This document shows positions 1-39,759 of a stretch of DNA of 39,759 nt, piece after piece. Source of the DNA: a virus. Numbering within the stretch: the stretch's first letter is position 1; each line of letters starts with the position of its first letter. The stretch spans positions 1 through 39,759 of the IMG/VR virus record IMGVR_UViG_3300027749_000229. The stretch is one strand, 5' to 3'. A program made the position numbers and the translations under genes. The notes beneath the pieces were generated by a model that saw only the letters and a list, made by a program, of their open reading frames with translations, ran no database searches and was not told the DNA's origin.

Positions 1-369
1 GATGAAAGAGCCCTCAAAGATATGATATACTGGCAACTTGGTAAACCTCAAATCTGGGAAGATATGATTAAGGAGCGTACTAGGTTATTAAAAGAAAAAC
101 GTGAAGGTGAAGAGGTAGTAGAAAAAGCTAAACAAGAACATAAAGAAAAAATGGCTAATTACTTTATGATAACTATGTATATAGTAGGGTTTGGTATTGT
201 TATTTCATCATTTATTATGTTGGGCGTTCAATTTTATAATATGGCAGAAGAGCAAAAAGCACTTGAAGCTGCCCAGATAAAAGCATTAAAAATTCGTAGA
301 GAACAACAATGGCTTAGGGAACAAGAACAAAAGAAACAAATAGAATCTGCATCAAAAAATGGGGGATAA
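1..369 (+). CDS. membrane-anchored coiled-coil protein, 5' end outside window
   Basis: I do not recognise the family. The frame is open back to base 1, so the gene probably starts upstream and is partial here; the first ATG inside the window is at 22. Counted from that ATG, residues 1-46 are highly charged and helical, 47-70 form one hydrophobic membrane segment, and 75-110 are again Lys/Glu/Gln-rich, which suggests coiled coils on both sides of a membrane. It is followed closely by a tiny membrane peptide and a holin, so a role near the lysis or late-structural module is possible, but no function can be assigned. Confidence 0.6.
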   Translation, partial: DERALKDMIYWQLGKPQIWEDMIKERTRLLKEKREGEEVVEKAKQEHKEKMANYFMITMYIVGFGIVISSFIMLGVQFYNMAEEQKALEAAQIKALKIRREQQWLREQEQKKQIESASKNGG

Positions 370-372
370 TTT

Positions 373-489
373 ATGTATTTTAATATAATTATTAACTTCA
401 ATGATTTATTATTTTTATTAGCTTGTGTTCCACTAATTATGATATTTTGGGTAATGTTTAAAGATTGGAAAAATGATAAACATAGATAG
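373..489 (+). CDS. 38-aa single-span membrane peptide
   Basis: A short open frame (38 aa) starts 3 nt after the previous stop and ends 8 nt before the holin start. It has a hydrophobic stretch over residues 12-28 (LLFLLACVPLIMIFWVMF) followed by a charged tail rich in Lys and Asp. The tight fit between its two neighbours, with the holin ribosome site AGGAG overlapping its stop, argues that it is translated. The position just before a holin would suit a lysis accessory or spanin-like membrane peptide, but there is no recognisable motif. Confidence 0.55.
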   Translation: MYFNIIINFNDLLFLLACVPLIMIFWVMFKDWKNDKHR

Positions 490-497
490 GAGCACAT

Positions 498-836
498 ATG
501 GAAGATGAAAAAGAACATTGGATTACATCTAAATGGCGACCAGCTATGGGTTGGATGTATATGGCTATATGTAGTTGTGATTTTATGGTATTTCCTGTAC
601 TATGGAGTTTACTACAACAAATAGGACATGGACAAGTTACTAGCCAATGGCAACCTTTAACCCTACAAGGGGCAGGATTATTTCATATTGCTATGGGTGC
701 TGTGCTTGGTATTGCGGCTTATGGTCGTACACAAGAAAAAATAACTGGAACTAGTGTGCCTGCTAGCTCAGTTACTCCTACTACTCCAAGTAGGATTGGT
801 AAGGTCATTCCAAATTCAAATGATCCAATTTTATAA
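498..836 (+). CDS. putative phage holin
   Basis: Protein of 112 aa with two clear hydrophobic segments, about residues 17-39 and 59-76, and a polar Thr/Pro/Ser-rich C-terminus. The N-terminal pattern KWRPAMGWMYMAICSCDF resembles small holins with a WRP...W motif (holin of 3TMs / GTA-holin type); that assignment is from memory of the family. Holins form pores in the inner membrane and time lysis. The start is supported by AGGAG 5 nt upstream. Its neighbours are small membrane or secreted peptides, consistent with a lysis cassette, though no endolysin is visible in this window. Confidence 0.65.
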   Translation: MEDEKEHWITSKWRPAMGWMYMAICSCDFMVFPVLWSLLQQIGHGQVTSQWQPLTLQGAGLFHIAMGAVLGIAAYGRTQEKITGTSVPASSVTPTTPSRIGKVIPNSNDPIL

Positions 837-843
837 GGCTGTT

Positions 844-1032
844 ATGAGTAAAGTATATTTAACTCTGCTTTCATTAGTGTTTTTAGTAAGTTCTGGTTTG
901 GCAACTGCCTCAGTACCAGAAAAACCTGTAAGTACTACAACACAAACCGCAAAATTTAAAAAACCCGCCAAAAAGGTTAAAAAGTTACATAAAAAACATC
1001 AAGGAACAAAAATTCCTGTAAAAAAGAAGTAA
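844..1032 (+). CDS. small secreted Lys-rich protein
   Basis: The frame is open from 754, but the ATG at 844 is the better start: it has AAGG 5 nt upstream and gives a textbook signal peptide (MSKVYLTLLSLVFLVSSG, cleavage near ATA-S at about residue 22). The mature part is only about 40 aa and ends in a strongly basic tail with eight KK pairs or singles. It lies directly after the holin and before PhoH. A periplasmic role in lysis is possible; no family is recognised. Confidence 0.6.
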   Translation: MSKVYLTLLSLVFLVSSGLATASVPEKPVSTTTQTAKFKKPAKKVKKLHKKHQGTKIPVKKK

Positions 1033-1057
1033 TTTATTAATCATTTTTGGAGAACAT

Positions 1058-1729
1058 ATGGCTACTGGTAAAAAGAGTCGAAGAAATGAAGGTGAAAGTT
1101 ATAGTGCTTCTTTTAAAGAAGTACAACCATTAAACTTTATCCAAGGAGAATATCTAGATGCTATTAAACATAATGATATTATATTTGGAGTAGGTAGTGC
1201 AGGAACTGGAAAAACCTATGTAGCAGCTAGTTATGCTGCCTCAGAATTATTTCATCGTAGAGTAGATAAGATAATACTAACAAGACCAAATGTTGAAACA
1301 GGTAGAGGTTTAGGCTTCTTACCCGGAACACTGGAAGAAAAGTATGCACCTTATTTAGATCCTTTTGATAGTGTATTTGCTAGGGCTTTAGGTAAAGGAT
1401 TTTATGAGTACGCGTTAAAAACTAAGACTATTGAACCAAGACCACTTGGTTTTATGAGAGGAGCAACATTTGATAATGCAATTGTATTAGTAGATGAAGC
1501 TCAGAACGCCACCGTTACTGAGATGAAAATGATTTTATCCAGAATCGGTAAAAATACTAAAATGATTTTTTCAGGAGACTCTGAACAAAGTGACATCGAA
1601 GATTCAGGATTAGATGACGCAGTTCATAGACTTGAAGGTATTCCTGGCATTGAAATAATCAGATTTTTAGATGAAGATATAGTACGAAGTAAACTATGTA
1701 AACAAATCATAATGGCTTATAGAAATTAA
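1058..1729 (+). CDS. phoH: PhoH-like P-loop ATPase
   Basis: Protein of 223 aa with the PhoH family core: Walker A GSAGTGKT at residues 46-53, the TRPNVETG segment near 75-82, GFLPG at 86-90, Walker B IVLVDEAQN at 142-150 and a SGDSEQ sensor-like motif at 172-177. PhoH proteins are cytoplasmic ATPases related to superfamily 1 helicases and are very common in phages; their role in infection is not settled. The start has GGAG 7 nt upstream. The gene ends the first + strand transcription unit, being followed within a few bases by a strong intrinsic terminator. Confidence 0.92.
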   Translation: MATGKKSRRNEGESYSASFKEVQPLNFIQGEYLDAIKHNDIIFGVGSAGTGKTYVAASYAASELFHRRVDKIILTRPNVETGRGLGFLPGTLEEKYAPYLDPFDSVFARALGKGFYEYALKTKTIEPRPLGFMRGATFDNAIVLVDEAQNATVTEMKMILSRIGKNTKMIFSGDSEQSDIEDSGLDDAVHRLEGIPGIEIIRFLDEDIVRSKLCKQIIMAYRN

Positions 1730-1768
1730 AAAAGCCCCTATAGGTAGTAATACTTATAGGGGCTTTTT
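1729..1768 (+). terminator. intrinsic terminator after phoH
   Basis: A 14-bp perfect stem (1729-1742 with 1755-1768, core GCCCCTATA) with a 12-nt loop, ending in five T. The A-run on the left side gives it a U-run on the opposite strand as well. The GGGGCTTTTT half is shared with the terminators near 5570 and 13550. Confidence 0.9.
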
Positions 1769-1801
1769 CATGCTTGGATTTTATAGCACAAATTTTTGGT
1801 A

Positions 1802-1830
1802 TTGCACTTTTTTGGTATAAAGTATATAAT
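1802..1830 (+). promoter_or_regulatory. sigma70-type promoter of the SOD/fibre operon
   Basis: TTGCAC (1802-1807), 17-bp spacer, TATAAT (1825-1830). It lies in the 155-bp gap after the phoH terminator and before the gene at 1885. The expected start is near 1837, leaving a leader of about 48 nt with AAAGG before the ATG. The motif TTTTGGTAT recurs around it (near 1793, 1811 and 1854), which could be an activator site. Confidence 0.8.
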
Positions 1831-1884
1831 TGTAAAATAAATTGGTACAAAAAGTTTTGGTATCTATAAAATAAAGGTAATCCG

Positions 1885-2181
1885 ATGTTTCAAAAGTCCT
1901 CTGGAATAATATCAACTAGTTTTGTTACCGATTCCCCATATACCCCTACCAGCGAAGAGCATTTTTTAGCTACAGATGAAGGCGTAGAGATTATATTACC
2001 ATCTGATTCTAAACCTGGAAAATTATATATAGTTAAAGATTTTAGTGGTAGAGCAAAAATAAATAATATTACGGTTAGTAGTGAGTCTAATACTATAGAC
2101 GGAAAATTAACTAAAGTTATTAATAAAAATTTTGGTAGCATAACTTTTATATATAATAGTATAGAGTGGAGTACGCTATGA
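1885..2181 (+). CDS. small protein with the shared fibre-type C-terminal domain
   Basis: Protein of 98 aa whose residues about 25-98 follow the same pattern as the C-termini of the proteins at 3883, 4371 and 4776: a short strand, ILPSDSKPGKLYIVKDFSG, an IDG turn, then GSITFIYNSIEWS. This looks like a compact beta domain used in phage fibres or head decoration; the assignment is by internal similarity only. AAAGG lies upstream of the ATG. Its stop overlaps the next start as ATGA (2178-2181), so translation of the SOD-like gene is probably coupled to it. Confidence 0.6.
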   Translation: MFQKSSGIISTSFVTDSPYTPTSEEHFLATDEGVEIILPSDSKPGKLYIVKDFSGRAKINNITVSSESNTIDGKLTKVINKNFGSITFIYNSIEWSTL

Positions 2182-2705
2182 ATAAGATATTAGTATTAGC
2201 CCCGCTTCCATATAGTGTAACTGAATTAAGTCCTGCTATGAGTGCGGAAACTTTAGATTACCATTACGAGAACTTAGCTCGTGGTTACGTAACAAGATTT
2301 AATAATAATGAGGGCGACCCTGTATTTAATGAAGCAGGTGCTTTTTTACATAATATCTTTTTTCAACAACTACAACCATATTCGGAAACTAATCAGCCTT
2401 TTGGCAAAAGCTTAGACTTTATTAATCATTACTACGAAGATTTTAGTAAATTTAAACAAGAAATTAAAAAGGCTGCTTTTGAAATACAAGGCAGCGGATG
2501 GGTATATCTTTCTAGTGATGGTAAAATACGTACAATAAAAAATCATGCAATATTTAATGACATTGTTGTATTAATAGATTGGTGGGAACACTCATGGGCT
2601 TTAGATTACCACGCAAATAAAGGGGGCTATATTGATAATATCTGGAATACTATCAATTGGTCTATAATTAATGAAAAATTACCTAGTTATCATAGGGATA
2701 ACTAG
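2178..2705 (+). CDS. Fe/Mn superoxide dismutase family protein
   Basis: Read from the ATG at 2178 (ATGA overlap, GGAG 6 nt upstream) the protein is 175 aa, slightly shorter than typical SODs (about 190-200). It follows the Fe/Mn-SOD fold: TLDYHYENLARGY (His29, Tyr37), LHNIFF (His58), QGSGWVYL (104-111), and IDWWEHSWALDY (Asp134, His138). All four metal ligands and the gateway Tyr are kept. The usual second His pair in the first helix is replaced (Leu33, Ala34), and the position of the active-site Gln appears to be Gly54 or His123. SODs turn superoxide into peroxide and oxygen. Its place inside a fibre-like operon suggests either a virion-associated enzyme or a reused fold. Confidence 0.82.
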   Translation: MNKILVLAPLPYSVTELSPAMSAETLDYHYENLARGYVTRFNNNEGDPVFNEAGAFLHNIFFQQLQPYSETNQPFGKSLDFINHYYEDFSKFKQEIKKAAFEIQGSGWVYLSSDGKIRTIKNHAIFNDIVVLIDWWEHSWALDYHANKGGYIDNIWNTINWSIINEKLPSYHRDN

Positions 2706-2750
2706 GGATGCAGTAATCGTAAGATTACAAATTAAGAGAAGGGAAATATA

Positions 2751-3818
2751 ATGTGGTCAATAGTAAAACCCATTACTGGGATTACTAACACAGTTATTAT
2801 ACCCACTGACGGTATGATAACTGTCAGCAAACCTGATAATATACAAGTGGTTGCGTATGTTGACGGAAACTTAACTACACCAGTAGATAAGTTCTGGGGG
2901 CCTGCAGGAAAACCAGTATATTTTGAAATCAAGGATGCTCCAGGGGTTACAGGTACTGTAACTATAATGTACGGAGATACAGTCAGTAACATAGAGGTTC
3001 CTTTTGCAATAGAGTCAACAGGAACAAATTATTTTGATAATGAAACAAGGAAGAAAAAAATGGCAGAAGTTCTAAACCCAGCAGGAATGATGATGAGTGG
3101 CGGCGGAGATGGTGGTCTAGGTTTTGGTAGTGGTGGCGGATTGATTGGTGGATTAATCTTAGGAAGCCTCCTACGCCAAGGCGGTGGTGGTTTATTTGGT
3201 GGTAATGGCAATGGCGGCGAAAGTGCCGTAACTGGTCAAGCTACGGCTAATATGCAATTAATGCAAAGTATTGGTCAAGTTGACAAAGCAGTAGCAGTAG
3301 GTCAAGCAGCAATGGAAGCTAGTCAAGCTAACCAAACAATTGGTTTGACAAATCAATTTAACTCTACTACAGGTAGTTTAGTTAATCGTATTGATGGCGT
3401 AAAAGATGCTGTTAATGCAAATGCAGTTGCAGTAATGCAACAACTAAATCAAGTTAACACAAATATGTTAGTTGGTTTTAATAACACAGAACGTGCTATT
3501 ACTGCTGATGGTACTACTACTCGTGCACTGATTGTAAGTCAATACGAACAAACATTAAATCGTCAACTAACTGATGCAAATGCAGAAATTATTGAACTAC
3601 GTGGCGATGGTCGTCTACAAGCAGCTACAGCTGGTATTAACGTTACTACTACAAATAACATTAATCAAATGCAACAACAAGCACAGCAACAACAGCAATA
3701 CGCATCATTGGCTAATCTAATCTACGGATTAGGCCAAAACATTACAAATGGTGCAATTAATGTTGGTTCTGGTACACTAACAGCTAACCCAACTAACACA
3801 AATACTTCTATTCGTTAA
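2751..3818 (+). CDS. Gly-rich structural protein with helical C-terminus
   Basis: Protein of 355 aa. Residues 1-90 are beta-rich and hydrophobic, about 111-160 form a Gly-rich linker (runs of GGG, GNGNGG), and about 165-300 are Ala/Gln/Asn-rich with long helical repeats ending in a poly-Gln segment near 305-316. No enzyme motif is seen. The composition and the position next to collagen-like proteins suggest a virion fibre, whisker or head-surface protein. An AAGGG site precedes the ATG and a terminator-like hairpin follows. Confidence 0.6.
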   Translation: MWSIVKPITGITNTVIIPTDGMITVSKPDNIQVVAYVDGNLTTPVDKFWGPAGKPVYFEIKDAPGVTGTVTIMYGDTVSNIEVPFAIESTGTNYFDNETRKKKMAEVLNPAGMMMSGGGDGGLGFGSGGGLIGGLILGSLLRQGGGGLFGGNGNGGESAVTGQATANMQLMQSIGQVDKAVAVGQAAMEASQANQTIGLTNQFNSTTGSLVNRIDGVKDAVNANAVAVMQQLNQVNTNMLVGFNNTERAITADGTTTRALIVSQYEQTLNRQLTDANAEIIELRGDGRLQAATAGINVTTTNNINQMQQQAQQQQQYASLANLIYGLGQNITNGAINVGSGTLTANPTNTNTSIR

Positions 3819-3834
3819 TATTTGGTGTAGTTTT

Positions 3835-3868
3835 AAGCCCTCTCAACCATAAGTCGAGGGGGCTTTTT
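3835..3868 (+). terminator. probable intrinsic terminator
   Basis: AAGCCCTC pairs with GAGGG..GCTT (two extra G on the right arm) around a 12-nt loop, followed by TTTTTAT. It separates the Gly-rich structural gene from the collagen-like gene and may only attenuate. Confidence 0.65.
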
Positions 3869-3882
3869 ATTAAGGAAACTTT

Positions 3883-4356
3883 ATGTTTTTTCCACAACAA
3901 ATGCAGAACCAAGGACCAGAGGGACAAATGCAAATGCAAATGTTTCCTCCTATTTATCCAATATTTCCATATATTCCTGACAAAGACTTATTTATTAATA
4001 ATAGTCTAGTAGTTGGACCACCTGGACCCGTTGGACCGCCTGGACCTCCAGGGCCTCCAGGACCACCAGGTACACCTGGCGTAGTGCCTGTTACTGATGT
4101 AACAACAGCAACTTATACTGCTTTAGCCACAGACTATTTTCTATGTGTATTAAGCGTAGCACCAGTAACAATTACATTACCTACAGGCATATTAGGTACA
4201 GTATACGTAATTAAGGATTGTAGTGGAAATGCAAATAATGCACCTATTACAATACAAGGAACAGCACAAAATGTTGATATCGGCACAGCTACTATTGATG
4301 TACCATTTGGTAGTATTACAGTAGTATTTAATGGCTCCAACTGGAGCATAACTTAA
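3883..4356 (+). CDS. collagen-like fibre protein
   Basis: Protein of 157 aa. Residues 1-44 are Gln/Met/Pro-rich, 45-66 are seven collagen triplets (GPPGPVGPP...GTPG), and about 76-157 form the C-terminal domain shared with the genes at 1885, 4371 and 4776, with ITLPTG, VYVIKDCSG and FGSITVVFNGSNWSI. Collagen repeats in phages trimerise in tail fibres and head decorations, with the C-terminal domain often acting as the trimer nucleator or receptor knob. AAGGA lies upstream of the ATG. Confidence 0.8.
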   Translation: MFFPQQMQNQGPEGQMQMQMFPPIYPIFPYIPDKDLFINNSLVVGPPGPVGPPGPPGPPGPPGTPGVVPVTDVTTATYTALATDYFLCVLSVAPVTITLPTGILGTVYVIKDCSGNANNAPITIQGTAQNVDIGTATIDVPFGSITVVFNGSNWSIT

Positions 4357-4370
4357 TTTTAAGGACACAT

Positions 4371-4769
4371 ATGTCATATACAAATAATCCTACCAGTATT
4401 ATTGCAGGTACTGGTATCATAGTCACACCTACTACAGGCACTGGAGCAAATAGAATTACTATTAGTGCTGGTGGTGTAGTAATTACAGCAATCCGAATTG
4501 CAGTAGCAACACCCATAGCAGTCTTAAGTGCAGATGCTGCAATTGCAGTACAAGTACCTGGACCAGTTCCAGTAGCAGTAAACCTACCGGCTGGCGTAGC
4601 AGGGCAAACTTTTATTATCAAAGATGGTTTAGGTCTAGCTAGTGTTGCTACACCTATTACTATTGTTCCAACTGCAGGTACCATTGATGGTGCTGTAAAC
4701 GCTACAATTAACACACCTTATGGTTCACTAACACTTATCTATGATGGTGTACAGTGGTTATTAACTTAA
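4371..4769 (+). CDS. fibre-type protein, shared C-terminal domain
   Basis: Protein of 132 aa, very rich in Ala, Val, Ile, Thr and Pro. After a 40-aa N-terminus of beta-prone repeats, residues 55-132 repeat the shared domain: NLPAGVAGQTFIIKDGLG, an IDG turn, then YGSLTLIYDGVQW. AAGGA precedes the ATG, and the gene starts 14 nt after the collagen-like gene. It is probably a surface or fibre subunit of the virion; no enzymatic motif is present. Confidence 0.6.
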   Translation: MSYTNNPTSIIAGTGIIVTPTTGTGANRITISAGGVVITAIRIAVATPIAVLSADAAIAVQVPGPVPVAVNLPAGVAGQTFIIKDGLGLASVATPITIVPTAGTIDGAVNATINTPYGSLTLIYDGVQWLLT

Positions 4770-4775
4770 ACTATT

Positions 4776-5246
4776 ATGGCTTATAGTAGACCACCAGTCC
4801 AACCTGGGCGTGGACTAAAAAGAGTCCCAGCTGTACCTAGTGAAAGTAGTTCTGGCGTATTTGATTATTCGCTGGAATCTGATATAGCAACTACTACTAG
4901 TTTAGGCATTATTCAAGTCGGTAGCGGTTTGTCCATTACATCTTTAGGTGTATTAAGCGCAACTACTAACAATTTACAGACTGTAAAATTAACTTCTATT
5001 AATTATACTGCTACTGCTAACGATTACTTTATCGCTGCAACTAAAAAAGATATTACAATTACCCTACCATTGGGTGTATTAGGTAAAACATATGCAATAA
5101 AAACTCAGGTTACCGGTAATATTAGTGTTACTGGTACTAGCGGTCAAAAAATAGATGGTAATTCAACACAAAATTTAGAAATAAATAAAGGAATTATAGT
5201 AATATTTGACGGCACACAGTGGAATATAATGGCAAATAATAATTAA
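4776..5246 (+). CDS. fibre-type protein, shared C-terminal domain
   Basis: Protein of 156 aa. Its first 60 residues are Pro/Ser-rich and include GIIQVGSGLSITSLG, a pattern typical of phage tail-fibre shafts. Residues about 75-153 repeat the shared domain (YTATANDYF, ITLPLGVLGKTYAIK, KIDGNS, IIVIFDGTQWNI). It starts 6 nt after the previous stop with no clear ribosome site, so translation probably depends on re-initiation. Confidence 0.62.
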   Translation: MAYSRPPVQPGRGLKRVPAVPSESSSGVFDYSLESDIATTTSLGIIQVGSGLSITSLGVLSATTNNLQTVKLTSINYTATANDYFIAATKKDITITLPLGVLGKTYAIKTQVTGNISVTGTSGQKIDGNSTQNLEINKGIIVIFDGTQWNIMANNN

Positions 5247-5256
5247 AGGATAAATT

Positions 5257-5298
5257 ATGTACAAATTAGAACATCTACCTTTTTATATGGAAAAATAA
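5257..5298 (+). CDS. 13-aa possible leader peptide
   Basis: A 13-codon frame with a good AAAGGA site 6 nt upstream. Its TAA stop overlaps the start of the next gene as TAATG (5296-5300). The next gene has no ribosome site of its own in front of its ATG, so this mini-frame could deliver ribosomes to it. The evidence is positional only. Confidence 0.4.
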   Translation: MYKLEHLPFYMEK

Positions 5299-5552
5299 TG
5301 CTGGAACAATTACTTAAACTTATTTCCCCTCAAATGATAATGCCTAATATTAATAATAATATGGCACAAGCTCAAAAAATGTTATCATTATTTGAAAGCA
5401 CTTATCAAAGTTTTGGGAAAGCACTAACCCAACCCCAGCAAGTATTTATTTCCAAAAATTTGGATAAAATGGATGCTTACTTTAAATCTGAAACAGGCAA
5501 AGAAGCAATTAGTATGCTCATAGAAGAATTTGAAACATTTGTAAAAGCTTAA
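5298..5552 (+). CDS. hypothetical 84-aa helical protein
   Basis: Unrecognised 84-aa protein, mostly helical, with Met and Gln-rich stretches and no membrane segment. It is the last gene of the + strand unit and ends just before the bidirectional terminator. Its start is coupled to the 13-aa frame upstream by a TAATG overlap. Confidence 0.6.
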   Translation: MLEQLLKLISPQMIMPNINNNMAQAQKMLSLFESTYQSFGKALTQPQQVFISKNLDKMDAYFKSETGKEAISMLIEEFETFVKA

Positions 5553-5556
5553 ATGC

Positions 5557-5592
5557 AAAAAGCCCCTAAATCGCAAGATTTAGGGGCTTTAT
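5557..5592. terminator. bidirectional terminator between converging gene blocks
   Basis: Perfect 14-bp stem (5559-5572 with 5577-5590) capped by GCAA. Five A on the left and T-runs on the right give U-tails in both directions. It sits exactly between the last + gene (stop 5552) and the last - gene (stop 5596). Confidence 0.92.
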
Positions 5593-5595
5593 TTT

Positions 5596-5769
5596 TTATT
5601 CTTCGTTAGCTAATTGCGTATGCTCTTGGAATTGTTTAATCATATTAGCAATTAATGGATTAGATACCTTGAAAGGTAGTTCTGCTAAAGCATTAAGAAT
5701 AATATTTGCTTCTTCCTGTGTGAATAAGAAGGAGTATGTTTGTGGAGTAGTATTTTCTTCTGTTGTCAT
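5596..5769 (-). CDS. small conserved-type phage protein (57 aa)
   Basis: A 57-aa frame on the - strand that is below common length cut-offs. Its core FLFTQEEANIILNALAELPF is amphipathic and helical and reads like a real phage protein; I recall similar short proteins in other tailed phages but cannot name a family. It lies 32 bp downstream of the homing endonuclease stop and ends at the bidirectional terminator. No strong ribosome site is visible. Confidence 0.6.
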   Translation of the reverse strand: MTTEENTTPQTYSFLFTQEEANIILNALAELPFKVSNPLIANMIKQFQEHTQLANEE

Positions 5770-5801
5770 ATTATTTTTGTGGTTCCATTTATTTTTATTA
5801 A

Positions 5802-6497
5802 TTAAATAGGCGGAGATTTCCAGCCTTTATGTTGAAGAGTATTACCTCTTAATACTTCCCCTAATGCACCTGCATTAAGGGAATGTTCTTTGGAAAAAGT
5901 AATTATATTTGTTATAGGATATATTATATTATCTGGACTTAGTATATTATAATTAAGCCCTTTTCCTTTACTAGTATTTATACTACGTTTACCTTTAAAT
6001 GCTATTAATTTATTATAACTTTCAGGTATTCTTTCCATTAACCATCTATGAGATGTACCATTAGCAATATTTTTAATTGTAGAATAATGCATACCTAATA
6101 TAGAAGCTGATAGTTTAAGTGGCTGCTCTAAATTTGCAACCAGATATTCTACTATTAGTATAATATCGCTATCTCTATACTTAGATGAGCCATTATATTC
6201 TCCATTTAATATAGGAAACTCTCCTGCTGCAGGAGATATATTTAATCCATTATTAATACTATCAAAAACCTCAATTGCAGCTATTTCATTAGCATCTAGT
6301 TCATCTTTAAGACACTCTATTAAAATTTCTAGAGAAGGTATTCCGTATTTAGTATACGCTATAGACATTTTTGAATTTATATGAGTACCTTTAATTAATT
6401 TATTACAGTGTGCCTTATACCGTCCATAAATATTAACTGACTGCCCAATATATATACTACCGTTTGAAAATCTTAATAAGTAAATACCTGAAGCCAT
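5802..6497 (-). CDS. GIY-YIG homing endonuclease
   Basis: Protein of 231 aa. The N-terminal GIY-YIG nuclease domain has GIY (4-6), YIG (16-18), the catalytic Arg26 in YGRYKAH, a Glu (71 or 76) and Asn86. The middle, about 100-160, has a helix-turn-helix-like segment (ILGMHYSTIKNIANG). The C-terminus, about 190-231, resembles NUMOD repeats (FSKEHSLNAGALGEVLRG, then HKGWK) that bind DNA. Such free-standing enzymes cut a specific target and copy themselves into it. It stands between the RNR gene and the end of the - strand block, so the RNR locus is a likely target site. It has its own promoter inside an inverted repeat. Confidence 0.88.
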   Translation of the reverse strand: MASGIYLLRFSNGSIYIGQSVNIYGRYKAHCNKLIKGTHINSKMSIAYTKYGIPSLEILIECLKDELDANEIAAIEVFDSINNGLNISPAAGEFPILNGEYNGSSKYRDSDIILIVEYLVANLEQPLKLSASILGMHYSTIKNIANGTSHRWLMERIPESYNKLIAFKGKRSINTSKGKGLNYNILSPDNIIYPITNIITFSKEHSLNAGALGEVLRGNTLQHKGWKSPPI

Positions 6498-6553
6498 AAA
6501 TCATGCCCAATTAAATAATATAAAAATTATTATAACACAAGGACATGATTTAT
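6496..6553. repeat. 10-bp inverted repeat flanking the homing endonuclease promoter
   Basis: ATAAATCATG at 6496-6505 (covering the endonuclease start codon) is repeated inverted at 6544-6553 (CATGATTTAT), inside the -35 region. It could be an operator for autorepression, as known for I-TevI, or a leftover of insertion. Confidence 0.6.
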
Positions 6554-6557
6554 ACAA
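6529..6557 (-). promoter_or_regulatory. sigma70-type promoter of the GIY-YIG gene
   Basis: On the - strand TTGTAT, 17-bp spacer, TATAAT. The predicted start is near 6522, 25 nt before the ATG. It overlaps the inverted repeat at 6496-6553. Confidence 0.7.
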
Positions 6558-6574
6558 TACTAAATTTTAATACC

Positions 6575-8539
6575 TCATTTAATGGGACAACTTCCAGTTG
6601 AGCAGTCTTCAGCTACAATTTCATCGAAACTATTTGTATCCTCTAGACTAACGGGTTGAAGAAGTTTAACGTAGTCGTTATAATCTTGTTCACTTACTAC
6701 TTCTTGTGGAAGATATAAGTACCCAAGATCTTTAGCTGTCATACTAGGGTCAGTACGATAAATAAAACTAACACCTACATAACAATCCCAGTTATTTAGC
6801 AGCCACTTAATAATTTCTTCTACTTCATTTAAGCCATAGGAGATAGTTACAGAAGTGTTCTGCTGAGTCCAGCTGGTCTGGATTAATTTGTATTTTTCTA
6901 GTTGTTCTATTGCGGAGTCTAAATTTACCTCTTTGCCGTTCACTTTGTGAAAGGGAACGTCATCCCATCTTACTGGAAAAGTAATTAATACACCTGAGTC
7001 ATCGGTAGGATGATTAATAACATTATAGTTAGCAGCCCGTAGTTTATCAACTACTGGGTCATACTTACTAAACTGAACATTATTAAAAATGTACTTACCT
7101 AAAGGCTTGTGAATTCCCTCGGTAGTATCCATGATCTTTGAAAGAGTTCCCGAAGGCTTAACACAGGTTATGTTTTTTGGGCTAGGAAGGTCAAGCTCGT
7201 CAGCCATACCAATGGCAGCAGCGGTAGCAGTACGCTTGAGGTATTCGTAATCATAACCGCCCATATCAGGGCGTTTGGCAATACCAGTAAGGCCAACTCC
7301 ACACAGACGAAGGAAATAATTATTGAGATGCCAACTCTCCTGAAGGATTCCGTCATTTAAATTAACGCAAGTTTGCCTGTAGTTTGCACGGGCGGCAAGC
7401 CTAATAGCTTCGTGTAATCCTGCGGTATCCCCTTTAAATTTGCCGATGTCGGTTTCAGTGAGATTACAGAAGGACTTATTTCCCAGTAGGATTTCGACAC
7501 AGGGATTGCATCCTGCAAACCATGGTGCTCTTCTAGTAGCTTCCACTGCATTAATGAACCCTGGCTCGGATCCTCCAGCGTCTTCCATAAGATCAAAGAT
7601 TTTTCGTAAGTCAACATATAAGGGTTTTTCCTTAAAAACTAAGCTATTGTTTGATTGCTGCCTATGCGAGTTATTATGCAGCCACCAATCTTTTTTAGCT
7701 GTAGCAAATTCTTCCCACTCAGGTTGCCCATACTCAAAAAGAGCAATTTCAGCAGAACGGCGGCTAGATAGGATAGTACCAAGCCAGTTAATAATATCCA
7801 TGATATCCATTCTTGTAAGAAGGCTATCAGATCTACCATTAAGAATTTTAGCAATAGCTAGGTAGGCAGTACTAATAGCACTATCGCCACTAGAAATCCA
7901 ACCATATCCTTTTAATCTTTCGCCAGCAGGACGTAGTTGACTGAAGTCTAAAACTAACTCTTTTGCAGGATACTTACCTGCCATTAGTTTACCTACTGAC
8001 TTTGCCCAAGCTTCTGCTGAATCACCTACTTGAATAGTCCACGTTTTAGTATCACTATCCCAAGTTTCTGTATTATGTTCACTTCCGCCTTTTGCGGTAC
8101 GAGTACTGCGTACTACTCTAATATTTTTAATAGGTTTCGAAAAACCATTTAGTGTTCCAACTACGGGTTTAAACCCAACACCGCAACCTTGTAGAAGTAA
8201 CCATAAACAATCTACTACATCGTATACTGTTTCAACTTCTGTGAAACTACAATTAAATTGTGAGGCTTCTCGTTTTTGTGCAACTGTTGTTCCACCAAGC
8301 CAAAGGGAACGACCACTCATAGAAACTTTACGATCTAACATTAGCTGTTCTAAATCATATAGTTCAGCAAACTCTAGGTCTGTTAATTCTCTACGGGCTG
8401 CTCGTTCCCATAACCATTGTTGGTGGTCTATTACTCTTGAAACTGTTTCTTGCCAAGTTTCAAATACTTTTCCGTCATCTGATAAAGGTCTGTTGTATGT
8501 TCTGCGTGTAATTACTTGTGCTCTTGTTGAGACCGTCAT
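6575..8539 (-). CDS. nrdJ: class II (B12-dependent) ribonucleoside-triphosphate reductase
   Basis: Protein of 654 aa matching the monomeric adenosylcobalamin-dependent RTPR family (Lactobacillus leichmannii type). The cysteines fall where expected: Cys97 in FNCSF and Cys358 in SFCNLTE form the redox pair, Cys347 in NPCVEI is the thiyl-radical site (11 residues before Cys358, as in the reference enzyme), and the C-terminal CSTGSC (646/651) is the swinging disulfide. PSGTLS is also present. It makes dNTPs from NTPs using the host's B12 cofactor and a thioredoxin or glutaredoxin; a glutaredoxin gene lies at 25084. The start overlaps the stop of the AbrB-like gene (TAATG). Confidence 0.93.
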   Translation of the reverse strand: MTVSTRAQVITRRTYNRPLSDDGKVFETWQETVSRVIDHQQWLWERAARRELTDLEFAELYDLEQLMLDRKVSMSGRSLWLGGTTVAQKREASQFNCSFTEVETVYDVVDCLWLLLQGCGVGFKPVVGTLNGFSKPIKNIRVVRSTRTAKGGSEHNTETWDSDTKTWTIQVGDSAEAWAKSVGKLMAGKYPAKELVLDFSQLRPAGERLKGYGWISSGDSAISTAYLAIAKILNGRSDSLLTRMDIMDIINWLGTILSSRRSAEIALFEYGQPEWEEFATAKKDWWLHNNSHRQQSNNSLVFKEKPLYVDLRKIFDLMEDAGGSEPGFINAVEATRRAPWFAGCNPCVEILLGNKSFCNLTETDIGKFKGDTAGLHEAIRLAARANYRQTCVNLNDGILQESWHLNNYFLRLCGVGLTGIAKRPDMGGYDYEYLKRTATAAAIGMADELDLPSPKNITCVKPSGTLSKIMDTTEGIHKPLGKYIFNNVQFSKYDPVVDKLRAANYNVINHPTDDSGVLITFPVRWDDVPFHKVNGKEVNLDSAIEQLEKYKLIQTSWTQQNTSVTISYGLNEVEEIIKWLLNNWDCYVGVSFIYRTDPSMTAKDLGYLYLPQEVVSEQDYNDYVKLLQPVSLEDTNSFDEIVAEDCSTGSCPIK

Positions 8540-8718
8540 TATTCCCCTTCTAAAGTTTTTAACTTTTTAGTTAAAATAAATGAACCACCACCTGCATCTT
8601 CCCAATTAAGAACGTCTCCTTCAACTAATTTTAGTTCTGCTAAAACTTCTTCAGGAAGTTGGAGTAGTAAATCCTTTGTTTCTGGATCTTCTTCTACTAT
8701 TACTGTATAATGGCTCAT
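8539..8718 (-). CDS. AbrB/SpoVT-like small protein
   Basis: A 59-aa frame. The pattern LPEEVLAELKLVEGDVLNWE followed by a short FILTK strand is that of the SpoVT-AbrB swapped-hairpin DNA-binding domain, which is common as a small stand-alone protein in phages. It could be a transcription regulator, but no target is evident. It is sandwiched between the 84-aa gene and nrdJ, and its TAA overlaps the nrdJ ATG, so the two are translationally coupled. Confidence 0.7.
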   Translation of the reverse strand: MSHYTVIVEEDPETKDLLLQLPEEVLAELKLVEGDVLNWEDAGGGSFILTKKLKTLEGE

Positions 8719-8732
8719 TTACTTCTTTCTGA

Positions 8733-8987
8733 TTATAACTGATTTACTTCTAAGGTAAAATCTTCAATGTGTTTGTCGTTTTTATTATTAACAACTACTA
8801 ATTCGATTTCTTCTTCAGGGAATTGTTCCTGTTCAAAGAACTCACATAAGTCAAAAGCGGCTTGAGAACTAGGGGTTTCGTCGCCCAGTCGCACGCTATT
8901 AACCAAAACTGCAATAAGGTCTAAGTGATACTCATTTAGACCTTTAAGTGTAATACTACCATCTTCTTTATATTTAAGTTTAATCAT
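8733..8987 (-). CDS. hypothetical acidic protein (84 aa)
   Basis: Unrecognised 84-aa protein, acidic (EFFEQEQFPEEEIE), with alternating strands and helices and no membrane segment. AAAAGGAAAT precedes its ATG. It is co-directional with dut upstream and the AbrB-like gene and nrdJ downstream, so it is probably expressed with the nucleotide metabolism genes. Confidence 0.6.
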   Translation of the reverse strand: MIKLKYKEDGSITLKGLNEYHLDLIAVLVNSVRLGDETPSSQAAFDLCEFFEQEQFPEEEIELVVVNNKNDKHIEDFTLEVNQL

Positions 8988-9004
8988 TTTATTTCCTTTT
9001 TTAA

Positions 9005-9439
9005 TTAACCAGTACTTCCAAATCCGCCTGCACCTCTAGTAGTATCATCCCAAGGCTCAGTAGTTGAATCCCATCCTTTAAAATCAGGAAGAACTATTGG
9101 TACAACTACTAGCTGTGCAATTCGGGTTGTATAACGAGAGATAAAGTAGGGGTCTTCCCCGTTATTTTGTAATAGGACTTTAATATTACCACGATAGTCT
9201 GAGTCAATTACTCCAACTGAATGAGGTATAGTTACATGAATTTTACCCTGTGATGATCGGTTAAATACTAAACCAACATAATTCTCAGGAATTTTAACCG
9301 CAACACCAGTGTCTACTAATTTTGTTTCACCAGGATATAGTGCTATCTCTTTATTAGAAACTAAGTCTGCACCTGCATCTGTAGGGTGTGCCCTAAAAGG
9401 CACTGCTCTACTATCATCTGTTTTAACTAATATCTTCAT
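9005..9439 (-). CDS. dut: dUTPase (trimeric type)
   Basis: Protein of 144 aa with all five dUTPase motifs in order: AHPTDAGADL (17-26), RSSQG (61-65, variant of RSSxG), GVIDSDYRGNIKV (76-88), RIAQLVVVP (106-114) and the C-terminal RGAGGFGSTG (135-144). It hydrolyses dUTP to dUMP, keeping uracil out of phage DNA and feeding dTMP synthesis. Its start overlaps the 3' end of the flap nuclease gene by 17 nt. Confidence 0.95.
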   Translation of the reverse strand: MKILVKTDDSRAVPFRAHPTDAGADLVSNKEIALYPGETKLVDTGVAVKIPENYVGLVFNRSSQGKIHVTIPHSVGVIDSDYRGNIKVLLQNNGEDPYFISRYTTRIAQLVVVPIVLPDFKGWDSTTEPWDDTTRGAGGFGSTG

Positions 9440-10286
9440 TTAAATAAAAGTCCATTACTTTGTTAATATTTTTACAATTTTCTTCACCAATTGCTTCTTC
9501 GCAGTGGGTAACTAAATCCATTAATTTGTAGTTTAGCATTAAACCTTCACTACCGAACTCATTAAGTGCGGTAATATATTTATACTTACTACTGATAGGC
9601 AAAGCTGCGATAATGTCATAAGCACTACCATAATCTTGGACAAGCTGAAGCGCACGTTTTGGCCCCACACCAGGAACGCCCACAACATTGTCGCCTGAGT
9701 CACCCATAAGGCATTTAATAGAAATATACTCATCTTGTGTACACTCGTAATGTGTATCCCAGTTATCATGAGTTATCTCTTTGCGAGTAACGTATGAGAA
9801 ACGTGAAACTCCAGGAGCTACTAGCAAGTCCCAATCTTTGTCAGATGATACTAACCATACTTGATTAATACTATACTTTTTACGTTTTGATACTATGTAA
9901 GCGGCAATATCATCTGCTTCTACATTTGGGAAACGCACAACAGGAAACTTACCTTCATCTTCGTATGTTGAAAGGATAACTTGTACTTCTTCAAAGAATG
10001 CCTCAAACTCAGCAGCCTCTTCCTCAGTTTGATTCGCATACTTATCTTTGCGATTCTGTTTGTAGAGAGGGTAAAGAGCTTTGCGATATGAACTAGCGCC
10101 CATATCACCTGCAATAATAAGTTTTTTAGTTTTGTAAGATTTCTGGAGACTTTCAACAGTCCGCATATAATCTGTGGCAAAATCTACTGCCTTTGAATGC
10201 TTATAGCGAAAGGCAAGGTTTAGGGAATCCAAAATCATTAACGATTTAGGGTCAGACTGGTTTAGTTGTTCAAATGTTTTTGTCAT
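9423..10286 (-). CDS. 5'-3' exonuclease / flap endonuclease
   Basis: Protein of 287 aa of the FEN/T5 D15 family. Metal-binding acids are visible at Asp20 (ILDSLN), Asp61 (IIAGDMG), Glu123/Asp125/Asp126 (VEADDIAA), Asp149/Asp151 (SSDKDWD) and Asp196/Asp199 (GDSGDN), followed by the helix-hairpin-helix GVPGVGPKRA (203-212). It removes RNA primers and 5' flaps during replication. A consensus promoter places the transcription start exactly on the A of the ATG, so the mRNA should be leaderless; an internal Met17 is a less likely start. It heads the exonuclease-dut-nrdJ unit. Confidence 0.93.
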   Translation of the reverse strand: MTKTFEQLNQSDPKSLMILDSLNLAFRYKHSKAVDFATDYMRTVESLQKSYKTKKLIIAGDMGASSYRKALYPLYKQNRKDKYANQTEEEAAEFEAFFEEVQVILSTYEDEGKFPVVRFPNVEADDIAAYIVSKRKKYSINQVWLVSSDKDWDLLVAPGVSRFSYVTRKEITHDNWDTHYECTQDEYISIKCLMGDSGDNVVGVPGVGPKRALQLVQDYGSAYDIIAALPISSKYKYITALNEFGSEGLMLNYKLMDLVTHCEEAIGEENCKNINKVMDFYLNEDIS

Positions 10287-10292
10287 GTGTAT

Positions 10293-10321
10293 ATTATACC
10301 AAATCTAGTGACCTTTGTCAA
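10293..10321 (-). promoter_or_regulatory. consensus sigma70 promoter, leaderless
   Basis: TTGACA, 17-bp spacer, TATAAT on the - strand: a perfect consensus. Only 6 nt lie between the -10 element and the ATG at 10286, so +1 coincides with the start codon. Confidence 0.88.
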
Positions 10322-10770
10322 GCGATAAATTTTGGTTGCTCGTTCTCATACCAATCTTCTAGGAGACTAATATATACTTCGTACCCATGGGCATTTACAA
10401 ACATATAGTTGTATACGCCAGAAGGTATATCCTCATACCCTACGAATAGCTTAGATCTATCAAATTTAAATATAAGTAAAGGTTTTTGTTTTACTTGCTT
10501 ACCCTGCCTTACCGCCTGCTCCCACCACTCAAAAAATTGCGGCTTTTTATGGGTTAATAAGGCACTAGTAAGATGATCTTCTGCGTAATGTTTTACTTCT
10601 ACTACATAAAGATTTTTCTCACCAGGTATGTACAAGTCACCTTTTAGCAAATGTTTAGGGTCAAGAGCGCCAGATCCTGGCGTTCTTTCCCATTGTAATT
10701 TAGATAGTTTTCTAAGAGCGTCTCTAGCTAATGTTTCAGCCCTGGCGCCTTTTTCTCTACTATCAACCAT
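10318..10770 (-). CDS. Holliday-junction-resolvase-like PD-(D/E)XK nuclease
   Basis: Protein of 150 aa. The arrangement REKGARAE (5-12), TPGSGALDP (30-38), KGDLYI (43-48) and VVEVKHY (56-62) fits the Hjc-type/VRR-like PD-(D/E)XK nuclease fold, with Asp45, Glu58 and Lys60 as the likely catalytic set. It probably cuts branched DNA during recombination or packaging. It overlaps the SbcC-like gene by 8 nt and occupies the place of D14 in T5-type gene order. The exact substrate is uncertain. Confidence 0.75.
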   Translation of the reverse strand: MVDSREKGARAETLARDALRKLSKLQWERTPGSGALDPKHLLKGDLYIPGEKNLYVVEVKHYAEDHLTSALLTHKKPQFFEWWEQAVRQGKQVKQKPLLIFKFDRSKLFVGYEDIPSGVYNYMFVNAHGYEVYISLLEDWYENEQPKFIA

Positions 10771-12571
10771 TATCTATCCTTGACATATTGCGCTGTTTAA
10801 GCACCTGTAGTTTTTCTAGTAGAGGATGCGTAAATCCGTGAGATATTAAGAAAGTATTTAAGCTTTCTTCTTTTAAGAGAACTTCAATCAACTTTTCTTT
10901 ACCTTCTGCATCAAGATTTTCCACTGTTTCGTCGAGGATAAGAAGATTAGTACGCGAGTTAGATAAAGTCTGCATAAGTTTACGAATAGCAAGCAAAGTA
11001 GCCACATTAACGCGAGCACGCTCACCACTAGAAAGAGCAAGGATATCCACGTCATGACTATTGTCAATAATAACAACATTTAGTTTATCCGAAGAAGCTA
11101 TTTTAAATGCTAACTGAAATCTACCATCAGCTAACTCGGCTAAGTATTCGTTAGTAAGACTTTCTAGATCTTTGACTAAACACTCGATCTTATATGCTAC
11201 TAATCCAGTAGTAGAGAACGCTTTAACTAATACTTGTAAATTAGATAACTCTGCTGTATATTTTGATAATTCTGTAGAGTATTCTGCTAATTCTTCTCTC
11301 ATATCAGCCATTTGACTACTAATAACTATTACCTTAGAGTTATGTTCATTAACACTCTTATTCTTAGTTCTAATTTTAGTAATCGCACTATTAACTTCAT
11401 TTATAGATTTTTCTAATCCAATAATCTTACTAGATAGTTCGTCTTTATTTAATAACTCACTAGTTAGATCGTTATCTATTAAAGCATAGTACTTTTCCCA
11501 CTCAATTACTTTTTTCTGGTGTGCTTTATACTTAGAAATAATACTCTCAGAGGTCTCTATTTTTGCATTTAGACCTTTAATATCTTTTTCAAGGGATATT
11601 TTGTCTATTTTGAATTGTTCTACTAGGGTAAACATAGTGCTGTTATCCATATCTTGAGAACAAGTTGGACACTTAATAGTAGGACCTAGACACTTTTTAG
11701 ATAAAGTCGTACCTTCCCTAAGTTTTGAGTCTTTGCTAGATAATTCTACTTTTAAAGCATTAAGGAAGCTATCATCTATAGAAGGTGGAGCAGGGTCATC
11801 AAGTACTATACTATTAATAATCTGTTTGTACGTGTTATTTTGCACAATCTTTTTATTAGTAGTCTCTATATTTAATAATTCGTGTTTTAATAAAGTTAAT
11901 TTAGAAGTTTGTTCTGTTGGCGGCTCTATTTCTTCTTCTAGTTCTTTAAGTGATAAATCTTCTTTTTCATATTTAGATAACCAACTACGTACAGTTGAAA
12001 GTTTGGCTTGAATAGCATCTACTTTCTTATTCATATCTGAGGTAAGTTCTTTGAAACACTCAGAAGCTTTGGTATACATAGATAGATTTAATAATTCTAT
12101 TAAAAACTTCTTTCTTGCCGTATCTGTTGCTGTTAAAAATTCTAAACTAGAAACACTACTTTGATAAACTATTTGACTAAAAGTTTTATGATCAAAACCA
12201 ATTATAGTTTCTATGGCTTTATAGGTGTTAGTGGCAGTATGACTGCTAATATCTACACTGTCTCTTAGCAATTTTACAGAGGTAGATGCATTGGTTCTTG
12301 ATGTTTTTACTGTATAGTCTGCACCATCTTTATTAAAATCTAACTCTATTGAGTAGGTTTTATCAGATGTGTATCTATTAAGTATATCTGCTTTCTTTAT
12401 TTTTTTGGAGTTTTGGTTGTAAAGGACTTCTTCAAGAATTAAAGCTATAGAACTTTTGCCGTGTCCATTCTTACCAACAATTTGTGTTAATGGAGCACTG
12501 TCTAATTTAATTACATTATTAGGTCCATATGAGAAAGCATTACTCCATCTAATTTCTTTAAATATAATCAT
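10763..12571 (-). CDS. SbcC/Rad50-like recombination ATPase
   Basis: Protein of 602 aa. Walker A GKNGHGKSS is at 33-41, a central coiled coil (about 170-460) is broken by a zinc hook CPTC (301-304), the ABC signature LSSGER is near 510 and Walker B LLILDET near 545. It is shorter than bacterial SbcC and similar in size to T4 gp46 and T5 D13. With the SbcD-like partner it forms an ATP-driven nuclease that processes DNA ends for recombination and host DNA degradation. Its start overlaps the partner's stop (12568-12571, ATGA). Confidence 0.93.
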   Translation of the reverse strand: MIIFKEIRWSNAFSYGPNNVIKLDSAPLTQIVGKNGHGKSSIALILEEVLYNQNSKKIKKADILNRYTSDKTYSIELDFNKDGADYTVKTSRTNASTSVKLLRDSVDISSHTATNTYKAIETIIGFDHKTFSQIVYQSSVSSLEFLTATDTARKKFLIELLNLSMYTKASECFKELTSDMNKKVDAIQAKLSTVRSWLSKYEKEDLSLKELEEEIEPPTEQTSKLTLLKHELLNIETTNKKIVQNNTYKQIINSIVLDDPAPPSIDDSFLNALKVELSSKDSKLREGTTLSKKCLGPTIKCPTCSQDMDNSTMFTLVEQFKIDKISLEKDIKGLNAKIETSESIISKYKAHQKKVIEWEKYYALIDNDLTSELLNKDELSSKIIGLEKSINEVNSAITKIRTKNKSVNEHNSKVIVISSQMADMREELAEYSTELSKYTAELSNLQVLVKAFSTTGLVAYKIECLVKDLESLTNEYLAELADGRFQLAFKIASSDKLNVVIIDNSHDVDILALSSGERARVNVATLLAIRKLMQTLSNSRTNLLILDETVENLDAEGKEKLIEVLLKEESLNTFLISHGFTHPLLEKLQVLKQRNMSRIDNG

Positions 12572-13518
12572 TCTGTAGTAATCTTATCTAAGTTATTGTT
12601 TAAGATTTGTACTATATCTTGAACTGTATTATCTGGAAGCTGCAAAATATATAGTAAGTATTCGGTTAATTCTGCAGCTAGTGTCATACTAGGATCAAGT
12701 ATAAGAGCAGTATCTGTTTGTCTACGAACTACTTTTTTATCTATAAGCGTATTGTCCTCCATGGCGCCCAGTTCGCTCATGTCACCTTCAACTTCGTATA
12801 TGGTATGATCGTAGTCAGTGCCAGGCATTTCATCTCCAGCCCTAATAGTTTTACGTATTAGCTGAGGAAGTTCGAGATGTACCCAGTCATGTTGAAGAGT
12901 AGTAGTATCAAAACAGATGACGCCTGTATTAACTCTATTTCTATGAAAGCTAGTAGTACAAGGGCTGCCAGGATATAAAATGTTTCTCTGTGAATTCTCA
13001 TAACTATGTAGGTCTCCGGCCAGTACTACGTCCCAGCGATTAAATACATCTAAGTCAACTTCAGGTTTTACATGCGGAGGGATTTCGCCACGTACATGAG
13101 TAAAAAGAATATTACCAGTAAAATCATTAGGATTAAAATCTTTTAATTTATTATATGGAATAAAGTCCATATTCTCCAAAGAGTAATAATCATCTATAAC
13201 TGTAACTTTTGAGTTAAGTCTTTGAGTACTACGCTTAAGGCTAGTAAAGAATGTTGTGTCTTTCTTTAATGCCTCGTGGTTCCCTGCATATATAATACAA
13301 GGTATTGAAATGGATGCTATAAGGTCAAAATAGACTTCTAATTCATCCATTGTTGGCATACGATCAAATATATCGCCGCCTAATACTAAAAGGTCACAGT
13401 TTTGTTGTAGAGTAGATAGTTGTTTTATAAACTTATCATACCTGCTTTTAGCCCAATCAATTGGGACGTTTTTTTGACCTAGTTTAATATGAATATCTGC
13501 TGTAAATAAAACTTTCAT
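12568..13518 (-). CDS. SbcD/Mre11-like nuclease
   Basis: Protein of 316 aa with the calcineurin-type phosphoesterase motifs DIH (8-10), GGDIFDR (47-53), GNHE (79-82), a THVRGE motif near 140 and GDLH near 170. It is the nuclease subunit paired with the SbcC-like ATPase encoded directly after it (ATGA overlap). Equivalent to T4 gp47 and T5 D12. It begins 12 nt after a terminator hairpin, so it may be read through from the ssb gene or started from an unrecognised promoter. Confidence 0.92.
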   Translation of the reverse strand: MKVLFTADIHIKLGQKNVPIDWAKSRYDKFIKQLSTLQQNCDLLVLGGDIFDRMPTMDELEVYFDLIASISIPCIIYAGNHEALKKDTTFFTSLKRSTQRLNSKVTVIDDYYSLENMDFIPYNKLKDFNPNDFTGNILFTHVRGEIPPHVKPEVDLDVFNRWDVVLAGDLHSYENSQRNILYPGSPCTTSFHRNRVNTGVICFDTTTLQHDWVHLELPQLIRKTIRAGDEMPGTDYDHTIYEVEGDMSELGAMEDNTLIDKKVVRRQTDTALILDPSMTLAAELTEYLLYILQLPDNTVQDIVQILNNNLDKITTE

Positions 13519-13529
13519 AATTTATAGTG

Positions 13530-13564
13530 AAAAAAGCCCCTAAGTTACTAATACTTAGGGGCTT
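13530..13564 (-). terminator. intrinsic terminator after the SSB-like gene
   Basis: 12-bp perfect stem (13534-13545 with 13553-13564) followed on the - strand by six U. It shares the GGGGCTTTTT arm with the terminators at 1729 and 5557. Confidence 0.88.
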
Positions 13565-13569
13565 ATTTA

Positions 13570-14217
13570 TTAATGTGCTAGATCGCTAACTGCTTCGTTA
13601 TCCGTTGTTGAGTCTGCTGCTTCTTCTCCGGCAGGGCCCTTCAAGATACGCTCCAGTGTGGCTTTTACCTCTTCTGGAGTTTGACGAGGATATTTCACAT
13701 CGATACTCTCAGAAGCTGTTGCAGCCTCTATTTCAGCTTCAGTAAGTGCCCGCTTTTTGCAACGTAGAACTGAAAGAGTATATTCAACGTTGAAAGGCAG
13801 GGGGCCAGTCTTAACACGTTTAAATACTACATCACATCCACTATCTGTATCAGTAGGGTCGCCTAAATCTTCTGCTGCTTGACAAATTTGTTCAAACAAT
13901 TTCTTTTTCAAGTTTAAGATTTTGACTTTACCGTCTTTTAGATCGATGCAATTTGTGCTATAAGACCAAGAACATTTTTTATCTGAGAAGTAGTCAGGAA
14001 CATGATCATATTCCTTGTTGTTGAACTTTTCAGCTTCGCGGTCAAATGCTAAGCATTCAACTGGAATATCCTTAGCATTTGTGCCTTTGAGCCAGTAAAC
14101 ATAGCGAGGTAAAATACCTCCAACAATTCGAACAGTGTTTTCTCCGTCCTTATATTCATAAGCATCAAAAGATTTTTTGATTGCTTTACCTTTGGTTTGT
14201 GAAAAAGCTAATGCCAT
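13570..14217 (-). CDS. single-stranded DNA-binding protein (gp32-like)
   Basis: Protein of 215 aa. The N-terminus is basic and precedes NTVRIVGGILPRYVYWLKG (27-45), a pattern seen in phage gp32-type OB-fold proteins. Three Cys (54, 82, 89) and a Cys at about 128 may reflect a structural metal site but this is not certain. The C-terminal 30 residues are acidic (EEAADSTTDNEAVSDL), as expected for an SSB tail that recruits partners. It likely coats ssDNA at the fork. AGGA lies upstream of the ATG and a strong terminator follows. Confidence 0.72.
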   Translation of the reverse strand: MALAFSQTKGKAIKKSFDAYEYKDGENTVRIVGGILPRYVYWLKGTNAKDIPVECLAFDREAEKFNNKEYDHVPDYFSDKKCSWSYSTNCIDLKDGKVKILNLKKKLFEQICQAAEDLGDPTDTDSGCDVVFKRVKTGPLPFNVEYTLSVLRCKKRALTEAEIEAATASESIDVKYPRQTPEEVKATLERILKGPAGEEAADSTTDNEAVSDLAH

Positions 14218-14220
14218 TTT

Positions 14221-14601
14221 TTAATTTTCCTCGTATTTAAAGAGTATCTCTGTATTTGTTATTATTAATAACGGATTGTATTTGATTGAAGTATAGTCTA
14301 TATCAGGGTAGTATGATTTTTGTAGTGCCCGATAATTGTACTGTTTATATAAATTATAGTCACGCCTAGCAGCTAGTTTGATATATTGGATTTTAAATAA
14401 TATATCTGTTGGTTTGTCCGCAAATAGTGCCTCTGGATTTAAAATAAAACAGTTACCAGCCAGTGATACTTTACTAGGTTTATGTTTAGAATATTTATAA
14501 GGTAATCTTTTAGAGTAATGATACTCTAGCATTGCCATAAAACTACTACTATCACCATTTGATTGTTGTTCAAGAGTTTTTAAGTTAAAGAACAAAGCCA
14601 T
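14221..14601 (-). CDS. hypothetical protein (126 aa)
   Basis: Unrecognised protein. The open frame extends to a TTG at 14649, but a promoter (14621-14649) overlaps that extension, so the ATG at 14601 (MALFFNLKTL) is the likely start, 13 nt after the predicted transcription start. The protein is Tyr/Lys-rich (KYSKHKPSK, YNLYKQYNYRALQKSYY) with no motif. It ends 3 nt before the SSB-like start, so the two form one operon. Confidence 0.65.
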   Translation of the reverse strand: MALFFNLKTLEQQSNGDSSSFMAMLEYHYSKRLPYKYSKHKPSKVSLAGNCFILNPEALFADKPTDILFKIQYIKLAARRDYNLYKQYNYRALQKSYYPDIDYTSIKYNPLLIITNTEILFKYEEN

Positions 14602-14620
14602 AATTATCGCTGGAATACAT

Positions 14621-14649
14621 ATTATAGCATTATTGGAATACGTTTGCAA
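14621..14649 (-). promoter_or_regulatory. sigma70-type promoter of the 126-aa gene and ssb
   Basis: TTGCAA, 17-bp spacer, TATAAT on the - strand, expected start near 14614. It fixes the start of the downstream gene at 14601 rather than at the upstream TTG. Confidence 0.82.
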
Positions 14650-14658
14650 GTGTATTTT

Positions 14659-15954
14659 TCATAAGCCTAGTATCGTCCAACCCTTTCTCATATAAAATGC
14701 TATGCGATCTTTGTTTTGCTTTCTGTCGCTTGCACCACTAAACATCATATCTACCACTAATGGAGATAACTTATTTTCATGTTGTCTCATTATTCGTCCA
14801 ATAATCTGCTCTAATAGACCGTCATTTGCTATTGGTACAGCTAGTATTACACAGCTAAGGATGTTGACTGATATACCTTCTGAGAAAATCTGTCTACTTC
14901 CAGCAATGCAACTTTTTTCTCCTGATTCAATTTGTTCTTTGAGTAGGATTCTTTCTTCAAAGGTTGTCCCACCAACAATGCACACACACGTTTCACCAAT
15001 TAGTTCTCCTACTTGTTTAAGAAATTCTACCCTATCTGCAATAACAAGGACTTTGTGGCCTTTATCAATCTGTATTTTAGCAGCAGCAGCTATAAAATGT
15101 TGATAGTCTGGATCGTATAATAGATTATTTATTTTTTTAACCCAAGGTTCTCCAGGTGAAAGAGAAATACCTGTTTTAATAACCTGTACTGTGGGAGTAA
15201 GAGTGTTTTCTTGTGGGGGTTGATATAGTTTTGTACCAAAGAAGTCTTTAAATAATATCTGTTTACCGTCTTTACGTTGCATAGTACCACTAAGCCCAAT
15301 TTTATAACGGGCATGCATACTATCAATAAAAGCAGTAAAAGTACTAGCCGGGCAGTGGTGGGCTTCATCAACTATTACTGTGCCAAACTCTTTTGCAATT
15401 TGTGGTATTAACTTTACTAAAGTCTGTATGTTTCCTACTACTATGGAGTGATCTATATCAAATTTGCCAGAACCAATAACTCCAACAGGCATTTCATATA
15501 ATTTCTCAACTTCTTCTATCCATTGATCTCTCAGCATAGTATTGTGACATACTATAAGTGTTTTTTGACCTAATTTTCTAGCAATATGTAAGGCAGTAAA
15601 AGTTTTACCCCAACCTACCATTGCATTAATAAAGCAGGTATCATCAACCTTATTATATACGTCAAGCTGACTTCCTCTTAGTGGAAATTTAGGATTGGGA
15701 AATGGTAGCTCATTTATTATTCTTTTGTCTGTAATTTCATACCCTTCAGGAATTAAATCTATTCTACCCACAGGTATAGACATAACACCCTTAGGCATTA
15801 CTTTATAATTCTTAACTATGTCAAATTGAATAAAATGACTTTTAGCACCAGGAATATTTCTACGGATTTTATAAGTAAGAGTTTTAATTAACTTCTGTGC
15901 TAATTCAGTTGTGGTTTCTAGGTAAATTTTATTTGATATAATTGCTTTAGGCAT
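14659..15954 (-). CDS. SF2 DNA helicase (UvsW/T5 D10 type)
   Basis: Read from the ATG at 15954 (TAATG overlap with the upstream stop) the protein is 431 aa. Motifs in order: LRGSQLDVY Q-like region (92-100), Walker A MVGWGKTF (112-119), DEAH (196-199), LSGTMQRKDG (221-230), and QIIGRIMRQ near 385. This is a superfamily 2 DEAD/DEAH helicase of the UvsW/RapA-like phage group, acting on branched DNA and R-loops at the fork. It is the last gene of the DnaB-primase-polymerase operon. Confidence 0.88.
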   Translation of the reverse strand: MPKAIISNKIYLETTTELAQKLIKTLTYKIRRNIPGAKSHFIQFDIVKNYKVMPKGVMSIPVGRIDLIPEGYEITDKRIINELPFPNPKFPLRGSQLDVYNKVDDTCFINAMVGWGKTFTALHIARKLGQKTLIVCHNTMLRDQWIEEVEKLYEMPVGVIGSGKFDIDHSIVVGNIQTLVKLIPQIAKEFGTVIVDEAHHCPASTFTAFIDSMHARYKIGLSGTMQRKDGKQILFKDFFGTKLYQPPQENTLTPTVQVIKTGISLSPGEPWVKKINNLLYDPDYQHFIAAAAKIQIDKGHKVLVIADRVEFLKQVGELIGETCVCIVGGTTFEERILLKEQIESGEKSCIAGSRQIFSEGISVNILSCVILAVPIANDGLLEQIIGRIMRQHENKLSPLVVDMMFSGASDRKQNKDRIAFYMRKGWTILGL

Positions 15955-16505
15955 TAAATCTTTCTCCAAGTTTCTTCATACGCCTTATCATAAAAGCCAT
16001 ATAAAATCAAAGATTTACCATAATGTAAGATTCCTGCGTATCTATTCATGCTTTCGGGAGTATACAGAGCTTTAAATCTAGTATTTAGATCTTCTACTTC
16101 TATTATTACTCCGCCTCCTTTTATTGGTATTAGTGCTTTTATTTTATGAAATTTAAGTTTAGCTTTAGTAGTTTTTGCATATTTAAATATTTTTCCATTA
16201 GAGTCTATAAACCACGTATGTGGTGTAGCTATTTTAATTAAGTCGCCAATAAAATATACAGCTTTATTAATTTTGAATAGGTTAGCACCTTCAGATTTTA
16301 ATTTTAATCTTCTAAGTGCTAAACTATCTTTGTCTATATTTAAATCGTCTACTATTTTTAACTTTGCAATAGTTTCATTATCTTCTGACTCATATTGATA
16401 TAGGTAGAAAACTACTTTATCCATAGTTTCAGGTTTAATTAACCCTAATTTAAATACTGGATAAGCTATGTCCTTCAACGAGATACTGTTTATCAAATTT
16501 TCCAA
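15954..16505 (-). CDS. hypothetical protein (183 aa)
   Basis: Unrecognised, Lys/Ile-rich protein of mixed strand and helix content. The longest frame starts at a TTG (16505) with AGGA 8 nt upstream, inside the polymerase gene (56-nt overlap). The first ATG is at 16424 but has no ribosome site. Its stop overlaps the helicase ATG (TAATG). Its position between PolA and the SF2 helicase suggests a replication accessory role, like T5 D11-type genes, but nothing in the sequence proves this. Confidence 0.6.
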   Translation of the reverse strand: MENLINSISLKDIAYPVFKLGLIKPETMDKVVFYLYQYESEDNETIAKLKIVDDLNIDKDSLALRRLKLKSEGANLFKINKAVYFIGDLIKIATPHTWFIDSNGKIFKYAKTTKAKLKFHKIKALIPIKGGGVIIEVEDLNTRFKALYTPESMNRYAGILHYGKSLILYGFYDKAYEETWRKI

Positions 16506-18735
16506 AACTATAATCCTGTCCTACTTCTTGATCTACACCAATTGGATAACCTTGTATAGAACAACCACGATCTTTTTGAGTATTTCTCTTCAATATTTCG
16601 CAATATTCTTCTACACACTCGTCTTTAACTAAGGCTACAATTGAGTCATGTACTAACATGAATATTTTAGCGTCTATACCTTTAGCTTTGATTTCATTAG
16701 CAGTATCCATAGCGCCAAATAGGTTCATATCACTTGCTAAAGATTGTACTTCTGCATTGATTCCGGAACGTACCTCGTGGGCAGCAATTCCCTTATCTGT
16801 GGAGAACACATTGATAAGACGACGCTTCCTGCCAAAAAAGCTATAAGTGTAACCATTAGCTTGAATAAATTCTTTACGGCTATCCAGCCACTTTTTAAGT
16901 TTATTGAATTTTTCAAAGTAAGATTTAATATCTTGTTTTGCTCTGTCGATACCATAGTATTCACCTGTTGATTTTGATACTGTATCAGATACTTTTTGAG
17001 GGCCAGAACCATATAAGATTCCGAATGAAATTGCTTTTGCTGATTGACGCATAGAACCAAAAGTGTTCTTAACATCTTCAACCTCGCAAACTAGATCAAA
17101 CACCATTTTAGCAATAGTACTGTGAAAGTCGCCGCCTGATATAAAAACTTGTTGAAGATTCTTATCAGTACTAAGAACGGCCGCATAGTACATTTCAGCT
17201 GTTGTTAAGTCTTGTGATACTATTTTGTAACCTTCAGGTGCCTTAATACATCCTTTGATGATTGAATTATCTCGTGGAATCTGTTGAGCATTAAATTTCC
17301 CACTACTAGACAAACGCCCACTAGTGGTAAAAATAAGATTAAAATTTGTACGAATTCGGCCATCTTTGTCTAACTCTGGTAGGATTTTACTGATGTAAGT
17401 ATTCTTGATCTTACCAAGCTGTCTAACTTTAAGTATGGCTGCTGGTAGTGGGTGTTCTTCGGATAGTTCTTCAAGCACTTCGGCATCAGTTGAAATAGCT
17501 CCGGTGCCGGTCTTCTTTCCGGTGGGAGTAAGTTTAACATAGTCGAACAAAACTTTTCTAAGTTGTTGTACTGAGTTTGGATTAAATATAATTCCTGCGT
17601 CTTTTTCAAAGTCTTTAACTTCTTGAAAAGCATATACTTCTTGTTTTGCTTCTGCAATTTGTAAGTCTAAGAAACCCTCGGCTGAAGTCATTCTTTCACG
17701 ATCAATTGGAATACCTACTTCTTCCATATCCATTAAGAATAGGGTACCAGGTATTAAAATGTTCTTATATACCCATAATAGCTTAGTATTCTTTTGAACA
17801 TTAGGCCAGAATTTATGGAATAAAGTAATAGTTACTGCTGTATCAATTGCAGCATATTTTGCAATTACATCAAAAGGAATTAGGTCATAAGTAAAATCTT
17901 CAAGTAATAATCCCTTGCTAGAGCAGTATTCCTTCTTAAAACTATCTAATTCTGCATCATAATCACCATACTCAGTATATTTAAGAGCCAAAGGTTTTAA
18001 GCCGTGACTATCGTTTTCGTCTAATGCATAGTGCATTAGCATTGTGTCATGTACTCGTGCTCTATTGAATTTAATTCCTAAATGATATTCGATCATCTTA
18101 ATGTCGAACTTCATATTATGAAAAACTATTTCATATTTATCAGCAATCTGCTGTACTTTTTCAAGACACTCTTCGTCTAAACACTCAGTGCTAATATATG
18201 CGCCATGCTTATCTTTATAGCTAATAGACAATCCCAGCACATATCCATCTCTAGGATATAAGGCTGTTGTTTCTGTATCCATTGCTACATAACCTTCAGC
18301 ATTATCAAAAACTTCTTGTAAGAATTTTAATGCTTGGGTAGTATTTACAATACCCAAATAATCTCCAGTAATACTTGCATTCTTAATAGAGCCTTCAATG
18401 TACTTATGAATACGATCTACTGATCTTTGAAAATCAGGCTTACCTTCTGGCTTGAAGTGTAGCATCGCTGGGTTGCTAATACATATGAATTTATCATGCA
18501 TTAGTTGTCCGGCATAGTTAGTTACAGAACTAACTTTAGCATATTCTTTTGCTGCTTCAGCCCCTACTAGGATAACAAAGTCATACGGCTCTAAGTCAAT
18601 ATCTAAGTCCACATCTTTCTTAAGGAGTTTAGTAATAGGTACTTGACTCATGTGAAATAGTTCAAAATCAAAATTAAAGTAGATACTATAATTATTTCTA
18701 CTTGGGGCTTTATCTATAATGCAAATTTTTGTCAT
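16450..18735 (-). CDS. polA: family A DNA polymerase with 3'-5' exonuclease
   Basis: Protein of 761 aa. The proofreading domain has DTE (153-155), FHNMKFD (205-211) and YAAIDTA (294-300). The polymerase domain has motif A SQDLTTAEMYY (507-517; Asp509, Glu514), motif B RQSAKAISFGILYG (563-576; Arg563, Lys567, Tyr575) and motif C VHDS (695-698; His696, Asp697). Motif A departs from the usual DYSQIELR and motif C has Ser instead of Glu, but the catalytic acids are intact. It is the replicative polymerase. Its ATG overlaps the primase stop (ATGA). Confidence 0.95.
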   Translation of the reverse strand: MTKICIIDKAPSRNNYSIYFNFDFELFHMSQVPITKLLKKDVDLDIDLEPYDFVILVGAEAAKEYAKVSSVTNYAGQLMHDKFICISNPAMLHFKPEGKPDFQRSVDRIHKYIEGSIKNASITGDYLGIVNTTQALKFLQEVFDNAEGYVAMDTETTALYPRDGYVLGLSISYKDKHGAYISTECLDEECLEKVQQIADKYEIVFHNMKFDIKMIEYHLGIKFNRARVHDTMLMHYALDENDSHGLKPLALKYTEYGDYDAELDSFKKEYCSSKGLLLEDFTYDLIPFDVIAKYAAIDTAVTITLFHKFWPNVQKNTKLLWVYKNILIPGTLFLMDMEEVGIPIDRERMTSAEGFLDLQIAEAKQEVYAFQEVKDFEKDAGIIFNPNSVQQLRKVLFDYVKLTPTGKKTGTGAISTDAEVLEELSEEHPLPAAILKVRQLGKIKNTYISKILPELDKDGRIRTNFNLIFTTSGRLSSSGKFNAQQIPRDNSIIKGCIKAPEGYKIVSQDLTTAEMYYAAVLSTDKNLQQVFISGGDFHSTIAKMVFDLVCEVEDVKNTFGSMRQSAKAISFGILYGSGPQKVSDTVSKSTGEYYGIDRAKQDIKSYFEKFNKLKKWLDSRKEFIQANGYTYSFFGRKRRLINVFSTDKGIAAHEVRSGINAEVQSLASDMNLFGAMDTANEIKAKGIDAKIFMLVHDSIVALVKDECVEEYCEILKRNTQKDRGCSIQGYPIGVDQEVGQDYSFGKFDKQYLVEGHSLSSI

Positions 18736-19583
18736 TTTGTATATTCTATTAAAGAGTTTACATCCTCTTGTGTAATTACCCCAGGATCTTGTCCTTCAGG
18801 TAAATCAATGATTTCTGTTATGAAACCTGCTTCTTCTATCAACGGCTTAATCTTCTTAGCTGCTTCGCGTCCTGCATCGTCTCCGTCATAGAGAATAAAT
18901 ACTTTCTCAATACCCATTACTTTATAGCTAAGTAGTTTTTGTGGAACATCGTTTAGTAATTTACTAGTACCAAAGGTACAAACTGTATTCTTTAAACCCT
19001 TATCGTAGCAATTTAGCATATCAAATATGCCTTCTACTAGGACTACTGTTCTATGCTTTTCCGCAAACTTAGCTGGGAATAAGGGAATTGTAGCACCACT
19101 AGGGTAATTAACATACCTAGGATTACCATTTGACATTGAGTGACGCCCAACATAGCAAACAGTTTTTCCTCTAACATCTGTAATTGGAAAGACAATGCGA
19201 TCTAGCATTTTTTCTACTTGATCTGTTTCAAAAGCCTTAAAGTATTTTAATGTTTGAGTAGAGATACCTCTAAAAGACTGTGTAACAGGTTTTGCTCCCT
19301 CTAGGGGATCTAGTCCTGCACTACTCTCTTTTAAAATATTTAGTTTTTCTTTTAATTTTGCTACTCTTACAGAAACATTATTAGTTAGTAGACCATAGTA
19401 TTTAAATATATTTGTCTTAAATCCACAAGAAAAACAGTGAGCTATTCCAGTCATTCGGTCAATACGAAAGCTAGGGTTAGTGTCATCATGCTCTGGATTA
19501 AAACATTTAGTTACATAGTCTTTTCCAGAAATTTGAAAAGGTACTCCCTTATCTTTAAGTAAGTCTAATACTGGATCGCTCAT
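18732..19583 (-). CDS. DnaG-type primase
   Basis: Protein of 283 aa. An N-terminal zinc finger (Cys27, His32, Cys50, Cys53) is followed by a linker and a Toprim domain with VLVEGIFD (181-188, Glu184) and LYDGDDAGR (231-239). It is about half the length of bacterial DnaG and lacks a recognisable helicase-binding C-domain, as in phages where primase and helicase are separate. It makes RNA primers for the lagging strand. It is joined to the helicase gene by TAATG and to the polymerase gene by ATGA. Confidence 0.93.
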   Translation of the reverse strand: MSDPVLDLLKDKGVPFQISGKDYVTKCFNPEHDDTNPSFRIDRMTGIAHCFSCGFKTNIFKYYGLLTNNVSVRVAKLKEKLNILKESSAGLDPLEGAKPVTQSFRGISTQTLKYFKAFETDQVEKMLDRIVFPITDVRGKTVCYVGRHSMSNGNPRYVNYPSGATIPLFPAKFAEKHRTVVLVEGIFDMLNCYDKGLKNTVCTFGTSKLLNDVPQKLLSYKVMGIEKVFILYDGDDAGREAAKKIKPLIEEAGFITEIIDLPEGQDPGVITQEDVNSLIEYTK

Positions 19584-20965
19584 TATGTATCCCAGGGTAA
19601 GTCTGATGCAGGTTCGTCCACTTTAGTTCCTGCTCGTTTAATCTTTTTTGGTTTATCTTCTTTAACAGCAGGTTTTTCAATTGAAACAGGACTAATACGT
19701 AAGCTATCCCAATCCATGCCACTAGTAAATCGCATCTCTTTGGCGCCGCGTATCTTTGTTGTCTCAAAACTCATTGCTGCGTCCTCTTTTGCGTTTGCTT
19801 CCATTAGTAGGGCAATGTCTGCTGCATCTAAGATGCCTTTTGCAAAGCGTGTTTCGCCACTAGCATCAATCTGATATGGGCTTACCATTACAATATCATA
19901 CTTACGAGCAAACTCTTTTAGCTTCTTAGATATAATAACTTGTGGTTGCCAGTCAAACTGTGATGCGCCCTCTACAACGATCTGATTTAAGTAATCAATA
20001 ACTGCTACAGTAAACTTATCGCCAAAACGAGATTTCATCTTACCTAAGTGCAAATCGATAGAGCTTAGGGTCAATGCTCTATCATCAATGATAACCATCT
20101 GGTTTTGATCCTTAAGAGCGTATTCTCGTACTAAGGTTTCCTCAAACTTATATTGATCTCTATCTTTAATAAATGCCATAACTAATTTGTCTGAATCTTC
20201 ATACATACCTGCTCTAGATTTAACTACTTGTAATAGTTCTGAATCTGTTAAAGTATTATTTTTAAGATTTTGGTGATTTACATTGGCTAAGATACTCATG
20301 TTACGTTGTAAGGTTTCATGAGCTTCCATTTCAATTGTAAAGTATATGGAGGCATTACCGGCCTCGTACTGATTAATCATAATATTACTGCAAGTAATAG
20401 ATTTACCAGATCCACGCTTTCCGCCAATTAAAATAAGTTCTTGTCTAGCTACGCCGCCAAGCACACTATCGAAAGTATTATTAAGTCCTAAGTGTACGCG
20501 ATTTTTAGCTAATTCATCTGGTCGTATAAAAACCATGATATCGCTCATGGTATACACGCCTTCAGTTGTTAAAGTTTTTTCATCTAAGGTTAGTACTATA
20601 CTCGCTAAATTTTCTTTGATTTCTGTACTATCATAAACTGGTAGTTTGTCAATAAACTTATCCAATAAAATAATAGTTTGATTCTGAGTATACTGATCTA
20701 TAAGTGCATCTAGGGCAACTTCTGCAGTAACGTCAGTTTCATCAATAAGACGAAGGGTTGCTAGCGTCTTTTGCGCCAACCCCTCTCTAGCAATAGCGTC
20801 TAAGTCATCGAACGATGGTATAGTACTATACTTGTCATAGTATCTAGTAATTAAACTATATACTGAGGAGTAGGCAGGGTCAAGGAACGCGAGCTTTAAT
20901 TTGCTCCAAACATCTAAATTCTTTTCTGTTAGTAGTTTATTAATGACAACTGCGCTAATATCCAT
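19583..20965 (-). CDS. DnaB-like replicative helicase
   Basis: Protein of 460 aa with a DnaB-type N-domain (about 1-130) and a RecA-like ATPase domain: Walker A GGKRGSGKS (181-189), FTIEME (about 210-215), Walker B VAVIDYLNQ near 323, then SPYQID and KIRGAKEMRF near the arginine-finger region. The tail KKIKRAGTKVDEPASDLPWDT ends in an acidic DLPW motif reminiscent of SSB tails. It unwinds the fork ahead of PolA. Its ATG and the upstream stop overlap as TAATG. Confidence 0.9.
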   Translation of the reverse strand: MDISAVVINKLLTEKNLDVWSKLKLAFLDPAYSSVYSLITRYYDKYSTIPSFDDLDAIAREGLAQKTLATLRLIDETDVTAEVALDALIDQYTQNQTIILLDKFIDKLPVYDSTEIKENLASIVLTLDEKTLTTEGVYTMSDIMVFIRPDELAKNRVHLGLNNTFDSVLGGVARQELILIGGKRGSGKSITCSNIMINQYEAGNASIYFTIEMEAHETLQRNMSILANVNHQNLKNNTLTDSELLQVVKSRAGMYEDSDKLVMAFIKDRDQYKFEETLVREYALKDQNQMVIIDDRALTLSSIDLHLGKMKSRFGDKFTVAVIDYLNQIVVEGASQFDWQPQVIISKKLKEFARKYDIVMVSPYQIDASGETRFAKGILDAADIALLMEANAKEDAAMSFETTKIRGAKEMRFTSGMDWDSLRISPVSIEKPAVKEDKPKKIKRAGTKVDEPASDLPWDT

Positions 20966-21264
20966 TACTCTACCTTACTTTCGTTGTCAATAATTACTTG
21001 ATCTAAAATTTCTTGTAACTTATATAGAGTCTCATTGCGTAATTTTTGCAGGCTAGCTTGATAGCCGAACTTATCATTAAATAATAGTCCTAGCTGTTGG
21101 TGTGTTATAATTTGTTGTAACCCGAAGTATATTAAATCATGGGGTTTATTTGATTCAGGGGTAATATCTACCTTAATAGATTTACCGTAATTATGTTCTG
21201 CTTGTTTAACCACTTCTTCCACAGTGAACGACTCTGTATCGTGGTAAGTAATTGTTATTTTCAT
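20965..21264 (-). CDS. hypothetical protein (99 aa), helicase-linked
   Basis: Unrecognised 99-aa protein from the ATG at 21264 (MKITITYHDTES); a longer frame back to 21285 would run into the terminator stem and starts with a non-ATG codon. It has a beta N-terminus and helical C-terminus. Its stop overlaps the DnaB-like start (TAATG), so a loader or regulator of the helicase is possible, but this is inference from position only. No promoter is seen; read-through of the upstream terminator is likely. Confidence 0.6.
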   Translation of the reverse strand: MKITITYHDTESFTVEEVVKQAEHNYGKSIKVDITPESNKPHDLIYFGLQQIITHQQLGLLFNDKFGYQASLQKLRNETLYKLQEILDQVIIDNESKVE

Positions 21265-21273
21265 ATTACAAAT

Positions 21274-21309
21274 AAAAAAGGCCAAGAGCTAAAATTAACT
21301 CCTGGCCTT
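21274..21309 (-). terminator. intrinsic terminator after the D5-like gene
   Basis: 11-bp stem with one A.C mismatch (AAGGCCAAGAG with CTCCTGGCCTT) and six U on the - strand. It separates the abundant-type DNA-binding protein gene from the replication operon and may set their expression ratio. Confidence 0.8.
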
Positions 21310-21329
21310 GAATAACCTACAGGTTACAA

Positions 21330-22073
21330 TTAAGCTGCTTTAGCTTCGGCTTTAGCCTTCTTTGCCGCACCATCGTAATCTTTAACAGAAATACCACGAC
21401 GAGTAAGAAGTGTTTTCAGACCACGCTCTGTTTTATCAACAGCAGCTGCAATTTCTGCAACAGTCATGTTAACAATGCTCATACCAAGTGCAGTCACTGG
21501 ATCAACAGTGTTCTTAGCATGGCTATCTTTTTGTGCCGGAATGCGGTCAATTTGACCTTTACGTGTCAGGCTAAGTGCCTTGCCACGAACAGAAGGAATG
21601 CTCTTACCTAGGGTAACTGCGATTTCTTCAATGTACTTACCTGCTTGAGCCATCTTGATGAAAGTGCTTTCTTCAGCATCAGAGTAGGTACGAGCTGCTT
21701 CTACTTTTTCAGCAGGCTTAACATTGCCAGTCAATTCCAAAGCAAGTAATTTGCCCTGAATTTGTTTAGCAGTGAAAGTACCGTGCTCAAAACGCTCAGC
21801 AATATCTTTATAAGTATACACACCAGAATTGCTGCTAACCATACTAGACAATGCAGCACCTTGCTCGGGGGTAAAGGCCGATACCTTTTCTTTTGCCATA
21901 GAAGCAACTTCACGGTCTAGTTGACGCAGTTTAGATGCAACTGAGCGTTCTGTAACACCCAATGCTTCGGCTGCTTGCTCAACCCGCGCGACGCTTACTG
22001 GACTATCATGACCAACAATCGACAATAGTTGGGCTACAGTTTCGTCAGACCATTTTTTAGCTTTTTCACTCAT
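21330..22073 (-). CDS. multi-HTH DNA-binding protein, T5 D5-like
   Basis: Protein of 247 aa, Ala/Lys-rich, with at least four helix-turn-helix-like repeats: VARVEQAAEALGVTERSVAS (28-47), YTYKDIAERF, YIEEIAVTLGKSIPSVRGKA and MTVAEIAAAVDKTERGLKTL. Its size (about 27 kDa) and position between the ligase and the helicase genes match the T5 D5 DNA-binding protein, known to coat DNA and influence replication and late transcription; that parallel is from memory. Base composition is more GC-rich than in its neighbours, consistent with a highly expressed gene. Confidence 0.7.
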   Translation of the reverse strand: MSEKAKKWSDETVAQLLSIVGHDSPVSVARVEQAAEALGVTERSVASKLRQLDREVASMAKEKVSAFTPEQGAALSSMVSSNSGVYTYKDIAERFEHGTFTAKQIQGKLLALELTGNVKPAEKVEAARTYSDAEESTFIKMAQAGKYIEEIAVTLGKSIPSVRGKALSLTRKGQIDRIPAQKDSHAKNTVDPVTALGMSIVNMTVAEIAAAVDKTERGLKTLLTRRGISVKDYDGAAKKAKAEAKAA

Positions 22074-22087
22074 TTATTTTCTCTTTT

Positions 22088-22843
22088 TTAAAATTTTGAT
22101 ACAAAATCGGTTAGATTTGTTACTATTGTTACGCCATATTCTTCTGCTTTTTTGCGCTTTGTACTTCCTTTGCTGTCCTCATCTACTAGATACTTTAAAG
22201 TCTTTGTTACGGACTCTACTACTATAAAACCTGCTGCTTCCAATATCTTGGTTGCTTCTGATTTTGTTTTAAATGAGGATAACTTACCAGTAATACAAAT
22301 AGTTGGGCCACTTGTACTAACAGGTTTTACTTCACTGGACTTAAAAGAGAATGGCAAGAACTCTTTTACTTCTGGATAATCCATACTAATCCAGTTCAAT
22401 AGATTAGAAGTAACTTTATCTCCAAGGCCTGCTTGTTTGCAGGTTTCTTGTGTAATTTCTTCTATAGAACTAACTACACTAGCAATTTTCTTAGAAGCAG
22501 TTCCACCCACTAAAGGGATAGAAAATGACGCTAAAACGGTGGCTAGATCTGCACCTTTAGCTCTTTCGATTTCATCTAGGAGCTTATCTGTTACTTTCTC
22601 ACTTCCAAGTGCTTCAACAACGGAAGCCTTATCTAAGTAAAAAAGTTCTGTAATATCAGCTAAACCAAGTTTCTCAATAGTCTTAGGGCCAAAACCTTTG
22701 ATACCTAAAGTCTTTGTAAAATGCTCTAGCTTTTTACCTAATTGAGCCTCGCAGGATAGATTTCTACAGAACAGTTGTTCATTGACTATTTCTAGCTTGT
22801 AGGAACAGCATGGACAAGTTGTAGGAATTTCAATCTTTTGCAT
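22088..22843 (-). CDS. ligB: NAD-dependent DNA ligase, C-terminal subunit
   Basis: Protein of 251 aa that equals the C-terminal half of bacterial LigA: Cys4 zinc finger (Cys10, Cys13, Cys26, Cys31), helix-hairpin-helix repeats (LGIKGFGPKTIEKLG at 46-60 and further to about 150), and a BRCT domain from about 176 (ICITGKLSSFKTKSEATKIL). It cannot seal nicks alone. The adenylation half is encoded just upstream (22937), so the ligase is split in two as in T5. It has its own promoter at 22865-22893. Confidence 0.93.
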   Translation of the reverse strand: MQKIEIPTTCPCCSYKLEIVNEQLFCRNLSCEAQLGKKLEHFTKTLGIKGFGPKTIEKLGLADITELFYLDKASVVEALGSEKVTDKLLDEIERAKGADLATVLASFSIPLVGGTASKKIASVVSSIEEITQETCKQAGLGDKVTSNLLNWISMDYPEVKEFLPFSFKSSEVKPVSTSGPTICITGKLSSFKTKSEATKILEAAGFIVVESVTKTLKYLVDEDSKGSTKRKKAEEYGVTIVTNLTDFVSKF

Positions 22844-22864
22844 AGTATTATCAATTTATGTGTT

Positions 22865-22893
22865 ATTATACTGTATTTAGAGTGCCTTGGCAA
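22865..22893 (-). promoter_or_regulatory. sigma70-type promoter of ligB
   Basis: TTGCCA, 17-bp spacer, TATAAT on the - strand in the gap between the two ligase genes; start expected near 22858, giving a 15-nt leader. Confidence 0.85.
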
Positions 22894-22936
22894 GTCTATT
22901 TTTTCTGTGCTGGTCTAATGTGTATGATTGAATTTA

Positions 22937-23890
22937 TTATGATTCTACTTTGTGGGTAATGCATGGAATAATCTCTCCGCCTAGTATAACTCCTACTCGG
23001 TCGCCTATGCAGATATTCAACATTTCAATAAACCCAGGATTGTTTAAGGTTGCTTTACTCACTAACTTATCACCAATATAAACTGGGTCTAAGTGGGCTA
23101 CGGGGGTTACTTTACCTGATTTACCTACATTCCACTCTACTGATACGATAGTTGTCTCAACAGCGGCTTGGCGTTCTTTTTTTGCATATGCTCCGCGAGG
23201 ATGTTTTGAAGTATATCCAAGTTTTTCAAATTCGTGATTGTCATTTACTCGGAATACTAATCCATCACATGGATAGATTTTATCTAGTTCTTTAGCTATT
23301 ATGGTTTGAAAACCTTGAGTAGTCAAGATAACCATGTCTCGGACAAAGGTAGGCTGCTCATAAGGAAATACGCCGTAAGCATAGAAAGATACTGCACGAG
23401 TCCTAAACTCATTCATATCTTTTAAGTTAAGAGCACCTGCCGCATAGTTACGACTATTTGGAATTTCCTTAGACGCGACAATTTCACCAGTAACCTGAAA
23501 TACATCAAGCCTGGGTACTTTTAAGGGGGCTAGATCTCGGCGGGCAAGGAATTTTTCTGTAATATCTGTGCCTTCAATGCCGTCTCCACGAGTAAGAGCT
23601 TGAACTAACTCTCCGTTCGCATAAAGTAGGCTGACAGCAGCGCCATCTAGTTTAACACTTACAGTAATGTCTTTGACCCCTTGAATGGGGGCTACACCTT
23701 CATCCTCGTAGTACTTTTGCAAACTGTACATAGGGTAGAGGTGTTTTGCGATATTATCGTGTTGACGAGCGCCTACCTTCATATAGCCTGAGGTTTCGGC
23801 TAATCTGTCGAATGCTTCATCACTAATAATAGGACTACCCGAGTAGTAGGCAATCGAGGCTTCATCTAAGTAGGCTTTTATCTTGTTCAT
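22937..23890 (-). CDS. ligA: NAD-dependent DNA ligase, adenylation subunit
   Basis: Protein of 317 aa that equals the N-terminal half of bacterial LigA: domain Ia with YYSGSPIISDEAFDRL (15-30), the adenylation motif KLDGAA (80-85, Lys80 takes the AMP), TRGDGIEGTD near 100, GLVFR, and an OB-like end with GVILGGEIIP. Zn finger, HhH and BRCT are in the separate downstream gene. The two proteins must associate to work. The promoter upstream places the transcription start one base before the ATG, so the mRNA should be leaderless. Confidence 0.93.
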   Translation of the reverse strand: MNKIKAYLDEASIAYYSGSPIISDEAFDRLAETSGYMKVGARQHDNIAKHLYPMYSLQKYYEDEGVAPIQGVKDITVSVKLDGAAVSLLYANGELVQALTRGDGIEGTDITEKFLARRDLAPLKVPRLDVFQVTGEIVASKEIPNSRNYAAGALNLKDMNEFRTRAVSFYAYGVFPYEQPTFVRDMVILTTQGFQTIIAKELDKIYPCDGLVFRVNDNHEFEKLGYTSKHPRGAYAKKERQAAVETTIVSVEWNVGKSGKVTPVAHLDPVYIGDKLVSKATLNNPGFIEMLNICIGDRVGVILGGEIIPCITHKVES

Positions 23891-23897
23891 AAAGTAT

Positions 23898-23926
23898 ATT
23901 ATAGCAGTTTATTCTAAATTCTTCAA
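23898..23926 (-). promoter_or_regulatory. sigma70-type promoter of ligA, leaderless
   Basis: TTGAAG, 17-bp spacer, TATAAT on the - strand, with +1 at about 23891 and the ATG at 23890. The -35 lies inside the 3' end of the PC4-like gene. Confidence 0.82.
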
Positions 23927-24205
23927 GTGAGTAATTTTATCGCTAAAATAGGTAAGTATTGCCTCTGCGGATTCTTCCTTAGAGCAAATTTCCATTAATC
24001 CGTCTAACAAGGAGAATATATTATGAAGTGATGCCTCCATACTTACACCTTCGCGAGAGGGTACATACTCTCCCTCATAGGAAAGAAAGTATTTGCGTAT
24101 GTGAATATACTGCTTACCACGAAATTCATTGACTACTAATTTTAGTTGATAGCCTTTGATTTCATTTTCATAAACTAGTTTTTCGTAATATGGTTCTTCT
24201 GTCAT
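23909..24205 (-). CDS. PC4-like ssDNA-binding / transcription cofactor
   Basis: Protein of 98 aa. The segment YQLKLVVNEFRGKQYIHIRK (19-38), then YFLSYEGEYVPSREGVSM and a helix (LHNIFSLLDGLMEI), matches the PC4/Sub1 domain, which binds single-stranded DNA as a dimer. Phage T5 is known to encode a PC4-fold protein in its early region. Likely roles are transcription control or replication and repair. AAGGAG precedes the ATG, and the start overlaps the stop of a 23-aa frame (ATGA). Confidence 0.75.
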   Translation of the reverse strand: MTEEPYYEKLVYENEIKGYQLKLVVNEFRGKQYIHIRKYFLSYEGEYVPSREGVSMEASLHNIFSLLDGLMEICSKEESAEAILTYFSDKITHLKNLE

Positions 24206-24273
24206 TGATACTCCTTATTAGCTTTAAAGTATTTTTCACACCACTTATTAAACTTATCCCAAAGTGCTTTCAT
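24202..24273 (-). CDS. 23-aa microprotein between HTH and PC4-like genes
   Basis: A 23-codon frame (MKALWDKFNKWCEKYFKANK...) with AGGAG 8 nt before its ATG. Its start overlaps the upstream stop as ATGA (24270-24273) and its stop overlaps the PC4-like start as ATGA (24202-24205). The peptide is an amphipathic Trp/Lys helix. Double overlap plus ribosome site makes translation likely; function unknown. Confidence 0.6.
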   Translation of the reverse strand: MKALWDKFNKWCEKYFKANKEYQ

Positions 24274-24875
24274 ACTCGTACTCCTGCTGTTCGTAAGTGT
24301 TCTAAGGAGGCTAACTCACAAGCCTCTTGATACGCTGACTGTTTCCACTTTTCAGAGAGTAGCCAAACTCGATAAATCCATCCGTGCCGATGGTCATGTT
24401 GCTCTGCGTCGATGCGTGCCACAGAGTCATACCTAGCCGAGTAGACGACTTCTCCAACCTGGAAGCGGTCACGCGTAGCTCCGTCTGGAATAAGTTCAGG
24501 TTTGAAATAGTCGTGAGAGGTTTGTCGAATAGGTACCTCGTACTTCTCTAGTATATGTTTAACAAAGTTACTACCGCGATAGGTAGCCTTGCTAATGGCA
24601 TCAATTGTAGCACCCTCTAGGTATTCCTGAATTACATATACTACTTCGTCTTGAGTTGCAGGCTTACCGCGAAGGTTTGCTCGACGTTGAGCATCTCGTG
24701 CCTTCTTTTCCAAATATTTTTCAACTAGGGAATCCAGGCGAGTTGTATTGTATGCGATGCCTAAAATGGCACACGCATCTTTTTTAGTCATCTTAGGTGT
24801 TGACTCAAATCCTGCAATAACTCGCTCGATGTTAGCGTCTGTTAACAGTTCGTTTTCTTTAGCTGCTCTTGCCAT
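24270..24875 (-). CDS. helix-turn-helix DNA-binding protein (201 aa)
   Basis: Protein of 201 aa with an N-terminal HTH (MTKKDACAILGIAYNTTRLD, 29-48), a second HTH-like segment (ATIDAISKATYRGSNFVKHI) and a C-terminal beta-rich part (FQVGEVVYSARYDSVARID and HDHRHGWIYRVWLL). A transcription or replication regulator is likely; the family is not recognised. Its GC content is higher than that of neighbours. It starts in TAATG overlap with a 52-aa membrane gene and is driven by the promoter at 25054. Confidence 0.65.
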   Translation of the reverse strand: MARAAKENELLTDANIERVIAGFESTPKMTKKDACAILGIAYNTTRLDSLVEKYLEKKARDAQRRANLRGKPATQDEVVYVIQEYLEGATIDAISKATYRGSNFVKHILEKYEVPIRQTSHDYFKPELIPDGATRDRFQVGEVVYSARYDSVARIDAEQHDHRHGWIYRVWLLSEKWKQSAYQEACELASLEHLRTAGVRV

Positions 24876-25033
24876 TATACTAACTCCTCTACAATTCCTA
24901 GCGCTTCTGCAATCAAGAACATTAAACCAGCCGACTTAAATACACCAACAGCTAGTAGTACTGCCGCAATAATGCGACACGCACTTTTAGCAAAACTAAT
25001 AAGCATATGCAATTTAGGGTCGGGCTGTTTCAT
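24875..25033 (-). CDS. 52-aa membrane protein
   Basis: A 52-aa frame with GGAG 6 nt upstream. Residues 11-32 (LISFAKSACRIIAAVLLAVG) and about 34-45 are hydrophobic, suggesting one or two membrane spans. First gene of the operon started by the promoter at 25054-25082; its stop overlaps the next start (TAATG). Unknown function. Confidence 0.65.
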   Translation of the reverse strand: MKQPDPKLHMLISFAKSACRIIAAVLLAVGVFKSAGLMFLIAEALGIVEELV

Positions 25034-25053
25034 ATTATCTCCGTTAAAGAATA

Positions 25054-25082
25054 ATTATAACACTTTAAGGCAAAAATTACAA
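25054..25082 (-). promoter_or_regulatory. sigma70-type promoter
   Basis: TTGTAA, 17-bp spacer, TATAAT on the - strand. Start near 25047, leader of 14 nt including GGAG. Drives the membrane peptide, HTH, microprotein and PC4-like genes. Confidence 0.82.
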
Positions 25083-25083
25083 G

Positions 25084-25356
25084 TTAAGATTTATTGAGGT
25101 ATTCCTTTAACTCTTTGAAACCGCCAATGTGTTGAGTTGCAGGAGCTGCTCCATCAAGACGTTCAAAGATTTGAGGCACTGATTGCACACCTGGTAATAT
25201 TTTTTCTAAATCATGTAAGAATACATACTCAGTATCAGGTTTGTGGGACTGGCCCAAGTCTAGCATTAGTTCTATGTACTCTAGTCCCTTAGACTTGAGT
25301 AGGGCTTTAGACTGCACACAGTAGGGGCAGTTTTCTTTTGAATATACTATAAACAT
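25084..25356 (-). CDS. grx: glutaredoxin
   Basis: Protein of 90 aa with the redox motif CPYC (10-13), a VPQIF segment holding the cis-Pro near residue 59, and HIGGFKEL near 77-84 for glutathione binding. Most likely it reduces the phage class II RNR, whose C-terminal CSTGSC needs a dithiol partner, though the genes are 17 kb apart. It follows a terminator hairpin. Confidence 0.9.
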   Translation of the reverse strand: MFIVYSKENCPYCVQSKALLKSKGLEYIELMLDLGQSHKPDTEYVFLHDLEKILPGVQSVPQIFERLDGAAPATQHIGGFKELKEYLNKS

Positions 25357-25368
25357 AATTGTATAAAT

Positions 25369-25393
25369 AAAAATGGCAGCCTAAGCTGCCATT
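25369..25393 (-). terminator. intrinsic terminator
   Basis: Perfect 9-bp stem AATGGCAGC/GCTGCCATT with a 4-nt loop and five U on the - strand, placed after the 117-aa HTH-type gene and before grx. Confidence 0.85.
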
Positions 25394-25395
25394 AA

Positions 25396-25749
25396 TTACG
25401 CCATTACTTTGGCGAAGTAAGCTGCGGCTTTGCCAGTCAGCTTTGTAAGAATCTCGTCATCCACTTCAGCGCCTTTAGCTTCAATGAGAGCACGCAACTC
25501 TGCAATCTGTGAGTCCTTAGAAACACGAGGAGTACCTGTAGACTTAGAAGTACCGCCTTTGGCAATAGATGTAGAAGCTTCTTTCTTCACATATACACCT
25601 GCCTGTACTAGAATCATACGAACACCGTTTGCACTCTGTTCCATTTCTTCTGCAATTTCTTTAATCAACTCTGTTGAGTTTTCGGGGGTCGGGTCACCTG
25701 CTTTATATGCTTCGATAACTGACTGTTTTTGTTCTTCTGTCCATGCCAT
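25396..25749 (-). CDS. HTH-type DNA-binding protein (117 aa)
   Basis: Protein of 117 aa, similar in style to the D5-like protein at 21330: N-terminal MAWTEEQKQSVIEAY, an HTH-like segment LIKEIAEEMEQSANGVRMIL (29-48), a Ser/Thr/Gly/Lys linker, and an Ala-rich helical end. GC content is above its neighbours and a strong terminator follows, suggesting high expression. Probably binds phage DNA; the target is unknown. Confidence 0.62.
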   Translation of the reverse strand: MAWTEEQKQSVIEAYKAGDPTPENSTELIKEIAEEMEQSANGVRMILVQAGVYVKKEASTSIAKGGTSKSTGTPRVSKDSQIAELRALIEAKGAEVDDEILTKLTGKAAAYFAKVMA

Positions 25750-25761
25750 TTTTAAATTTCC

Positions 25762-26031
25762 TTAGTGGATTTGGTTTCTGTTTACGGGAGTGCCATTAGT
25801 CTGAAGTAAATCTTCAGCTAATATTTTTTCATACATTGCTATATAACAAGTAACAATGTCATATAGTGAGTTTGTAGGTATAGTTGAATTTAATACTGGA
25901 GTATCATCAATTGTTGACTGCTTTACTGCTTCTTCAATTGCAGTTTGATACTGTATACATACTTGTAAATTTTCGTGTAGTGCATTACTATCCCAAAGTC
26001 TAAATTTTCTAGGATTACGTTTTTGTTCCAT
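25762..26031 (-). CDS. hypothetical protein (89 aa)
   Basis: Unrecognised protein beginning MEQKRNPRKFRLWDSN. The frame stays open into the tRNA-Thr gene upstream, but the ATG at 26031, 14 nt after the tRNA 3' end, is the sensible start. The rest is helical (TAIEEAVKQS, IVTCYIAMYEKILAEDLL). It probably depends on processing or translation of the tRNA co-transcript, as no ribosome site is seen. Confidence 0.6.
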   Translation of the reverse strand: MEQKRNPRKFRLWDSNALHENLQVCIQYQTAIEEAVKQSTIDDTPVLNSTIPTNSLYDIVTCYIAMYEKILAEDLLQTNGTPVNRNQIH

Positions 26032-26045
26032 AATTACTACATATG

Positions 26046-26120
26046 TGGTGCCGGATGTTAGAATCGAACTAACGACCTCCCGCTTACAAGGCGGGAGCAC
26101 TACCACTATGCTAATCCGGC
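26046..26120 (-). tRNA. tRNA-Thr(TGT)
   Basis: Acceptor GCCGGAT/ATCCGGC, anticodon stem CCCGC/GCGGG with loop CTTGTAA, T-loop TTCGATT, encoded CCA. Complete cloverleaf. Confidence 0.95.
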
Positions 26121-26121
26121 G

Positions 26122-26397
26122 TTATACTTTTTCCAATTCATTGATCTCAGTCATTTTCTTGGGGTCAAAACGACGATAACTGTGCTTAATGTCAAACTCT
26201 TCTTTTAGAGTATTAATTTCATTAATATAATTATTGTACGCTGAACTCATTAGGGACTCAAATTCAGCTTGGTCTGCTGACTCTAGTTCTGAAATATCCA
26301 GGCCCTCATACATAGTATTAGGGGATACCATCACTAGAAGTGAGCGATAAGAAACTGAACCATCTGCTTTTGCGTATTTAAATGTTAGTGTTTTCAT
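26122..26397 (-). CDS. hypothetical protein (91 aa)
   Basis: Unrecognised protein with a beta N-terminus (TFKYAKADGSVSYRSLLVMV), an acidic centre and a C-terminus with HSYRRFDPKKM. The start of a GSVSYR-type protein next to tRNA genes is common in tailed phages, but I cannot name a family. Served by its own promoter (26426); its stop lies 1 nt before the tRNA-Thr gene, so the two share a transcript. Confidence 0.6.
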   Translation of the reverse strand: MKTLTFKYAKADGSVSYRSLLVMVSPNTMYEGLDISELESADQAEFESLMSSAYNNYINEINTLKEEFDIKHSYRRFDPKKMTEINELEKV

Positions 26398-26425
26398 AGT
26401 TGTTTATTGGGCTGTTTAAGTATAT

Positions 26426-26454
26426 ATTATACCTGTTTAAGCATTACAGTGCAA
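26426..26454 (-). promoter_or_regulatory. sigma70-type promoter
   Basis: TTGCAC, 17-bp spacer, TATAAT on the - strand; start near 26419, 22-nt leader without a clear ribosome site. Confidence 0.8.
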
Positions 26455-26465
26455 CTGCAAATTTT

Positions 26466-26717
26466 TTATTCTTTGGGAAAAAGCCCACTATGTAACGAAC
26501 TTCTAAATCTATCGCTCATAGAGGGGATTATACAACTAAGAAATACTAAAGGAGCTAATATAATTGACATTATAAAAAACACTATATATATTAGTTTTTC
26601 TGCGTCAATCTTACCCATTTCTTCTTTTTCTGTATTCATTACAGGAACTAGTAGTTCCCATACTGCACATACTGCTGTTGTTAAACTGAATAGTAAATAC
26701 CAGTCAATAAAACTCAT
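26466..26717 (-). CDS. membrane protein with two spans (83 aa)
   Basis: Protein of 83 aa with hydrophobic segments at about 5-27 (WYLLFSLTTAVCAVWELLV) and 43-66 (LIYIVFFIMSIILAPLVFL), separated by a charged loop with EKEEMGK. No family recognised. Overlaps the 130-aa gene upstream as ATGA (26714-26717). Confidence 0.6.
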   Translation of the reverse strand: MSFIDWYLLFSLTTAVCAVWELLVPVMNTEKEEMGKIDAEKLIYIVFFIMSIILAPLVFLSCIIPSMSDRFRSSLHSGLFPKE

Positions 26718-27106
26718 GCAAGCGAGCCACTACTTAGGCGAGCACCAATGGAGAAGAAGTTTTTGTCTGCAATCTGGATTTTACTTTTTTGTTGCTCTGG
26801 TCTAGATGCTGATTTCTGAATAGCTAAGGATGCTGTATCTTTATTTGAGCTTAAAATATCTCGATCAAACCTACCTGTAAATAGTTTAACTATTTTAGCC
26901 ATTCTAATCGTAGTGGCACTCCATTCACGTACTACAGGAGTTTTACGTCTGTAATGAATATTAGAGAAGGCTTTCTTTACTTGCTCATTGTTAGGCTGTA
27001 GTTTAAGTTGACGTTCTAGCTTCTTCCTGCGATTAGATTCCCAACGCTTTGAAGTTTTATATGATGCAAAATGACTTTCTGCTGATTTACCACGTTTAAT
27101 TGCCAC
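26714..27106 (-). CDS. basic hypothetical protein (130 aa), GTG start
   Basis: Unrecognised, strongly basic protein (SKRWESNRRKKLERQLKL near 19-36) that could bind nucleic acid. The start is a GTG at 27106 with AAGGA 8-9 nt upstream. It is followed by the membrane gene with an ATGA overlap. It lies just downstream of tRNA-Met and tRNA-Leu. Confidence 0.58.
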   Translation of the reverse strand: MAIKRGKSAESHFASYKTSKRWESNRRKKLERQLKLQPNNEQVKKAFSNIHYRRKTPVVREWSATTIRMAKIVKLFTGRFDRDILSSNKDTASLAIQKSASRPEQQKSKIQIADKNFFSIGARLSSGSLA

Positions 27107-27136
27107 TTAGATTTTCCTTATTAAGATTACAAAATT

Positions 27137-27211
27137 TGGTTCCTGCCCCGGGAGTCGAACCCAGACTGTACGAATTATGAGTTCGCGGCACTACCATTAT
27201 GCTAGACAGGA
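27137..27211 (-). tRNA. tRNA-Met(CAT) or tRNA-Ile2
   Basis: Acceptor TCCTGTC/GGCAGGA, anticodon arm GCGAA-CTCATAA-TTCGT, T-loop TTCGACT, A73 and encoded CCA. First pair T1-A72 is normal. CAT could be elongator Met or lysidine-modified Ile; not decidable by eye. Confidence 0.9.
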
Positions 27212-27216
27212 GATTT

Positions 27217-27299
27217 TGGTACGGGTGACTGGAGTCGAACCAGCACGCATAAAGCGGGAGATTTTAAGTCTCCTGTGTCTACCATTCCACCACACCCGC
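27217..27299 (-). tRNA. tRNA-Leu(TAA)
   Basis: Acceptor GCGGGTG/CACCCGT (G1-T72 as in E. coli tRNA-Leu UAA), anticodon arm GGAGA-CTTAAAA-TCTCC, a true long variable arm (CGC..GCG), encoded CCA. Confidence 0.95.
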
Positions 27300-27304
27300 A
27301 TTAA

Positions 27305-27736
27305 TTATATCGCGTGCCACATAGCTGTAAATGCTTTTTTAACTGCCATGTTAATATCTTCCTGACCATAAAATTCTAACAAGGGCAACTCAATTACTTT
27401 TTGTGAGAAGAATTTTTCTAGGGCCATTTGAGTACCGATTTTACGGCTAAAAGTATCTTCTGGGCTACAAACAGCCACGGCTACTTCTACCATACGGCCA
27501 TACTTATATTGATTAGACTTTTTAAAGGCAACTGTCATACCGCCTTTACGCCACTCGCCTTCTGCACTTTTAATATGTACAATACCAACACCACAAAGTT
27601 TAGCTTTAAGCAACATCTCTTTACGAAGATTATCCTCAGCTAATTTAATATGGTTAATAACATCCTGTACATTAGTGCCATCGTCACGAGCATTTTTGAC
27701 TGTAATCATTGGAAAGGGAAACATAGGGTTTTTCAT
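27305..27736 (-). CDS. hypothetical protein (143 aa)
   Basis: Unrecognised protein of mixed fold with a helical N-terminal third (DVINHIKLAEDNLRKEMLLK) and a beta centre (GVGIVHIKSAEGEWRKGGMTV). It has its own promoter at 27761 and an 18-nt leader. It ends 5 nt before tRNA-Leu, so it is likely co-transcribed with tRNA-Leu and tRNA-Met. Confidence 0.62.
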   Translation of the reverse strand: MKNPMFPFPMITVKNARDDGTNVQDVINHIKLAEDNLRKEMLLKAKLCGVGIVHIKSAEGEWRKGGMTVAFKKSNQYKYGRMVEVAVAVCSPEDTFSRKIGTQMALEKFFSQKVIELPLLEFYGQEDINMAVKKAFTAMWHAI

Positions 27737-27760
27737 AATATAATGTGTTTGTAAGATATA

Positions 27761-27789
27761 ATTATATCAAAATTTGAATAGTATTTCAA
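27761..27789 (-). promoter_or_regulatory. sigma70-type promoter
   Basis: TTGAAA, 17-bp spacer, TATAAT on the - strand; start near 27754. Drives the 143-aa gene and the following tRNAs. Confidence 0.8.
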
Positions 27790-27805
27790 GTATATAATTT
27801 TTAAA

Positions 27806-27840
27806 CTAAAAAGAGGACTAAAGTTGTCTTTAGTCCTCTT
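27806..27840 (-). terminator. intrinsic terminator after hsp20
   Basis: Perfect 13-bp stem AAGAGGACTAAAG/CTTTAGTCCTCTT with a TTGT loop and five U on the - strand. Confidence 0.9.
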
Positions 27841-27853
27841 ATTAAGATTACGA

Positions 27854-28276
27854 TTATAGAATATCTATTGTACGTACTTTTTTGGATTCTGGAACAATAC
27901 GTTTAATTAATACTTGAAGTATTCCATCTTCCAAAGTGGCTGACTTAATCACCATATTTTCTGCAATAGTAAACTGATGATTAAAGTTTCTAGCACTAAG
28001 TGCATGGTGAAGATACTGCGTTTTTGTATCCTCTTTCTCTTTAGAACCTTTTACTGATAGTTTATTATTGTCAATTTCTACTTTAATTTCCGGTTTCTTG
28101 AAACCAGCTACAGCCACTTCAATGATATAATTATCTTCATCAGATTTGATTACGTTGTACGGTGGATAATTTGTAGTTTGTACATATTCTAAGTTATTGA
28201 ATAGTTGGTCAAAACCAATTAAAGCACGATTGAGGTTGGATCCAAAGTTTACTTGACCCACGGTTAGTTCTGTCAT
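27854..28276 (-). CDS. Hsp20 / alpha-crystallin small heat-shock protein
   Basis: From the ATG at 28276 (AAGGAG upstream) the protein is 140 aa: N-term with ALIGFDQLFNNLE as in IbpA, then the alpha-crystallin domain YIIEVAVAGFKKPEIKVEID, LSVKGSKE, and the C-terminal tail with HHALSARNFNHQFTIAENM. It is a holdase chaperone that binds unfolded proteins; phage versions are common and may help virion assembly. The frame is open further upstream to an ATG at 28411 (beginning MDAHNTVTVEEGDRYPLR), giving a possible 185-aa form; the strong ribosome site favours the short one. Confidence 0.9.
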   Translation of the reverse strand: MTELTVGQVNFGSNLNRALIGFDQLFNNLEYVQTTNYPPYNVIKSDEDNYIIEVAVAGFKKPEIKVEIDNNKLSVKGSKEKEDTKTQYLHHALSARNFNHQFTIAENMVIKSATLEDGILQVLIKRIVPESKKVRTIDIL

Positions 28277-28426
28277 ATTTTCTCCTTTTATAAGCAAGAA
28301 CTTTTGGGCAACATGCCCAGGTGCAATCTCATAATGAGCATTGCAAAAATTTGGCGGTCTCAAGGGGTAACGATCCCCTTCTTCAACAGTGACAGTGTTG
28401 TGTGCGTCCATGAACACTTTAAGACC

Positions 28427-28502
28427 TGGAATAGGCGACAGGACTCGAACCTGCATTATGAGGATTTGCAATCCACTGCCTCGCCGTTCAGCGCACGCCT
28501 AT
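28427..28502 (-). tRNA. tRNA-Cys(GCA)
   Basis: Acceptor ATAGGCG/CGCCTAT, anticodon loop TTGCAAA with one T.T mismatch in the stem, T-arm GCAGG/CCTGT, T73 and encoded CCA. Confidence 0.92.
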
Positions 28503-28509
28503 ATATATC

Positions 28510-28585
28510 TGGTGCAACCTCTAGGAATCGAACCTAGTTCACTGGTTCTTCAGACCAGCGCTATGACCACATCAGCTAAAGTTGC
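28510..28585 (-). tRNA. tRNA-Phe(GAA)
   Basis: Acceptor GCAACTT/AGGTTGC, anticodon arm CTGGT-CTGAAGA-ACCAG, T-loop TTCGATT, A73, CCA. Confidence 0.95.
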
Positions 28586-28587
28586 GT

Positions 28588-28662
28588 TGGTACATCCTCA
28601 CGGTTTCGAACCGCGGACCCTCTCCGTGTAAAAGAGACGCTCTACCCCTGAGCTAAGGATGC
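28588..28662 (-). tRNA. tRNA-Val(TAC)
   Basis: Acceptor GCATCCT/AGGATGT, anticodon arm TCTCT-TTTACAC-GGAGA, T-loop TTCGAAA, A73, CCA. Confidence 0.94.
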
Positions 28663-28663
28663 A

Positions 28664-28834
28664 TTAAATAAATCTTTTGAAGAGAACTGCGTCAAATTTG
28701 GCCTGTTCAATAAGCCAACGATCATATTCATCTTTGGGTCTACCACAATTCTTTAAGTAAACTCGGGCAGCTTCATATTGTTGGGCGGCCCAAGCATAGA
28801 ACTGGTCGCCGTGAAATTCTTTTTTACTAAGCAT
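28664..28834 (-). CDS. 56-aa hypothetical protein inside the tRNA cluster
   Basis: A 56-aa frame (begins MLSKKEFHGDQFYAWAAQQY) with protein-like composition, helical, ending 1 nt before tRNA-Val and starting 13 nt after tRNA-Gly. No ribosome site is obvious, so translation may follow tRNA processing. No family recognised. Confidence 0.6.
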   Translation of the reverse strand: MLSKKEFHGDQFYAWAAQQYEAARVYLKNCGRPKDEYDRWLIEQAKFDAVLFKRFI

Positions 28835-28846
28835 AGTATTTTAGAC

Positions 28847-28920
28847 TGGAGCGGGGTAAGGGAATCGAACCCTTGACCGAAGATTGGAAATCTGCTGTTT
28901 TACCATTAAACTAACTCCGC
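28847..28920 (-). tRNA. tRNA-Gly(TCC)
   Basis: Acceptor GCGGAGT/ACCCCGC, anticodon loop TTTCCAA with one C.T mismatch in the stem, T-loop TTCGATT, T73, CCA. Confidence 0.92.
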
Positions 28921-28926
28921 ATTAAT

Positions 28927-29001
28927 TGGTCGATCCTGAGAGAATCGAACTCCCACTCCAACGTTCGTAGCGTTGTGTAATATCCATTTTACTAAAGACC
29001 G
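28927..29001 (-). tRNA. tRNA-Arg(ACG)
   Basis: Acceptor CGGTCTT/AGGATCG, anticodon arm CAACG-CTACGAA-CGTTG, T-loop TTCGATT, A73, CCA. A34 would need host TadA to become inosine. Confidence 0.94.
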
Positions 29002-29002
29002 A

Positions 29003-29097
29003 AAGTGTTTAGGGGTGACCACTGGGAATCGAACCCAGACTAAGAGAATCACAATCTCTGTTGCTAACCGTTACAACATGGCCACGCCTAAACACTT
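29003..29097. repeat. 11-bp inverted repeat extending the tRNA-His acceptor stem
   Basis: AAGTGTTTAGG (29003-29013) and CCTAAACACTT (29087-29097) flank tRNA-His directly. In the precursor the acceptor helix would run 7 bp, one C.C mismatch, then 11 bp. Confidence 0.85.
29014..29085 (-). tRNA. tRNA-His(GTG), no encoded G-1 or CCA
   Basis: Acceptor GTGGCCA/TGGTCAC, anticodon arm AGAGA-TTGTGAT-TCTCT, T-loop TTCGATT, C73. The base at position -1 is C instead of the G-1 expected in bacteria, and CCT follows C73 instead of CCA, so the 3' end must be built after transcription. Confidence 0.85.
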
Positions 29098-29100
29098 AGG

Positions 29101-29174
29101 TGGCAGAGGGACTAGGAATCGAACCTAGGATAGCGGAATCAAAATCCGCGGTTATACCGTTTAACTATCCCCCA
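29101..29174 (-). tRNA. tRNA-Gln(TTG)
   Basis: Acceptor TGGGGGA/TCCCTCT with an open 1-72 pair (weak pair is typical for tRNA-Gln), anticodon arm GCGGA-TTTTGAT-TCCGC, T-stem CTAGG/CCTAG, G73, CCA. Confidence 0.92.
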
Positions 29175-29485
29175 GTATTTAATTTGTTAAAGTAGTTCCA
29201 CCCATATTATCGGAACCATTCACCTTATTATACAAGGCCGGCAAGGTCTCGGTACGTTACTTGGGATTCATCCAGTTGATACGCCCCTGTATACCTCCAC
29301 CGTAAACGGCGATAAGTCGGGAATCGAACCCGCAACTTTCTACTGATTAGTACCTTCGAAGAATACTAATCAGCGTGATTTCTCTTGCTAACACTTTAAC
29401 AAAACTTGGTGTGTGGAAGTGGGTTCGCTCACTCTTTCACTGAAATACATCAGCACCATCACTAATCTGGCTCTCACACATAACT
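29175..29485 (-). ncRNA. structured non-coding region with an orphan T-arm
   Basis: There is no gene in these 311 bases, between tRNA-Met and tRNA-Gln. On the - strand it holds a T-arm-like hairpin CGGG-TTCGATT-CCCG (29318-29332) without a matching 5' acceptor or anticodon arm, a 10-bp hairpin (CTGATTAGTA/TACTAATCAG, near 29341-29371), a 7-bp hairpin TTGTTAA/TTAGCAA and a GTTCC/GGAAC stem near 29202-29225. It could be a tRNA relic, a tRNA split by an insert, or a distinct structured RNA. Confidence 0.4.
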
Positions 29486-29560
29486 TGGTGGTAATGAGTG
29501 GACTCGAACCACTAGCATTCTCCGTATGAAGGAGGTGGACTACCATTGTCCTACATTACC
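29486..29560 (-). tRNA. tRNA-Met(CAT) or tRNA-Ile2
   Basis: Perfect acceptor GGTAATG/CATTACC, anticodon loop TTCATAC, T-stem AGTGG/CCACT, A73, CCA. Identity of CAT (Met or lysidine-Ile) not decidable by eye. Confidence 0.9.
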
Positions 29561-29639
29561 ATATAGAAACACACTGCTTCTGTCTCTGAGGACTTCTGAT
29601 GGACTAGGTCACAGCCTAGGACAGTGTATTTTTATATGG
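29559..29639 (-). repeat. long hairpin spacer joining tRNA-Lys and tRNA-Met
   Basis: CCATATAGAAACACACTG at 29559-29576 pairs with the segment ending at 29639, 17 of 18 positions matching. The arms include the CCA of tRNA-Lys and the first GG of tRNA-Met. An inner hairpin CTAGG/CCTAG lies in the loop. Confidence 0.75.
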
Positions 29640-29711
29640 TAGGGGCACAGGGAATCGAACCCTGATTTACTGGTTAAAAGCCAGTTACTTTAGCCGCTAA
29701 GTTATACCCCC
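29637..29711 (-). tRNA. tRNA-Lys(TTT)
   Basis: Acceptor GGGGGTA/TGCCCCT, anticodon arm ACTGG-CTTTTAA-CCAGT, T-stem CAGGG/CCCTG, A73, CCA. Confidence 0.95.
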
Positions 29712-29762
29712 GGCAGTTTGTCACTCTTGTCACTTGTCATGACAGCTCTCCTTATTATTAAT

Positions 29763-30044
29763 TTACCAAGGCACGTCGCCAAAATATATAGGGCCATAAC
29801 CATGCTCATCTACTTCTTGAACTTCACGAGGGTCATACCCTACTTCTATAGAATCAGCTGAAAACTTATTGGTTAGTGCATCCATTACACTAGCATCAAA
29901 CTTGATACCTTGTGTTTGCATATAACGAAGGTAGTCGTCATCCATAGCAACTATGGAGTCTACACGACAACCACGATACTTACCAAACTGGATAAAGTCT
30001 AGTAAGCCTAATGATTTTTTAATTTCTGCAAACGACTTAGCCAT
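29763..30044 (-). CDS. ExoX-like C-terminal domain / DUF3820-type protein
   Basis: From the ATG at 30044 (right after the upstream TAG) the protein is 93 aa. The segment LDFIQFGKYRGCRVDSIVAM followed by DDDYLRYMQTQGIKF fits the FGKYKG...DYLRWL pattern of the exonuclease X C-terminal / DUF3820 group, usually a small accessory domain of phage exonucleases. The rest is acidic. The longer frame to 30131 overlaps the upstream gene and is not needed. Confidence 0.65.
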   Translation of the reverse strand: MAKSFAEIKKSLGLLDFIQFGKYRGCRVDSIVAMDDDYLRYMQTQGIKFDASVMDALTNKFSADSIEVGYDPREVQEVDEHGYGPIYFGDVPW

Positions 30045-30045
30045 A

Positions 30046-30273
30046 CTAACGTCGCATACTTGCTGCATCAATAGCCTCTTGTTGACTAAAGATAGGTTGT
30101 AGGCAGGACTTATGAATGATTGAAATACCAATCATTTGGTCGCCTGTATACTTAGGTGTTTCTTTTAGGGTACAGTTACCCCCAGGAGTATACAAGCTCG
30201 GAATATCCGTGCGAGTTACTCTAGGTGTAGACATTTGCGGCGAGAGAGATTGGATATTAAATTTCTTTTTCAT
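30046..30273 (-). CDS. hypothetical protein (75 aa), leaderless
   Basis: Unrecognised protein starting MKKKFNIQSLSPQM, with TPGGNCTLKETPKYTGDQMIG in the centre. The promoter at 30280 puts the transcription start exactly on its ATG. It is followed by the ExoX-like gene (TAG then ATG with one base between). Confidence 0.6.
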   Translation of the reverse strand: MKKKFNIQSLSPQMSTPRVTRTDIPSLYTPGGNCTLKETPKYTGDQMIGISIIHKSCLQPIFSQQEAIDAASMRR

Positions 30274-30279
30274 ACTGAT

Positions 30280-30308
30280 ATTATAAAGAATTTTAACTCA
30301 CAGTTCAA
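30280..30308 (-). promoter_or_regulatory. sigma70-type promoter, leaderless
   Basis: TTGAAC, 17-bp spacer, TATAAT on the - strand, 6 nt before the ATG at 30273, so +1 is the A of the start codon. Confidence 0.82.
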
Positions 30309-30316
30309 ATCTAAAT

Positions 30317-30883
30317 TTATGGGTTTGCTTTAAAGAAAGCCTCTGCAAATCCTAAAGGAGTCATTGAGCGTAATTCTTTTGTTCTCTCCGATTTACCACC
30401 TAGTTTCATTATCCAAGAATTAGGATCAGGAATTACCTCCTGTTTTACTAAACTTTTATTGAAATTACCCCATAACCCTGTTTTCTTAGTATAGGCATCA
30501 CCATAATGCCAAGGCTGAAAATACCAGGGATCTCCTAGTTTGGGTCTAAGTTTACTTAGTCTACCTACAGGATTTTCCAGCACCCAAAATTTAGGGTCAC
30601 ACCAAGAAATAATTTCTAATGTTTTATCTACTAGGGCTAGACTACTATCAGTACGTCCGTCTATGTCTTTAGCTTTCCAGTACTGTGCTCCTGAGCCTGC
30701 AAAATCTGTACAAGGAGGAGCAGCTAATATACCATAGACATTATCAGGTATGTCCTCGGGTTGAAGTTCTAAGATATCTATACCTAGTTTAACGTCAACT
30801 TGATACACATCATACCCTGCCCGTTTATAAGGGCTAGGCCAATTACCTGAGTAATCAAATAGTGATAATATTGTTTTTTTCAT
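30317..30883 (-). CDS. C5 cytosine methyltransferase-like protein
   Basis: Protein of 188 aa, about half the length of typical C5 methylases. It has a SAM-binding start (ILSLFDYSGNWPSPYKRAGY then VYQVDV, 5-32), motif IV AAPPCTDFAGSG (54-65, catalytic Cys58) and a motif VI equivalent VLENPVGRL (101-109). No target recognition domain is evident, so it may be a minimal phage methylase or act on nucleotides. Its ATG lies only 5 nt after the CCA of tRNA-Ser with no ribosome site, so the mRNA may begin at the tRNA processing cut. Confidence 0.72.
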   Translation of the reverse strand: MKKTILSLFDYSGNWPSPYKRAGYDVYQVDVKLGIDILELQPEDIPDNVYGILAAPPCTDFAGSGAQYWKAKDIDGRTDSSLALVDKTLEIISWCDPKFWVLENPVGRLSKLRPKLGDPWYFQPWHYGDAYTKKTGLWGNFNKSLVKQEVIPDPNSWIMKLGGKSERTKELRSMTPLGFAEAFFKANP

Positions 30884-30888
30884 AATAT

Positions 30889-30980
30889 TGGCGGAAGACA
30901 GAGGAGTCGAACCCCATCCCTGTTAAGAGAACCTGGTTTTCAAGGCCAGTCGCAGGACCAACCCCGCTGCATTATCTTCC
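30889..30980 (-). tRNA. tRNA-Ser(TGA)
   Basis: Acceptor GGAAGAT/GTCTTCC, anticodon loop CTTGAAA, long variable arm (CTCT..AGGG), T-loop TTCGACT, Ser-type G73, CCA. Confidence 0.93.
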
Positions 30981-31072
30981 ATATATAAATATACTACTCT
31001 TACGACACCTTCTTTTCAGAACTCCAGTAGTTAAACCTGACTCAGCGGGTTTAGTAGTATATTTATATATGG
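30979..31072 (-). repeat. 20-bp perfect hairpin spacer joining tRNA-Gly and tRNA-Ser
   Basis: Arms 30979-30998 and 31053-31072 are perfect inverted copies starting CCATATATAAATATAC. They include the CCA of tRNA-Gly and the first GG of tRNA-Ser. The 54-nt loop holds AAACC/GGTTT and a TTCT-GAAA-AGAA tetraloop hairpin on the - strand. Confidence 0.85.
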
Positions 31073-31144
31073 AGCGGGCAGCGAGAATCGAACTCGCAAC
31101 TTGTCCTTGGCAAGGATATGTGTTACCACTAGCACCATGCCCGC
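31070..31144 (-). tRNA. tRNA-Gly(GCC)
   Basis: Acceptor GCGGGCA/TGCCCGC, anticodon loop TTGCCAA, T-stem GCGAG/CTCGC, T73, CCA. Confidence 0.94.
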
Positions 31145-31151
31145 TCATCTT

Positions 31152-31385
31152 TTATTCTAGGGGACTTAGTCGTCCCATATCACCTTCGTGTGTAATTTTA
31201 ATATTATTAACTGTTGGAGTCAATAACTCAAAACTGCCTGGTGGAATATCATCCATATCAGTACCTGTAGGACTAATATCCTCTACACCCATATCAGCAT
31301 CTAAGGAGGGGGCATCTGCTCCGTAGCTTACGGATGTAGGTATCTTGGCATTTGCCATTGCACCTGGAGTAGATTTTAATTTCAT
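31152..31385 (-). CDS. hypothetical protein (77 aa)
   Basis: Starts at ATG 31385 (MKLKSTPGAMANAK) with AAAGGA about 8 nt upstream; a longer frame would run into tRNA-fMet. Asp/Pro/Gly-rich and probably unstructured (GVEDISPTGTDMDDIPPGSF). It lies between tRNA-fMet and tRNA-Gly. No family recognised. Confidence 0.6.
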   Translation of the reverse strand: MKLKSTPGAMANAKIPTSVSYGADAPSLDADMGVEDISPTGTDMDDIPPGSFELLTPTVNNIKITHEGDMGRLSPLE

Positions 31386-31403
31386 ACAATTTTCCTTTCG
31401 TAT

Positions 31404-31479
31404 TGGATGCAGAGGTTGGATTCGAACCAACGATTTCAGGCTTATGAGACCAGACGGATGACCACTTCCATACTCTGCG
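31404..31479 (-). tRNA. initiator-type tRNA-fMet(CAT)
   Basis: Acceptor CGCAGAG/CTCTGCA has a C1.A72 mismatch, the hallmark of bacterial initiator tRNA. Anticodon loop CTCATAA, two GC pairs beside the loop, T-stem GTTGG/CCAAC, T73, CCA. Discriminator T is unusual for fMet. Confidence 0.75.
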
Positions 31480-31537
31480 GTATTTGAGATAAGTTTATTC
31501 TGTTACGAGGAAAACTTATCAAAACCCTAAGCAGTGT

Positions 31538-31570
31538 TTAGGCTGCTAATGCGAACTGTGAGTCGTTTGC
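31538..31570 (-). other. tmRNA tag reading frame ANDSQFALAA
   Basis: Ten codons from resume codon GCA (31568-31570) to TAA. The ending ALAA is the ClpXP/ClpAP degron of bacterial trans-translation tags. Confidence 0.9.
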
Positions 31571-31656
31571 GTTTACTTGTTTTGCTTGATTAACGGTCAT
31601 CGCCTACCGAGTTGTCCATTTTCCTACTCTTTGCCCTGTCGAAACTATGCAGGCCC

Positions 31657-31714
31657 ATCAGAAGTATATTCTGTTATATTTCACCTCTCCGCGTGTGAGG
31701 TCGAATATACTTCT
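31657..31714 (-). repeat. hairpin spacer (ITS) of the permuted tmRNA
   Basis: AGAAGTATATTC (31660-31671) and GAATATACTTCT (31703-31714) are perfect 12-bp inverted copies between the two tmRNA pieces, stacking on the acceptor stem. It must be removed to free the CCA end. Confidence 0.88.
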
Positions 31715-31885
31715 GGTGGACCTGGGGGGATTCGCACCCCCGTCCAAGACACTTTTCTGTCTACTTCATACAACTATAAAATAAAAAACACACTACCTAT
31801 GCTGGGTGCTCCCAGTTACCCGCGGAATGACACAGTCCGGAACGTCTCCGCATATATTTATTAAGTGGCAAGTAGTGTATTTAAA

Positions 31886-32305
31886 TTAAAACTTAACTTT
31901 AATTCCAACAGTAGCCGAGTTACCATTTTGAGCACTCACGCGGTCCTGTCCCCAGAACTTCTGTACGCCAGCAACTACGTCAACGTTTTTATTGACCGCA
32001 GCAGTTGCTGTTACCTGAGCTGCTAGGCCATAACCACTATCATTTTTAGCAAGAGTACTTTGATATACTCCGCTTCCGCCTGCTGCTAGTTGTAGTGGTC
32101 CGACTTTAGCAATATCAAAAGATTTACCTACTGAGAAGCGGTCATAAACACGATCAACGTGTGAGGCTCCAAGGGTAACGCCTTTGACCTGTGTACTAAT
32201 GGCATATCCATCACGTCCGCTATCGGTTAAGTAGGAGGCTGTAATTTCTCCGGCATTAACAACGCCAGCAAAAGAGATAACGGCAATTGAAATAAATTTT
32301 TTCAT
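31886..32305 (-). CDS. secreted outer-membrane-barrel-like protein
   Basis: From ATG 32305 (AGGA 8 nt upstream) the protein is 139 aa. Residues 1-18 are a signal peptide (MKKFISIAVISFAGVVNA). The mature 121 aa alternate in beta-strand fashion (ITASYLTD, YAISTQVKGVTLGASH, LAAQVTATAAVNKNVDVVAG) and end VGIKVKF, a C-terminal Phe as in outer membrane proteins. An 8-strand barrel like phage lambda Lom or OmpX-type proteins is plausible, with a role in changing the host surface or blocking superinfection. It lies between tRNA-Trp and the tmRNA. Confidence 0.65.
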   Translation of the reverse strand: MKKFISIAVISFAGVVNAGEITASYLTDSGRDGYAISTQVKGVTLGASHVDRVYDRFSVGKSFDIAKVGPLQLAAGGSGVYQSTLAKNDSGYGLAAQVTATAAVNKNVDVVAGVQKFWGQDRVSAQNGNSATVGIKVKF

Positions 32306-32325
32306 AAAATATCCTGTTAAAAAGT

Positions 32326-32400
32326 TGGCATCCCCCCAAGGACTCGAACCCTGACCTAACAGATTTGGAATCTGTGATGCTGCCATTACACTAGAGAGAC
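32326..32400 (-). tRNA. tRNA-Trp(CCA)
   Basis: Acceptor GTCTCTC/GGGGGAT with several G-T pairs, anticodon arm ACAGA-TTCCAAA-TCTGT, T-stem CAGGG/CCTTG, G73, CCA. Confidence 0.9.
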
Positions 32401-32414
32401 ACTTAAAATTAGCT

Positions 32415-32603
32415 TTATGAGCGTGCTGGTACTGTACCCATTGCTGCAATCATATCCTCTGTTGTAGTACACGAGGGGTCTGTAGCCATTTGTTGGGCTG
32501 TTACAACCATCTCAGGTTGATTGTCTGCTTCTATCTGCACGCCGATCTGTTCAACCGCTGGAGTAGGGCTGTAATCGCCCCACATTGAATTTTGGTATTT
32601 CAT
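32415..32603 (-). CDS. hypothetical acidic protein (62 aa)
   Basis: Unrecognised 62-aa protein with AAGGA before the ATG. Gln/Thr/Pro-rich, probably unstructured (EADNQPEMVVTAQQMATD). Sits between tRNA-Ile and tRNA-Trp. Confidence 0.55.
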   Translation of the reverse strand: MKYQNSMWGDYSPTPAVEQIGVQIEADNQPEMVVTAQQMATDPSCTTTEDMIAAMGTVPARS

Positions 32604-32627
32604 ATTATATCCTTCTAATGATAATTA

Positions 32628-32702
32628 TGGTAGCCATGGACAATTCCGAGATGTCGACCTAACGCTTATCAAGCGTTTGCTCTTCCTCTGAGCTACACGG
32701 CT
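32628..32702 (-). tRNA. tRNA-Ile(GAT) with aberrant T-arm
   Basis: Acceptor AGCCGTG/CATGGCT, D-arm normal, anticodon arm AACGC-TTGATAA-GCGTT, A73, CCA. The T-arm GACAT-CTCGGAA-TTGTC has a T.T mismatch and lacks the T54 and A58 pair, so its function is less certain. Confidence 0.82.
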
Positions 32703-32705
32703 AAG

Positions 32706-32792
32706 TGGCGGAAGATATAGGAATCGAACCTATCGGCCTATTTCTAGACGAAGGCTTAGCAAGCCTCTGTTGCACCTTGCAACACATCTTCC
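32706..32792 (-). tRNA. tRNA-Ser(GCT)
   Basis: Acceptor GGAAGAT/ATCTTCC, anticodon arm GAGGC-TTGCTAA-GCCTT, long variable arm, T-loop TTCGATT, G73, CCA. Confidence 0.94.
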
Positions 32793-32894
32793 TTATTTTT
32801 TGCGCGCCGATCTTTTAGCCATTGCATTTAGGCTTCGGGGCTTAGGCGGCTTCTTCCCCTTTAAAATCTGACTGGTTCTACGAGGACTGGGCAT
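32793..32894 (-). CDS. 33-aa basic peptide
   Basis: A 33-codon frame (begins MPSPRRTSQILKGKKPPKPR) starting one base after the stop of the basic Pro-rich gene and ending exactly at tRNA-Ser. Very basic, with 13 Lys/Arg. Evidence is position and composition only. Confidence 0.5.
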   Translation of the reverse strand: MPSPRRTSQILKGKKPPKPRSLNAMAKRSARKK

Positions 32895-32895
32895 A

Positions 32896-33117
32896 CTAAG
32901 CCTTAGGCATCGGAGGTTTAGGTTTAGGAGTCTTCATTGGTTTTGAAGGTTGAGGCTTAGGCGGTGGACGGTTATACGTTCCACCACCCGCCTCGACGGG
33001 ACTTACTGGACTAATCATTGAACTTCCTTGTACTGGAGGCATAGCCGGAACGTGTGGACCTTCTGGCTGAATGTCGATAGCCCCCGTGGGTTTACGTTTT
33101 GGTTTAGGTTTCGCCAT
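32896..33117 (-). CDS. Pro/Lys-rich hypothetical protein (73 aa)
   Basis: Unrecognised, likely disordered, with basic Pro-rich ends (MAKPKPKRKPTG and KPMKTPKPKPPMPKA). Its ATG overlaps the upstream stop (TAATG). Could be a virion or nucleic-acid-associated peptide; no proof. Confidence 0.58.
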   Translation of the reverse strand: MAKPKPKRKPTGAIDIQPEGPHVPAMPPVQGSSMISPVSPVEAGGGTYNRPPPKPQPSKPMKTPKPKPPMPKA

Positions 33118-33314
33118 TATGCCATCCTATCTACATTTTGTCCTGGACGATTCATTCGACGATTCATTTCAACTCTTGCTTGCTCATTGTCTATAAGATC
33201 TAACTTAGCACGTTGTTCTTCTATTCGAAGTTCTTCGTGCCGCTTGTCTAACTTTTTAATTTCCCACTGGCGGTACACTTCTTCCTTTTGAAGAGAAACT
33301 CTGTTTACGTTCAT
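33117..33314 (-). CDS. charged helical protein (65 aa)
   Basis: Unrecognised 65-aa protein, one long charged helix (KKLDKRHEELRIEEQRAKLD), probably a coiled coil. AAAGGA precedes the ATG and its TAA overlaps the next start. Part of a four-gene mini-operon behind the promoter at 33805. Confidence 0.6.
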   Translation of the reverse strand: MNVNRVSLQKEEVYRQWEIKKLDKRHEELRIEEQRAKLDLIDNEQARVEMNRRMNRPGQNVDRMA

Positions 33315-33317
33315 ATG

Positions 33318-33782
33318 TTATCCTTTATATTTTTCTACCATTTCCTGAATGGCTTGTTCCATAAACTCATTAATAGTAATGTCTAGTTTATGTGCAGCTT
33401 TTGCGTATAAGAGGAAGTCTTCGTCTTTAATATCAATAGGAACAACTATTCGTGAATCATAAGGCTTATTAAAGAAAATAGCTTCAGCTTTTTCTAAAAT
33501 ATCTTCTTCTGCTTCTAGCTCAATTAGGTAGTCGCGATAGTTGCCTAAACCTTTAATGTCTGAAGTTTGCCACACATAACTTTTACCAGCAGCATCGTCT
33601 TTGGCTATGATTTCTAGGACTTCTTGCGATACTATATCATATACGCATATTAGTTTATTAAATTCAAAGCCATAGACTTCAAGACTAATAGCAGTTTTGC
33701 CATATACGTCTTGTTGATGGACAACCTCAAGGTGTCCAGTTTCATATTCGGTAATGTTTAAAAAGTCGTTTAGTTTAATCAT
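33318..33782 (-). CDS. hypothetical protein with RHH-like C-terminus (154 aa)
   Basis: Protein of 154 aa. The first 100 residues are mixed beta and helix with no known motif. The C-terminal 40 aa (VVPIDIKDEDFLLYAKAAHK then LDITINEFMEQAIQEMVEKY) look like a ribbon-helix-helix DNA-binding domain, where a short strand is followed by two helices. A regulator or partition-type protein is possible. Confidence 0.58.
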   Translation of the reverse strand: MIKLNDFLNITEYETGHLEVVHQQDVYGKTAISLEVYGFEFNKLICVYDIVSQEVLEIIAKDDAAGKSYVWQTSDIKGLGNYRDYLIELEAEEDILEKAEAIFFNKPYDSRIVVPIDIKDEDFLLYAKAAHKLDITINEFMEQAIQEMVEKYKG

Positions 33783-33804
33783 AAGTGTTCCTAGTTAAAG
33801 GATT

Positions 33805-33833
33805 ATTTTAATTGATTTTTAAGGAAAATTCAA
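33805..33833 (-). promoter_or_regulatory. probable sigma70-type promoter (weaker -10)
   Basis: TTGAAT, 17-bp spacer, TAAAAT on the - strand, upstream of the 154-aa gene. Confidence 0.55.
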
Positions 33834-33883
33834 GTACAAATTCCAGGACTTGCACCTGGACTAGCCTGTTTAGGCCTATTTTA

Positions 33884-33959
33884 TGGCTCCCCAGCGTGGG
33901 ATCGAACCACGGACAACTTGATTAACAGTCAAGTGCAACTACCGCTGTGCTACTAGGGA
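33884..33959 (-). tRNA. tRNA-Asn(GTT)
   Basis: Acceptor TCCCTAG/CTGGGGA, anticodon arm CTTGA-CTGTTAA-TCAAG, T-stem CGTGG/CCACG, G73, CCA. Confidence 0.95.
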
Positions 33960-33960
33960 A

Positions 33961-34158
33961 TTATTTTAATTGCTCTAATGCACCAGGAATTAAACTACGT
34001 TGTAGTACACTCATAGATTCTGATAGATTTCTAATATGAGCGTGTGCCCGATGCATTTGAAAGATTGGATTCAGGCTAACATATTTACCAATCTTAGGCA
34101 TTTCATCCACAGTTGGCTTCTGATAAACTACTTTACGGTCTTTAATTACTAGGGGCAT
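33961..34158 (-). CDS. hypothetical protein (65 aa)
   Basis: Unrecognised 65-aa protein (MPLVIKDRKVVYQKPTVDEM start). Its ATG follows the stop of the 47-aa gene after one base and its stop lies 1 nt before tRNA-Asn, so it is co-transcribed with that tRNA. Confidence 0.6.
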   Translation of the reverse strand: MPLVIKDRKVVYQKPTVDEMPKIGKYVSLNPIFQMHRAHAHIRNLSESMSVLQRSLIPGALEQLK

Positions 34159-34159
34159 A

Positions 34160-34303
34160 TTACTTAAGTTTAAATATAAGATTGTCGTACTCTTTTTGCA
34201 ATCGTTCTACATCATAAACCGATTGAGGATTATGACGCTCAATGAAATCTTGCATTGGATTTTTAGGCTCAAAGAATTGTTTTAAGCACTTAAATAACTT
34301 CAT
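34160..34303 (-). CDS. 47-aa hypothetical protein
   Basis: A 47-codon frame starting in ATGA overlap with the stop of the 74-aa gene (34300-34303). Composition is protein-like and helical (MQDFIERHNPQS, DVERLQKEYDNLIF). Unknown function. Confidence 0.6.
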   Translation of the reverse strand: MKLFKCLKQFFEPKNPMQDFIERHNPQSVYDVERLQKEYDNLIFKLK

Positions 34304-34524
34304 TTTGTTTGAACAAAACTATAAAATTCTGTTGCCTTTTTAATTACATCTTCAGATGTAAAGTATGTAGGCATTTTAACTAAGGCTTCAGTAGCAGCAG
34401 CAGTTCCTGCTTGGAACATAGCCTTGTTATATTCTGTTGCAAACTTTACATTTGCTGTAAACTGTTTTTCTAGGTGATCTGCTGCTAGTTTAAGCAGGTC
34501 TGCACGAATTTCAAACGGTGTCAT
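34300..34524 (-). CDS. helical hypothetical protein (74 aa)
   Basis: Unrecognised, all-helical protein (LLKLAADHLEKQFTANVKFA). Resembles its neighbour at 34511 in length and style; the two overlap by 14 nt. Possibly phasin-like as a pair, by composition only. Confidence 0.58.
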   Translation of the reverse strand: MTPFEIRADLLKLAADHLEKQFTANVKFATEYNKAMFQAGTAAATEALVKMPTYFTSEDVIKKATEFYSFVQTK

Positions 34525-34738
34525 TTTTGGTCGCCTTTGGAAATGCTTTGTTAGTAACAGCGTCGGCGGAATACTTTAGCATATCTACTGTATTTTGTGC
34601 AAGCATTTTTGCAAACTGAGTTTGTGCGTCAATAAATTTATTTGCAGCCTTGTTCAGTTTAGGGTCAGTAAAGACCTGATTGGTTAAAGCTCTTTTTGTT
34701 GATTGAAAAGAGTCAATGTAAAAATCTAGTGAAAACAT
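34511..34738 (-). CDS. phasin-like helical protein (75 aa)
   Basis: Starts at ATG 34738 with AAGGA upstream; a longer frame would enter tRNA-Ala. The segment KFIDAQTQFAKMLAQNTVDM then LKYSADA is like the phasin family, which coats polyhydroxyalkanoate granules or acts as a coiled assembly factor. The similarity is weak and from memory, so the function stays open. Confidence 0.5.
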   Translation of the reverse strand: MFSLDFYIDSFQSTKRALTNQVFTDPKLNKAANKFIDAQTQFAKMLAQNTVDMLKYSADAVTNKAFPKATKNDTV

Positions 34739-34758
34739 ATTATGTCCTTGTGTGTGTA

Positions 34759-34834
34759 AGTGGTGGACCAACGGAGAATCGAACTCCGAATTGAAGCTTG
34801 CAAAGCTACCGTTATACCGTTTAACTATAAGCCC
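34759..34834 (-). tRNA. tRNA-Ala(TGC)
   Basis: Acceptor GGGCTTA/TTGGTCC (one T.T), anticodon loop TTTGCAA with one T.T in the stem, T-stem CGGAG/CTCCG, A73, CCA. Confidence 0.9.
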
Positions 34835-34845
34835 GTTTTAGCTTT

Positions 34846-35289
34846 TTATAGAGAAGCTACGCTCTTTAAAATACTGCGAATCATCCACTGATGTTTCTGA
34901 TGCGCGTCAATTCTTTCAGCAATAAAATTAGCAATTCCTTGCTGTCTTTCCGCAGTAGCTACATCAAACGTATCAGTTAAAAACTTTAACATTGTTGCAT
35001 TATCATTGAACAATTCTTGAAACATTCCCATAGGGGGTTGTTGCATAGTTTGATCTTGAATAAAAGTTAACTCTTGAAAACGCTTTAAACTTGCTGGTGT
35101 ATAACTATCTAGGGCACGAATATATTCGGCAACTTGATCAATTGTACCATAAACATCATTATAATAATTATCTAGGAAAGCATGATATTGAGGAAAATTT
35201 TCCCCTTCAATGTTCCAATGAAAATTAGCAGCTTTAATGTAAAGGCTAAAGGTTGACCCTATAAGGGTTTTCATATTATCTACTAACAT
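34846..35289 (-). CDS. dps: Dps-like ferritin (DNA starvation protection protein)
   Basis: Protein of 147 aa, four-helix ferritin-like fold of the Dps family. All five ferroxidase-site residues are in place with standard spacing: His24 (FHWNIEG), His36, Asp40, Asp51 and Glu55. Dps oxidises and stores iron using peroxide and can coat DNA. AAGGA precedes the ATG. With the SOD homologue (2178) and glutaredoxin (25084) it points to defence against oxidative stress during infection. Confidence 0.9.
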   Translation of the reverse strand: MLVDNMKTLIGSTFSLYIKAANFHWNIEGENFPQYHAFLDNYYNDVYGTIDQVAEYIRALDSYTPASLKRFQELTFIQDQTMQQPPMGMFQELFNDNATMLKFLTDTFDVATAERQQGIANFIAERIDAHQKHQWMIRSILKSVASL

Positions 35290-35307
35290 AGTAATTCCTT
35301 TTTTTAT

Positions 35308-35384
35308 TGGTCCGTATAGAAGGATTCAAACCTTCGACCCTCTCGTCCCAAACGAGATGCGCTATCAGGCTGCGCTATACACGG
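35308..35384 (-). tRNA. tRNA-Pro(TGG)
   Basis: Acceptor CCGTGTA/TATACGG, anticodon arm TCTCG-TTTGGGA-CGAGA, T-stem GAAGG/CCTTC, A73, CCA. Confidence 0.95.
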
Positions 35385-35389
35385 GTAAG

Positions 35390-35465
35390 TGGTGCCCTAG
35401 GGGAGACTCGAACTCCCAGAACCTGGTTTCTAAGACCAGTACGTATACCATTCCGTCACCGGGGC
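35390..35465 (-). tRNA. tRNA-Leu(TAG) with short variable loop
   Basis: Acceptor GCCCCGG/CTAGGGC, Leu-like D-loop GGAATGGTATACG, anticodon arm CTGGT-CTTAGAA-ACCAG, T-stem GGGAG/CTCCC, A73, CCA. The variable region is only GTTCT, not the long arm expected of tRNA-Leu. Confidence 0.88.
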
Positions 35466-35472
35466 GATTATT

Positions 35473-35505
35473 TTTGAAACTACTACTAGTAGTAATACTT
35501 TCAAA
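35473..35505. repeat. inverted repeat between tRNA-Tyr and tRNA-Leu
   Basis: TTTGAAA/TTTCAAA and TACTACT/AGTAGTA form a nearly continuous hairpin; no T-run follows, so it may be a processing signal instead of a terminator. Confidence 0.6.
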
Positions 35506-35510
35506 GATAA

Positions 35511-35599
35511 TGGTGGAGCCGGTAGGACTCGAACCTACAGCGTTTCTTATGTGGGGGATTTACAGTCCCTTGCCTTCAACCAATTCGGCACACGTCTCC
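35511..35599 (-). tRNA. tRNA-Tyr(GTA)
   Basis: Acceptor GGAGACG/CGGCTCC, anticodon arm GGGA-CTGTAAA-TCCC, long variable arm, T-stem GTAGG/CCTAC, A73, CCA. Confidence 0.94.
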
Positions 35600-35606
35600 A
35601 TATAAA

Positions 35607-35696
35607 TCTAAGATGTGCGATGCGCCCTATATATTAAAATCTTCGCAATTAATATTGCCAAGGGGCTAGGTGGTACGCGGTGCACATCTTAGATAA
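35607..35696 (-). ncRNA. hairpin-bounded RNA element upstream of tRNA-Tyr
   Basis: A 13-bp perfect stem ATCTAAGATGTGC / GCACATCTTAGAT encloses about 64 nt with a GCAAT-ATTA-ATTGC hairpin and GCCC/GGGC. No gene is inside. Similar in build to the other tRNA-spacer hairpins of this window. Confidence 0.6.
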
Positions 35697-35700
35697 CTAA

Positions 35701-35901
35701 TTATCCTTTACGACCCGTTGCAACTTTAAATTCCTTAATGGCATCTGCATCTAAAGATGCAAGAACACGGAATTTATCTTTACCAACTTCATCGTATGTT
35801 TTTTCTGCTAACTGCCTTTGTCTAGCGACTACTTCGTCACTAAGTACCTCATAACGGCTAACAAAGGCATCAATTAAAAATTCTCTTGAATATCCTGCCA
35901 T
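35701..35901 (-). CDS. hypothetical protein (66 aa)
   Basis: Unrecognised helical protein (FVSRYEVLSDEVVARQRQLA). CGGAG sits 7 nt before the ATG, and the promoter at 35922 gives a 14-nt leader. The transcript continues into the hairpin element and tRNA-Tyr, Leu and Pro. Confidence 0.62.
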   Translation of the reverse strand: MAGYSREFLIDAFVSRYEVLSDEVVARQRQLAEKTYDEVGKDKFRVLASLDADAIKEFKVATGRKG

Positions 35902-35921
35902 AGTAGTCTCCGAAAAGATTT

Positions 35922-35950
35922 ATTATAACTGATTTTAACTAGAGATTCAA
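35922..35950 (-). promoter_or_regulatory. sigma70-type promoter
   Basis: TTGAAT, 17-bp spacer, TATAAT on the - strand; start near 35915. Confidence 0.82.
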
Positions 35951-35960
35951 GTTAATAATT

Positions 35961-36035
35961 TGGTCCGGCATGCAGGAATCGAACCCACATCTAGGGAGTA
36001 GAAATCCCCTGTATTATCCATTATACTAATGCCAG
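35961..36035 (-). tRNA. tRNA-Arg(TCT)
   Basis: Acceptor CTGGCAT/ATGCCGG, anticodon arm GGGGA-TTTCTAC-TCCCT, T-stem GTGGG/CCTGC, A73, CCA. Its 5' ten bases overlap the end of the 89-aa gene upstream. Confidence 0.92.
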
Positions 36036-36295
36036 TCATTCATATCACCGTCCCAATGCCTGTTATCGCGAATTTGAAAATCAACATTGTAACCTAATAG
36101 GCCTAAGTGTATTCGTAATCCGCCATGATCTGCGCGAGGATAGAATTGAAAGTCTAGGGCAAATAGTATGCCTAAGTAAAAACTGTGTTCAAGTTCTAGT
36201 GTTTTATTTTTAGTAAGCTGTTTATTATAGCAACCCAAATTGTGGTAGTCGTGCTCTCCAACTGGATTATCTAATCTTGCGTATACGTGTATCAT
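36026..36295 (-). CDS. hypothetical protein (89 aa)
   Basis: Unrecognised protein rich in His, Tyr and aromatic residues (MIHVYARLDNPVGEHDYHNL; FYPRADHGGLRIHLGLLGY). AGGGG lies 9 nt before the ATG. Its last three codons and the TAG stop lie inside the tRNA-Arg acceptor arm. Follows a 31-aa membrane peptide. Confidence 0.6.
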   Translation of the reverse strand: MIHVYARLDNPVGEHDYHNLGCYNKQLTKNKTLELEHSFYLGILFALDFQFYPRADHGGLRIHLGLLGYNVDFQIRDNRHWDGDMNDWH

Positions 36296-36296
36296 A

Positions 36297-36392
36297 CTAA
36301 TAACCCCTATAATGAAACCATATAGCTATTACTATAGCTGTAAGTATTTCAAATAAATAAATACCCACTATAACTTGTAGTATATTATACAT
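36297..36392 (-). CDS. 31-aa membrane peptide
   Basis: A 31-codon frame, one hydrophobic span (ILQVIVGIYLFEILTAIVIA). It starts inside the end of the UvdE gene and ends one base before the next ATG. AGTAGG precedes it. Tight packing supports it; function unknown. Confidence 0.55.
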   Translation of the reverse strand: MYNILQVIVGIYLFEILTAIVIAIWFHYRGY

Positions 36393-37392
36393 GACCTACT
36401 TCTTTGGCAAACTGTTCAGAGGCAGTATTTTTCTGCTTAGACTCGCACATAATGTCGGCGTGGTCTAGGAAAGTGGTAGCCCACTGATTTACATCTTGAT
36501 TCCAGTAGAACTCTGAGTGTGCTCGGAGTTTAGCTGCTGTAAATCCCATTGATTTAAGCTCTCGGAGGTCAGGCCGTGTTCGTCCACAATGATCTGGGAG
36601 TACGTCCTCCCTACTAACTGAATAGTGGATAACTGGTCTGACACCGCGCCAAGATTCTTGAATTCGTTTAACACGACTATCCTCTGGGTTAATATACTCT
36701 CCTGAATGAATCCAGTGGTGATGAATGTCTAGGACTAAGGCACAGTGGTCTACTAGTTCTAATGAGGCATCTAAACCCCAGGTAAACTCTGCGTTCTCAA
36801 TAGTTAAACAATTACGGGCCTCGGGTGTTAGTCGTTGTAGGGCTGAGATAATACCTTTGGGGCCTTGTTTACCGCCAATGTGTACATTACATTTAAAGTC
36901 TTGAAACTTTTTACCATAGCCCATGTACCTGATAAGGTCGGCATGGTACTCGAACTCGGTAATTGAATTTTCAACTACACCTGGATTATCTGATGCTAAG
37001 ACACAGAACTGACCTGGATGAAAGCTAACACGTACATCTGCTGCACGGAACTTATCACCGATTTTTAGTAGATTCCGTTCTAAGAAGTCTACTACATCTG
37101 ATTGAAAGTAAAACCACATCCAGTCATCGTGAGAGTATGCAGTTAGTAAGTCGCTGCTTAGGCGAAACATTCGCAAACCTGGTGGTTGCTGTGCTACCCA
37201 ATCTGCTTGTGCACTAAGGGCTGCTATATTAGTTTGCATTAAGGTCCACAGTCGCTCTGCGGCTGCTTGTTTAGTTTGGCTATTTAGCCATGTAATTGTA
37301 GTACCTTTGGTCTTACAACTGGCTAAATCTGTAGATTCTTGGCTTTGAATTTTACACGCAAAGCCAACGCGTTTTTGATTTTGATTAAACAT
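36385..37392 (-). CDS. uvdE: UV damage endonuclease UvdE-like
   Basis: Read from ATG 37392 the protein is 335 aa; a GTG at 37398 would lie before the predicted transcription start. Family motifs are clear: RVGFACKI near the start, RMFRLSSDLL, VRVSFHPGQFCVLASD, CNVHIGGKQGPKG, LTIENAEFTWG and VLDIHHHWIHSGEY, with the His/Glu/Asp metal ligands of the TIM-barrel. It nicks DNA 5' of UV photoproducts and other lesions, helping phages survive sunlight. The mRNA should be leaderless (+1 one base before ATG). Confidence 0.92.
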   Translation of the reverse strand: MFNQNQKRVGFACKIQSQESTDLASCKTKGTTITWLNSQTKQAAAERLWTLMQTNIAALSAQADWVAQQPPGLRMFRLSSDLLTAYSHDDWMWFYFQSDVVDFLERNLLKIGDKFRAADVRVSFHPGQFCVLASDNPGVVENSITEFEYHADLIRYMGYGKKFQDFKCNVHIGGKQGPKGIISALQRLTPEARNCLTIENAEFTWGLDASLELVDHCALVLDIHHHWIHSGEYINPEDSRVKRIQESWRGVRPVIHYSVSREDVLPDHCGRTRPDLRELKSMGFTAAKLRAHSEFYWNQDVNQWATTFLDHADIMCESKQKNTASEQFAKEVGHV

Positions 37393-37399
37393 AGCCACT

Positions 37400-37428
37400 A
37401 TTATAAATAGATTTAACTACTAAATCAA
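37400..37428 (-). promoter_or_regulatory. sigma70-type promoter of uvdE, leaderless
   Basis: TTGATT, 17-bp spacer, TATAAT on the - strand; +1 at about 37393, ATG at 37392. Confidence 0.82.
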
Positions 37429-37430
37429 GT

Positions 37431-37895
37431 TTATCTTTCTAATCCTGTTTCTAGACGTTCTGATACTAGGCGTGCGTAACCAGCAATATCAACCCAGCTA
37501 TCTGCGTAGTCAGGGTTTCCGTTAAGAATTCGCGCCAGCTTATGCACTATCATCTCCAGGCTCTCCTTTTGATCTGGCTGCATCCCTTCCCATGAGGGGG
37601 CTTGGCGCATAATCTCTTTAAACGTCTGCGTAAGTTGTCCAATACCTGAGAACTTACCGTAATTTTTTGCACGTTCATCTAAGACTTGAAGGGTTGAGTC
37701 TTGAGGAAGAGTGTTTAGGTCTATTGCTAAGCGGTTCCAGTCATGGTCTATTTCTGGAAACGGCCACGATTTAGGGTCAGTAAATGTTTCTGTTGTTGCG
37801 GTATCCGTACTATGTGCTGGATGGTCTGGCCAGAGGGCTTTTAGCTCTTCAGGAGTTATTGCTGGTATTGCTGGTATTGTTGTAGGTGTTATCAT
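37431..37895 (-). CDS. DUF6378-like phage protein
   Basis: Protein of 154 aa. The first 45 residues are Pro/Thr-rich. The C-terminal 85 (ERAKNYGKFSGIGQLTQTFK ... KESLEMIVHKLARILNGNPD ... DSWVDIAGYARLVSERLE) match the DUF6378 pattern, widespread in phages; biochemical role unknown to me. The gene has a 206-nt leader full of hairpins behind the promoter at 38108, which could regulate it. Confidence 0.75.
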   Translation of the reverse strand: MITPTTIPAIPAITPEELKALWPDHPAHSTDTATTETFTDPKSWPFPEIDHDWNRLAIDLNTLPQDSTLQVLDERAKNYGKFSGIGQLTQTFKEIMRQAPSWEGMQPDQKESLEMIVHKLARILNGNPDYADSWVDIAGYARLVSERLETGLER

Positions 37896-37905
37896 GTTAT
37901 TATAA

Positions 37906-38107
37906 AGATTAGTATAGTACTTACCTTAAATACTATAGTAATCTCTTGTAAAAGAGACTACCGTATATGCTTTCTGCAAAAAGACTTATTATACTACATT
38001 CAGTCTGTCCTGCGTGGCTGTGCAGAGCCGTGCTTCGATGATGAATTGTAGACAGTTATGATTAATTTAAATAAACGCGGACAACGCCAAATTCCGCGCA
38101 ATAAGTA
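37906..38107 (-). ncRNA. long structured 5' leader of the DUF6378-like gene
   Basis: Transcribed from the promoter at 38108. On the - strand it holds CGCGGA/TCCGCG (38080s), GGCT/AGCC, a CTACA..TTCA/TGAATGTAG pairing and a 9-bp hairpin TAGTCTCTT-TTAC-AAGAGATTA. A second TATAAT near 37990 lacks a good -35. No riboswitch class is recognised. Confidence 0.5.
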
Positions 38108-38136
38108 ATTATACTTGAATTCTCTGGCCAGGTCAA
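38108..38136 (-). promoter_or_regulatory. sigma70-type promoter
   Basis: TTGACC, 17-bp spacer, TATAAT on the - strand; start near 38101. Confidence 0.84.
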
Positions 38137-38327
38137 GTGTGTTTTTCCTTAGCCCTAAGGAGCGCAGGGAGTTTTTTCTTTGCTTTTATCTGAGATAATA
38201 AATCTTGATTAATACCCTGAAAGGGGCTTATTACTCCTTGAGACTTCTGGTGCTTTTCATAAACAGGAAGTAATTTATCCAAAATTAATAACTCTAACTC
38301 TTTGACATAGGTATAAGAAGAACTCAT
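38133..38327 (-). CDS. hypothetical protein (64 aa)
   Basis: Unrecognised helical protein (MSSSYTYVKELELLILDKLL start; basic end KAKKKLPALLRAKEKHT). AAAGG precedes its ATG and a perfect consensus promoter lies 16 nt upstream. Its stop overlaps the next promoter's -35. Confidence 0.62.
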   Translation of the reverse strand: MSSSYTYVKELELLILDKLLPVYEKHQKSQGVISPFQGINQDLLSQIKAKKKLPALLRAKEKHT

Positions 38328-38349
38328 TGGTAGACCTTTATTTTGCCTT

Positions 38350-38378
38350 ATTATACCAGTTATGGCATCTTATGTCAA
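38350..38378 (-). promoter_or_regulatory. consensus sigma70 promoter
   Basis: TTGACA, 17-bp spacer, TATAAT on the - strand; start near 38343. Perfect consensus for the 64-aa gene. Confidence 0.87.
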
Positions 38379-38410
38379 CAGCTAAAATTTTTATGGTAAC
38401 ATATTTTAGT

Positions 38411-38447
38411 GAAAGCAAAGCCCTGTAAGGGCAAACCTTACAGGGCT
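38411..38447 (-). terminator. terminator of the large non-coding unit
   Basis: Perfect 12-bp stem AGCCCTGTAAGG/CCTTACAGGGCT with a 5-nt loop, followed on the - strand by a T-rich but broken tail (TTTGCTTT). Confidence 0.7.
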
Positions 38448-38504
38448 AAGAGGAATTAGTTCCAGCGGCGACGCAATACTATAAGTGGCAACACGGCTAT
38501 CTTT

Positions 38505-38609
38505 TTTATTCCTTGACTCGTAACGCCTCAAACTAGGTTGAAAGGGTAAGACCCTAGCGGGTTGTGTTAGAGTTTCGCTTGAATTTCACAAGCTCATCAG
38601 AAGGATAAG
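38505..38609 (-). ncRNA. hammerhead ribozyme (type I)
   Basis: On the - strand: core CTGATGA (38600-38594), stem II GCTTG/CAAGC with a 7-nt loop, GAAA (38576-38573), stem III CTC-TAAC with GTTA-C-GAG (one bulged C), A15.1-T16.1 pair, C17 at 38515, and stem I TTATCCTT with AAGGA-A-TAA (one bulged A). Every universally conserved core base is present. Cleavage is predicted between 38515 and 38514. Confidence 0.85.
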
Positions 38610-38689
38610 TTATGGGGTTAGTTGTTGGCTAACTTAGGAATTCCAATCATCAGGGCTTAGAGAAACCCTTACATATCACCCGTACTCTC

Positions 38690-38785
38690 CCATATATTAG
38701 CACTCTGGTAGATACTTGAAATCTACACGACACCCCATATTAAAGGGCTTCTCTGCCTCTTGAATTACAGAATGCTAATATATGG
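38690..38785. repeat. 13-bp hairpin inside the large RNA
   Basis: CCATATATTAGCA (38690-38702) and TGCTAATATATGG (38773-38785) are perfect inverted copies, enclosing a GTAGAT/ATCTAC hairpin. As in the tRNA spacers, one arm carries CCA and the other GG. Confidence 0.8.
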
Positions 38786-39232
38786 CGAGTCTATGTTTTT
38801 ATTACTTAATAACCATATTATCTGTAGCGGTTAGTTGATCTCTAACCTTTGCCCACGCTTCTCACCTGACTACAAATTAAAGGAATTGAACCTTCAAGAA
38901 CGGATATTTTGAGTACCCATTTTTAACATTAACTCTCTACCATTATTTAGTGCTATCGTGCCAATTTGCCAACAAAGGTGCTTCCTCTGGCAAGCGACTA
39001 GCAGTTATATTAGGACCTGTTCCTCGCACAGTTAGGCCCGCATAGTCATAGCGTCCTATGACGATACCCTGATAACACTAAATAATAGGAACTAGGTCAA
39101 GGCGACAGCCTAGTTCAGTCAGTTGTTACGCCACCGCAGGTTTCGACGGATTATAAATAATCTATCATTACTAACTGTTGGTCTGATCTTGGGTGTCTAA
39201 GTGCTCTAGCAAACTAGAACAACATAGAAATT

Positions 39233-39307
39233 TGGTACTCGATACCGGAATCGAACCGGTCTTACCAACGTGAAAGGCTGGTGTCCTAACCGATAGACGA
39301 ATCGAGC
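39233..39307 (-). tRNA. tRNA-Glu(TTC)
   Basis: Acceptor GCTCGAT/ATCGAGT, anticodon arm CCAGC-CTTTCAC-GTTGG, T-stem ACCGG/CCGGT, A73, CCA. Lies inside the large non-coding unit. Confidence 0.95.
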
Positions 39308-39621
39308 AAAGATTACGGTGGGCTACAGGTAGTGATTTCGCCTGCAATTAAGTTGTTACTCCCTATCATGGGCGGGGAACACATAACACCCATAAAGAAA
39401 AGTTCAGCAAACTATTAACAATGTCGTAGCATGGACGCTTTCGGTGCTCGGCCGAGCACTACTAGTCGTGGGTTATCTACGCACAGTTGCTAATCCGGCC
39501 AGTCTAGAACTGTCTGAACTTTTGTTTATGAGGGCTTTGGGCTGTGGCTCGGATAAGTTATTCGCCACAATTAAGGAAGCGTGCCGTGAATTGCATCCGC
39601 TTTCCACCCTTATAAATATCA

Positions 39622-39650
39622 ATTATACAGTAAAACACTATATAATTCAA
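39622..39650 (-). promoter_or_regulatory. sigma70-type promoter of the large non-coding unit
   Basis: TTGAAT, 17-bp spacer, TATAAT on the - strand; start near 39615. The 109 bases beyond it (39651-39759) hold nothing I can identify. Confidence 0.82.
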
Positions 39651-39759
39651 GTAAAAAATTAAACAGTCGTTGCCACTATGACTTAACTTCGCAGATGTAG
39701 GCCTATACAATGCCTGAGTAGTGGTCGAAGGTGTCGTTGACAAACGCTAATTGCACCCC

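Follow-up and report, generated by a model that had tools for sequence, protein, structure and literature searches.

The window, by which we mean the whole stretch of DNA analyzed here, is 39,759 bases long and constitutes a complete virus record. Among the 20 window proteins scanned, 18 had PHROGs matches, including a DNA polymerase, a primase, helicases, a split NAD-dependent ligase, SbcC/SbcD-like proteins, a D5-like regulator and a ribonucleotide reductase. Its DNA polymerase shares 49% identity with the enzyme of Vibrio phage pVp-1, and ligase A is 44% identical to the ligases of T5-type phages. Judged by these T5-type replication genes, the split ligase, D5, SbcCD and a tRNA-rich region, the window belongs to a T5-like phage (Demerecviridae). 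Moreover, window positions 27284-39759 are found at 100% identity in a 123,962-base IMG/VR contig (L082), which we thus take as the same phage, about the size of T5 (121,750 bases). The window also holds, on the minus strand, genes for a ferritin-like protein (34846-35289) and a UvdE-type UV endonuclease (36385-37398) and, on the plus strand at 2751-3818, a gene that weakly matches a bacterial solute-binding protein; in an Rfam scan of the window, no riboswitch match reached its threshold.

A permuted tmRNA gene lies among 25 tRNA genes (Table 1). ARAGORN called 23 of these, and Rfam added two, which read as Ile(GAT) and Tyr(GTA); by our reading of the sequence, the 25 tRNAs cover all 20 amino acids. 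The gene read as Ile(GAT), at 32628-32702 (minus strand), has an irregular T-arm and scores 48.6 bits with Rfam, with no ARAGORN call. All parts of the tmRNA locus are on the minus strand, which an earlier reading of the locus, made from the sequence only, had left out.

Table 1. Parts of the permuted tmRNA gene and its tRNA surroundings, in window coordinates
Feature	Position	Strand	Basis
Whole permuted tmRNA gene (beta_tmRNA model extent)	31485..31828	minus	RF01850, 116.9 bits
T-arm GGGGG / TGCGAAT / CCCCC, G at tRNA position 55 (31735)	31725..31741	minus	covariance model, sequence
Acceptor 3' strand CAGGTCC (31724-31718), discriminator A (31717), encoded CCA (31716-31714)	31714..31724	minus	sequence
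Intervening spacer, exactly 57 nt	31657..31713	minus	sequence; ends pair over 11 bp
Acceptor 5' strand GGGCCTG, with G3 of G3:U70	31650..31656	minus	sequence
D-region CATAGTTTCGAC, A18 (31646) and G19 (31645), holds TTTCGAC	31638..31649	minus	numbering by tRNA analogy
Tag frame GCA AAC GAC TCA CAG TTC GCA TTA GCA GCC TAA = ANDSQFALAA-stop	31538..31570	minus	ARAGORN, sequence
Terminal hairpin, betaproteobacterial-type loop	31491..31517	minus	RF01850 alignment, sequence
tRNA-Met(CAT), 11 nt downstream of the tmRNA terminal hairpin	31404..31479	minus	ARAGORN, sequence
tRNA genes around the tmRNA, n=25	26046..39307	minus	ARAGORN 23 + Rfam 2

The locus had been proposed to encode a circularly permuted tmRNA with its own tag, and the covariance models that this reading called for bear it out, the gene being intact. 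RF04321 (tmRNA_permuted) matches 31775-31538 on the minus strand with 136.8 bits (E 6.5e-27, model positions 1-213 of 213), far over its gathering score of 47, and RF01850 (beta_tmRNA, gathering score 84) matches 31828-31485 over the whole model (1-331). Independently, ARAGORN called a permuted tmRNA with the tag ANDSQFALAA-stop, for which it prints "Tag not identified"; we take this to mean that the tag is absent from the program's own list. ARAGORN also reports tags of 27-31 residues, such as ANVNKTVTVSGKNLKFSARSAKEALAV, in the phage permuted tmRNAs L017, L076, L097, L098, L119, L189, L193 and L220. The two acceptor strands, the CCA, the spacer length, the TTTCGAC segment and the tag with its stop had been identified correctly to the base, and the acceptor stem closes across the permutation break as described, with 7/7 pairs, G3:U70 among them. 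G3:U70 is the alanine identity pair, and of 137 distinct viral permuted sequences other than the window, 133 have it. The acceptor piece is predicted to end at 31714 and the coding piece to begin at 31656. Three features had been missed, namely the base A18 (31646) as partner of the T-loop G, the 11-bp pairing of the spacer ends, and the adjoining tRNA-Met (31479), where an RNase P cut would free the 3′ end of the tmRNA coding piece.

In the window, pairing of the spacer ends leaves only TGAT before the acceptor 5′ strand, and the predicted fold of the region has a free energy of -20.8 kcal/mol (z -5.58), with none of 200 shuffles equally stable. We found that such a helix is common. Among viral sequences that share the G at position 55 of the window (G55), the spacer ends pair over at least 7 bp in 85 of 90 cases, against 12.4 expected from mononucleotide shuffles; this count covers spacers of at least 30 nt, that is, 90 of the 102 sequences, window included. 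The same holds for T55 phages (23/32 against 3.6 expected), for cellular alpha-type genes (25/45 against 4.7) and for cellular beta-type genes (5/6 against 1.8). The letters of the stem differ between phages, with the pairing kept.

Scored with the clade-specific models, the window gene reaches 116.9 bits for beta, 58.5 for alpha (RF01849) and 39.6 for cyano. The alpha score exceeds its threshold of 50 but is half the beta score, and the cyano score is below its cut-off. Because the beta score is the best, we class the gene as beta-type and describe it, on its sequence, as a beta-type permuted tmRNA with an elbow otherwise usual in alpha-type genes. Under stricter search filters, beta-type permuted genes passed the cut-off in 15 of 399 genomes of the order sampled, which we take to be Burkholderiales. 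We considered the tmRNA type as a guide to the host and rejected it, as a 159,514-base IMG/VR record likened to Stenotrophomonas phage IME-SM1 (L130) is also of beta type (beta 95.6 vs alpha 39.8 bits).

In tRNA, position 55 touches G18 of the D-loop. The window gene has G at position 55 and A at position 18. The T-loop G had been noted as odd; the base is real, and it is not peculiar to this gene, being the rule in alpha-type bacterial permuted tmRNAs and part of an exact T-arm shared by at least 119 IMG/VR stretches, one of which is the window's own phage. This recurrence, together with a covarying partner base, led us to reject a sequencing fault or gene decay as its origin. A general oddity of T-loops in the RNAs of this phage was likewise rejected, since G55 occurs in 0 of the 23 ARAGORN tRNAs of the window (22 in register, tRNA-His read by eye).

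To test for an association between positions 18 and 55, we counted both bases in several sets. In a viral scan unselected for position 55 (120 stretches, 116 tallied, 72 parsed as permuted; identical sequences unmerged), A18 accompanies G55 in 30 of 33 sequences, the other 3 having G18, and G18 accompanies T55 in 36 of 39, the base being otherwise in 3. After merging of identical sequences, A18 is found in 97 of 101 distinct viral permuted G55 sequences, plus the window, and G18 in 33 of 36 with T55, most G55 members of this set having been chosen by the G55 pattern. In the four G55 exceptions, TCGAC is preceded by 9-10 bases (7 in the window) and UAGG is still present, so that their register is ambiguous; several U55 sequences (e.g., L122, L182 and L217) read AGG before TCGAC and were counted as G18 by position, and the ambiguity thus cuts both ways. 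Rows L082, L001, L002 and L520 stem from the window or its phage and do not count as independent.

The same coupling is seen in bacteria, and we therefore rejected the idea that the G55 form is specific to phages, as both permuted and one-piece bacterial tmRNAs carry it. Among bacterial permuted loci, taken for the most part from genomes in the phylum and order to which a Rhodobacter genome carrying RF04321 belongs (110 of 119 parsed, 3 of them, L347-L349, from genomes picked by the G55 pattern), 109 of 110 have G55 with A18, and the remaining one, whose tag is of beta type, combines U55 and G18. With the alpha-type label given from tags and loops, A18/G55 is thus present in 109/109 parsed alpha-type loci, and in 0/15 cellular beta-type genes. 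In pattern-chosen bacterial permuted loci, A18 is absent in 2 of 6 (L244 and L279), which are probably wrong parses with six pairs. Of 38 distinct one-piece bacterial G55 genes (pattern-chosen; Elusimicrobia, Patescibacteria and others), 32 carry A18, four of the six exceptions having AG one base off and two (L252 and L345) being plain mismatches, while one-piece bacterial U55 genes have G18 in 20/20. In one-piece viral loci, A18 goes with 6 of 7 G55 and G18 with 15 of 16 U55.

Several side observations concern bacterial loci. For the Elusimicrobia-type loci L240, L242, L257, L263 and L268 and many alike, ARAGORN reports no tmRNA, and RF00023 gives 123-136 bits; the T-loop of the five named loci is TGCGAAT, as in the window. 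In L318, L324, L329, L330 and L341 (Rhodobacter, Ruegeria, Sulfitobacter and a Rhodobacteraceae MAG), the T-loop resembles that of phages, reading TGCGAAT or TGCGATT on a GGGGG stem instead of GGCGGTA, and A18 is retained. In Ruegeria spongiae, the genome that also holds L324, one contig (G026:C26) gives a pair of permuted tmRNA matches separated by about 6 kb, at 35930-36143 and 42328-42538 (L348 and L350; 145.9 and 83.7 bits), possibly the second copy of a mobile element. The G at the second T-loop position of Caulobacter tmRNA was printed in 2005, along with GG in the Reclinomonas mitochondrion, and the available part of that paper mentions no D-loop partner (PMC1168896). Our search of the tRNA literature for A18 with G55 returned nothing on point; it lay mostly outside subscription journals, where the coupling may already be in print.

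The coupling also holds on trees. Our most careful tree comprised 177 permuted tmRNAs over 266 columns, with both elbow bases masked. All trees were built without rows of fewer than seven acceptor pairs and with only 40 alpha-type rows kept, and 12 long-branch rows were also left out of the careful tree, of the constrained-test tree and of four longer searches. The careful tree requires 12 changes at position 55 and 12 at position 18. It yields seven independent pairs on supported branches, in which position 18 agrees in six, opposes in none and is the same in one (197 of 200 pairings); in the other three pairings, five agree, none oppose and two are without difference. A sign test over the pairings gives a median p of 0.031 (range 0.031-0.0625). 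In two quick trees, 7/7 pairs agree in most pairings. The four longer searches, which are unconverged, need 13-14 changes at position 55, 12-13 at position 18 and only 13-14 for the joint state, so that nearly every change at one base can be placed with a change at the other.

In the careful analysis, 38 alpha-type rows form one clade (support 99/99) apart from the phage rows. In the constrained test, a clade of phage rows apart from the cellular beta-type rows is not rejected (p-AU 0.987). The nesting in a quick tree had suggested that cellular beta-type genes descended from phage genes, an idea we dropped because constraining the phage rows to one clade gave a better tree than the unconstrained quick search. 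The topology is uncertain: the bootstrap of the careful tree is unsettled, its likelihood (-21,076) lies below the approximately -21,014 implied for the constrained tree, if the two are comparable, and no tree is shown to be the best. The coupling is what all versions agree on. It could arise via base change or via recombination moving both bases, which are 89 nt apart in the window gene.

Based on these counts, A18/G55 appears to be no defect but a second, compensated form of the elbow alongside G18/U55. We tentatively extend this to a model, which we regard as possible, in which the tmRNA elbow has two interchangeable, co-inherited forms, G18:U55 and A18:G55, between which phage permuted tmRNAs would have flipped repeatedly, the same coupling being present in alphaproteobacterial and one-piece tmRNAs. 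Pseudouridylation at position 55 would be the work of host TruB, and A18:G55 might escape this modification, or host factors or nucleases that read G18:Psi55; as the window RNA has G where TruB would act, it might bind host factors with a changed affinity. Through their number and variety, the permuted tmRNAs of phages can serve as a natural mutation experiment on the elbow pair, while the cellular clades are few and, in our samples, each nearly fixed for one form, which makes repeated switches invisible there. The coupled pair, which lay outside the claims of the sequence-only reading, is in our view the part worth pursuing.

As to function, the features of the gene argue that it probably makes a working two-piece tmRNA used during infection, most likely as a rescue RNA that is processed by the host and depends on host SmpB. 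A single precursor, probably co-transcribed with the neighboring tRNAs, would fold with its acceptor strands drawn together by the spacer hairpin. Host tRNA enzymes (RNase P, RNase Z or RNase E) would then cleave it at 31656/31657 and downstream of the CCA that ends at 31714, leaving two pieces that remain paired, an arrangement for which the spacer hairpin is indirect evidence. Recognizing G3:U70, host AlaRS would charge the CCA end, after which SmpB and EF-Tu of the host would carry the charged RNA to ribosomes stalled on broken mRNAs. Translation would resume at GCA, adding (A)ANDSQFALAA, and the tagged product would be degraded by host ClpXP-type proteases. Together with the phage tRNA set, the tmRNA might be an insurance against the loss of host RNAs in infection. 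A two-piece tmRNA is known to work in Caulobacter (PMC3985003).

Searching 25 phage records, among them the window and the 124-kb contig that represents this phage, we found SmpB (PF01668) in 0 of 25; the control search was positive in 10 of 14 genomes, and most of the 25 records are possibly fragments. With no SmpB match in the phage, the RNA would have to use the host's SmpB, AlaRS, EF-Tu and processing enzymes. The RNA had been called a private ribosome-rescue RNA; rescue is plausible beside the tRNA set, but "private" is too strong. Phage tRNAs have been discussed as protection against tRNA-cutting defences (PMC10264068). Having a tmRNA next to a set of tRNAs is in keeping with a scheme in which large lytic phages make up for translation RNAs lost or destroyed in the infected host. 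This single gene shows that a T5-like phage can hold a large translation-support kit, 25 tRNAs plus a tmRNA.

The missing SmpB match would also suit a decoy, that is, an RNA which is charged or SmpB-bound and mainly titrates SmpB, blocking host trans-translation in the manner of the TLD-only sequence of mycobacteriophage DS6A, a tmRNA fragment of the kind described as inhibiting tmRNA (PMC11915505, PMC4131195). We consider this unlikely, because a decoy needs no tag frame, whereas in the window the frame, resume site and stop are all intact. When a lenient rule is applied and the window is counted, 95 of the 102 distinct viral G55 sequences keep an open frame that finishes in the A-type manner, a pattern suggestive of selection acting on the mRNA part; the same script found no tag in 7 of the 102 and in 13 of 36 T55 sequences, some perhaps through parsing. 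It is also unlikely that the gene is host DNA of no benefit to the phage, acquired with tRNA genes or from an integration site, even though host ssrA can be a prophage integration site and ssrA fragments occur in prophages (PMC9004378). Such a passenger would hardly keep an intact RNA, a compensated elbow, paired spacer ends and a tag frame across many contigs, and the rarity of beta-type permuted genes in the sampled order makes casual pick-up there unlikely. Similarly unlikely is that the phage RNA outcompetes host tmRNA and uses the phage's own tag to mark host proteins for amino-acid recycling, since tmRNA targets stalled ribosomes and not selected proteins, and ANDSQFALAA keeps the A-N-D...A-A plan of cellular beta-type tags (14/15), with no new protease targeting visible. 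That idea was proposed for phage Melnitz (PMC9004378).

The host-dependent rescue RNA that we favor can be compared with several known systems. Escherichia phage T5 and its relatives have a related DNA polymerase, the split NAD-dependent ligase and a D5-like regulator like the window but, unlike it, gave a permuted tmRNA match in 0 of the 4 cultivated records searched, so that the gene is not general in the T5-like group. The beta_tmRNA genes (RF01850) of some Betaproteobacteria share with the window the permuted order, the full-length match, the ANDxxFALAA-type tag and the terminal hairpin, and 15 cellular examples score 104-336 bits, a range that includes the window; they have G18/U55 in 15/15, however, so the elbow is not shared. 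The elbow is that of the Caulobacter-type alpha_tmRNA (RF01849), whose T-loops are mostly GGCGGTA or GGCAGTA (97/110) and whose tags are mostly of ANDN type, unlike TGCGAAT and ANDSQFALAA in the window. Three cultivated phages picked for blastn matches, Marzo (Stenotrophomonas), X1 (Xanthomonas) and BUCT-ZZ01 (Synechococcus), have a permuted tmRNA over the RF04321 cut-off (3/3) and by ARAGORN (3/3); Marzo and X1 have U55 with G18, unlike the A18/G55 of the window, and the T-arm of BUCT-ZZ01 was unmatched by our search pattern.

Permuted tmRNAs in phages have been published already, and the gene, rightly recognized in kind by the sequence-only reading, is not the novelty or exception that it was held to be. 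The available text of one survey gives 133 unique tmRNA structures from 402 phages, 53 of them two-piece and 50 of these marine or aquatic (PMC9004378). That of another, which defines RF04321, gives 79 unique phage tmRNAs and 11,946 unique permuted sequences (PMC11915505). Phage tmRNAs were reported earlier (PMC4131195), and also occur in Bradyrhizobium phages (PMC12656738). One parallel is Melnitz, which, like other aquatic phages and like the window, encodes a permuted two-piece tmRNA; as described in the text available to us, the myophage Melnitz has a gene of alphaproteobacterial type and also a glutamine riboswitch, whereas the window is T5-like and carries a beta-type gene among tRNA genes (PMC9004378).
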